Shown here in pieces: positions 1-41,901 of a DNA stretch of 41,901 nt. Origin of the DNA: an uncultured Porphyromonadaceae bacterium (lineage in GTDB: Bacteria > Bacteroidota > Bacteroidia > Bacteroidales > Muribaculaceae); NCBI GenBank assembly GCA_947573485.1, contig CANPGB010000029.1, positions 1 to 41,901 on the forward strand. Direction: 5' to 3'. The position numbers and the translations under genes were made by a program. A model generated the notes under the pieces. The model did not search any database. It was not told where the DNA came from and worked only from the letters and a program-made list of their open reading frames with translations. Position 1 is the stretch's first letter. Every line of letters starts with the position of its first letter.

Positions 1-50
1 ACCAGAATGGCAATCTCTTGCTTCATAGCTAAAAATTGTGAGTAATCCAT
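1..50 (-). CDS. nuoN: NADH-quinone oxidoreductase subunit N, N-terminal fragment
   Basis: Only the first 16 codons and part of the next are in the window; the gene runs off the left edge. The minus strand from 50 reads MDYSQFLAMKQEIAIL. It begins 13 nt after the nuoM stop, which is where NuoN sits in nuo operons. NuoN is one of the three antiporter-like proton-pumping membrane subunits of complex I. The identification rests on position and on a start that looks like a Bacteroidales NuoN; too little sequence is present to show a domain. Confidence 0.75.
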   Translation of the reverse strand, partial: MDYSQFLAMKQEIAIL

Positions 51-63
51 TGCAATTTATAGT

Positions 64-1590
64 TTACATACCGAGCACGGCGAAGATTTCGGGGCTGAAG
101 GTTGTTTTGATTAAGTCAACGAAGAAGTTGGGGAAGCAACCGATAGCAGCGACTGCTATGATGAGGGTGGCGGTGGAGAGACGCTCCCACCACGATGCGT
201 CGGTGAGGCTGCGGTGGTGGTCATCGTAAACCGGACCGAGAAGGAGCTTGCCAACAACACGGAGGATATACACGGCTGTGATTACAATCGAGCAGCAGGC
301 TATGAGGGTGAACACCAGGCGGAGCGAACCTTCACCGGCAAGGTAGTCGGCCATACCGGCCTTGAACGAGCCTACGAAGATTGTCATCTCGGCAACGAAA
401 CCGCTGAGGCCGGGGAGGCCGAGCGATGCGAAACCGGCAATCACGTAGCATACCGAGAGGTAAGGCAGAATCTGCATCATGCCGCCCATCTGGGTAATCT
501 CACGTGTGTGGGTACGACCGTAAATCATACCGATGAGAGCAAAGAAGAGGGCTGTCATAAGACCGTGCGAGAGCATCTGCATGATAGCACCGGTCATTGC
601 TGTGGTGTTGAGCATGAGGATAGCGAAGAGCACGAGGCCGCAGTGCGATACCGACGAGTAAGCGTTGATGTACTTGAGGTCGGTCTTGACGCATGCGCAG
701 AAGGCACCGTATACCACCGAGATACCGGTGAGGATAAGGAAAATCCATGCAAGTTCCTGTGCTGCGTAGGGCATGAGGTAGATAGCCACACGGAAGCAGC
801 CGTAGCCACCGAGCTTCATGAGCACGCCGGCGTGGAGCATCGACACTGCTGTGGGGGCCGATGCGTGACCGTCGGGGCTCCAGGTGTGGAAGGGGAACAT
901 TGCACCGAGAACGCCGAAGCCCACGAAAGTCATGGGGAAGAGGAAGCTCTGCCAGCCATGGGGGATAGCGTCGTGCTCGGCAATCTCAAGGATATTCCAG
1001 GTAAGCTGGCCGCCTTCGGGAGCCGAGTGGTAGTAGATGCCTATGAGGCCGAGCATGAGGAAAGCCGAGCCACCCATGAGCATGAGGGTAAGCTTCATGG
1101 CCGAGTAGTTCTTGCGGCCCGAGCCCCATACACCGATGAGAAGGTACATCGGGATAAGAGCAACCTCGTAGAACATGAACATTGTGAAGAGGTCCACCGA
1201 GATAAAGAAGCCGTATACACCCGTCGAGAGAAGGATGAGCCAGAGGAAGAATTCCTTGGGCTGGGCAATGGTCCACGAGGCGAAAGAGCCTGTGAAAAGG
1301 ATTATCGACGAAAGGAGGAGCATGGCAATGGAGATACCGTCGACACCAACGGCGAGGTTGATGTGGAGCGGTGCGAACCATGTCCACGAGTCGGTGAACA
1401 GCATAGCGGCTGTCTCACCGGCCTGACGCAGCTCTATATACTGGAGCAGAAGCACCACCGAGAGGGCGATGAGGGCTGTAGAACCCACAACGGCCACGGC
1501 GCGTATTTGCCGTATGTTGCGGCTCAGGCCTGTGCCTGCAAGCATAAGCAGCGGTATTACGACAAAATAGATTAATATATTGGAAAACAT
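64..1590 (-). CDS. nuoM: NADH-quinone oxidoreductase subunit M
   Basis: Antiporter-like, proton-pumping inner-membrane subunit of complex I. The 508-residue protein has the normal length and is almost entirely hydrophobic helices. It carries the family blocks YEVALIPMYLLIGVWG (containing the conserved membrane Glu), FHTWSPDGHASAPTAVSMLH and NAYSSVSHCGLV. It lies 43 nt downstream of nuoL and 13 nt upstream of nuoN in the canonical L-M-N order. The start at 1590 is followed directly by a hydrophobic helix, as in homologues. Nothing looks broken. Confidence 0.97.
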   Translation of the reverse strand: MFSNILIYFVVIPLLMLAGTGLSRNIRQIRAVAVVGSTALIALSVVLLLQYIELRQAGETAAMLFTDSWTWFAPLHINLAVGVDGISIAMLLLSSIILFTGSFASWTIAQPKEFFLWLILLSTGVYGFFISVDLFTMFMFYEVALIPMYLLIGVWGSGRKNYSAMKLTLMLMGGSAFLMLGLIGIYYHSAPEGGQLTWNILEIAEHDAIPHGWQSFLFPMTFVGFGVLGAMFPFHTWSPDGHASAPTAVSMLHAGVLMKLGGYGCFRVAIYLMPYAAQELAWIFLILTGISVVYGAFCACVKTDLKYINAYSSVSHCGLVLFAILMLNTTAMTGAIMQMLSHGLMTALFFALIGMIYGRTHTREITQMGGMMQILPYLSVCYVIAGFASLGLPGLSGFVAEMTIFVGSFKAGMADYLAGEGSLRLVFTLIACCSIVITAVYILRVVGKLLLGPVYDDHHRSLTDASWWERLSTATLIIAVAAIGCFPNFFVDLIKTTFSPEIFAVLGM

Positions 1591-1633
1591 CGTGATTACT
1601 GATTTTTAATTATTAGCACCGTAGGGTTAAAAG

Positions 1634-3643
1634 TCAGATAAGACAGAGCACCGTAATGGAGCCGAGGGCGAGAGCGCCGATGAGGTAATACCACACATAC
1701 ATCTGAATCTGGCCTGACTGCAGAGGCTTGATAGCTTCCGACGCCTTGTTGGTGATAGTGGCGAAGGAGTCCATGGTGCCGTCGATGATGTTGCGGTCGA
1801 ACCATGCCAGCGGACGGCAAATGCCGTTGAAGATGATGCGGTGTGTGATGAACATGTAGAGCTCATCCCAGTAGAAGCGGTGGTAGCACCATGTCCACAG
1901 TGCCGGAACGGCGTTGCGGAATTTCTCGGGGAGGGAGTTTTCCTTGCGGTACATCACTGTTGCGAGGGCGATACCGGCTACAGCGATAATGAGGCTGACG
2001 GTAGCGACGCTCCAGTCGAAGTGTTCCATGAAGTCGTAGGGGTGACCGTTCCATGTCACGAAGTTGCCGAAGGGTATGAAACCTGCCACGCACGATACTG
2101 CTGCGAGGATAATGAGGGGGAGGCTCATGGTCCAGGGCTGGTCGTGGGGAGCGTGGTGGCCTTCCTGCACCTTATAGTCTTTCCACCAGAAGATGAGGTA
2201 GTAGAGGCGGAACATATAGAAGGCGGTAAGTCCTGCTACGGCCGACATCCATATGTAAGCTACCCAGTCGTAGCCGAGGCAGCTGCTGAGAATCTCGTCT
2301 TTGGAGAAGAAGCCAGAGAAAGGTATGATACCGGCAATTGCAAGACAGCCGATAAGGAAGGTGATGTGTGTGATAGGCATGTGCTTGCGCAGGCCGCCCA
2401 TGGCAGTGTAGTCGTTCGAACCGATAGCGTGGATAAGGGCACCTGCACCAAGGAAGAGGAGGGCCTTGAACATCGCGTGGGTGAAGAGGTGGAACATCGA
2501 TGCCATGTAGCCGAGACCGTGGTGGAACTCGGGGCGGGCAACGCCGAGCGATACCATCATGAACGCAATCTGCGAGATTGTCGAGAAGGCGAGCACGCGC
2601 TTGATGTCGACCTGTGTGCAGGCTACCATTGCCGCATAGAAAGCGGTGAGGGCACCTACCACGGTGATAATCTCAAGCGAGGTTACCTCCATGAGGTAAA
2701 GCGGGAAGAGGCGGCCAACAAGGTATACACCGGCAACAACCATGGTGGCGGCGTGGATGAGGGCCGACACGGGGGTGGGGCCTTCCATAGCGTCGGGGAG
2801 CCAGATGTGCAGGGGGAGCATGGCCGATTTACCCATGCCACCCATGAAGATGAGCACAAGTGCCCAGGTGAGCACCGAGCCACCCATGAATACGGGAGCC
2901 GCGCTGGTCTGGAAGATGTTGCGGATACCTTCGGCGGTGCCTTCGCTTACCTGGAAGGTGTTTGCGAGGCCTTCAACGGGAATCGAGGTGAGGTCGGTGA
3001 AGTTGAAGGTGCCGCCGTAGTACGAGAGCACGAGGATACCGATAAGGAAGCCGAGGTCGGCGAAACGGGTCACGATAAACGCTTTCTTGGAGGCCGACAC
3101 TGCCGAGGGCTTGATGTAGTAGAAGCCGATGAGCAGGTACGACGATGCTCCCACGAGCTCCCAGAAGATATACATCTGGAAGATGTTGGTGGCCACAACG
3201 AGGCCGAGCATCGAGAAGCTGAAGAGCGAGAGGAAAGCGTAGAAACGCTGGAAACCGTGCTCGTACACACCGTGGTGGTCGCGCATGTAACCCAGCGAGT
3301 AAAGGTGAACCATGAAAGAGATTGTGGTGATTACCACAAGCATCATGGCCGAAATGGGGTCGAGAAGGAAACCGAGCTTGATAATCAGTTTTTCGGTAAA
3401 CTGGAGCCAGGTCTGGTCGAATACAAGATACTGCAGACGGTTGCCGGCGGCATCAACAAATTCGGGGGCACCGCTGAAGAAATAGGTAAAGGCGGTGTAG
3501 TACGACAGCACAAGCACCGTGCCCATGCCGAGGGTGCCCAGGATTCCGGCAAGCTTATGCGTCATCTTCATGCCCAGCAAGCCGAGCACGAGGAACATAA
3601 ACAGCGGAATGGCAAGTATCAGAATAGGAATAGTCACTTCCAT
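1634..3643 (-). CDS. nuoL: NADH-quinone oxidoreductase subunit L
   Basis: The distal antiporter-like proton-pumping subunit of complex I, 669 residues, within the usual NuoL range. The N-terminal half contains a FYAFLSLFSFSMLGLV helix and WELVGASSYLLIGFYY. The central antiporter core has LPLHIWLPDAMEGPTPVSAL followed by an IHAATMVVAGVYL helix and AFSTISQIAFMM. The C-terminal region contains a YHRFYWDELY stretch and a further helix, consistent with the lateral-arm region of NuoL. It starts 5 nt after the nuoK stop, so it is very likely co-transcribed with nuoK and coupled to it. Confidence 0.97.
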   Translation of the reverse strand: MEVTIPILILAIPLFMFLVLGLLGMKMTHKLAGILGTLGMGTVLVLSYYTAFTYFFSGAPEFVDAAGNRLQYLVFDQTWLQFTEKLIIKLGFLLDPISAMMLVVITTISFMVHLYSLGYMRDHHGVYEHGFQRFYAFLSLFSFSMLGLVVATNIFQMYIFWELVGASSYLLIGFYYIKPSAVSASKKAFIVTRFADLGFLIGILVLSYYGGTFNFTDLTSIPVEGLANTFQVSEGTAEGIRNIFQTSAAPVFMGGSVLTWALVLIFMGGMGKSAMLPLHIWLPDAMEGPTPVSALIHAATMVVAGVYLVGRLFPLYLMEVTSLEIITVVGALTAFYAAMVACTQVDIKRVLAFSTISQIAFMMVSLGVARPEFHHGLGYMASMFHLFTHAMFKALLFLGAGALIHAIGSNDYTAMGGLRKHMPITHITFLIGCLAIAGIIPFSGFFSKDEILSSCLGYDWVAYIWMSAVAGLTAFYMFRLYYLIFWWKDYKVQEGHHAPHDQPWTMSLPLIILAAVSCVAGFIPFGNFVTWNGHPYDFMEHFDWSVATVSLIIAVAGIALATVMYRKENSLPEKFRNAVPALWTWCYHRFYWDELYMFITHRIIFNGICRPLAWFDRNIIDGTMDSFATITNKASEAIKPLQSGQIQMYVWYYLIGALALGSITVLCLI

Positions 3644-3648
3644 GGCGC

Positions 3649-3960
3649 TTAGAATTTCATTTCGTTAAGCGAGCGCACGTCGATATTCTTGGCGGCTCGG
3701 AAGATGTTGATAATAATTGCGATAGCGAGCGCTGTCTCGGCAGCGGCGATTGCTATGGCAAAAAGGGTGAAGAACATGCCCTCCATCTGCTCCGGGAAGA
3801 GAAAACGGTTGAAGACAACGAAATTGATGTCGACAGCGTTGAGCATAAGCTCCAGAGAGATGAGCATCGCAATCATGTTCTTGCGTGTTATGAACCCATA
3901 GACGCCGCAGCAGAACATTATCAGCGCGGGCACAAGGTAATATATAGCGGTAATTTCCAT
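3649..3960 (-). CDS. nuoK: NADH-quinone oxidoreductase subunit K
   Basis: Small three-helix membrane subunit of complex I. I chose the ATG at 3960 (MEITAIYYLVPAL, 103 residues), because the longer reading frame begins at a TTG at 3969 and adds only three residues. Both conserved membrane glutamates are present, in the SLELMLNAV helix and in the AAETALAIAI helix. The gene begins 5 nt after the nuoJ stop codon and ends 5 nt before nuoL. Length and order are canonical. Confidence 0.95.
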   Translation of the reverse strand: MEITAIYYLVPALIMFCCGVYGFITRKNMIAMLISLELMLNAVDINFVVFNRFLFPEQMEGMFFTLFAIAIAAAETALAIAIIINIFRAAKNIDVRSLNEMKF

Positions 3961-3965
3961 AATCG

Positions 3966-4481
3966 TCAACGTTTACGGGCGATAACAACGCCACCGATTA
4001 TACATGCCAGAAGCAGCACGCTGACGGCCTCGAAAGGCAGCAGGTACTGCCCTGCCCCTGTACCGAGGAGCGAAGTGCCTATGGCCTGCATGTCGGGTGC
4101 TTCCATTTCGGGTTTCTGCGCGAAAGCCATAGAGCAGCGGCTCACGAGAGCGTAGCCTGCGATGGCGAGGGTGGCCACGGCGGCAATAGCACCGAGGACG
4201 CGCGACTTGGAGGTCAACCGCTCGGTGTTGTCACCGGGACGGCTGGTGAGTAGGATGGCGAAGACGAAGAGCACCACAATACCACCGGCGTAAACCGCAA
4301 TCTGCACAGCGCCAAGGAACTCATAGTCGAGCATGAAGTATACCACGGCGGCGGCAAAAAGGGTAAACAGCAGGTAGGTGGCGGCACGCAGTATCTTGCG
4401 TGTCGTTACGGCCATCACAGAGAAGACTATCATCGCCAGGGCGACGATAAAGTACATGATAATGCTTCCTACTGATTCCAT
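3966..4481 (-). CDS. nuoJ: NADH-quinone oxidoreductase subunit J
   Basis: Membrane subunit of complex I, 171 residues with about five hydrophobic helices. The characteristic block FLGAVQIAVYAGGIVVLFVF, containing the pi-bulge helix of the family, is clear in the middle. The loop before the last helix (roughly residues 110-145) is longer and more polar than the rest. It starts 8 nt after the nuoI stop, which restores canonical nuo order after the ATP synthase insertion. Confidence 0.95.
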   Translation of the reverse strand: MESVGSIIMYFIVALAMIVFSVMAVTTRKILRAATYLLFTLFAAAVVYFMLDYEFLGAVQIAVYAGGIVVLFVFAILLTSRPGDNTERLTSKSRVLGAIAAVATLAIAGYALVSRCSMAFAQKPEMEAPDMQAIGTSLLGTGAGQYLLPFEAVSVLLLACIIGGVVIARKR

Positions 4482-4489
4482 ATTTAGGT

Positions 4490-5110
4490 TTATTTATTTT
4501 CCTGTTGGGTTGCTGCGTCGGCTGCGCCTTCAGCTTTTGCGGCAGCTTCTTTAGCAGCCTTTGCAGCGGCGGCCTTAGCTTTGGCCTCGGCTATCTTGGC
4601 CTCGCGCTCGGCAGCGATTTTGGCAAGCTCCTCGGGGGTGGGCTCGGGTTCGGGCTTTTCGGGGAGGTAATTGAGCTGCTTTACGAGCTTGGAGCGGGTG
4701 AAAACGGCCTGCTCGAAGTCGTTGACAAACTCTATGGCGTCGGTGGGGCAGTTTGTTACGCAAAGCTGGCAGAAAGTGCAGCTGCCGAGGTCATAGAAAT
4801 ATTTGTCGAGTTTTTTCTTTTTAGTGCCCTGGGGGGTGGTCACCATTTTCGATTCAATAGAAATGGTGCCGTTGGGGCAGTTTCGCTCGCAGCTGCCGCA
4901 GGCAATGCACTTGTGGTTGCCCTCGGCGTCGTAGACGAAACGGAGTTCGGCGCGGAAGCGGTCGGCAGCCGACTGGTGAGTGAGGCGGTTTTCAGGATAG
5001 CGCTCCGTGATTTTTGGAGTGATAAATTCCTTACCGGTCACTTTCATGCCTTTGAGGAGGCTTGCGATGCCGGTGCCTAATGACGTAAAATATTCTTTTA
5101 CACTACTCAT
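4490..5110 (-). CDS. nuoI: NADH-quinone oxidoreductase subunit I, two [4Fe-4S] clusters
   Basis: Peripheral-arm iron-sulfur subunit that relays electrons towards cluster N2 on NuoB. Two ferredoxin motifs are visible: C68, C71, C74, C78 and C111, C114, C117, C121, each followed by Pro. I chose the ATG at 5110 (MSSVKEYF); the open frame extends upstream into the end of atpG, but that extension is not NuoI-like. Total length is 206 residues. Residues 153-206 form an unusual Pro/Glu then Ala/Lys/Glu-rich tail, probably a charged helix. The gene is separated from nuoH by the whole atp gene set and starts 58 nt after atpG, with no promoter visible between. Confidence 0.95.
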   Translation of the reverse strand: MSSVKEYFTSLGTGIASLLKGMKVTGKEFITPKITERYPENRLTHQSAADRFRAELRFVYDAEGNHKCIACGSCERNCPNGTISIESKMVTTPQGTKKKKLDKYFYDLGSCTFCQLCVTNCPTDAIEFVNDFEQAVFTRSKLVKQLNYLPEKPEPEPTPEELAKIAAEREAKIAEAKAKAAAAKAAKEAAAKAEGAADAATQQENK

Positions 5111-5168
5111 GAAGGTCTTTTTTCGATTGAGTGGTACTTCTGTTATTTCAATATATATTGTTGCCGTG

Positions 5169-6065
5169 TCAGTCGCGGGCCTGGCCGCCCACAATGTCGA
5201 GCAGCTCGGTGGTGATGCTTGCCTGGCGCAGCTTGTTATATTCGAGTTGGAGTTGTTCGAGGAGCTTCTGAGCGTTGTCGTTGGCACTCTGCATGGCCAT
5301 GACACGTGCGGCCTGCTCGCTGGCGCGGTTCTGCGCGAAGGCTTCCTGCATCATAGAGAGGAGATACATGGGCAGCACGGTAGCGAAAATGGTGGCGGCA
5401 TCGGGCTCGAAGAGATAGGGGCGGCCTGTGGCCATAGCCTGAGCCTCGCCTGCGAGCGCTTCCTGCGACAGAGGCAGGAAAGTGTCGGTAGCGAGACGCT
5501 GTCGGCCGGCAGAGAAGAAGTGCATGTACTGGAGGTACACGCGGTCGAGCTCTCCGGCAAGGAAGCGGTTCTCGAAGCCGCGGGCAAATTCCTTGACGGC
5601 ATCGCCCTCGCTCTTTGAGTTCACGCTGATGCCTTCGGCAAGCGAGAGTTTGGGGTCGCGTGCCACGATAGGCTCAACGGCACGCAGCATCTTCTTGCCT
5701 ACAGGGGCAAGCTCTATCTCGACGTCGTCGCCGGCTTCCTTGCGGATGTCGGCAATTGTGGCGAGCAGACCCTTGAAAATATTTATATTGTAAGCGCCGC
5801 ACAGACCGTCGTCGCTACCGAGGACGATAACGGCGGCGCGCCTGACAGCCGGGCGTGCTGCCGTCAGCGGCGAGCTGACGGCAGCGTCCGACGATAGAAG
5901 TCCGGCAATCACCGTCTGGACGCACTGGCGGAACGGCTGAAGGCGGTGAAGTATTCCCTCGGCCTTGTGCATTTTGGCCGACGAAATCATTTTCATGGCT
6001 CCGGTGATTTTCTCGGAGGACGCTACCGAGCCTATTCGGCCTTTAAGTTCGCGTAATGTTGCCAT
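5169..6065 (-). CDS. atpG: ATP synthase F1 gamma subunit
   Basis: Central rotor shaft of F1, 298 residues. The N-terminal helix MATLRELKGRIGSVASSEKI, with the following TGAMKMISSAKMHKAE, is diagnostic. The C-terminal helix carries the matching AMQSANDNAQKLLEQLQLEYNK region that ends with the conserved RQASITTELLDIVGG. It is the last atp gene and starts 32 nt after the atpA stop. After it the nuo genes resume. Confidence 0.97.
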   Translation of the reverse strand: MATLRELKGRIGSVASSEKITGAMKMISSAKMHKAEGILHRLQPFRQCVQTVIAGLLSSDAAVSSPLTAARPAVRRAAVIVLGSDDGLCGAYNINIFKGLLATIADIRKEAGDDVEIELAPVGKKMLRAVEPIVARDPKLSLAEGISVNSKSEGDAVKEFARGFENRFLAGELDRVYLQYMHFFSAGRQRLATDTFLPLSQEALAGEAQAMATGRPYLFEPDAATIFATVLPMYLLSMMQEAFAQNRASEQAARVMAMQSANDNAQKLLEQLQLEYNKLRQASITTELLDIVGGQARD

Positions 6066-6097
6066 TTAACGGAGATTGGTTGTTGATATATTCAAAA

Positions 6098-7678
6098 TTA
6101 CTTAGTGGCGAAGCGTGCGGCAACGTCTTTTGCAGCAGCGGTGAGCTTGGCAGCGACGTCGTCGGTGAGTTTACCTGCGGCGAGCGATGCCAGAACGTCG
6201 TCGGCATGCTTGGCTTCGAGGAGCTGGAGGAACTGCTTCTCAAACTCGGCTACATCGGTCAAGGGAACGCTCTCGAGGAGGCCGTTGACACCGCAGTAGA
6301 TGATAGCAATTTCCTGAGCCACAGGCATTGGGTGGTACTGGGGCTGGATGAGGAGGCGTTCGTTCTTCTGACCCTTGTCGATAACGCGGGCAGTCACGGC
6401 GTCCATATCACCACCGAACTTGGTGAAGGCTTCGAGCTCGCGGAACTGAGCCTGGTCGATTTTCAGCGTACCGGCCACTTTCTTCATGGCTTTCACCTGA
6501 GCGTTACCGCCCACACGCGATACCGAGATACCTACGTTGATAGCGGGGCGGATACCGCGGTTGAAGAGGGCTGTCTCAAGGAAGATCTGACCGTCGGTAA
6601 TCGAAATTACGTTGGTGGGGATGTATGCCGAAACGTCGCCTGCCTGGGTCTCGATGATAGGGAGTGCGGTAAGCGAGCCACCGGCTTTGACCATGGGCTT
6701 GAGCACGGCGGGGAGGTCGTTCATCTGCGAGGCCACTTCCTGATTGTCGATAATCTTGGCGGCACGCTCGAGCAGACGCGAGTGGAGATAGAAAATATCG
6801 CCGGGGTAAGCCTCGCGGCCCGAGGGGCGCTTGAGGATAAGCGACACCTCACGGTAGGCAACAGCCTGCTTCGAGAGGTCGTCGTATACGATAAGGGCAT
6901 CGCGGCCGGTGTCGCGGAAGTATTCACCGATAGCTACGCCTGCAAAGGGTGCGAAGTAGCGCATGGCTGCCGACTCCGAAGCGGTGGCGGCTACCACTAC
7001 GGTGTAGTCGAGAGCGCCGTGCTGGCGGAGGGTTTCTACGAGAGCTGCTACAGTCGATGCCTTCTGGCCGATTGCCACATAGATGCAGAACACGGGCTTG
7101 CCTTCCTCGTAGCCTTTGCGCTGGTTGATGATAGTGTCGATAGCGATAGCCGATTTACCGATCTGGCGGTCGCCGATGATAAGCTCGCGCTGGCCGCGAC
7201 CTATAGGCACCATGGCGTCGATAGCCTTGAGACCTGTCTGGAGGGGCTGTGTCACAGGCTGGCGGTAGATAACACCGGGAGCCTTGCGCTCGAGGGGCAG
7301 ACGGATGAGGTCGCCTGAAATGGGACCACGGCCGTCGATAGGTTCGCCGAGGATATTGATTACACGTCCCAGCAAGCCTTCGCCCACGGGGATAGACGCA
7401 ATCTCGCCTGTGCGGCGCACGGTCATGTTTTCGGTCACTTTGTTGACGTCGTTGAGGAGGATGACGCCGACATTGCTTTCTTCGAGGTTCATGGCCACGC
7501 CCTTGACGCCGTTTTCGAACTCTACGAGCTCGTTGGCGCCGACATTGTCGAGGCCGTAGACGTGTGCAACGCCGTCGCCCACCTCAAGGACAGTGCCTAC
7601 TTCTTCGAAGGCAACCTTAGAGTTGACGTTTTCGAGCTGCTGCTTTAAAACTTCTGAAATCTCGCTGGGGTTAATCAT
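6098..7678 (-). CDS. atpA: ATP synthase F1 alpha subunit
   Basis: Non-catalytic nucleotide-binding subunit of F1, 526 residues. The N-terminal beta-barrel contains [17 protein letters not shown]. The P-loop is at residues 169-176 and reads GDRQIGKS, whereas the usual F1 alpha loop is GDRQTGKT: Thr173 is replaced by Ile, and Thr176 by Ser. Downstream blocks [26 protein letters not shown] and [20 protein letters not shown] are all intact, with the family signature following in the [14 protein letters not shown] segment. It begins 81 nt after atpH, the longest gap in the atp set. Confidence 0.98.
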
Positions 7679-7759
7679 TTATAATGTGCGGGAACTTTCT
7701 TAGTGGATAGGGATTGGTAAAAATTAGCCTTGAAAAGCCCGTTGCGGGGCGGGAGGGAG

Positions 7760-8305
7760 TCAGTCGACAAGCGTCTGGCGGAGTTTGGCGAGCCTTGTGG
7801 CCACCGATGCGTCGAGGCGCTTGTTGTCGACCGTCACCTTGAACCCGCCTATGAGGGCAGGATCGACGGTGTAGTCGTACTCCATGGTACCCTTGCCTAC
7901 GTTTTCCTTAATAATGGCCTCGAGGCGCTTGCGGGCGGCGTCGGCCAGCGGCGCGGCACTCACCACGTCGACGCGGTAAATGCCGTGCTCACGGCGGTAA
8001 AGGGCGATATAGGCGCGGGCGATATCCCATACCATGTCTATGCGCCTGTTGCGGCAGAGCAGCTTCAGGAAATCGGCGAATGTGGCGTCAGAGCCTTCGG
8101 CGACACCGGATGCCGTGCTCAGGAGGCTGAGTTTGTCGGCTTCGGCGACGAAGGGGTTTGCAATGGTTGCGGCGAGCTTGGGCTCGGCAGCGAAAGCTGC
8201 GCTCAGGCGCCCCATAGTGGCGTAGAGCTTGTCGGAGTCATTGCGTTCGAGCGCCACTTCGTAGAGCGCCTTGGCATAGCGGGCTGGGATAAGACCTTTA
8301 TCCAT
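7760..8305 (-). CDS. atpH: ATP synthase F1 delta subunit
   Basis: Peripheral-stalk subunit that joins the top of F1 to the b-subunit stalk; 181 residues, normal for the family. The N-terminal motif IPARYAKALYEVALE and the C-terminal VDPALIGGFKVTVDNKRLDA followed by SVATRLAKLRQTL are typical. It starts 9 nt after atpF. Order b, delta, alpha, gamma is canonical. Confidence 0.95.
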   Translation of the reverse strand: MDKGLIPARYAKALYEVALERNDSDKLYATMGRLSAAFAAEPKLAATIANPFVAEADKLSLLSTASGVAEGSDATFADFLKLLCRNRRIDMVWDIARAYIALYRREHGIYRVDVVSAAPLADAARKRLEAIIKENVGKGTMEYDYTVDPALIGGFKVTVDNKRLDASVATRLAKLRQTLVD

Positions 8306-8314
8306 AGAGTTGGC

Positions 8315-8815
8315 TTACTTGTTGTTCTTTTCGATATCGTCGAGCATTGCACCGACAAGCTCGTTCTGAGCCTTGTCGTCGGCAATCTGGCGGTTTATAA
8401 TCTTGCCGGCAATCTGCAGGGCGAAATCGCTGACTTGGTTGCGGAATTGTTGCTGGGCCTCTTTCTGCTGTTGCTGAATCTGGAGTTTGGCGTTCTCCAT
8501 AACCTTCTGAGCCTCGACCTGGGCGGCAGAGCGAGCCTGCTCGATGATCTGAGTCTTCATCTTGTCGGCATCGCGGAGGATATCGGCCTGCTGGCGACGT
8601 GCTTCGTTAAGGTACGATTCAGCTTCTTTGCGGGCATTGTCGAGTTGTTCTTTAGCTGCCTGCGCGTATTCCACACCCTTGTCGATTAACTCGGCACGGT
8701 CGTCGACACCTTTCAGTATCGCGGGCCAGGCAAACTTCCACAGCACGAGGAAGAGGATGCCGAAGGCCACGAACATCCAGAATACGAGACCGAAATCGGG
8801 AGTGAACAGTTCCAT
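8315..8815 (-). CDS. atpF: ATP synthase Fo b subunit
   Basis: Peripheral-stalk subunit of 166 residues. One N-terminal membrane helix (about residues 8-27, LVFWMFVAFGILFLVLWKFA) is followed by a long charged, heptad-like helix rich in Ala, Gln, Glu and Lys, including a QQQQKEAQQQF run. This is the expected b-subunit architecture. It starts 19 nt after atpE, and only one b-type gene is present, so b probably forms a homodimer. Confidence 0.96.
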   Translation of the reverse strand: MELFTPDFGLVFWMFVAFGILFLVLWKFAWPAILKGVDDRAELIDKGVEYAQAAKEQLDNARKEAESYLNEARRQQADILRDADKMKTQIIEQARSAAQVEAQKVMENAKLQIQQQQKEAQQQFRNQVSDFALQIAGKIINRQIADDKAQNELVGAMLDDIEKNNK

Positions 8816-8834
8816 TTAATCAGCTCAAGAGGGA

Positions 8835-9077
8835 TTAGAGGAAGAGCGAGAGAGCGCAGACAATCACTGCGAAGAGGGCCACACCTTCGACGAGGGCGGC
8901 AATCACGATCATGTTGCTTCGGATGTCGCCGGAGGCTTCGGGCTGGCGTGCAATAGCTTCCATGGCCGATGCACCGATCTTACCGATACCGATACCTGCG
9001 CCGATTGCTGCGATTGCTGCGCCGATAGAGGCGCCGAGTCCCAGGACGGGAGCGATTTCTGCTAAAATTCCAAACAT
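8835..9077 (-). CDS. atpE: ATP synthase Fo c subunit
   Basis: The c-ring proteolipid, 80 residues, with two Gly/Ala-rich membrane helices joined by the polar RQP loop at residues 44-46. The ion-carrying carboxylate is Glu64 in ALVEGVALF. The next residues are Gly-Val-Ala rather than the Ser-Thr pair seen in sodium-binding rings, so I infer a proton-coupled enzyme. It lies between atpB and atpF as usual. Confidence 0.96.
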   Translation of the reverse strand: MFGILAEIAPVLGLGASIGAAIAAIGAGIGIGKIGASAMEAIARQPEASGDIRSNMIVIAALVEGVALFAVIVCALSLFL

Positions 9078-9126
9078 AATTCTTAGTGTTTTAGTATGTT
9101 TATTATTATTTGATTTTCAGTTTAGT

Positions 9127-10257
9127 TCAGATAAGAGTTTCTTCGATTTCCTTGCCGATGTGGCCTTCTTTGGCGGCTTCGTGCTTTTCGTGCTCTTCCT
9201 CATTGGCAAGGCCTATGAAGATAGTTGAGAGCATGGTGAACACATAGGCCTGGATAAAGCTCACGAGCACGTCGATAAGAAGCATGAATATCGAGAAGAT
9301 GAGCGATACCACGGTGGTTGCGCCACCGGCAACGGGGCTTATGGCCGAGAAGATGAAGATAAGGAGCGTGAGGGTTATCACTATCATGTGGCCGCCCATC
9401 ATGTTGGCAAAGAGACGCACGGTGAGTGCGGCGGGCTTTGTGAACATGCCGAAGATTTCAATAACGGGCATGATAGGTATGGGGCATTTGAGCCACAGGG
9501 GCACATCGGGCCAGAGAATCTCTTTCCAGTAGTGCTTGTTGGCAAAGAGGTTGGTGGCGAGGAAGGTGCAGATAGAGAGCACCAGGGTAATGGCGATGTT
9601 ACCGGTGAGGTTGGCACCGCCGGGGAATATCACCACCAGGCCCAGGAGGTTCATCACAAGGATGAAGAAGAAGGCCGTGAGAAGATAGGGGGCGAACTTC
9701 GATGCCTTGGGACCGAGGATAGGTTTGATAACACCGTCGTAGACGAATGTAACACACACCTCGACAGCACCGAGACCCTTGCGCGGAGCATTGAAAGGCT
9801 TGCGGCGCAGATAGGCTGCCAGCCAGAGCATGATGCCGCCAACGAGAAGCACTGTGATGAAGAGCGCGCACACGTTTTTGGTGATTGAGAAATCCCAGGG
9901 GCGCGACTCTTTTCCGTCGACAACCTCCACAATCTTGCCTTTCCAGTTGCTCTCCGAGTCACCGAGACGGAAAGTGGCATTGCCGTCGGTGTACTCCTGA
10001 CCGCCGGTGATGCGGGCCGAAGAGAACACATGGAGGCCGTCGCTACCCCACACTATCACGGGCAGAGGTATGCGGTGGTGGTGGTCGAAGGGCACCTCCC
10101 AGCCGTAACCGTCGCCAAGATGCTCGAAGATAATCTCCTTGGGGTTGATTGCCTTCTCGGCGCTCTCGGCTTCGGCGTGCTCATCGGCAGCCATGACGGC
10201 CACCGGCGCAAGACACACGGCGAAGAGAAGCAGGAGTATGAGTTTGAAGCGGGTCAT
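9127..10257 (-). CDS. atpB: ATP synthase Fo a subunit, with signal peptide
   Basis: Membrane stator that forms the proton half-channels with the c-ring. I place the start at the ATG at 10257 (MTRFKLILLLLFAVC, 376 residues). An in-frame ATG lies seven codons upstream but overlaps the end of atpC and would precede a clean signal peptide. Residues 1-23 form that signal peptide, ending VMA before ADEH. An acidic, His-containing periplasmic N-terminal domain of about 100 residues follows, as in other Bacteroidetes. The essential Arg is R281 in ALTVRLFANMMGGH. No atpI-like gene lies between atpC and atpB. Confidence 0.95.
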   Translation of the reverse strand: MTRFKLILLLLFAVCLAPVAVMAADEHAEAESAEKAINPKEIIFEHLGDGYGWEVPFDHHHRIPLPVIVWGSDGLHVFSSARITGGQEYTDGNATFRLGDSESNWKGKIVEVVDGKESRPWDFSITKNVCALFITVLLVGGIMLWLAAYLRRKPFNAPRKGLGAVEVCVTFVYDGVIKPILGPKASKFAPYLLTAFFFILVMNLLGLVVIFPGGANLTGNIAITLVLSICTFLATNLFANKHYWKEILWPDVPLWLKCPIPIMPVIEIFGMFTKPAALTVRLFANMMGGHMIVITLTLLIFIFSAISPVAGGATTVVSLIFSIFMLLIDVLVSFIQAYVFTMLSTIFIGLANEEEHEKHEAAKEGHIGKEIEETLI

Positions 10258-10265
10258 GGCTGAAT

Positions 10266-10502
10266 TTAATATACACATACCGATATTACGTTGTTGTCGA
10301 CATCGGCGATACCGCCGGTAATCTCCGAGCTAAGGTTGTTGCCCGCATCGTCGGTGTAGCGGACAGTCCCTGCCGAGAGGGTTGCCAGCAGGGAGGCATG
10401 GTTTCGCAACACCGTGAATTCGCCCATGCTGCCGGGGAGCGTCACCTGCGACACCTCTCCGGTGTAAAGCACTTCCTGAGCGGATATGATTTGTAGTTTC
10501 AT
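10266..10502 (-). CDS. atpC: ATP synthase F1 epsilon subunit, short form
   Basis: Rotor subunit at the foot of gamma, only 78 residues. The sequence covers just the N-terminal beta-sandwich (EVLYTGEVSQVTLPGSMGEF, then VLRNHASLL and GGIADVDNN). The C-terminal two-helix domain, which inhibits ATP hydrolysis in many bacteria, is missing. The stop follows the last beta strand cleanly and atpB begins 8 nt later, so this looks like a naturally short form, as known for several Bacteroidetes, and not a truncation. Confidence 0.93.
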   Translation of the reverse strand: MKLQIISAQEVLYTGEVSQVTLPGSMGEFTVLRNHASLLATLSAGTVRYTDDAGNNLSSEITGGIADVDNNVISVCVY

Positions 10503-10528
10503 TGCGGTAAAGCCTGTAAATCGGTTTA

Positions 10529-12046
<1,518 letters not shown>

Positions 12047-12070
12047 TTAGTGAGGATTGTTTTTTAGTGA

Positions 12071-13147
12071 TTAGAAATGCCAGTTGAAGACAATGATGAG
12101 CACCATCAACACAAGGTTAACGAGGTTGATAGGGAGGAGGTACTTCCATTCGAGGGCAAGGAGCTGGTCGATGCGCAGACGGGGGAAGGTCCACTTGAAC
12201 CAGATGATGATGAACGAAAGCACGAAAGCCTTGCCAAGGAACCATACTACCGAGGGTATGTAGTCCATGATATGGTTGAAGGCGTCCCAACCGGGGAAAT
12301 GGAGGGGCATCCAGCCACCGAAGAAAAGGAGGGCGGCAACACCCGAAACCACAAAGAGGTTAAGGTACTCGGCGAGGTAGAAGAAGCCGAAGTGGATACC
12401 CGAGTACTCGGTGTGGTAACCGGCGGTGAGCTCGCTCTCGGCCTCAGGAAGGTCGAACGGGCCACGGTTAGTCTCGGCAGTACCGGCAATCATATAGATT
12501 ACGAAAGCGATAATTGCGGGGATATGGCCTTTGAAGATGAACCAGAGGTTTTCCTGCTCGGCCACGATACCGCCTACCGACATTGTGCCTGCGAGGCACA
12601 CCATGGTAAGAACCGAGAGGCCGATAGAGAGCTCGTAGCTCACCATCTGGGCACCCGAGCGGAGCGAACCGATAAGAGTGAATTTGTTGTTCGACGACCA
12701 ACCGGCGAGGAGAATACCGAGCACGCCAATCGACGATACTGCGATAAGGAAGAAGATGCCGATGTTGAAGTCGATAACCTGCAGACCGTTACCCCAGGGA
12801 AGGACGGCGAAGGCCATTACAGAGGCGGCAATCACCAGATAGGGAGCGAGGCCGAAGAGGAAGCGGTCGATATGGTCGAGGTGAATAATCTCTTTAATGA
12901 GCATCTTGAACATATCGGCGAAGCTCTGGAGAAGGCCGAAGGGGCCTACGCGGTTCGGGCCGAGGCGGCACTGGAAGGCGGCGCAGAGCTTGCGCTCGTA
13001 GTAGATATAGAAAAGAGCCAGCAAGGAGTAGACCAGCAGCAGCCCAACGCCGATGAGCAGACATTCAACCGTTACGGTGAGCCACCCGGGCATAAGCGAG
13101 CGGAGCGAGTTGTCGATCCACGATGTGATTAAAGAAAAATCCTGCAT
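12071..13147 (-). CDS. nuoH: NADH-quinone oxidoreductase subunit H
   Basis: Membrane subunit that forms much of the quinone-binding chamber at the junction with the peripheral arm; 358 residues. Family motifs are plain: [20 protein letters not shown], then [36 protein letters not shown] and [17 protein letters not shown]. It follows nuoCD by 44 nt, with no nuoE, nuoF or nuoG between. It is followed by atpD and not by nuoI, which is where the ATP synthase genes interrupt the nuo order. Confidence 0.97.
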
Positions 13148-13191
13148 GATGCTTGTTTATTACTGATAAAGCTGTGTTTTAAGAGAAGTGC

Positions 13192-14823
13192 TTAGCGGTC
13201 GATGTCGGGCACGATATAGTCGAGCGAGCCGCCGATGGTGATAAGGTCGGCAATCTTCTGACCGCGGGTAATATGATCCACCACGCAGGCCTGCGGCAGG
13301 CAGGGAGTGGCGAGTTTGAGGCGATAGGGCTTAGTGCTTCCGTCGCTCTCGAGGTAGATGCCGAAGGCACCGCGGCAACCCTCGGTTACCTGGAACCAGC
13401 TGCCTGCGGGAAGCTTGAGCATCTTGGGTACTTTCACGCAGTACTCGCCGTCGGGGATATTGTCGACGAGCTGCTCGAGAATCTTTGCCGACTCCTCGAT
13501 TTCTTTCATGCGGCATTTGAAGCGGGCCATGGAGTCGCCCTCTGTCATAACCACTTCCTCGAAGTCAAGTTCGGGATAGATGCTGTAGGGCTGGAGTTTA
13601 CGCATGTCGCAAGCCCAGCCTGAAGCGCGGCCTGAAGGACCGGTGATACCATACGAAATGGCATCCTCGCGGGTGAGGTGGCCTACGCCTTCGAGACGGT
13701 TGCGGGCGATGACGTTGCCGGTAAAGATGTCGTTGTATTCCTTGAGGTTGGCAGGAAGAACCTTGAGAAGAGCCTTGACGTCGTCCTGGAAGTCGGGAGC
13801 GAGGTCCTGCATTACACCGCCGATGCAATCGTAGTTGAAAGTCATGCGGGCACCGCAGGTTTTCTCCATGATGTCGAGAATCTGCTCACGCACACGCAGG
13901 GTGTAGAAGAGCATTGTGGTGGCGCCGAGGTCCATGCAGTATGTGCCGATGAAGAGGCAGTGCGAGGCAATACGGCTGAGCTCGTCCATCATCACGCGGA
14001 TAACCTGCGCGCGGCGGCTGATTTCGATGCCTGCAGCTTTCTCGTAGAGCATACAGAGGGCATGGTGGTAGTTCTGGGCCGAGAAGTAGTCCATACGGTC
14101 CATGAAGTGGAGAGTCTGCGGGTAAGTGAGTGTCTCGCAGAGTTTCTCGATACCACGGTGAATATAACCGCAGTAAACGTCGATTTTCTTGATTGTCTCG
14201 CCGTCGACAGCGGTGCGGAAGCGGAGCACACCGTGAGTTGCTGGGTGCTGCGGACCGATGTTCACCACAAATTCCTCTTTTTCGAAGATACGACGGGGAG
14301 TTTTCACAATCTTGCCGTCGTCGCTGCGGGTATAAACGTCGGTAAAGTCGGTCTGACGTTCGCTTTCGGTGCTTACGGGGTTGAGGGCAGGGTCCTCATC
14401 GTAGTCCTTGCGGAGGGGGAAGCCTTTCCAATCGATATTGAGGAAGAGGCGACGCATGTCGGGGTTGTTGAGGAAGACGATTCCGAAGAAATCGTAAACC
14501 TCGCGCTCGTAGGTCACGGCCACGTTCCAGAGGTCGGCCACAGAGGGGAGCACGGGCATGCTGCGTTCACCTTCGGCGAGCACCTTCACACCTATTATAA
14601 TATCGGCATCGGTCGACATCAGGTAGTAGATACAGCCGAGGTTCTCGGTCCAATCCATGCCGACGATAGTCACGAGGTAGTCGAACTTAAGTTCGACATT
14701 GTCGCGGAGCGTGCGGGCCACGTCGTGCCACTGCGCTGCGGGCACGGTCATCACGGGTGTATTCTCTCCCTCGATAGTAGCCTGAGGGAAGAGTTTGCTT
14801 AACTTTTCGGTTATATTAGCCAT
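13192..14823 (-). CDS. nuoC: NADH-quinone oxidoreductase fused subunit C/D
   Basis: Peripheral-arm subunit of 543 residues that fuses NuoC (30-kDa type, about residues 1-165) and NuoD (49-kDa type, about 180-543). The NuoC signature EREVYDFFGIVFLNNPDMRR occupies roughly 107-126. NuoD opens with the quinone-site segment VVNIGPQHPATHGVLRF near 187, followed by CGYIHRGIEK. It ends with the family block containing ADLITIGGSLDYIVPDIDR. Such fusions (often named nuoCD) are known in several phyla including Bacteroidetes. It starts 18 nt after nuoB. Confidence 0.96.
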   Translation of the reverse strand: MANITEKLSKLFPQATIEGENTPVMTVPAAQWHDVARTLRDNVELKFDYLVTIVGMDWTENLGCIYYLMSTDADIIIGVKVLAEGERSMPVLPSVADLWNVAVTYEREVYDFFGIVFLNNPDMRRLFLNIDWKGFPLRKDYDEDPALNPVSTESERQTDFTDVYTRSDDGKIVKTPRRIFEKEEFVVNIGPQHPATHGVLRFRTAVDGETIKKIDVYCGYIHRGIEKLCETLTYPQTLHFMDRMDYFSAQNYHHALCMLYEKAAGIEISRRAQVIRVMMDELSRIASHCLFIGTYCMDLGATTMLFYTLRVREQILDIMEKTCGARMTFNYDCIGGVMQDLAPDFQDDVKALLKVLPANLKEYNDIFTGNVIARNRLEGVGHLTREDAISYGITGPSGRASGWACDMRKLQPYSIYPELDFEEVVMTEGDSMARFKCRMKEIEESAKILEQLVDNIPDGEYCVKVPKMLKLPAGSWFQVTEGCRGAFGIYLESDGSTKPYRLKLATPCLPQACVVDHITRGQKIADLITIGGSLDYIVPDIDR

Positions 14824-14841
14824 GGTGGAATGATGCGTGTG

Positions 14842-15450
14842 TTAGTCTTCGACGCCCTCTATGGGGTGAGCGGCAAGGAATTCTTTCTGTTTCTCCTGAC
14901 GGTTTACGCCGCCGAAGAATTTTTCTACCTTGATTTTACGGGAGAGCTGCATAATGCCGTAAATCATAGCTTCGGGACGGGGAGGACAGCCGGGGACAAA
15001 GACGTCGACAGGGACAATATCCTCGATACCCTTGGCCACATGGTAGCTCTTGCGGAAGGGGCCGCCCGAGATAGCGCACGAGCCGCAGGCAATGACATAT
15101 TTAGGCTCGGCAAGCTGGTCGTAGAGACGGCGGAATACAGGCACCATACGGTGAACGATGGTACCGGCGACCATCATGAAGTCGGCCTGGCGGGGCGACG
15201 AACGAGCAACCTCCCAACCGAAACGTGCCATATCGAAACGAGCGGCGCCCAGCGACACAAATTCGATACCGCAGCAGCTGGTAGCGAAGGTAAGAGGCCA
15301 AATAGAATTGGAGCGACCCCAGTTGATGAGCTTGTCAAGCGAGCCCACAACCACATTTGTACCGCTTTCCTGAAGCTCTTTTACGAGCTTCTCGATGTAT
15401 TCATTGTCTTTCCACGCCTCGTAGGGCATGCTTTTGGTAGTTACTTCCAT
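14842..15450 (-). CDS. nuoB: NADH-quinone oxidoreductase subunit B, cluster N2
   Basis: Carries the terminal [4Fe-4S] cluster N2, which reduces the quinone. The four ligands are visible: C59 and C60 in the ATSCCGIEF segment, C125 in ACGSCAISGG, and C155 in VPGCPPRPE. Length is 202 residues. The start codon overlaps the end of nuoA by 10 nt, suggesting translational coupling. The C-terminal tail after about residue 175 (EKFFGGVNRQEKQKEFLAAH) is charged and probably variable. Confidence 0.97.
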   Translation of the reverse strand: MEVTTKSMPYEAWKDNEYIEKLVKELQESGTNVVVGSLDKLINWGRSNSIWPLTFATSCCGIEFVSLGAARFDMARFGWEVARSSPRQADFMMVAGTIVHRMVPVFRRLYDQLAEPKYVIACGSCAISGGPFRKSYHVAKGIEDIVPVDVFVPGCPPRPEAMIYGIMQLSRKIKVEKFFGGVNRQEKQKEFLAAHPIEGVED

Positions 15451-15821
15451 TCGAGAGCTCCTTTCCGCCAGGCATAAACAAGACCCAGCACGAGAATGCC
15501 GAAGAATACGGCGATGCTTAACAAACCATTGACGCCGAGCTCGCGCATCCTTACCGCCCAGGGGTAGAGGAACACTGTTTCGACGTCAAACATTAGGAAG
15601 AGAATAGCAAAGAGGTAGTAGCCGACTTTAAACTGCGACATACTCTCGCCACGCGTGGGTATACCGCACTCGTAGGCTTCTCCTTTCTGAGGGTTGAACG
15701 AACGCGGCGAAATCAGCTTGGCAATCCAGAGGGCCAGAAAGACAAGAGCCACGCCGGTAAGCAGGGCTGTGACAGCCAGCAGACCGTTGTTCTCAATTCC
15801 AAAAATGGCTGAAGATATCAT
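15441..15821 (-). CDS. nuoA: NADH-quinone oxidoreductase subunit A
   Basis: Small three-helix membrane subunit of complex I, 126 residues, and the first gene of the operon. It has the conserved loop EAYECGIPTRGE, with its Cys near the quinone chamber, and the second-helix block YYLFAILFLMFDVETVFLYP. It is preceded by about 140 nt of leader below a TATCTTTG promoter element at 15961-15968, and is divergent from menA. Confidence 0.96.
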   Translation of the reverse strand: MISSAIFGIENNGLLAVTALLTGVALVFLALWIAKLISPRSFNPQKGEAYECGIPTRGESMSQFKVGYYLFAILFLMFDVETVFLYPWAVRMRELGVNGLLSIAVFFGILVLGLVYAWRKGALEWK

Positions 15822-15960
15822 ATTATAATTATTATATTTTCATCGGTCAAGAAATGCGGCGCCCGAAAAGGGCACTTTTATGGCGAGAAGAGATTGACAA
15901 TCAAGATGTTGCACAGCCGAAAGATAGCTCACGGCAGGGCATACCTCTGCAATTGTGCTG

Positions 15961-15968
15961 CAAAGATA
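15961..15968 (-). promoter_or_regulatory. Probable nuo-atp operon promoter (-7 element)
   Basis: The minus strand reads TATCTTTG, an exact match to the Bacteroidetes -7 consensus TAnnTTTG. It lies about 140 nt upstream of nuoA. No TTTG sits at the ideal 20-nt spacing; the nearest upstream candidate is a TTGG at wider spacing. It is the only consensus element close to nuoA on this strand. Confidence 0.6.
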
Positions 15969-15986
15969 CGATTTTTTCCGCAAACT

Positions 15987-16088
15987 CCCGACCAATTCTT
16001 AAAAAATCTTTTCGGGGTCTGCAGCGAAAAAAATCGGGCACGTGCCCGACCAGCTTTAAAAATTAAACAGTGCCTGTATCCCCGACCA
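15987..16088. repeat. Three copies of CCCGACCA in the nuoA-menA gap
   Basis: The octamer CCCGACCA occurs on the plus strand at 15987-15994, 16045-16052 and 16081-16088. The middle copy overlaps the terminator stem, and the first lies just upstream of the nuo -7 element. The copies are direct repeats with unequal spacing (58 and 36 nt between starts). Their role is unknown. Confidence 0.5.
16027..16049 (-). terminator. Intrinsic terminator upstream of the nuo promoter
   Basis: The perfect palindrome TCGGGCACGTGCCCGA (16034-16049) forms a 6-bp GC-rich stem with a 4-nt loop. On the minus strand it is followed by seven T (16033-16027). It would end transcripts from the 16187 promoter before they reach the nuoA promoter. 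Confidence 0.7.
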
Positions 16089-16180
16089 ATAAAAGGCGAA
16101 GCCGCGCAGACTAAATGCACGGCTTCTTTTTCCATTTTTGAGTGCTGAAACCGGGACGATAACCGATAGCTGCACTTATT
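16027..16180 (-). ncRNA. Candidate small RNA between nuoA and menA
   Basis: A stretch of about 154 nt bounded by an ideal promoter (16187-16218) and an intrinsic terminator (16027-16049). Inside it is a stem-loop at 16098-16126: 7 bp, one mismatch, 3 bp, 7-nt loop. There is also a weaker GCACT/AGTGC pair (16141-16145 with 16172-16176). No convincing coding frame lies within it. It could be a free small RNA, or a leader that attenuates readthrough into nuo. I do not recognise a known RNA family; the ends do not pair as expected of 6S RNA. Confidence 0.4.
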
Positions 16181-16186
16181 TGTTGG

Positions 16187-16218
16187 CAAAGGTACGGATT
16201 TTATTCTTTAAAGACAAA
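16187..16218 (-). promoter_or_regulatory. Strong minus-strand promoter in the nuoA-menA gap
   Basis: The minus strand has TTTG (plus CAAA at 16215-16218), exactly 20 nt, then TACCTTTG (16187-16194). Both elements match the Bacteroidetes consensus and the spacing is ideal. Transcription would start near 16180 and run towards nuoA, but meets a strong terminator-like hairpin at 16027-16049 before the nuoA promoter. Confidence 0.65.
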
Positions 16219-16271
16219 AGGATCTTTTAAAAAGTCAGGCTCGGCGCACTCATCGGTCGGATATCGCTCGG

Positions 16272-16303
16272 TTTCGCCATTTGACGAAATTTTTATAATT
16301 TTG
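16272..16303 (+). promoter_or_regulatory. Probable menA operon promoter
   Basis: TAATTTTG at 16296-16303 matches TAnnTTTG. A near-consensus TTTC (16272-16275) lies 20 nt upstream. The expected start is about 12 nt before the menA ATG, giving a very short leader. Confidence 0.6.
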
Positions 16304-16322
16304 CACCCTATCACATATTATT

Positions 16323-17195
16323 ATGGTAAAAGCATGGATTGAAGCTATGAGGCTGCGCACCCTGCCGGTGTCGGTTGCAGGTGTAGTTGCGGCGATAGCC
16401 CTGGCAGTGCGCGAGGGCGTTTTCGCATGGCCGCAGGCAGCCCTTTGCCTGCTGTTTGCACTGCTGTGCCAGATAGCCTCGAATTTCGCTAACGAGTATT
16501 ACGATTACAAAGCCGGGCGCGATAAAGCCGGGCGCGAAGGCCCGCGCCGTGGCGTAACGGAGGGAGAGATAAAGCCCGGCGCAATGAAGCGTGCCACTTT
16601 CGCGCTTCTCACCCTTGCTGCCGTCGCAGGCCTGATTCTCACCCGGTGGGGTGGCATATGGCTCATAGCCGTGGGAGTGGCAGTGTTTTTAGGCGCGTTG
16701 GCCTACAGCACAGGGCCCTGGCCGCTATCCACCCACTGCCTTGGCGAAGTGGCTGTTATAATATTTTTCGGTATAGTGCCCGTCAACCTCACATATTATG
16801 TTATGACTCTCGGCTGGAGCGAGCCTGTATTTCTCACGTCACTCTCCATAGGCCTCATGGGCGCAAACGTGCTTATCGTCAATAATTTGCGCGATATTCC
16901 CGACGACCGAGCCGTGGGCAAGCATACCCTCGCAACAGCTTTGGGGCGCCGCGCGGTGATAGTCCTCTACTCTATTCTTGCGGCAGCCGCTGCAGCACTT
17001 ATGTGCAGCGTATGGGCCGACTTAGGCAAGTGGTGGCTCGCCGTTCCGGCTGCATACCTCATTTTATCAGTTCTTATAGCGTTTGTCATGAGCCGCACCT
17101 ACGGGCGCGCGCTCACACGATACCTTGGCATTACCTCGGTGCTGATGTCGGCCTATTCACTAATCCTCCTTGTGGCAGTTCTTTGCAATGGATAG
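16323..17195 (+). CDS. menA: 1,4-dihydroxy-2-naphthoate polyprenyltransferase
   Basis: Integral-membrane UbiA-family prenyltransferase that attaches the polyprenyl tail in menaquinone synthesis; 290 residues. The first Asp-rich motif reads NEYYDYKAGRD and the second NNLRDIPDD, both binding prenyl diphosphate through magnesium. A YSTGPWPL block lies between, as in MenA. About eight or nine hydrophobic helices follow the family pattern. It is divergent from nuoA, whose complex reduces the quinone this enzyme helps make. Its stop overlaps the next start by 8 nt. The closest alternative is another UbiA family member, less likely given the YSTGP block and the context. Confidence 0.9.
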   Translation: MVKAWIEAMRLRTLPVSVAGVVAAIALAVREGVFAWPQAALCLLFALLCQIASNFANEYYDYKAGRDKAGREGPRRGVTEGEIKPGAMKRATFALLTLAAVAGLILTRWGGIWLIAVGVAVFLGALAYSTGPWPLSTHCLGEVAVIIFFGIVPVNLTYYVMTLGWSEPVFLTSLSIGLMGANVLIVNNLRDIPDDRAVGKHTLATALGRRAVIVLYSILAAAAAALMCSVWADLGKWWLAVPAAYLILSVLIAFVMSRTYGRALTRYLGITSVLMSAYSLILLVAVLCNG

Positions 17196-19143
17196 CAAGC
17201 TGAAATTTAAAGCCGACATCTACGTTTCTACGGTCTACCTCTTTTTAGTGGCCGTGCTCCTGCTGTGGCTCACCCGCTTCATCTTCATATGGTATAACAA
17301 CGACCTATGCGGCGAGCCGGGGTTTGGCCGGGCACTCGCGCTGAGCCTGCATGGCTTGCGCTACGACCTGTGTGCGGCAGCCTACTTCGACGCCCTCTTC
17401 ATTGCCATGCGCATAATACCGGCGCCGTGGGTATATAACACTGTATATCAGAAGGTATCACTATGGCTTTACCGCATATGCACATGGATTCTCCTGGCTA
17501 TAAATATCGGCGACACACCTTACTACCGCTTTACGGGCTCGCGCCTGCGGTGGAGCAACATACTCAACATTACCACCGACGGCGACATTGCCGCAATCAC
17601 GGCTCAATATGCCGGCTCTTACTGGTGGGCTTTTGCCGCCGCTATAGCCCTTGCCCTGCTTCTGGAGTGGTTTATAAGGCGTGTGCGGGTCGAGCGCCCC
17701 GCGCGCCCGATGAACTACGGCTTGCGTGTGGCAATATTCCTGCTGCTCGGCTTCGGCACCTTTGCCGCCATGCGCGGGCGCCTCGGCAGCGGCACCCCCC
17801 TCTCGATTCCCGACGCAGCCTTTGCCGTACGCAAAGCCCCTGAAATCAACGCCGTGCTCAACTCGCCTTTCTGCATACTCCGCTCACTTAACCGCAGCAA
17901 AAGCAACACCGAAGCCGTGCAGACGTTCTACTCCGACAGCGAGCTGGCCGCTCTGCGCACAAGCCTCCATGCAGGAGCCGATACCGATAGCCTTAATGGA
18001 CGCAACTTCGTGATTATCATCATAGAAAGCGGGGGTGCGGAGTGGGTTGACGCCCTTGCCAACCGCCCCGGCAAGCCTAAGCGTGGCTTGATGCCGTTCC
18101 TTGACTCCATAGCCGAACGGTCGACAGTTGTAGAGCATGTAATAGCCTGCAGCCGCTCGTCGTGCGGCGGAGCTACGGCAATCCTTGCCGACATCCCTGC
18201 CTTCGACCCGTTCTACTTCATGCTTTCGCCTTACAATAAGAATATTCTCGATACTCCGGCTCGACTTTTGGGCGAACGCGGCTACGACACAGCTTTTTAC
18301 TACGGCTGCAAGCACGGCTCGTTCAACATTGACCAGACTGCTTTCGCCGCCGGATACACAAAGATTACCGACCGTGACAAATATGGCAACGACGACGATT
18401 ACGACGGCATGTGGGGCATATTCGACTACCCTATGGCCGGGTATGTTGCCCGCGACCTCAGCAGCCTCAGCCAACCCTTCATCGCCGCATGGTTCACAAT
18501 ATCGGCTCACGGACCCTTCACCCTTCCCGAAGGCTTCGACACATCGCACTTCGTCCACCCCGAGCCCTCGCCCGAGCGCGGACTCGAATACACCGACCTC
18601 GCCCTGAGGCATTTCTTCGATACCGCCGCCACACAGCCATGGTACAGCAACACTACCTTCATAATCACCGCCGACCATGGCAACCGCGATTTCAAGGGCA
18701 CGATATATGACAACGACTACATCCGCAACCATATACCCCTTATAATATACACGCCCGACGGCAATACCGCACCACGCCGTGTGGCCGACCGTGTGGCATC
18801 GCAGCACGACATATCGCCTACCTTGCTGTCTCTCGCCGGCTATGGCTCACCTTACATAGCCCTCGGCTCCGATATTCTTGCCGACACTTTCGACGGATAT
18901 GGAATCGCCCGCACCGACGGAGGCCGCTATATAGTAGTTGGTCCGCGCTACACAATCTACACCTCGGCAAGCCTCGATTCAGTCGAGGAGGTCTACGAAA
19001 CCTCCGCTGACCCGACAATGGCAAGCATCACCTCCGACTACGACGCCACTGCTGTCGACGCCATGCTCACATGGGCAAAAGCCTTTATACAGGACTATAC
19101 CACACGTCTCAACAACGACCGGCTATCTATTGAGAATGAGTAA
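17188..19143 (+). CDS. LtaS-like membrane sulfatase-fold transferase
   Basis: Likely adds a phospho-group such as phosphoglycerol or phosphoethanolamine to an envelope glycan or lipid; the substrate is unknown. I start at the ATG at 17188 (MDSKLKFK, 651 residues), overlapping the menA stop. Four or five N-terminal membrane helices end near residue 195, followed by an alkaline-phosphatase-superfamily domain. Metal-site motifs are N273 FVIIIIESGG, HGPF in the ISAHGPFTLP segment, and TADHGN (D496, H497). The nucleophile region reads SRSSCGGAT (322-330), without the usual Gly-Lys-Thr context of LtaS; S325 or T330 could serve. It is followed by an 8-nt overlap with the next gene. Confidence 0.8.
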   Translation: MDSKLKFKADIYVSTVYLFLVAVLLLWLTRFIFIWYNNDLCGEPGFGRALALSLHGLRYDLCAAAYFDALFIAMRIIPAPWVYNTVYQKVSLWLYRICTWILLAINIGDTPYYRFTGSRLRWSNILNITTDGDIAAITAQYAGSYWWAFAAAIALALLLEWFIRRVRVERPARPMNYGLRVAIFLLLGFGTFAAMRGRLGSGTPLSIPDAAFAVRKAPEINAVLNSPFCILRSLNRSKSNTEAVQTFYSDSELAALRTSLHAGADTDSLNGRNFVIIIIESGGAEWVDALANRPGKPKRGLMPFLDSIAERSTVVEHVIACSRSSCGGATAILADIPAFDPFYFMLSPYNKNILDTPARLLGERGYDTAFYYGCKHGSFNIDQTAFAAGYTKITDRDKYGNDDDYDGMWGIFDYPMAGYVARDLSSLSQPFIAAWFTISAHGPFTLPEGFDTSHFVHPEPSPERGLEYTDLALRHFFDTAATQPWYSNTTFIITADHGNRDFKGTIYDNDYIRNHIPLIIYTPDGNTAPRRVADRVASQHDISPTLLSLAGYGSPYIALGSDILADTFDGYGIARTDGGRYIVVGPRYTIYTSASLDSVEEVYETSADPTMASITSDYDATAVDAMLTWAKAFIQDYTTRLNNDRLSIENE

Positions 19144-20620
19144 CAAGCGCCTCTACGTCTTCGCGGCCTTAGCCATAGCTCTCCTATACACCGTTTTGGA
19201 GTGTCTGCAGCCTTATGCTTACGACGACATCGGCTATCTGCGCCACTTCGACAACTTCAAGGCAGCCCCTTCGGTTGCGGCCTACTTCTCTGACCTGACA
19301 ACAGGCTTGAGCTGGCGTTTCAATTTCGACAACGCCCGTTTAGCCAACCAGTTGTTCGCGGCCTTGGTAGTACTGCCGCCACAGGTGCCTGCCGTTTTGA
19401 TAGGTGTAGCCCTCTTCCTCACCCTCTATTGGGGAGGACAGCTTGCCGGAGTGTGGGGTCGGAATATGGCAGGATTCGGGCTACTCTGCGCGGCGTATCT
19501 TTTTCTTGAGCCATGGTATGAATTTATGCTGTGCAAAGCTTTCGCTTTCAACTATGTGCTGTCGTCGGCCATAGCTACCGGGGTGTCGCTTGCAATACTC
19601 CATAAGCAGCCTCTTGCAATATGGGCGCTGCTCATAGGTTTTGTAGCCGGAATATGGCACGAGGCCTTTACGATGTGCATCTTAGGTGGTATCACAGGAA
19701 TTGTGTTAGTAAATCAGGCCTACCGCACGCGGCGCACCGCAGCATGGGCCGTTGGCCTTATTGCCGCTATAGTTTTTCTCGCGTCTGTGCCGGGAGCCCG
19801 GTACCGCGGCGCAGGCATGTTCATGCCCGAGAAGCTCTACCAACTGCAGTACGGGGTGCTCCTGGGCGCGCCCTTCTACCTCTTTACCGCCTGGGCGCTG
19901 ATTGTAACTTTAGTAAAGAAATTCAGAGCACGATTTTTCAGCACGGAGCTGGCCTTCATCTTCGGAGCAGCCCTCGGCGGTTGGGCCATATGGCGCTGCT
20001 TCATGACCGATCACCGCACCGCATGGCCTATGATTCTGTTCTCATGTCTTGGCCTTGCTTACCTCACAGCCCGAGCATTGAGACCCAATAATAAAGTTGC
20101 CAACGCCTTTGGGTTGTGCGCCATAGCCGCGACCGTACTTCAGCTGTGCCTGTGTGTGCCGCATGCCGCCACTATATACCGGCAGACCATGGCAGCCCGC
20201 GCCATTGCATCCGACGGTTCAAGCGGTCATTTCACACCCGAGATGAGCTCGCTAAATGCCCCTGCATACACACTAAACCGTGTAAACTACGATATGTATC
20301 TTATCGGCGGCTTCCCCATATTCAATGTCGTGCCTGCGGAGCTCCGCGATTTCAACCCCGTAAGGGCCACTGTGCTACCCTCATCTTCGCAGGCATGGCT
20401 CTATAAAGGCCTCATCGTGCTGCCTTTCAAGCATAGGGAAAGCGACGTTATCGACGCGCGGCTGCACTTCGGCTCGCGCACTCTCGACGCCGAATGTTTA
20501 CTCTCGCACTTCACCACTGAAGCCGGTCGCTTCACTTACATGGCTCCTTTCGGAGCATATCAAAGCGCCGTGCTGGGCGGTACTCTCAGCTCTATAGAAA
20601 TAAACGACTCCGACTTATGA
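19136..20620 (+). CDS. DUF6056-like polytopic membrane protein (first copy)
   Basis: Membrane protein of 494 residues with about ten hydrophobic helices. I use the ATG at 19136 (MSNKRLYVF), which overlaps the sulfatase stop as ATGAGTAA; a longer open frame upstream is antisense-like filler. An early loop carries acidic residues (YAYDDIGYLRHFDNF), and a mid-protein helix has His-Glu in AGIWHEAFTM. This layout fits the DUF6056 family, whose members resemble GT-C glycosyltransferases, so transfer of a lipid-linked sugar is a reasonable inference. The soluble C-terminal segment after about residue 390 is probably periplasmic. It is paralogous to the next gene. Confidence 0.65.
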   Translation: MSNKRLYVFAALAIALLYTVLECLQPYAYDDIGYLRHFDNFKAAPSVAAYFSDLTTGLSWRFNFDNARLANQLFAALVVLPPQVPAVLIGVALFLTLYWGGQLAGVWGRNMAGFGLLCAAYLFLEPWYEFMLCKAFAFNYVLSSAIATGVSLAILHKQPLAIWALLIGFVAGIWHEAFTMCILGGITGIVLVNQAYRTRRTAAWAVGLIAAIVFLASVPGARYRGAGMFMPEKLYQLQYGVLLGAPFYLFTAWALIVTLVKKFRARFFSTELAFIFGAALGGWAIWRCFMTDHRTAWPMILFSCLGLAYLTARALRPNNKVANAFGLCAIAATVLQLCLCVPHAATIYRQTMAARAIASDGSSGHFTPEMSSLNAPAYTLNRVNYDMYLIGGFPIFNVVPAELRDFNPVRATVLPSSSQAWLYKGLIVLPFKHRESDVIDARLHFGSRTLDAECLLSHFTTEAGRFTYMAPFGAYQSAVLGGTLSSIEINDSDL

Positions 20621-22125
20621 CCCTTACACGCAAAAACATAGCCTACAGCCTTCCGCTACTCCTGCTCGGGGTGCTGTTCTTCGTTCAGTATCTGCTCTAC
20701 CCTCCCGTGCTCGACGACGAATCGTTCCTCGGGCCGTTGAAGACCTATTTTAGCAATCCGACCCTCGACAATCTACTGTCGGGATGGTCGCAGTCAATGT
20801 CACACAGGTTTCAGAACGATAACGGACGTATTTTCAACCTTATCGCCACAGCCTTTCTCGTGATGCCCCGGTGGCTTTTCTCCCTGCTCATCACCTTCTG
20901 TGCCATGTCCATACTTTATCTGTGCTCCCGCATTGCAAGAGTGTGGCAGGCTCACTTTGCTGTATACTCGCTGATGACATTTCTTTTTGTCTTAGCCCTG
21001 CCATGGGCCGACCAAATGTTTACGGTAATGTTCTCGTTGAACTACATCCCCGCCTCGGCCTTGGCTCTGTATATCCTGCAACGATTCCTCACGGGGCGCC
21101 CAACAGCACCATGGCTCGCCTTAATTCTCGGTGTCGCAGTAAGCATATGCCACGAAGGTATAGGAGGCCCGCTGCTCCTGGGTATTCTTGTTGTTTGCGT
21201 ATTCTTCCCTCAATACCGCCGGTTGAGCAATTTCCTGCTCATGGCCGGGATATGCGCGGGTATTTTCTACCTTCTGTTCCTCGTGCCCGGCACCCGCAAC
21301 CGCGTATCAGGCAACGACTTTCTCCACGGTTTTCTGATTTTCTTCCGCTACCTGCACAACATCATACTCTTCATAGTGTTTGCAGGGCTGACAATCATTG
21401 CGAGGTTTAACAACAAGTGGTGGACTTCAATTAACAAACCCACACTTACAGCACTCTTCGCCACATGTGCCGGAGGCATCGGGCTATGGATGCTGTGGAT
21501 GACAGGTGCCCGCCTTGCATGGTGGGTCGATGTAGCCTCACTTGCAGGTATAGGCTTTGTGCTCGCACCCGTAGCCACGCACCTCAGCAAACGCCCCTTC
21601 GCTATAGCCGGAGCTGCTCTTATAGCCGTGGCGGCACTTCAATTAGCAGCATGCCTGCCATACACGGCCCGCATGAAAAAAGACTACACGACAATCCGCG
21701 AACTCTCGGCGCAGCAAGGCCGGACCAACGTTTTCTACGACGCTTTCGAGCCGTGGGATACCCCGTGGTACGTGTTGGGGAAAACTAATTTCAACGGATT
21801 GAGGGCGTGGAACTGGTCGACATACCGCGCGGTGCCTACTATCCTAAGCGATTTCACCCCCGACTCGGCACAAAAAATCGACAGCAACATCGGCAACGCC
21901 TACATTGTAGACGGTACCGACATTGTAGTCGATTTCACAGATTTGCCTGTTCAACCCGAGGGCAATATATGGCTGAATCTCATGATTGACGGAAAGATGT
22001 ACAGCATCGACACCCTGCCTATCGAGTTCACCGCAAGCGACGGGCAGCGGTGGCTCTATCTGCGGCCGGCGATTCTGAGTTTCCGCATCAAGTGGCGCAA
22101 TATCAGCGGGGTGTATCAGCCTTAG
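20617..22125 (+). CDS. DUF6056-like polytopic membrane protein (second copy)
   Basis: Second copy, 502 residues, whose ATG overlaps the previous stop (ATGA). It shares the pattern of the first: an acidic first loop (LDDESFLGPLKTYF), a HRFQNDNGRIFN segment resembling the other copy's WRFNFDNARLAN, and a His-Glu helix (SICHEGIGG). About ten helices are followed by a soluble C-terminal domain of about 130 residues rich in beta-type sequence. Tandem duplication followed by divergence is the simplest history. The stop overlaps the convergent transporter gene by 23 nt, leaving no room for a terminator. Confidence 0.65.
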   Translation: MTLTRKNIAYSLPLLLLGVLFFVQYLLYPPVLDDESFLGPLKTYFSNPTLDNLLSGWSQSMSHRFQNDNGRIFNLIATAFLVMPRWLFSLLITFCAMSILYLCSRIARVWQAHFAVYSLMTFLFVLALPWADQMFTVMFSLNYIPASALALYILQRFLTGRPTAPWLALILGVAVSICHEGIGGPLLLGILVVCVFFPQYRRLSNFLLMAGICAGIFYLLFLVPGTRNRVSGNDFLHGFLIFFRYLHNIILFIVFAGLTIIARFNNKWWTSINKPTLTALFATCAGGIGLWMLWMTGARLAWWVDVASLAGIGFVLAPVATHLSKRPFAIAGAALIAVAALQLAACLPYTARMKKDYTTIRELSAQQGRTNVFYDAFEPWDTPWYVLGKTNFNGLRAWNWSTYRAVPTILSDFTPDSAQKIDSNIGNAYIVDGTDIVVDFTDLPVQPEGNIWLNLMIDGKMYSIDTLPIEFTASDGQRWLYLRPAILSFRIKWRNISGVYQP

Positions 22126-23455
22126 CGGTGGCTTTTGCAGGCTCTTCAACCGGTAACTCGTAAGAGTTGGGGTCGGCTTCCATAATAAAGTTCTTGCGGG
22201 TGAAGATTGCCACCACGAGTACCACAACGATTACGCAGCCGTTGAAAACGAAAGCGAAGTTGGGGTCGCCCTGGGCATCGAAAAGCCGCTTTGCACCGCT
22301 TATTATGAAAGGCACCAGAGAGATGCCCACATAGTTGCAGGTGAGCAGGTAAGAGAAGTAGGCCGTCGATTTGGCCGTGTTAGGAGCGATGTAACTTGTC
22401 TTATCGTAAATCACAGGCTGGATAACACCGTAGCCGAGGCCCATGATAAAGACGCCGAGCACATATGTCCAGTAGGTGTGCAACAGTCCGACAGCAAACA
22501 GACCTACGATGCAGAAGAGTATAGCCACCTGCATGGTGTATTTGCCCACCACCGAAATTATCTTCGAGAGGAAGAAGCCCGAGAGTGTAGCTGCAGTGAA
22601 GAACATTGCCGTAGCCACGCCCACATCACCCGTCGAGAGGTGATAGTGGTTCATAACAAAGGGCAGGTAGTATGAAACGACCTCGGTGCCGTAGGTTGCC
22701 ATGAAGTAGAGAGCCATGGCGCCGATAAGGAGCATGAGCGAGAGACGGCCCTGGAAGTGGAAGTTGACATTGGCAGGACGCTTGGCAGCCACCGATTTGC
22801 GTATATCGTCGTCCGACGGGCGGGCAGGCTCCTTGCGGGGCTGCATTGGCGGAGGCGTCACCTCAATCTTGTGCTTGTCAATGTAAGCCGTTGACATAAA
22901 CGGGATGAGACACAGCGGGATAATGGGCACCATATACACAATGAATGAGAGGTGCCAGCTTATCGAGGCAATCCAGCCAACGAAAAGAGTGGCGAAAATA
23001 ACCGTGAAGTTGGAGATTCCCGACTTCATGCCCAACTGACGCGTGCGCGCCTTACCCACAAAGTTCTGCGAGATAAGACTGGCGGCAAGAGGTATCACAA
23101 GGCCGCAGCCAACGCCTAAAAGGCAGCTCAGGAGTATAAGTTGCACCATGGTGGTGGCGAAGAAATAAAGCACACCGGTGAGGGTATAGAGTGCAAGACC
23201 GAGGCCGAGTATAAAAATCTGGTTCTTGGGGGTACAGATTTTTCCCGACCCTAATATAAAGGGAATGGTAACGAGGTTGGGGAGAACTGTAAGGAGCTGA
23301 ATCTCGAGCTCGGTGACATCTTTGAACACATGGTCGAGCTTGCCCATGATAGGCGATATGGCCAAGCCGGGCAGATTCACTGTCAGCGATATCGAGAGGA
23401 TAGCCAATAGCGAAATCAGAGGTATTTTTCCGCAACCGGAGTCTACGTATTTCAT
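22103..23455 (-). CDS. MFS transporter, divergent from the porin operon
   Basis: Major facilitator superfamily permease of 450 residues with about twelve helices and a charged central loop (residues about 205-235). The N-terminal helix block LPGLAISPIMGKL is nearly the same as IPGLAISPIMGDL in the plus-strand transporter at 25213, so the two are paralogues. A GKARTRQLGMKSG loop follows helix 4 or 5. It is transcribed away from the porin gene across a 379-nt region with its own TAGCTTTG element. Substrate cannot be read from sequence; import or product export for the neighbouring hydrolase locus is inferred. Confidence 0.85.
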   Translation of the reverse strand: MKYVDSGCGKIPLISLLAILSISLTVNLPGLAISPIMGKLDHVFKDVTELEIQLLTVLPNLVTIPFILGSGKICTPKNQIFILGLGLALYTLTGVLYFFATTMVQLILLSCLLGVGCGLVIPLAASLISQNFVGKARTRQLGMKSGISNFTVIFATLFVGWIASISWHLSFIVYMVPIIPLCLIPFMSTAYIDKHKIEVTPPPMQPRKEPARPSDDDIRKSVAAKRPANVNFHFQGRLSLMLLIGAMALYFMATYGTEVVSYYLPFVMNHYHLSTGDVGVATAMFFTAATLSGFFLSKIISVVGKYTMQVAILFCIVGLFAVGLLHTYWTYVLGVFIMGLGYGVIQPVIYDKTSYIAPNTAKSTAYFSYLLTCNYVGISLVPFIISGAKRLFDAQGDPNFAFVFNGCVIVVVLVVAIFTRKNFIMEADPNSYELPVEEPAKATAKADTPR

Positions 23456-23556
23456 AGATAGGAGGAAAATAAAAGTTGAACTTAATAAGTGGTGTACCCG
23501 GAGCAGAAAATTTATGCGCTCTTACATCTTCTAACGCACTCAGGCGCGCCGAAGTT

Positions 23557-23564
23557 CAAAGCTA
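23557..23564 (-). promoter_or_regulatory. Promoter element for the divergent MFS gene
   Basis: The minus strand reads TAGCTTTG, an exact TAnnTTTG match, about 100 nt upstream of the MFS start at 23455. No good -33 element is seen. A palindrome at 23580-23599 lies immediately upstream of it. Confidence 0.5.
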
Positions 23565-23579
23565 ACGATTTTGCAGCGA

Positions 23580-23599
23580 TTTTTACGATATAGTAAAAA
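23580..23599. promoter_or_regulatory. Palindrome in the divergent MFS-porin intergenic region
   Basis: TTTTTAC (23580-23586) and GTAAAAA (23593-23599) form a perfect 7-bp inverted repeat around a 6-nt centre. It sits about 15 nt upstream of the MFS -7 element, where a repressor or activator could bind. The rest of 23456-23834 is AT-rich. It contains one more small hairpin (TCTCTT/AAGAGA, 23719-23734) and no convincing TAnnTTTG promoter for the porin. Confidence 0.4.
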
Positions 23600-23834
23600 A
23601 AATCAATCGCAAACCCGCGTCTGGGGGCTTGTAGGCGCGATTATGAAATTTTTGCTTAAAAACACTTTAACCATTTGAGCTTCCCATATGTTATTCTTCC
23701 GTACCCCGAATAGAAAAATCTCTTCAAAAAGAGACTATGTCGCACCCTGTAAATTAACATTTATAACAAAATTCAAATTTACAACTTAGTTTTTTCATAC
23801 AACACTTTCAACTCCCACAAAATCACTATTTATT

Positions 23835-25172
23835 ATGAGAACGACGGTAACAGCCTTATTGATAGCAGCCTTAGGCTGCGCGCAGGGTGCGCAGGGAGCA
23901 ACATCGCCTGCCGACAGCCTCGGCGGCGACGGAAACCGCATAGAGTTCAAGCGCACATCACCCGAAGTCAAGGAAATACTAAAACGCAGCCGCCCCGAAG
24001 ACCCTCACTCGGTGCCTGTACCCAACTTTGTGGTGAAATCTTCCAACAACAATTTCATTATGGCCATAGGCGGCATGATCAACCCTATTATGGGCGGAGA
24101 TATAGGCAATAACCTCTACAAACAGTCGGGGGCCGGTATCAGCTTCGTAACCAACCAGATACCCGTACCGGCAAAGAGCGGCCACAAAGGCGACTTCTAC
24201 ATCAACCCGCTTAACGCCACTGTCGACCTTCAGATTACCGGCCTTGCCAACACTCCCAACGAAATCTCGGGATACGTGAAAATCGGTACCAACGGCATCA
24301 ACAGCAACGTTGTGCTGCAGCGAGCATATATCACCTACCGCCACTTCCAGGCAGGTATGCAACTAACGCTCGCGCAGGACGCCTATGCTTGCCAGCCTCC
24401 GACAATCGACCCCGAGGGTCCCTCGGGCTGCCTTTCGGCCGTGGCCTACGAAGTGGCATATAAATCGAAGAGCTACAACGGCTTCCGCTTCGCTGCCGCT
24501 CTCGATGTGCCTTCGTTCTACTCTTCGAACGGCTACTACCGCGGTCGCGACTATCCGAAATACGACGGCAAGCAAGTCGACATCTCGGCCGACCAGGTTA
24601 TCCCCGACATCCCTGCGTGGGTTGAATACAGCTTCTCGCAGTGGAACCGTATCCGCCTCACCGGCCTGCTCCGCAACTTCCACTACCGCGATGTAGTTGC
24701 CGGCAAGACCCGCTACGCTCCCGGCTATGGAGTGATGCTCTCCGGCAACATCAACCCTGTGAAGCCGCTCATCGTATACTACCAGCTTGCTTACGGCAAA
24801 GGCATAGGAGCCTACCTGCAGGACCTTGCAGGGCAGCAGTTCTCCTACACTCCCGATGACTCGCGCCCCGGCCGCATGACACCTTCGGCGATGATGGGTG
24901 CCAACATAGGCATAAGCTACAATGCCACCTCGCGACTGCAGTTCAACGCCATGTTCTCGGAGAGCCGTATATGGGGCGTGAAGGACTACGCCACCGCTCC
25001 CGACTCTGAATGCAACTACAAGTATGCTCTCTACGCCGCCGTGAACTGCTTCTACAATATCACCCCCTACCTCCAATGGGGCATAGAATACATCTGGGGC
25101 CACAAGCAGACCTGGGACATGGGCGGAGCACACGACAGCCGCCTGCAGACTCAGATAGCCTTTACCTTCTGA
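23835..25172 (+). CDS. Outer-membrane porin, DcaP-like
   Basis: Secreted beta-barrel protein of 445 residues. A signal peptide (about residues 1-21, MRTTVTALLIAALGCAQGAQG) precedes a polar segment and then alternating beta strands, ending in a terminal Phe (QIAFTF) as expected for an outer-membrane barrel. The overall pattern resembles DcaP-type trimeric porins, which pass small anionic molecules, but that assignment is from pattern only. It leads an apparent operon: an MFS permease starts 40 nt downstream, then two hydrolases. It probably admits the substrate through the outer membrane. Confidence 0.7.
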   Translation: MRTTVTALLIAALGCAQGAQGATSPADSLGGDGNRIEFKRTSPEVKEILKRSRPEDPHSVPVPNFVVKSSNNNFIMAIGGMINPIMGGDIGNNLYKQSGAGISFVTNQIPVPAKSGHKGDFYINPLNATVDLQITGLANTPNEISGYVKIGTNGINSNVVLQRAYITYRHFQAGMQLTLAQDAYACQPPTIDPEGPSGCLSAVAYEVAYKSKSYNGFRFAAALDVPSFYSSNGYYRGRDYPKYDGKQVDISADQVIPDIPAWVEYSFSQWNRIRLTGLLRNFHYRDVVAGKTRYAPGYGVMLSGNINPVKPLIVYYQLAYGKGIGAYLQDLAGQQFSYTPDDSRPGRMTPSAMMGANIGISYNATSRLQFNAMFSESRIWGVKDYATAPDSECNYKYALYAAVNCFYNITPYLQWGIEYIWGHKQTWDMGGAHDSRLQTQIAFTF

Positions 25173-25212
25173 CAACAAACAAATTACATAAACAACATAA
25201 AAACTTAGAGTT

Positions 25213-26535
25213 ATGAAAGGCATCAACACCGGCTACGGCACAAAGCTGCCTTACTGGGCCCTGGTCAACCTCTACGTGATATACATTATCACGTCGATTC
25301 CGGGTCTGGCAATCTCGCCTATCATGGGCGACCTCACCCGCATATTCCCGGGCACAAGTCAGCTCGAGACCCAGTTCCTTACGCTGGGCCCGAATATCGC
25401 TGCCATCCCCTTCGTGTTCCTCGGAGGCTGGATAGGCACGAAGTTCAACAACATGAAGCTCCTTAACTGGACCTGCGTTTTCTACGGCATCGGCGGCGCC
25501 CTCTTCTTCATAGCGCCCAACATGCTCACCCTCATCATCCTGAGCTTTGCCATAGGCATAGCCGCCGGCATTATCTCGCCGCTTGCGAGCGCCTTCGTCT
25601 CCGACCTTTTCAACGGCGAGCAGCGCACCAAGCAGTACGGTTATACCTCTGCCGTGCTTAACCTCGTGCTCATGGCATCGACCATCGCCACCGGTTACCT
25701 TGCAAAAGTAAACTGGCGTCTTCCCTTCCTTATCTACCTGTTGCCTTTCGTGCCTCTGTTCTTCGCTGCCAAATTCAAGAATTACATCAAAGAGCCGGCC
25801 GACATCCGCAAAGGCGACGCCAAGAAAATCAACGTTCCCAAGGTGCACTACAAGTTCTCTCAGAACGTGAACATGCCTATGCTCATCCGCTATTGCGCCT
25901 ACTATTTCTTCATTACCCTCGTAATTGCGGCAATCAGCCTCTACGTGCCTTTCCGCTTCACCAACTCGGCGGTTGCGGGCGACCTCACCTCGATACTCTT
26001 CCTCGGTATCATGGCCTCGGGCTTCACCCTTAACTTCGCCCTGAAGTTCCTCAAGAACCACGTGGCCATAGCCGTTATGCTCTTCGTGCTCATAGGCTTC
26101 GTGCTCATGGTAATCTCCGACGCCGCCGTTGTGGTTGGCATAGGCATCCTCATCGCCTCTTACTTCTACGGCGTAGCCCAGCCTTACTACTACGACCGCC
26201 TGTCGATTGTCTCGACCCGCGTTGCCCTTACCCTGACCATGGCATGGTTCGCCGTAATGGACTCCATAGGCAACGTTGTGGCTCCCTTTATCATCGACGG
26301 TATTGCCAAGGTTCTCGGTCACCCCACCTCCAAAGACCCGATGATGGCTTTCCGCATCTGCATGTGGATGTGCTTCGCAGCCCTCGCTATCGTGGTTGTA
26401 CGCAAGGTGATAGTATCGGCACGTAGCCGTCACGGCCACACCGAAGAAGCTCCCGTGCGTCTGGGCGACTCCGTGAACCCCATGCCCGCAAAGAAAACTG
26501 CAGCCGACGCCGCCAAGAGCGCCTCTCAGAAATAA
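25213..26535 (+). CDS. MFS transporter in the porin-hydrolase operon
   Basis: Major facilitator superfamily permease, 440 residues, about twelve helices. It is paralogous to the divergent transporter (shared SIPGLAISPIMGDL start and a similar central loop near 195-215). A GEQRTKQYGYTSAV loop corresponds to GKARTRQLGMKSG in the other copy. It lies 40 nt after the porin and 30 nt before the first hydrolase, with no terminator between. Because both hydrolases lack signal peptides, I infer that this carrier imports their substrate into the cytoplasm. The C-terminal tail is Ala/Lys-rich. Confidence 0.85.
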   Translation: MKGINTGYGTKLPYWALVNLYVIYIITSIPGLAISPIMGDLTRIFPGTSQLETQFLTLGPNIAAIPFVFLGGWIGTKFNNMKLLNWTCVFYGIGGALFFIAPNMLTLIILSFAIGIAAGIISPLASAFVSDLFNGEQRTKQYGYTSAVLNLVLMASTIATGYLAKVNWRLPFLIYLLPFVPLFFAAKFKNYIKEPADIRKGDAKKINVPKVHYKFSQNVNMPMLIRYCAYYFFITLVIAAISLYVPFRFTNSAVAGDLTSILFLGIMASGFTLNFALKFLKNHVAIAVMLFVLIGFVLMVISDAAVVVGIGILIASYFYGVAQPYYYDRLSIVSTRVALTLTMAWFAVMDSIGNVVAPFIIDGIAKVLGHPTSKDPMMAFRICMWMCFAALAIVVVRKVIVSARSRHGHTEEAPVRLGDSVNPMPAKKTAADAAKSASQK

Positions 26536-26565
26536 AACTCCCCTATAACCAAAACGTTAACTAAC

Positions 26566-28215
26566 ATGTACAAGCCAAATTTAAAGAACACAGAAGCCAC
26601 CGAGTTCGTGCTCAACGAGTACACCCGAGGCTATGCGCAGTGCATCGACAACAACTGGAACTACGCCGTCTATGCGCAGGACCCGTCGGTGAGCATCTAC
26701 CAGAATGAGTACAATGCCGGGTATGTGCAGGGCAAGGTGCAGACCAATCGTGTGATAAAAGCCACGCGTAACAATACCTGGAAGTGGTATGTGCTCGACG
26801 AAGGCCCCGGTGCCGACTCCACTCAGATTCCCGAAGGTGGCGTGCAGATAGCGCGCGACGCCCTCGTAGAGAACTACAACTACCTCACGGGGTGGGCCGA
26901 GAAGAATGCCTCCGACGAAAAGACCATAGGCATCATAAGGCTCATGTTCCGTATGCTCGGCATCTACGACGGCGCCGCCGACAAGCCTGCCCGCACTAAC
27001 GTGACTTTCGACGACCTCAAACTTGCCAATATGGACCCCGAGGATGCTCAGATGCACACCGGCGACGAGCCCCTCACCTTCATCGACATCTACTTCATCA
27101 ACGCTCAAATGGACCTTTGGGACGCTATCGCCAAGCCCCTCGGCGTAGCCTTCAACAAGGTAGCCAAAGACGATGAGGAGAACACAATCCACGACGGTTG
27201 CCACGACCTGCGCCTCAAACCCGGCCGGTGCTCGGGCTTCGTAAAGCGTCTCGACAACGGCGACATTATCTGGACTCACACCAGCTGGTGCTGCCTCATG
27301 GCCCAGACCTGTGCCATGACCTATGTAATCGGCGACGACTTCCTCACCCAGAACTCTTTCTGCCCGGGACAGTTCGGCTCAAACACCGACTACGGCTTCA
27401 ACAAGCACGGCATAGGTTTCAACGAAACCACCGAGACCTATTTCTACAATGAATCGAAGACCGTGGGTGTATGGCTAACATGGCGTGCCGCGGCAGCCGA
27501 GAACTTCGCCCGCTCTATCGACGAGTTCTACGAGTACTGCAAAATCGACAACACGGGCACATACCTCAACGCCTATATGCTGGTGGATGCTTTCCGCGGC
27601 GAGTTCGGCATGATCGATATGAGCTATGCCCGCTTCGCACTCTTCAAGAGCGACGGCAGCACCCTCACCGTAACCGACTCTACCGGCTATGAGCCTACGT
27701 TCCTCGACTGGGATCACCACCTGGTTACCACCGACCATGTAATTGGTTGCAACATACCGAGCTACAAGCGTATATGGCGCGAGCTCCAGACTATCGACGG
27801 AGCACCTAAACGTCGTTTCCAGCTCTACCGCAACCTCCCCAACGTCTCCGACATCGACTCTGCCAAAGAGCTCATTACCTTCAACTCGAGCTACGAGCCT
27901 ATCTCTATCGCAGGCCGTTGGGACAAGGGCTACGGTACCTCTGAGTTCCTCCGCTACCAGCCTCACGGCTCTATCGACGCCAAAGCCTTCAGCACCGCCG
28001 AAATCAGGAAGGTGCTCGGCTCACTCTCCTACCGCCCCTCGCTCACGGGCAAGGCAACTTCGTTCTGGATGAAATACGGCACTCCGAGCATCGACGGCAC
28101 ACCGTTCATATGGTCGCAGTCGGTATTCGCTCCCTATAAGGAGCCCGAGGAAGTCGACTGCATCCCCGACGCTATCGACGGCCGCTGGAACCGTGTAAAA
28201 CTGTTCATGGAATAA
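26566..28215 (+). CDS. Phospholipase-B-like Ntn-hydrolase (first copy)
   Basis: Likely an acyl-ester or amide hydrolase of the phospholipase B-like (lamina ancestor) family; 549 residues and no signal peptide, so cytoplasmic. The candidate N-terminal nucleophile after self-cleavage is C222 in GRCSGFVKRL, matching the Cys-Ser-Ala-Leu site of animal PLBD proteins. Other family blocks are YNAGYVQGKVQ near 49-59, NTGTYLNAYMLVD, and a C-terminal GSIDAK region ending in a Pro-Phe-x-Trp-Ser motif (GTPFIWSQSVF). A WTHTSWCC segment follows the nucleophile, where PLBD has AHNTW. It is a tandem paralogue of the next gene, 12 nt upstream of it. The substrate is unknown. Confidence 0.75.
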   Translation: MYKPNLKNTEATEFVLNEYTRGYAQCIDNNWNYAVYAQDPSVSIYQNEYNAGYVQGKVQTNRVIKATRNNTWKWYVLDEGPGADSTQIPEGGVQIARDALVENYNYLTGWAEKNASDEKTIGIIRLMFRMLGIYDGAADKPARTNVTFDDLKLANMDPEDAQMHTGDEPLTFIDIYFINAQMDLWDAIAKPLGVAFNKVAKDDEENTIHDGCHDLRLKPGRCSGFVKRLDNGDIIWTHTSWCCLMAQTCAMTYVIGDDFLTQNSFCPGQFGSNTDYGFNKHGIGFNETTETYFYNESKTVGVWLTWRAAAAENFARSIDEFYEYCKIDNTGTYLNAYMLVDAFRGEFGMIDMSYARFALFKSDGSTLTVTDSTGYEPTFLDWDHHLVTTDHVIGCNIPSYKRIWRELQTIDGAPKRRFQLYRNLPNVSDIDSAKELITFNSSYEPISIAGRWDKGYGTSEFLRYQPHGSIDAKAFSTAEIRKVLGSLSYRPSLTGKATSFWMKYGTPSIDGTPFIWSQSVFAPYKEPEEVDCIPDAIDGRWNRVKLFME

Positions 28216-28227
28216 AAAACTACTGTT

Positions 28228-29862
28228 ATGGCTAAATATACACCCAATTTCAAGAATACTCCCGCGACAGAATACGTCCTCGACGAGTACACAAAAGGCT
28301 ACGCCCAGTGTGTGGACAACTGCTGGAACTACGCTTTCTATGCTCAGAACCCCGCCGTGAGCATATACCAGAACGAATACAACGCCGGATATGTGCAGGG
28401 CAAGGTGCAGGGCAACGATCTTCTGCGCGCAACCCGCAACAACTCGTGGAAAAACTTCCTCGTAGGCGCAACCCCGCAGGACGCCATCTCGGTTGAAGTA
28501 AAGCCCGAGTACCTCACTGCCTGCACCGAGACCCTCGTCACCAACTACAACTACACCTACCAGTGGGTGCTCGAGCGCCGCGATGATAATCTCGTGAAAG
28601 GTATCATAAGGCTCATGTTCCGCATGTTAGGTATCTACGAAGGAGCTGCCGGGCTGCCCAACCGCACATCGGTTGCTATCGAAGACCTTGCCCCCGCAGC
28701 ACGTGCCGAAGGTCAGCTCACACTCGGCGCCGGCGACACGCCCCTCACTTTCCTCGACGTTTACTTCCTCAACACCCAGTATGACCTCTTCGATGCCGTA
28801 GGCGACAAGATTGGCCTCGTAATGGGCTACGGAACAGCCAAGAAGAAAGACGGCAAGAGCGAGAAACCCGACCACTGCACCGCTTTCACCAAGATGATGC
28901 CCGACGGCACCATCTACTGGACTCACAACTCGTGGTGCTGCTTCTGGGCTCAGTCGTGCGCCGTGACTTATGTGATAGGCGACGACTTCGTGACGCAGAA
29001 CGCCAACTGCCAGGGCCAGTTCGGCTCAAATACCGACTTCGGCTTCAACGGCAAGGGCATAGGTTTCAACGAGACCACGCACGTCGACCTCTACGACAAG
29101 ACCCGCGTGGAAGGCATATGGCTCGCATGGCGTTCGGCAGCCGCCGAGCAGTTTGCAGGCTCTATCAACGAGTTCTACGACTACTGCAAGCTCGACAACA
29201 CCGGCACCTACCTCAACGGTTACCAGATTGTCGACTCCAATACGGGCGAAATCGGTCTGCTCGACATGAGTTACAACCGTTTCGTGCTCTTTACGTGCAA
29301 CGGCAAGGAAATCAAGATAATCGACTCCACCGGTTATGTTCCCAACCACCTGGACTATGACCACCACCTCATCAGCCCGACACACATCTTCGGTGTCAAC
29401 CAGCCTGTATCGTGGTGGGTAGGCTATGAGCTCGAGAGCATGAATCTACGCCCCATGCGACGCAACCAGCTTTGGGCGCGCCTCCCGACGGTTCAGGATA
29501 TAGAGACGGCCAAGGCGCTCGTAACCTACACCGAAGACCGCGAGCCGCTCTCTATCTACGGGCGCTGGGATCTCGGTTACGGCACTACCGAACTGCCGCG
29601 CACACGCCCCGACGGCTCGGTGGACGCCAAAGCCTGTTCTACCGAAATAATCAAGGATGTGCTCTCCTCGCTCAGCCGCAAACCGGCTGTCGACGGCAAG
29701 GCTACATCGTTCTGGATGAAATTCGGTACTGCATCTATCAATCAGCTCCCCTTTATCTGGAGCCGCTCGCAGTTCAAAGACCTCAAGCAGGACGAGAGCG
29801 TGGACTTCGTGCCCGACGCCCTCGACGGCCGCTGGAACCGCGTGAAGATGTTTATGGAATAG
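28228..29862 (+). CDS. Phospholipase-B-like Ntn-hydrolase (second copy)
   Basis: Second hydrolase of the pair, 544 residues, no signal peptide. The candidate nucleophile is C217 in DHCTAFTKMM, followed by WTHNSWCCFW and VIGDDFVTQN. Downstream blocks are NTGTYLNGYQIVD, RRNQLWARLPTVQDIETAKA, DGSVDAK and LPFIWSRSQF, which follow the order seen in PLBD proteins. Long stretches match the first copy, but the segment between about 75 and 115 and the region just before the nucleophile differ, so the substrates may differ. It is the last gene of the operon, followed 41 nt later by a strong terminator. Confidence 0.75.
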   Translation: MAKYTPNFKNTPATEYVLDEYTKGYAQCVDNCWNYAFYAQNPAVSIYQNEYNAGYVQGKVQGNDLLRATRNNSWKNFLVGATPQDAISVEVKPEYLTACTETLVTNYNYTYQWVLERRDDNLVKGIIRLMFRMLGIYEGAAGLPNRTSVAIEDLAPAARAEGQLTLGAGDTPLTFLDVYFLNTQYDLFDAVGDKIGLVMGYGTAKKKDGKSEKPDHCTAFTKMMPDGTIYWTHNSWCCFWAQSCAVTYVIGDDFVTQNANCQGQFGSNTDFGFNGKGIGFNETTHVDLYDKTRVEGIWLAWRSAAAEQFAGSINEFYDYCKLDNTGTYLNGYQIVDSNTGEIGLLDMSYNRFVLFTCNGKEIKIIDSTGYVPNHLDYDHHLISPTHIFGVNQPVSWWVGYELESMNLRPMRRNQLWARLPTVQDIETAKALVTYTEDREPLSIYGRWDLGYGTTELPRTRPDGSVDAKACSTEIIKDVLSSLSRKPAVDGKATSFWMKFGTASINQLPFIWSRSQFKDLKQDESVDFVPDALDGRWNRVKMFME

Positions 29863-29903
29863 CACTCCGAAGCCACGCCCCGGCGTGAGCTTTCAAAGAT
29901 AGC

Positions 29904-29939
29904 AAAACAGGCTGCCCCTGAGCCGGGGCAGCCTGTTTT
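29904..29939. terminator. Bidirectional intrinsic terminator
   Basis: A perfect 15-bp stem (AAAACAGGCTGCCCC at 29904-29918 with its complement at 29925-29939) encloses a 6-nt loop. Because the stem ends in A4/T4, it gives a T-tract in both directions. It therefore serves the hydrolase operon (plus) and the convergent secreted-protein gene (minus), whose stop is 20 nt away. Confidence 0.9.
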
Positions 29940-29959
29940 AATTATATGAGGGATAGTGC

Positions 29960-31934
29960 TTATTTCACGAATACTTTGCTTACAGAAGCACCCTGGCGGC
30001 GGATGTAAACGCCGTTTGCGGGTTCGGCAACGCGTACGCCCTGGAGGTTGAAGTATTCAACGGGAGCGTTTGCGTCAACGGCAACTTCTTCAACACCGTT
30101 GGAAATCTTGGTGACGCTGAGCACGGGAGTCTCGTTCTCGAAAGATACTACCATGCTGTATACACCCGATTCCATCATGAACGACTTGGCGCTCGATGCG
30201 TTGATATTCACTGCATAGAGAGTGAGGGGAGCGGTAGCGTTGTTGCTCTCGGTAAATTCAATGGGAGTGTCGGCCTCGGCTGCGCCCCAACGGTTGCCAC
30301 CGTTTACAGCGCCCCAGTCAGCGCCAATAAATTCGCTGAAGCTGAAGTAGCCTTTGCCTTCTGCGTTGGCACCGTTCACGTTAATGCTCTCGATAGAGAA
30401 CTCATTCCCGTTCTTGGCCATTGCAACGCCGTCGGCTGTGCTCCAGTTGGTGTCGTTCACATTACCAAGTACATAGAGAGTCTCGGGAACATAGGCGGGA
30501 GTGGGGTCAATGGTGATGTCGTCAACCTTGGTGAGGGTAACGGTCATTTCCTTGAAGTCGACAGTTACATTGTAGATTGCCTGAGCTGCCTTGAAGGCGT
30601 GTTCGCTTTCTACGAAAGTAACGGGAGTACCGGCGATAGCGGGGGTATCGTTGACCTCAGCACCGTAGCGGGTCATGTCGGCCCACTCGAGGTTAGCGGC
30701 GGTTGTGAACGAGAAGTAGGTATCCTCGGTGCCGTCGGCGCCGGGCATTTCTACATTTTCAATAGTGAAGGTGTAGCCGTCCTTTGTCATGAGAAGGGCG
30801 TTCTCCGGGAGCCAGTTGCAAAGGTTACCAACGATATAGAGAGCTTCGGGAGCTTCAACAACGGGGTCGGGGTCTTCACCTTCTTCGCTCTTGGCAATCT
30901 TCACGGTCATTGTGGTGAGGTCAAGGGTAATGTCGAGCTTCACGGGAGCCTCTACCATGAACGACTGGTCACCCGCCATTATAGCGTTGGCTTCGGTGAA
31001 TGAGGGAGCGAAGTCGGCTTCGGTGGCACCGTAGCGAGCGCCGATAGAAGCCCAGTCGCCGGCAGTGCCTTCGTTCTGGCAGAAAGAGAAGTAGCCGTAT
31101 GCGGTGCCCATTTCAGTACCGATTTCCACTTCTTTGCCTTCAAAGATGCCGTCGGCAGTTTTGGTAAGGGCGAGAACGTTGGTGGGGTTCCAGCTTGCGC
31201 CGTTCACGTTACCGATAACGTACATCGTTTCAGGGAACACTTCCTTACCGGATACGGTGAGGACACCGGTGTCGGCGTTCTTGTCGAGAACGAAAGAGAA
31301 GGTGTATTCACCCGAGCCGATGGAGAAAGCGTTGCCCGACTGCGAAGCAGTGTACTCAGTACCAACAGCAACGGCGATGTCATTGCCACCTGTACCGTAG
31401 ATGTTGACACCTGCTTTCATCTTGAAGTAGCTTGTGGCGGCAGTAAGATTGTACTTGCCTTCCCACACGTTCTCGGTACCGGCTTTGAGGGTGAGAGGAT
31501 AGGTTGTGAGATCCTCATTCCAACCGCTGCCGAAGTCACCCACGAGGTAAACGGTGTCATACTCGTTTTCCTGCGAAGCACCTACTGCTTTAAGAGTCTT
31601 GGTGTTATAGTCGAAAGTGATAGTAGCTTTTGTCCAGGTGCCGTCGGTCTTGAGATTGCCGCCACCCGAAGAGAGCACATATTCTTTATCGAGAGCGAGT
31701 GCGCCGTAGCTTCCGCCCCAGTTATCGTTACCCCAGGTAGCATCGGCAATTTTAAATTCGCCGGCAAAGTTCTCTACGTCAATAGAGTAAGTGTTGGTTG
31801 CCTCATCATAGGCGAGTTGCCATTGCGGCGTAGAACCCCAGCCATTCATACCACCTCGTATATAGAGGGGTGGGGGCTGCATTTGCGGCCACGGCCACAA
31901 GCAGCGAAACAAGAAGTAAGTAAAATTTTTTCAT
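29960..31934 (-). CDS. Secreted SusE/F-like multidomain protein, frameshifted near the start
   Basis: A cell-surface or secreted binding protein of about 657 residues if one base is removed. Five SusE/F-like modules are seen, opening with LYIRGGMNGWG, VYLVGDFGSGWN, MYVIGNVNGASWN, LYIVGNLCNWLPE and LYVLGNVNDTNW. The C-terminus (EYFNLQGVRVAEPANGVYI, then a Lys-rich end) resembles type IX secretion sorting domains. The signal peptide MKKFYLLLVSLLVAVAANA starts at 31934 but is in another frame. The frames meet in the run at 31867-31876 (GGGGTGGGGG on plus), where removing one G gives ANA-APPLYIRGG. The main open frame alone (from 31912) starts with an implausible N-terminus. No lipobox Cys. Glycan binding is inferred. 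Confidence 0.75.
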
Positions 31935-32021
31935 GATAATATATTTGGTTAATATCTTCGGTAAGTAAGGTGCTGACAATGCGCCCTAAGGTGTGGGCGA
32001 GTGTTGGTATCTCTACATCGG

Positions 32022-32029
32022 CAAAATTA
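32022..32029 (-). promoter_or_regulatory. Promoter element of the SusE/F-like gene
   Basis: The minus strand reads TAATTTTG, a TAnnTTTG match, about 90 nt upstream of the signal-peptide start at 31934. Its position supports a start at 31934 and not at 31912. No clear -33 element is present. Confidence 0.5.
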
Positions 32030-32121
32030 GCAATTTTTTTGGAGTGCACAGTAAATTTAACTATGTTTAACCATTAATCGCTCTTTAGTATCTCTCATGC
32101 CTCGGTATCGAAAAAAATTCG

Positions 32122-32129
32122 TAATTTTG
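32122..32129 (+). promoter_or_regulatory. Promoter element of tgt
   Basis: TAATTTTG at 32122-32129 matches TAnnTTTG and lies 23 nt before the tgt ATG, implying a short leader. The spacer to the divergent SusE/F-like promoter is about 90 nt. No convincing -33 TTTG. Confidence 0.5.
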
Positions 32130-32152
32130 CAGACTTCAACGAAGCAATAGAG

Positions 32153-33283
32153 ATGAAATTTACCCTCCAACATACATCAAGCGACTGCCGGGCGCGCGCC
32201 GGCCTCATCGAAACGGACCACGGCACTATCGAAACGCCTATTTTCATGCCCGTGGGCACGGTAGGCTCGGTGAAAGGTGTGCACTTCCACGAGTTGCGCG
32301 ATGACATCAAAGCGCAGATTATCCTCGGCAATACATACCACCTCTACCTGCGCCCGGGAATGGACGTTATATCCCGCGCCGGCGGCCTGCACAAGTTCAA
32401 CGGCTGGGAGCGCCCTATCCTCACCGACAGCGGGGGCTTCCAGGTGTTCTCGCTAAGCGGCAACCGCAAGCTTACCGAGGAGGGCGCCGCTTTCCGCAGC
32501 CATATCGACGGCTCGAAGCACCTTTTCACGCCCGAGAACGTTGTTGACATACAACGCACAATAGGTTCCGACATAATGATGGCGCTCGACGAGTGCGCTC
32601 CCGGTACATCGGACCGCGCCTACACCCGCCGCAGCCTCGACATGACCAAGCGCTGGCTTGAGCGCGGCTGGAAGCACTACAAGTCTACAGAGCCCCGCTA
32701 CGGCCACTACCAGTCGTATTTCCCCATAGTGCAGGGCTGCACCTACCCCGACATGCGCCGCGAGGCCGCCGAGCACGCTGCAGCTCTCGGTGCCGACGGT
32801 TATGCTATCGGAGGTCTGGCCGTAGGTGAACCCGCCGAGGTGATGTACGATATGATAGAGGTAGTGAACGAAGTGCTGCCCACCGACCGTCCCCGTTACC
32901 TTATGGGCGTTGGCACTCCTATCAATATATTGGAGGCCATAGACCGCGGTGTGGATATGATGGACTGCGTGATGCCTACGCGCAACGGCCGCAACGGCAC
33001 GCTCTTCACTCCCGAAGGCACCATGAACATGCGCAACCAGAAGTGGGCCAACGACTTCTCGCCGCTGTGGCCCGACGGCCCCTCGTATGTCGACCGCGTG
33101 TACACGAAGGCCTATGTGCGTCACCTCTTCATTGCCAACGAGCTGCTGGCCATGCAGATAGCATCGATACATAACCTCGCTTTCTACCTCTGGCTCGTGG
33201 GCGAGGCCCGCAAACACATCTTCGCAGGCGACTTCCACGCCTGGAAAACCATGATGGTTGAGAAACTCGGCCGCCGCCTCTGA
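32153..33283 (+). CDS. tgt: Queuine/preQ1 tRNA-ribosyltransferase
   Basis: Exchanges the wobble guanine of GUN-anticodon tRNAs for a queuosine precursor; 376 residues. Catalytic residues are visible: D92 in LTDSGGFQVFSLSG and the nucleophile D271 in the MMDCVMPTRNGRNG segment. The GGLAVGEP and MGVGTP blocks are intact. The zinc-binding CxCxxC segment of most bacterial Tgt is absent: the matching stretch reads PDGPSYVDRVY (307-317) with no Cys, although the later IHNL His is kept. I recall similar replacements in other Bacteroidales, so this is probably a lineage form and not damage. A permease gene starts 27 nt downstream. Confidence 0.95.
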   Translation: MKFTLQHTSSDCRARAGLIETDHGTIETPIFMPVGTVGSVKGVHFHELRDDIKAQIILGNTYHLYLRPGMDVISRAGGLHKFNGWERPILTDSGGFQVFSLSGNRKLTEEGAAFRSHIDGSKHLFTPENVVDIQRTIGSDIMMALDECAPGTSDRAYTRRSLDMTKRWLERGWKHYKSTEPRYGHYQSYFPIVQGCTYPDMRREAAEHAAALGADGYAIGGLAVGEPAEVMYDMIEVVNEVLPTDRPRYLMGVGTPINILEAIDRGVDMMDCVMPTRNGRNGTLFTPEGTMNMRNQKWANDFSPLWPDGPSYVDRVYTKAYVRHLFIANELLAMQIASIHNLAFYLWLVGEARKHIFAGDFHAWKTMMVEKLGRRL

Positions 33284-33310
33284 CACCCCCACACCGCAAC
33301 TCCCGCCCTG

Positions 33311-34387
33311 ATGTTCAAAATCATAGACCGCTACATACTGCGCAAGTTCCTCGGGACTTATGTATTCGCCATCATACTTCTGCTGGCCATTGTGGTCATG
33401 TTCGACGTCAACGAGAAATTCGACTCCTTTGTCAAGGCGCCACTCCACGCCACCCTCTTCGACTACTTCCTCAACTTCCTGCCCTACTTCGCCAACCAGT
33501 TCTCTCCGCTGTTCACCTTCATCGCCGTCATCTTCTTCACCTCGAAGCTTGCGGGCAACAGCGAGATCATAGCCATGCTCTCCACGGGCATGAGTTTCAA
33601 GCGGTTGCTTCGGCCATACCTCATAGGAGCGGCCATAATAGCTGCGGCCACCTTCGTGCTCAGCGCCTACATTATCCCTCCGGCCAACCAGAAGCGAATA
33701 GCCTACACCAACACCTACGTTAAAAACAAACGCGTTGACTACGGCTCCAACATCATGCTCATGGTAGCCCCGGGGCAGATTGCCTACATGAGCCGCTACG
33801 ACAATATCTCGAAGAACGGCCACCGCTTCTCGCTCGACCTCTTCGACAGCACCAAAGTGCTCACCTCGCGCCTCACAGCCACCACTATCAAGTGGGATAC
33901 GCTCTACCAATGGACGGTGAACGACTATGTGAAGCGCGATTTCACCCCAGAGCGCGAGTATATAGAGAAAGGGCGCAGCCGCGACACCAGTATAGCCTTC
34001 GAGCCCCGCGACTTCCTGATCGCCGAGAACGACCACGAGATGATGACCTCGCCCGAGCTCTCGGAGTATATCAGGCGCCAGAAAATGCGCGGCGTGGGCA
34101 ATATCAAGACTTTCGAGGTCGAAAAAGAGCGGCGCTACGCCATGACTGCCGCGGCATTTATCCTCACCGTGATAGGCATGACACTCTCGGTGAAGAAGCA
34201 GAAAGGCGGCATGGGCCTGAACATAGGCATAGGCCTGGTGCTGAGCTTCAGCTACATCCTCTTCATGACCATTACGCAGACCTTTGCGCTGAGCGGCCTC
34301 ACCTCGCCAATGGTGGCAATGTGGATTCCGAACGTTATCTACATTATAATAGCCATAGTGCTCTACCGCCGCGCCTCGCGAGGGTAA
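33311..34387 (+). CDS. LptF/LptG-family lipopolysaccharide export permease
   Basis: Inner-membrane permease of the YjgP/YjgQ family, part of the Lpt ABC exporter that moves LPS to the outer membrane; 358 residues. It has the expected layout: two or three N-terminal helices (residues about 13-125), a periplasmic beta-rich domain (about 130-270), and three C-terminal helices. N-terminal MFKIIDRYILRKFLGTYVFA and the GNSEIIAMLSTGMSFKRLL segment are family hallmarks. Which of LptF or LptG it represents cannot be settled here. It follows tgt by 27 nt, an arrangement that suggests co-transcription. Confidence 0.9.
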   Translation: MFKIIDRYILRKFLGTYVFAIILLLAIVVMFDVNEKFDSFVKAPLHATLFDYFLNFLPYFANQFSPLFTFIAVIFFTSKLAGNSEIIAMLSTGMSFKRLLRPYLIGAAIIAAATFVLSAYIIPPANQKRIAYTNTYVKNKRVDYGSNIMLMVAPGQIAYMSRYDNISKNGHRFSLDLFDSTKVLTSRLTATTIKWDTLYQWTVNDYVKRDFTPEREYIEKGRSRDTSIAFEPRDFLIAENDHEMMTSPELSEYIRRQKMRGVGNIKTFEVEKERRYAMTAAAFILTVIGMTLSVKKQKGGMGLNIGIGLVLSFSYILFMTITQTFALSGLTSPMVAMWIPNVIYIIIAIVLYRRASRG

Positions 34388-34434
34388 AGCCGTTTATTTT
34401 GCCCGGCGATAGCCGTTATTTGGTCAATAATGTG

Positions 34435-34442
34435 TAACTTTG
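34435..34442 (+). promoter_or_regulatory. Promoter element of the DPP IV operon
   Basis: TAACTTTG at 34435-34442 matches TAnnTTTG, 32 nt before the dipeptidyl peptidase ATG. A TTTG at 34419-34422 lies upstream, but with only 12 nt between it and the -7 element, shorter than ideal. Confidence 0.5.
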
Positions 34443-34474
34443 CTCTCTGAATCTTAGAGACAAGACACATTATT

Positions 34475-36670
34475 ATGAAACTTCGATACATTGCCGCTGC
34501 TCTCGCTCTCATTCCACTGTGCTCCTCCGCCACCATAGGCGCCATGCGCGATAAATCGGTGGGTGCCTTGGCGCAGTATACCGCACCGGCAGCAAGTCCT
34601 GCACGCCCCGACGTGGTTTTCATGCCCGACGGCGAAAGCTATGTCGAGCGCTCGGCCGACGGCAAATCGCTCATTATAAAAGAAATTGCAAGCGGAAAGG
34701 AGACCGGCAAGCTCTTCGACGTGACATATACCCGCGAGACCCAGCTCCCCGACTTCGAGGGCTTCATGCTGAGCCCCGACGCCTCGAAGGTGCTCGTATG
34801 GCGCGACTCGCGCAGCATCTACCGCCGCTCTACCACGGCGCAGTACTATGTGTATGAGGTGCGTTCGCGTCTACTCAAACCACTCTCCACGGCTCACCCG
34901 CGGCAGAGCGTGCCCCTCTTCTCGCCCGACTCGCGCATGATAGCTTTCGTGGCCGAAGGCAATATCTATGCTGCCAAACTCGACTACGGCACCGAAGTGG
35001 CCGTCACCGACGACGCCGAGCCCGGCAAGATTATAAACGGCGCCACCGACTGGACCTACGAGGAGGAGTTCGGCACAACATCGCTCATGACATGGGCGCC
35101 CGACAACCTCACCCTGTGCTATGTGCGCACCGACGAGAGCGATGTACCCCTCTACACCCTGCCGATTTACGCCGGAACTTGCGCCCCCGAAGAGCAGTAT
35201 GAGCTCTACCCGGGCGTGATGAGCTACAAATATCCCGTTGCCGGGAAACCCAACTCCACGGTCACCGTACACAGCTACGATGTGGAGACCCGCAAGACCA
35301 AGCAGGTGGAGCTCCCCTCAGGCGCAGGTTATTACATACCTCGCATTGAGTACGGCCCCAAGCCTTCGATGCTCATGATTTCGACCCTCAACCGCGACCA
35401 GAACCGCTTCGAGCTCTTCCAGGCCAACCCCAAGTCGACGGTAACGCGCTCGGTGTATACCGACGAGGCCAAGGCATGGATTCAGGAAATGGTGTACAGC
35501 ACCCTCACTTTCGGTGAGAACTCTTTCGTGGTAGCCTCTGACGCCGACGGCTTCACACGCTTCTACGAATACTCATATGCAGGTGCCAAGATTGCCGACA
35601 TCTCGCAGCCCGGGGTCGACGCCACCGTATATTACGGCAGCGACGCCGCAGGCAACCGCTACTTCCAGGCTGCCGCTCCCCGCCCTATGGACCGCACCAT
35701 TTACCGCCTCGACCGCAAGGGGGTGTACACGGCAGTCAGCGCCGACAAGGGCACCTCGGCAGCCGAGTTCGCCCCGGGTTGCCGATATATGGTGCTGAGC
35801 TACAATGCCATTGACAAGGTGCCCGTGTACTCGCTCAACAAGGCCGACGGCAAAGAGATACGCGTGCTTGAAGACAATGCCGCACTTGCCTCAAAGACGT
35901 CCTCGCTGCAGCCCCTCAAAGAGTTCATAACAGTGCGCGGCGACGGCGGCGAGGAGCTTAACGGCTATATCGTCAAGCCCCGCGACTTCTCGGCCTCGAA
36001 GCGTTACCCGGTGATTATGAGCCAGTACAGCGGCCCCGGCTCGCAGCAGGTGCTCGACAAGTGGACCCTCGACTGGGAGGCTTACTTCGCCTCGCAGGGC
36101 TATATTATAATATGTGTCGATGGTCGCGGCACGGGCGGTCGCGGTGCCGCTTTCCGTACCGCGGTATACAAAAACCTCGGCCACTACGAGACGCTCGACC
36201 AGCTCGCCGCCGCACGCTATGCCGCGTCGCTGCCTTACGTCGACGCCTCACGCATAGGTATTTACGGTTGGAGCTACGGCGGCTACGAAGCCCTTATGTG
36301 CGCCTCTGCCGAAAACTGCCCCTACGCCGCCGCTGTGGCCATAGCCCCTGTCACCGACTGGCGCTTCTACGACACCGTTTACACCGAGCGCTTCATGCTC
36401 ACCCCTCAGCAGAACGAGCGCGGCTACACCGATGCCTCGGCGATAGGCCGCGCCCTGCACCTCGGCTGCCCGCTGCTGATGATGTACGGCACTGCCGACG
36501 ATAACGTACACCCTGCCAACACCTTGCAGTACGTTTCCACCCTCCAGAGCGCAGGTATACTCTGCGACATGTTTGTCTTCCCGCAGATGAACCACTCTAT
36601 CAACGGCTGCAACGCCCGCGCTGTGGTGTATGCCCGCATGCTCTCTTTCTTCAACGATAAACTGCGTTGA
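34475..36670 (+). CDS. Dipeptidyl peptidase IV family serine peptidase (S9B)
   Basis: Secreted or periplasmic peptidase that removes dipeptides from N-termini with Pro or Ala in second position; 731 residues. A signal peptide occupies about residues 1-23. The N-terminal part (to about residue 470) is an eight-blade-type beta propeller with the DWTYEEEF active-site segment. The hydrolase domain carries the triad: Ser600 in GWSYGGYEAL, Asp in TADDNVHP (675/676) and His707 in MNHSI. Length agrees with bacterial DPP IV. The next gene begins immediately after its stop, so it heads a run of overlapping genes. Confidence 0.92.
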   Translation: MKLRYIAAALALIPLCSSATIGAMRDKSVGALAQYTAPAASPARPDVVFMPDGESYVERSADGKSLIIKEIASGKETGKLFDVTYTRETQLPDFEGFMLSPDASKVLVWRDSRSIYRRSTTAQYYVYEVRSRLLKPLSTAHPRQSVPLFSPDSRMIAFVAEGNIYAAKLDYGTEVAVTDDAEPGKIINGATDWTYEEEFGTTSLMTWAPDNLTLCYVRTDESDVPLYTLPIYAGTCAPEEQYELYPGVMSYKYPVAGKPNSTVTVHSYDVETRKTKQVELPSGAGYYIPRIEYGPKPSMLMISTLNRDQNRFELFQANPKSTVTRSVYTDEAKAWIQEMVYSTLTFGENSFVVASDADGFTRFYEYSYAGAKIADISQPGVDATVYYGSDAAGNRYFQAAAPRPMDRTIYRLDRKGVYTAVSADKGTSAAEFAPGCRYMVLSYNAIDKVPVYSLNKADGKEIRVLEDNAALASKTSSLQPLKEFITVRGDGGEELNGYIVKPRDFSASKRYPVIMSQYSGPGSQQVLDKWTLDWEAYFASQGYIIICVDGRGTGGRGAAFRTAVYKNLGHYETLDQLAAARYAASLPYVDASRIGIYGWSYGGYEALMCASAENCPYAAAVAIAPVTDWRFYDTVYTERFMLTPQQNERGYTDASAIGRALHLGCPLLMMYGTADDNVHPANTLQYVSTLQSAGILCDMFVFPQMNHSINGCNARAVVYARMLSFFNDKLR

Positions 36671-36672
36671 GC

Positions 36673-37998
36673 ATGAATATACGCACCTCCGACAAACCCA
36701 CCGACATTACCCTGAGGGCACTGTGGCGCAACTGGTCGATAGGCTTCGGCGCTATCATTGTGCCGCTTGTGGCCGCCCTCTTCGTGCCCAAGATATGGAT
36801 TCCCTTCATATGCCTTGCCGAGGCGTGGCTGCTGATTTCGCTCATGCGCTCCGACATCGCCAGTGGCATAAGCGCCTGCTCGCTGCTCATCTACGTTGTA
36901 TCAAGAGTGCTGCTCATCACCGCCCTGTGCATGTTTGTGGTGGTTATTCTGTGCACCGACTGGCTCGTGCCGACGGTCATACAACTCGACCTGTATAACA
37001 GCGAGATACCCTTTGTAACCTGCCTTGTGGAGTTCCCCGTCACGGCCTTTCTGTGCGCGCTCAGCCTCTTCGCGGGCTTCGGCTCGCGCCACTGCCGCGA
37101 GTGCCAGCAGCGCAACGGCTACTATGCCGGCGACAGCATCGTGGCCACGCTCTACTACCGCGAGGCCCGCTATCAGGTGGCAATTCTACTGTTGGTGTCG
37201 CTGGCTCTGGGCGCCGTTGAATACTGGTACTATTTCGCCCGGTATATCAACGCCAACATGAACAACCCCGACCGCTTCTTCTTCAACTACATGCCGTTGG
37301 CCATGTATGGGCTCTCGCTCTTCTTCATGGGCGGCCGCTACACCAACCTGCGCACGCTCTACGACGCCCTCGCCGCCACCAAAACCGGCCACGCCAACTC
37401 AACGGTGGTGCGCTACCTGATATTCGCAGGCAACGACATGCTGCTCAGGCAGAACCCCGACGGACGCTGGGATACCCCCGCCGAGAGCATCATAGGTCGC
37501 ACCCAGGCCATAGGCGAGAAGCAGAGCCGCAACATACTTGAAGAAATCACCGGCGTAGCCGACTACGCCCTGCGCTACTGCTTTACCAACGAAGGCTTCG
37601 CAACGGGCTCAAACGTAATACATTACGCAGCCTTCGTCGACGGCGACGAGCGCCCCGCCCTTAAAGACTCCGAGCAGTGGTTCACGGCATATATGGTAGA
37701 TGCAGCCCTTGCCGCCAACGCCCTTGAGCCTGTGCTCGCCAACGAGCTCTACCGTATCCACACCATGACAATGGCGTGGAAGACCTACGACCGCAAGGGC
37801 GAACGCCTCTATCCCATAAAGCATTACCGCCCAACTTTCCGCTTCGGCGACCTGAAGGACTGGCAGATAGACTACGACGACCCCGTATGGTTCGACATCG
37901 CGGCCAATAACGAAGACCGCCTCTTCTTCCGCACGCGCCGTTTCTGGCACCGCCTCACCGGCGTATTCCGCACCAAATCAGAGCCCTCGGGACAATGA
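36673..37998 (+). CDS. Unrecognised membrane protein with a Nudix-like C-terminal region
   Basis: I do not recognise the family. I use the ATG at 36673 (MNIRTSDKPTD, 441 residues); a TTG two codons upstream overlaps the DPP IV stop. About six hydrophobic helices lie in the first 235 residues, in pairs. Between them is a polar loop with a Cys pair (SRHCRECQQRNGYYAGDSI). The soluble C-terminal half (from about 245) contains VVRYLIFAGNDMLLRQNPDG, then RWDTPAE, then SRNILEEITGV. This order resembles a degenerate Nudix fold and box, but the full Nudix motif is not met. It sits between DPP IV and miaA, overlapping miaA by 4 nt. Confidence 0.6.
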   Translation: MNIRTSDKPTDITLRALWRNWSIGFGAIIVPLVAALFVPKIWIPFICLAEAWLLISLMRSDIASGISACSLLIYVVSRVLLITALCMFVVVILCTDWLVPTVIQLDLYNSEIPFVTCLVEFPVTAFLCALSLFAGFGSRHCRECQQRNGYYAGDSIVATLYYREARYQVAILLLVSLALGAVEYWYYFARYINANMNNPDRFFFNYMPLAMYGLSLFFMGGRYTNLRTLYDALAATKTGHANSTVVRYLIFAGNDMLLRQNPDGRWDTPAESIIGRTQAIGEKQSRNILEEITGVADYALRYCFTNEGFATGSNVIHYAAFVDGDERPALKDSEQWFTAYMVDAALAANALEPVLANELYRIHTMTMAWKTYDRKGERLYPIKHYRPTFRFGDLKDWQIDYDDPVWFDIAANNEDRLFFRTRRFWHRLTGVFRTKSEPSGQ

Positions 37999-38912
37999 AA
38001 AAGCCGCTCATAGCCATACTCGGGCCCACGGCTTCGGGCAAGACGCGCCTCGGAGTGGCTCTCGCACGCCACCTCGGGGGCGAAATTGTAAGCGCCGACT
38101 CCCGCCAGGTGTACCGCGGCATGGACGTGGGCACGGGCAAAGACCTTGGCGAGTACGGCGACGTGCCCTATCACCTTATCGACATCGCCGACGCAGGCCA
38201 TAAATACAACCTCTACGAGTACCTGCGCGACGCACGCCACGCCCTTGCCGACATCGAAAGACGCGGCAAGCAGGCGATAATCGTTGGTGGCACCGGCATG
38301 TATCTCGAAGCACTTCTGAAAGGCACGGAACTGCCCGAAGTGCCCGAGAACAGCGAGCTGCGGCAAAGTCTGCGCGGCAAAACGCTCGACGAGCTCACGG
38401 CTATCCTCGCCGCTACCAAAACGCTGCACAACACTACCGACGTCGACACCGTGCAGCGGGCCATACGCGCCATAGAGATAGAGACTTACTACGCCGCGCA
38501 CCCCGACGAGGCCGCGCGCGCCAAGAACCCCGAGCCGCTGCCAGCACTGATAATCGGCGTGGACGTGCCGCGCGACACGCGCCGCGAACTTATCACGGCA
38601 CGCATGCGCCGACGCTTCGACAGCGAGAACATGCTCGCCGAAGTCGAAGGCCTCATAGCGTCGGGCGTCGACCCCGAGGCGCTTATCTACTACGGACTCG
38701 AATACAAATTCCTCACCCTGCACCTGCTTGGACGCCTGAGCCGTGCCGAAATGGAAGAACAGCTCGAGACGGCCATACATCAGTTTGCCAAGAGGCAGAT
38801 GACATGGTTCAGAGGTATGGAGCGCCGCGGATTCAAGATTCACTGGCTGCCCTACGACATGCCCGAAAACGATTTCTGCTCGGCTGTAGACGGCCTCCTG
38901 CCCGATGCGTAA
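37995..38912 (+). CDS. miaA: tRNA dimethylallyltransferase
   Basis: Transfers a dimethylallyl group to A37 of tRNAs that read codons starting with U; 305 residues. The P-loop GPTASGKT is at 10-17, followed by the SADSRQVYRGMDVGTGK segment that binds substrate. GGTGMYLEALLKG and the C-terminal RQMTWFRGMER block are also family features. The start overlaps the previous stop by 4 nt (ATGA), and its own stop overlaps the next start by 8 nt, consistent with translational coupling. Confidence 0.95.
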   Translation: MKKPLIAILGPTASGKTRLGVALARHLGGEIVSADSRQVYRGMDVGTGKDLGEYGDVPYHLIDIADAGHKYNLYEYLRDARHALADIERRGKQAIIVGGTGMYLEALLKGTELPEVPENSELRQSLRGKTLDELTAILAATKTLHNTTDVDTVQRAIRAIEIETYYAAHPDEAARAKNPEPLPALIIGVDVPRDTRRELITARMRRRFDSENMLAEVEGLIASGVDPEALIYYGLEYKFLTLHLLGRLSRAEMEEQLETAIHQFAKRQMTWFRGMERRGFKIHWLPYDMPENDFCSAVDGLLPDA

Positions 38913-39834
38913 CACCCTTGCCGCAACACTCGCCCTCCTCCTGTGCGCCGCCCTACCCTGCCCGGCGCAGGAACTCACCACCATAAGCGAGCCTGCCGCA
39001 AGCCTCAACTACCACCTGCGCCTGGAGCCGCCACGGCTCACCTCTGCCTCACTCACCCTTTACTGGAACTACAGCGACAGCGCCAACTACATGGCGGCCA
39101 CGCTCGACATACCCCCTGCCGGTGCCGACGACCCTCTCACCGGTTTCAGCACCGACTACCGCATAGTGGCGCGGCGCAACGGCGCCGATAGCCTCTGCAC
39201 TGCAGGCACAATGCGCTCGCAGTATCCCTCGGGGAAAAATGCGGGCTTCTCGGCGGTTCTCAGCGCCGATGCCACGGGAGCATCGCTGTGCCTCGGAGCA
39301 CAGAGCATCGACACCTATATTGCCGTACCCTTCGACCGCGCCACACCGGGTGCCATAGGCTACAGCTGCAGCCGCAACCTGCGCGAGCTGCGCAACAACA
39401 TCAGGCTTACACCTCTCCGCACCCTCGCGCCCTGCCCCATTACAGACATCGACAGCCTGCAGTCACACCTCGCCCGCAGCACCGACCCGCGCGAAGGCTT
39501 CTGGGCCTACCTCGACCGCGACACCGACCCTGCCAAAGCAGCCCTCGGCGGCTTCTACACCCTGGCTACCGTGGCCGACAGCACCACCGGCGCCTACTCC
39601 ATAGTCTACATCGACGGCTCACGTGCGGCAGCCTCGGAGTGGAGAGCCATGGATCTCAAAGGGCGCCTCCACCCCACTATCTTCAAGGGGCACTTCGACC
39701 TTGTGTGGGTAGAGCCCGACGGCAATGTGCTCAGCGAGGAACTGAACGCCGATTTCGACGAGAACAACAGCATACTCACCCTACGTTTTCCGCTGCACAA
39801 AGCCTCGGTTCGCTTCCGTAAAATCCCGAAATGA
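38905..39834 (+). CDS. Unrecognised secreted protein
   Basis: Not recognised. The 309-residue protein has an N-terminal signal peptide (MRNTLAATLALLLCAALPCP, then AQE) with no lipobox Cys in the right place. The rest is beta-rich and mostly soluble, with repeated Ser/Thr/Asp-containing strands and a conserved-looking segment STDPREGFWAYLDRDTDP, then a GGFYTLATV strand. No catalytic motif is visible. It ends 78 nt before the tRNA gene, and shares an 8-nt overlap with miaA, so it belongs to the same transcript. Periplasmic or surface location is inferred. Confidence 0.6.
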   Translation: MRNTLAATLALLLCAALPCPAQELTTISEPAASLNYHLRLEPPRLTSASLTLYWNYSDSANYMAATLDIPPAGADDPLTGFSTDYRIVARRNGADSLCTAGTMRSQYPSGKNAGFSAVLSADATGASLCLGAQSIDTYIAVPFDRATPGAIGYSCSRNLRELRNNIRLTPLRTLAPCPITDIDSLQSHLARSTDPREGFWAYLDRDTDPAKAALGGFYTLATVADSTTGAYSIVYIDGSRAAASEWRAMDLKGRLHPTIFKGHFDLVWVEPDGNVLSEELNADFDENNSILTLRFPLHKASVRFRKIPK

Positions 39835-39852
39835 AAAAAATCATCAGAAAAA

Positions 39853-39884
39853 TTTGCACATATTGAATATATGTGCTAATTTTG
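39853..39884 (+). promoter_or_regulatory. Promoter of the tRNA gene, embedded in a dyad
   Basis: TTTG (39853-39856), exactly 20 nt, then TAATTTTG (39877-39884): an ideal Bacteroidetes promoter ending 28 nt before the tRNA. The spacer is itself an inverted repeat (GCACATAT at 39856-39863 with ATATGTGC at 39869-39876). With one mismatch the symmetry extends to 15 nt per arm (39849-39863 and 39869-39883). As RNA from the upstream gene it could also act as a weak terminator. Confidence 0.7.
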
Positions 39885-39912
39885 CAGTCGAAAATCGGCT
39901 CAAAACCGTTTC

Positions 39913-39986
39913 GGTCCTATAGCTCAGTTGGTCAGAGCACCTGACTCATAATCAGGGAGTCCTTGGTTCAAGCCCAAGTGGGACCA
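39913..39986 (+). tRNA. tRNA with CAT anticodon, probably Ile2
   Basis: A 74-nt cloverleaf: acceptor GGTCCTA with TGGGACC, D arm GCTC/GAGC, anticodon stem CCTGA/TCAGG around loop CTCATAA, T arm CTTGG/CCAAG with loop TTCAAGC, and discriminator A. CCA is not encoded. Anticodon CAT could be Met or lysidine-modified Ile2. The acceptor has C4-G69 and C5-G68 pairs, which serve as TilS recognition features in E. coli tRNA-Ile2, so I favour Ile2. It is not the initiator type by eye, since position 1 pairs with position 72. Confidence 0.9.
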
Positions 39987-40132
39987 CAATAACCCGGAAG
40001 ACGGGAACAAGGGCACACAAGCCCGGTGGACAGATTTGGCTGCTTGCAACCACTTGAAAAAATGCTAAAATCGCCCGACGAGGCTCGGCTACTGCTGTGC
40101 GTCGTGTCGGTTTTAGGTTTTTGTTCGCCGCG
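39987..40132 (+). other. tRNA-to-metK spacer with several small hairpins
   Basis: This gene-free stretch follows the tRNA. It holds short stems (CCCG/CGGG near 39994-40006, GGGC/GCCC near 40012-40025, and CCGAC/GTCGG near 40076-40110) and the palindrome CGCCGCGGCG at 40126-40135. Any transcript from the tRNA promoter would include it up to the terminator at 40133. I recognise no riboswitch class, in particular no SAM aptamer, and no convincing coding frame. Confidence 0.35.
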
Positions 40133-40169
40133 GCGGCTTGCCCCTTTTCGGGAAGCTTCCGCTTTTTTT
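40133..40169 (+). terminator. Intrinsic terminator between the tRNA and metK
   Basis: GCGG (40133-40136) pairs with CCGC (40159-40162), with inner CTT/AAG and CCC/GGG pairs, and is followed by seven T (40163-40169). It lies directly before the metK promoter element, so it would end the tRNA transcript. Pairing includes a bulge on the 3' side. Confidence 0.6.
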
Positions 40170-40176
40170 GTGTACA

Positions 40177-40184
40177 TAAGTTTG
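40177..40184 (+). promoter_or_regulatory. Promoter element of metK
   Basis: TAAGTTTG matches TAnnTTTG and ends 13 nt before the metK ATG at 40198, so the metK leader would be only a few nucleotides. No clear -33 element is present, since the terminator's T-tract occupies the region just upstream. Confidence 0.45.
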
Positions 40185-40197
40185 AAAGGACTATACA

Positions 40198-41487
40198 ATG
40201 AATCATCTCTTCACCTCAGAATCGGTGTCTGAAGGGCATCCCGACAAGGTTGCCGACCAGATTTCCGACGCCGTGCTCGACGAATTTCTCGCACGCGACC
40301 CGCAGTCAAAAGTAGCTTGCGAGACCCTCGTAACCACAGGTCAGGTAGTGGTTGCGGGCGAGATAAAAAGCTCGGCATACATCGACCTTCAGGAAACCGC
40401 CCGCCGCGTTATCAACGAGATAGGCTATAACCGCTCAGAGCTCCGCTTCGACGGCAACTCGTGCGGCGTGCTCCTGGCAGTGCATGAGCAGAGCGCCGAC
40501 ATCAACCGTGGCGTAGAGCGCGAGCAGGCCGAGAACCAGGGTGCCGGCGACCAGGGCATGATGTTCGGCTACGCCACCAACGAGACACCCCTCTACATAC
40601 CCCTCACCCTCGCCCTCAGCCACGGCCTCCTCATGACCCTGGCCGACATACGCCGCGAGGGCGTCGATATGACCTATCTCCGCCCCGACGCCAAGAGCCA
40701 GGTAACAGTGGAATACGATGAGCAGAACCGCCCCGTGCGTATCGACACCATAGTGGTATCGACCCAGCACGACGAGTTTATCGACGCCGCCGCGCAGGGC
40801 ATATCGCAGGAAGAGGCCGACCGCCGCATGCTTGACATCATCCGCCGCGACGTTGAGAATATACTCATACCCCGCACGATAGCCACGCTGCCCGACGACA
40901 TCGCCGAAATGGTGCGCAACAGCAAGTTCAAGCTCCATGTGAACCCCACCGGCAAGTTTGTTATCGGCGGCCCCCACGGCGATACAGGTCTCACAGGCCG
41001 CAAGATTATAGTTGACACCTACGGCGGGCACGGCGCACACGGCGGTGGTGCGTTCTCCGGCAAAGACCCCAGCAAGGTCGACCGCTCGGCAGCCTACGCC
41101 GCACGCCATATCGCCAAAAACCTCGTAGCCGCCGGAGTTGCCGACCGCGCCCTGGTGCAGGTGGCCTACGCCATAGGCGTGGCAGAGCCCGTGAGCATCA
41201 ACGTGAACACGTACGGCACGGCGAAAGTAGCGCTCAGCGACGCCGAAATCGCCGCACGCGTCAGCGAGCTCTTCGACATGCGCCCCTTCGCTATCGAGCA
41301 GCGCCTCAAGCTCCGCAACCCCATATACCGCGAGACAGCATCCTACGGCCATGTGGGCCGCATACCCCGCACAGTGACCAAAACCTTCACCTCGCACTAC
41401 GAAGAGCCTATAACCCGCACTGTAGAGCTCTTTACATGGGAGAAACTCGATGCGGTGGACGCCGTGAAGAAAGCGTTCTTCGCCTGA
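40198..41487 (+). CDS. metK: S-adenosylmethionine synthetase
   Basis: Makes S-adenosylmethionine from methionine and ATP; 429 residues. The N-terminal signature [20 protein letters not shown] is intact. It is followed by the [15 protein letters not shown] block, and later by the family signature [20 protein letters not shown] around residue 277. The C-terminal end is the usual MetK domain. It has its own promoter element just upstream, separate from the tRNA transcript, and is followed by a strong terminator. Confidence 0.98.
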
Positions 41488-41500
41488 TAGATTGAGGGGA

Positions 41501-41522
41501 GGAACGCACGGCACGTGCGTCC
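41501..41522. repeat. REP-like hairpin after metK
   Basis: ACGCACG (41504-41510) and CGTGCGT (41514-41520) form a perfect 7-bp stem with a 3-nt loop, bordered by GG and CC. It lies 17 nt past the metK stop. Elements of this kind (ACGCACG/CGTGCGT followed by CCCTAC) resemble dispersed intergenic repeats in Bacteroidales, as I recall; copy number cannot be seen here. Confidence 0.45.
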
Positions 41523-41551
41523 CTACATAGTTTACTTATGAGAGAGTCATC

Positions 41552-41590
41552 AAAAGCGCGCCCCGGGAAACCCCGGAGCGCGCTTTTTTT
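41552..41590 (+). terminator. metK terminator
   Basis: AAAAGCGCGC (41552-41561) pairs with GCGCGCTTTT (41578-41587), with further CG pairs inside and T's to 41590. A strong intrinsic terminator for metK, about 65 nt after its stop. Confidence 0.85.
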
Positions 41591-41634
41591 GTGTGGGAAG
41601 GGTACATAGCCTCAGTAAGCATCTGACCGGGCAA

Positions 41635-41850
41635 GCGTCCGGCAGGACGCTAATTAATCCCGTAACCGGGTACGCCGGAGCCAAGGGCGGAGGCGTGCCC
41701 GGATCAGCAAAGCAGCGCAGTCGCGTCCGGGAGGACGCGGATTAAAATCGTAAGGCGTTGATACTCATCTTAATCGGCGTCCATGCGGACGCCAGGCTTT
41801 GAGCAGGACTATCCGGGCACGCCTCCGCTAAAGCTACGGCGTACCGGGAA
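41635..41850. repeat. Compound intergenic repeat with five hairpins
   Basis: Three GCGTCC-n4-GGACGC hairpins occur at 41635-41650, 41722-41739 and 41776-41793. Two larger hairpins flank or separate them. One has CCGGGTACGCC (41666-41676) and GGCGTGCCCGG (41692-41702); the other has CCGGGCACGCC (41813-41823) and GGCGTACCGG (41838-41847). The second is the inverted copy of the first, so the element is a long interrupted inverted repeat. TTAATC or GATTAA accompanies the small hairpins. No ORF or transposase is visible. The remaining 41851-41901 is AT-rich and I see nothing else in it. Confidence 0.65.
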
Positions 41851-41901
41851 ATCTAGGACTTGCGCAAGGAAAAAGTGTTAAATTTTTAATTGAATATTTT
41901 T

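What the first reader, a model, noticed from the sequence alone, without database searches (positions are those of the whole stretch)
22103..29862. Candidate uptake-and-hydrolysis system built on tandem phospholipase-B-like enzymes
Seen: MFS permease divergent from porin-MFS-hydrolase-hydrolase; the two permeases are paralogues, the two hydrolases are paralogues, and the hydrolases lack signal peptides. Known: PLB-like proteins are mostly studied as eukaryotic lysosomal Ntn-hydrolases with uncertain substrates. Inference: a porin admits, an MFS carrier imports and two cytoplasmic enzymes cleave an ester- or amide-linked compound from the gut, with the second permease importing a related compound or exporting a product. 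Substrate candidates are N-acyl amino acids, N-acyl amines, conjugated bile acids or lysophospholipid head groups; the sequence does not choose among them.
Basis: partly seen in the sequence, partly recalled or inferred. Interest (0 to 1): 0.75.

Follow-up and report, generated by a model that had tools for sequence, protein, structure and literature searches.

The report
Mobile cytoplasmic PLB-like amidase uptake cassette
A five-gene cassette scattered among Muribaculaceae-type bacteria joins an outer-membrane channel and two transporters to two intracellular enzymes related to animal lysosomal 'phospholipase B-like' proteins, and its relatives suggest that it imports and splits small amino-acid-like amides rather than phospholipids.

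Summary
Both hydrolases pass the Pfam Phospholip_B cut-off; PLB1 has a predicted Ntn fold (best solved match PLBD2); the nucleophile Cys and HxxW are kept in 38 of 38 aligned copies. They lack signal peptides, unlike 10 of 10 distant relatives. The gene order recurs in 21 loci from 20 genomes with different neighbours, and PLB identities do not follow AtpA: a portable cassette (PLB genes in 16 of 397 family genomes).

The porin is DcaP-like. Relatives of the permeases lie beside glutaminase, glutamate decarboxylase, GadC-like antiporters or a PS-decarboxylase-like enzyme in 24 of 40 other loci (0 of 20 random stretches). One cassette is followed by glutaminase and asparaginase; in another family PLB plus MFS-B sits beside porin, MFS-A and glutamate decarboxylase. 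Best reading: import and cytoplasmic hydrolysis of a small, probably amino-acid-type amide, possibly tied to pH or nitrogen balance. No assay exists; the substrate is unproven.

The parts
22103..23455 (-). MFS-A, MFS_1 permease, divergent from the rest; related to permeases beside GadB/glutaminase/GadC-like genes and DcaP-like porins in other genomes of the family
23456..23834 (.). divergent intergenic region (379 bp), presumed promoters of both sides; no Rfam match; no conserved sequence evident by eye among 13 such regions
23835..25172 (+). DcaP-like outer-membrane porin with a signal-peptide-like N-terminus
25213..26535 (+). MFS-B, MFS_1 permease of a clade seen here only with PLB genes
26566..28215 (+). 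PLB1, Phospholip_B-family Ntn hydrolase without signal peptide; predicted nucleophile Cys222
27229..27231 (+). codon of PLB1 Cys222, predicted N-terminal nucleophile; HxxW at His238-Trp241 (27277-27288)
28228..29862 (+). PLB2, paralogous hydrolase without signal peptide; predicted nucleophile Cys217
28876..28878 (+). codon of PLB2 Cys217, predicted N-terminal nucleophile; HxxW at 28924-28935

Best explanation
A portable nutrient/pH module: a DcaP-like porin lets a small, probably anionic or zwitterionic amide through the outer membrane; MFS permeases carry it across the inner membrane and/or exchange it for a product; two cytoplasmic, self-maturing Cys-Ntn hydrolases (PLB1, PLB2) cleave the amide bond, giving an amino acid plus an acid, amine or ammonia. 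It works like the glutaminase-MFS-asparaginase(-porin) and GadB-glutaminase-GadC-MFS(-porin) modules of the same bacterial family, with the PLB pair in the place of the deamidase. Shown: conserved unit, predicted Ntn fold and nucleophile, no signal peptide, identities that do not follow a housekeeping protein, shared permease and porin families. Inferred: self-maturation, transport direction, amide rather than ester, amino-acid-type substrate, role in nitrogen or acid balance.
For: Conserved unit: PLB1-PLB2 tandem in 19 of 19 loci that cover both, MFS-B directly upstream of PLB1 in 19 of 19, porin upstream of MFS-B in 16 of 17, divergent MFS-A in 11 of 13; among 30 immediate neighbours of the cassette only one pair of loci (L007/L008) shares one. 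Spread: PLB genes in 16 of 397 family genomes, 3 of 30 genera; window genome vs G176: AtpA 91%, PLB1/2 75/76%; vs G361 of another genus: AtpA 81%, PLB1/2 80/85%. Ntn: PLB1 model pLDDT 76, pTM 0.86; Foldseek best 3fgw/3fbx (PLBD2, E 9e-15, TM 0.64), then isopenicillin N acyltransferase, acid ceramidase, NAAA; the profile aligns the conserved Cys (222) to residue 1 of the mature chain of PLBD1 4bwc_B. Cytoplasmic: 46 of 46 clade members without, 10 of 10 distant relatives with, a hydrophobic N-terminus. Context: 24 of 40 other loci of related permeases have GadC-like, PS-decarboxylase-like, GadB or glutaminase neighbours, 0 of 20 random stretches; six loci are glutaminase-MFS-asparaginase units, three of them with a divergent DcaP-like porin; the eight closest MFS-A rows join, at 98% SH-aLRT, two permeases beside porin and GadB (L112, L151), one beside a porin (L152) and one alone; L019 carries MFS-B-PLB1-PLB2-glutaminase-asparaginase; in another family L201 has porin-MFS-A-GadB beside PLB and MFS-B, with no glutaminase seen in the 16-kb stretch. 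The PLBD2 structure paper also suggests non-peptide amides (PMC2739207, abstract and passages).
Against: No assay, no identified substrate. Direct links of the cassette to glutaminase/asparaginase (1 of 21 loci) and of PLB to GadB (1 of 6 stretches in the other family) are few. MFS-B is a separate long-branched clade, so the argument runs mainly through MFS-A and the porin. 14 of the 40 related permeases stand alone, and three of eleven cassette MFS-A genes (L003, L011, L021) come from a branch of stand-alone ones. Two loci lack MFS-A and one lacks the porin. Neighbours shared with the deamidation modules are barely above control, 3 of 75 vs 1 of 238 (p 0.044), and a looser count showed no excess. 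Closest solved permeases are drug exporters. PLB2 also has a weak, below-cut-off hit to C45 acyltransferase/hydrolases (E 0.00026).
Confidence: 0.45

Rival explanations
1. Scavenging of host or dietary N-acyl conjugates (N-acyl amines, long-chain N-acyl amino acids, conjugated bile acids): the hydrolases free the amine or amino acid, and the acyl part is exported or activated.
For: Foldseek matches after PLBD2 are acyl-amide enzymes: isopenicillin N acyltransferase, acid ceramidase, NAAA, and weakly B. theta bile salt hydrolase (E 0.0044). One locus (L006) has an acyl-CoA ligase-like gene next to MFS-A.
Against: A general-porin-type channel is a poor route for long hydrophobic acyl chains (inference); no bile-salt-hydrolase family among the Pfam or NCBIfam hits; a random control stretch also matched the L006 ligase.
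Confidence: 0.22
2. Peptide use: the unit imports and trims short peptides or peptide-like isopeptides.
For: In the other family, dipeptidyl-peptidase Dpp5 genes lie next to the porin in 2 of 6 stretches; a C69 dipeptidase is among the Foldseek hits (E 0.0015).
Against: No such gene noticed beside the Muribaculaceae-type loci, but only three of their flanking genes were run through a family search, so this is weak.
Confidence: 0.15
3. Detoxification cassette: the Ntn hydrolases inactivate an amide-containing toxin or antibiotic and the MFS permeases are exporters.
For: Closest solved permeases are NorA, EfpA and an 'antiseptic resistance protein'; Ntn kin include penicillin V acylase (2iwm, E 0.033); a related permease (L106) follows an RND pump.
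Against: A dedicated porin would let more toxin in; the Gly-Pro of antiporter motif C (motif recalled) is missing in 61 of 61 related permeases looked at; neighbours of related permeases are often amino-acid enzymes.
Confidence: 0.1
4. Cytoplasmic phospholipase/lysophospholipase handling membrane lipids or glycerophospho head groups.
For: Family name and Pfam model Phospholip_B.
Against: No signal peptide in 46 of 46; linked to small-solute transporters; the PLBD2 authors favour amides; a review calls PLBD1/2 substrates elusive (PMC9140057, passages).
Confidence: 0.06

Closest known systems
PLBD1/PLBD2 (MEROPS C95, Pfam PF04916), animal lysosomal Ntn hydrolases
   Same: Pfam family, predicted fold, nucleophile Cys with HxxW, long N-terminal part before the Cys
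   Different: Bacterial, no signal peptide, tandem paralogues fixed next to transporters; 17% identity in the Foldseek alignment
Secreted PF04916 proteins of other Bacteroidota (L061-L070)
   Same: Same Pfam family where tested (2 of 10 run); Cys and His conserved in the 5 aligned
   Different: They carry signal-peptide-like N-termini (10 of 10); no porin or MFS neighbour was evident by eye in the roughly 1 kb flanks
Glutaminase-dependent acid resistance / GAD system (glsA-gadB-gadC) of Bacteroides and enteric bacteria (PMC8082179, PMC6250119; passages seen)
   Same: Cytoplasmic amide hydrolase plus transporter; permease and porin families shared with GAD modules of the window's family
   Different: No glutaminase, GadB or GadC in the window's cassette; hydrolase is of the Ntn/PLB family; two MFS permeases. 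The word 'porin' occurs in neither paper's main text; PMC8082179 names a potassium channel
DcaP porin of Acinetobacter (6eus, PF19577)
   Same: Best structural match, E 9.4e-20, TM 0.81 on the target; profile E 0.0011
   Different: 15% identity; the window porin itself has no Pfam hit
Bile salt hydrolase / penicillin V acylase
   Same: Ntn fold, Cys nucleophile
   Different: Much weaker structural match (best E 0.0044) and no such family among the hits
C45 autoproteolytic acyltransferase/hydrolase (NF040521)
   Same: PLB2 hits it at E 0.00026; isopenicillin N acyltransferase is the third Foldseek hit
   Different: 20.5 bits against a cut-off of 85; PLB1 has no hit

Membership tests
Phospholip_B / PLB-like (PF04916) | Pfam score above gathering cut-off | tested here: met
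   60.1 and 48.8 bits vs 27
Phospholip_B / PLB-like (PF04916) | Ntn (abba) fold | tested here: met
   Predicted model of PLB1 only, pTM 0.86; top hits 3fgw, 3fbx; several stretches, mostly in the C-terminal third, below pLDDT 50
Phospholip_B / PLB-like (PF04916) | nucleophile Cys and HxxW (C249, H266, W269 of PLBD2) | tested here: met
   38 of 38 rows of A2 and 8 of 8 of the second family; PLBD2 numbering
Phospholip_B / PLB-like (PF04916) | oxyanion-hole residues of PLBD2 (T330, N432, and R463 as the review adds) | tested here: inconclusive
   ETT 287-289 and R416 invariant in 51 of 51, N396 invariant in 38 of 38 of A2; equivalence to PLBD2 positions is my inference, not a superposition
Phospholip_B / PLB-like (PF04916) | autoproteolytic maturation | not testable with these tools
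   needs expressed protein
Phospholip_B / PLB-like (PF04916) | secreted or lysosomal targeting | tested here: not met
   no hydrophobic N-terminus in PLB1/PLB2 (start codons chosen as in the window)
Glutaminase/GAD acid-resistance module | glutaminase, GadB and GadC in the unit | tested here: not met
   none in the window's cassette; glutaminase beside it in L019 only, GadB beside PLB in L201 only
Glutaminase/GAD acid-resistance module | related permease and porin families in the versions found in the window's family | tested here: met
   24 of 40 permease loci have such enzymes or antiporters, several with a porin
DcaP porin | PF19577 match and porin barrel | tested here: inconclusive
   7 of 15 relatives match PF19577 at E<=5, best 0.00092; the window protein does not; barrel model closest to 6eus
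DHA1/DHA2 drug:H+ antiporter | motif C (Gly-Pro in helix 5; recalled) | tested here: not met
   absent in 11 of 11 MFS-A, 14 of 14 MFS-B and 36 of 36 related rows
Bile salt hydrolase / PVA | family profile match | tested here: not met
   no such family among Pfam or NCBIfam hits at E<=0.1

The most novel reading that the evidence does not exclude
A new amide-dependent acid-resistance or nitrogen system in which a pair of cytoplasmic PLB-like Ntn amidases replaces glutaminase: it imports a glutamate- or aspartate-type conjugate through a DcaP-like porin and an MFS carrier, hydrolyses it inside, and can hand the freed amino acid to glutamate decarboxylase. It would give a natural substrate class for the orphan PLBD family.
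Probability: 0.2. Interest if true: 0.78.

Novelty: new variant of a known kind. Interest (0 to 1): 0.58.

Why it matters
A 2022 review calls the substrates of PLBD1 and PLBD2 elusive (PMC9140057, passages). A bacterial branch that is soluble, duplicated and tied to its own porin and carriers offers a simple way to find a substrate class for the family by expression, transport and growth tests. It also points to a set of exchangeable porin-MFS-enzyme modules for amino-acid deamidation and decarboxylation in Muribaculaceae, a group that is common in rodent guts (recalled).

Tried and rejected
Regulatory element: Rfam gave only a tRNA and SAM-II in the window, none in the cassette; divergent intergenic regions were compared by eye only and look unconserved. 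Mobile carrier: no PLB1 match in plasmids or phages and none confirmed in viral contigs; how the cassette moves is unknown. Empty site: the left neighbour (20617-22125) is itself variable in the genus (match in 13 of 26 genomes, best outside the window's own 29% identity), so I could not define a clean empty site. Shared integration sites with deamidation modules: a looser count gave 4 and 6 of 20 cassette sources sharing a flank with the two sets of 20 module loci, against 6 of 20 with 20 random stretches, i.e. no excess; direct neighbours 3 of 75 vs 1 of 238, p 0.044: left as a hint only. Correlation of PLB with AtpA identities is weak but not absent (Pearson 0.38 and 0.23); PLB1-PLB2 0.58. 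Papers: no paper holds both 'Muribaculaceae' and 'phospholipase B'; three papers hold two or more of the PF04916/Bacteroidetes terms, none on gut bacteria by title and abstract start; of 64 papers I saw 20 listed. Absence from print is claimed only for these searches of an open-access library. DcaP's anion preference, antiporter motif C and the name QacA are recalled, not read.

My ORF caller keeps the longest non-overlapping frames and hid PLB1 of L012 and the MFS of L113 behind antisense frames; the first was restored, and L113 was counted as GadC-adjacent from the MFS place but is in no tree. In alignment A3 the row of L009 was cut at its N-terminus by my coordinates. Some PLB frames extend further upstream than the start I used. 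The first MFS tree (61 rows) left out five context rows by a length filter; one search put them back trimmed (66 rows) and changed the nearest kin of MFS-A from stand-alone permeases to ones mostly beside porins. The 40 permease contexts cover 42 of about 64 non-cassette places by my own count of the listing; the others were not read. The 20 random stretches come from 5 of those genomes. Trees are 'quick' ones with SH-aLRT only and several long branches. L011 contains 304 Ns, 5 of them where the porin is missing.
Full report
What is there. Gaps between the four co-directional genes are 40, 30 and 12 bases, so they probably form one transcript. Both hydrolases score above the Pfam Phospholip_B cut-off and are 56% identical; the permeases are 30% identical. 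The genome holds no other PF04916 match, and the only matches to MFS-B in it are the two cassette permeases.

A conserved and moving unit. A scan of one genome per species for PLB relatives gave 21 loci in 20 genomes, all Bacteroidales metagenome assemblies, titled Muribaculaceae, Paramuribaculum, Porphyromonadaceae, Bacteroides or Bacteroidales. Counting only loci whose contig covers the place in question: PLB1-PLB2 tandem 19 of 19, MFS-B directly upstream of PLB1 19 of 19, porin upstream of MFS-B 16 of 17 (not in L011), divergent MFS-A 11 of 13 (not in L005 and L017). Of 30 immediate neighbours of the cassette, only those of L007 and L008 match each other. A profile of 38 PLB proteins finds the genes in 16 of 397 genomes of the family, in 3 of 30 genera. 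PLB identity does not follow the housekeeping protein AtpA: the window genome and G176 share 91% of AtpA but 75/76% of PLB1/PLB2, while G361 of another genus shares 81% of AtpA and 80/85% of PLB1/PLB2; G361 and G391 share 96% of AtpA and 81/73% of the PLBs. I read this as transfer of the unit between genera. PLB1 and PLB2 form one clade each (SH-aLRT 100 and 98), so the duplication is older than the spread, and both keep their catalytic residues in every copy looked at, which suggests that they are not redundant. MFS-A has two origins: three loci (L003, L011, L021) carry an MFS-A from a branch of otherwise stand-alone permeases.

The enzymes. PLB1's model (pLDDT 76, pTM 0.86) matches mouse PLBD2 best (3fgw, E 9e-15, TM 0.64), then isopenicillin N acyltransferase, acid ceramidase, NAAA and, weakly, bile salt hydrolase: the Ntn superfamily, on the amide-cleaving side. 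A profile search aligns the conserved Cys with residue 1 of the mature chain of bovine PLBD1 (4bwc_B, E 0.00023). PLBD2's nucleophile Cys249 and its His266 and Trp269 correspond to Cys222, His238 and Trp241, kept in 38 of 38 copies and in 8 of 8 copies of a second family. Twenty-five positions are invariant over 51 sequences that include five distant secreted relatives, among them Cys222, His238, ETT 287-289 and Arg416. Hydrophobicity at the N-terminus separates two kinds: 46 of 46 members of this clade have none, 10 of 10 distant relatives from other Bacteroidota have a signal-like one. So this branch appears to be cytoplasmic, which makes membrane phospholipid an unlikely substrate and fits the link with carriers.

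The transporters. The porin models as a general porin whose closest solved kin is DcaP (6eus, E 9.4e-20); a profile of 15 porins finds 6eus at E 0.0011. From recall, DcaP favours negatively charged small molecules. Both permeases are nearest to exporters among solved structures: NorA and EfpA for MFS-B, an 'antiseptic resistance protein' and NorA for MFS-A. But the Gly-Pro motif of helix 5 that marks such antiporters (recalled) is absent from 61 of 61 related permeases. The direction of transport is thus open; import by at least one is inferred from the porin and the cytoplasmic enzymes.

What the relatives do. Permeases related to MFS-B were found in 51 of 198 genomes of the family, the window's own included. 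I read 40 of their loci outside the cassette. In 24 of 40 the permease is near a GadC-like antiporter, a phosphatidylserine-decarboxylase-like protein, glutamate decarboxylase or glutaminase; in 14 none of these families nor a porin is near; in 2 only a porin; 0 of 20 random stretches from five of these genomes held any of these families (family names from searches of representatives). The MFS tree sorts largely by neighbour type (12 changes against 43 in shuffles). Six loci are glutaminase-MFS-asparaginase units (L155, L160, L164, L166, L167, L168), three of them with a porin facing away, as in the window. L112 has two such permeases, a porin, GadB, glutaminase and a GadC-like protein together, and its porin-side permease, with that of L151 (GadB and porin), that of L152 (porin) and one stand-alone one, is nearest kin to the eight closest MFS-A genes (12 rows, SH-aLRT 98). 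Most directly, cassette locus L019 continues after PLB2 with a glutaminase and an asparaginase on the same strand; the asparaginase is 86-88% identical to that of five of the six units, 70% to the sixth.

A second family. In a search of 198 genomes of the order, only one other family (two genomes) held full-length relatives; one more genome had a partial weak hit. A search of 393 genomes of the order added none; 2 of 5 genomes of that family have them. Each of the two has four copies, without signal-like N-termini. Of the six stretches read, two carry MFS-B-PLB-PLB (L199, L202), one carries MFS-B, PLB, porin and a Dpp5 peptidase gene (L198), two carry PLB without these transporters in the stretch (L200, L203), and L201 carries a Dpp5 gene, then porin, an MFS-A relative and glutamate decarboxylase on one strand, meeting PLB on the other, with MFS-B divergent from PLB. 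No glutaminase was seen in the L201 stretch, so PLB may stand there where a hydrolase that feeds the decarboxylase would be expected. This is one locus and only suggestive.

Mechanism. The simplest reading is an import-and-hydrolyse module for a small amide, with the PLB pair in the role that glutaminase and asparaginase have in sister modules. In Bacteroides the glutaminase-GadB pair is said to scavenge two protons, one through ammonia (PMC8082179, passages), so a pH function is possible here as well; nitrogen or carbon supply is equally possible. Why two paralogues are kept is unknown: two substrates, or a hetero-oligomer.

What is known and what is new. The enzymes are members of the PLB-like family by score, fold and nucleophile, but not by targeting. 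The module as a whole is not a member of the glutaminase/GAD systems, since none of their enzymes is in the window's cassette; it resembles them in plan and shares permease and porin families. In the listings of three searches of an open-access library I saw no paper on PF04916 proteins of gut Bacteroidales (20 of 64 listed, 3 of 3, none found); that is no proof of absence. Overall: a new variant of a known kind, with a substrate class that can now be tested.

Noticed in passing
40020-40078: SAM-II riboswitch (54.5 bits, gathering 44) just upstream of an S-adenosylmethionine-synthetase-like ORF (40198-41487, named by eye) and after a tRNA-Met at 39913.
   Followed up: no
L100, L101, L102, L105, L109, L114, L115, L116, L119, L150, L169: Recurrent module in the window's family: one to three phosphatidylserine-decarboxylase-like proteins, a GadC-like antiporter, an MFS permease and, in 6 of these 11, a DcaP-like porin; looks like a pyruvoyl-type amino-acid decarboxylation system rather than lipid synthesis.
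   Followed up: partly
L155, L160, L164, L166, L167, L168: Compact glutaminase-MFS-asparaginase units, three with a divergent DcaP-like porin.
   Followed up: partly
L061-L070: Secreted-type PF04916 relatives in 9 genomes of the phylum besides the window's own (395 searched); contexts beyond about 1 kb not read.
   Followed up: no
18938-22125: Two tandem, distantly related membrane-type proteins (27% identity); the second has no Pfam hit and is variable even within the genus.
   Followed up: no
29960-31912: Large minus-strand protein without Pfam hit, with a repeated 'YIVGN/YVLGN...W' pattern resembling starch-binding SusE/F-type outer-membrane proteins (impression only).
   Followed up: no
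L198 11419-13509; L201 333-2420: Dpp5-type dipeptidyl-peptidase genes without an evident signal peptide beside the porin.
   Followed up: partly
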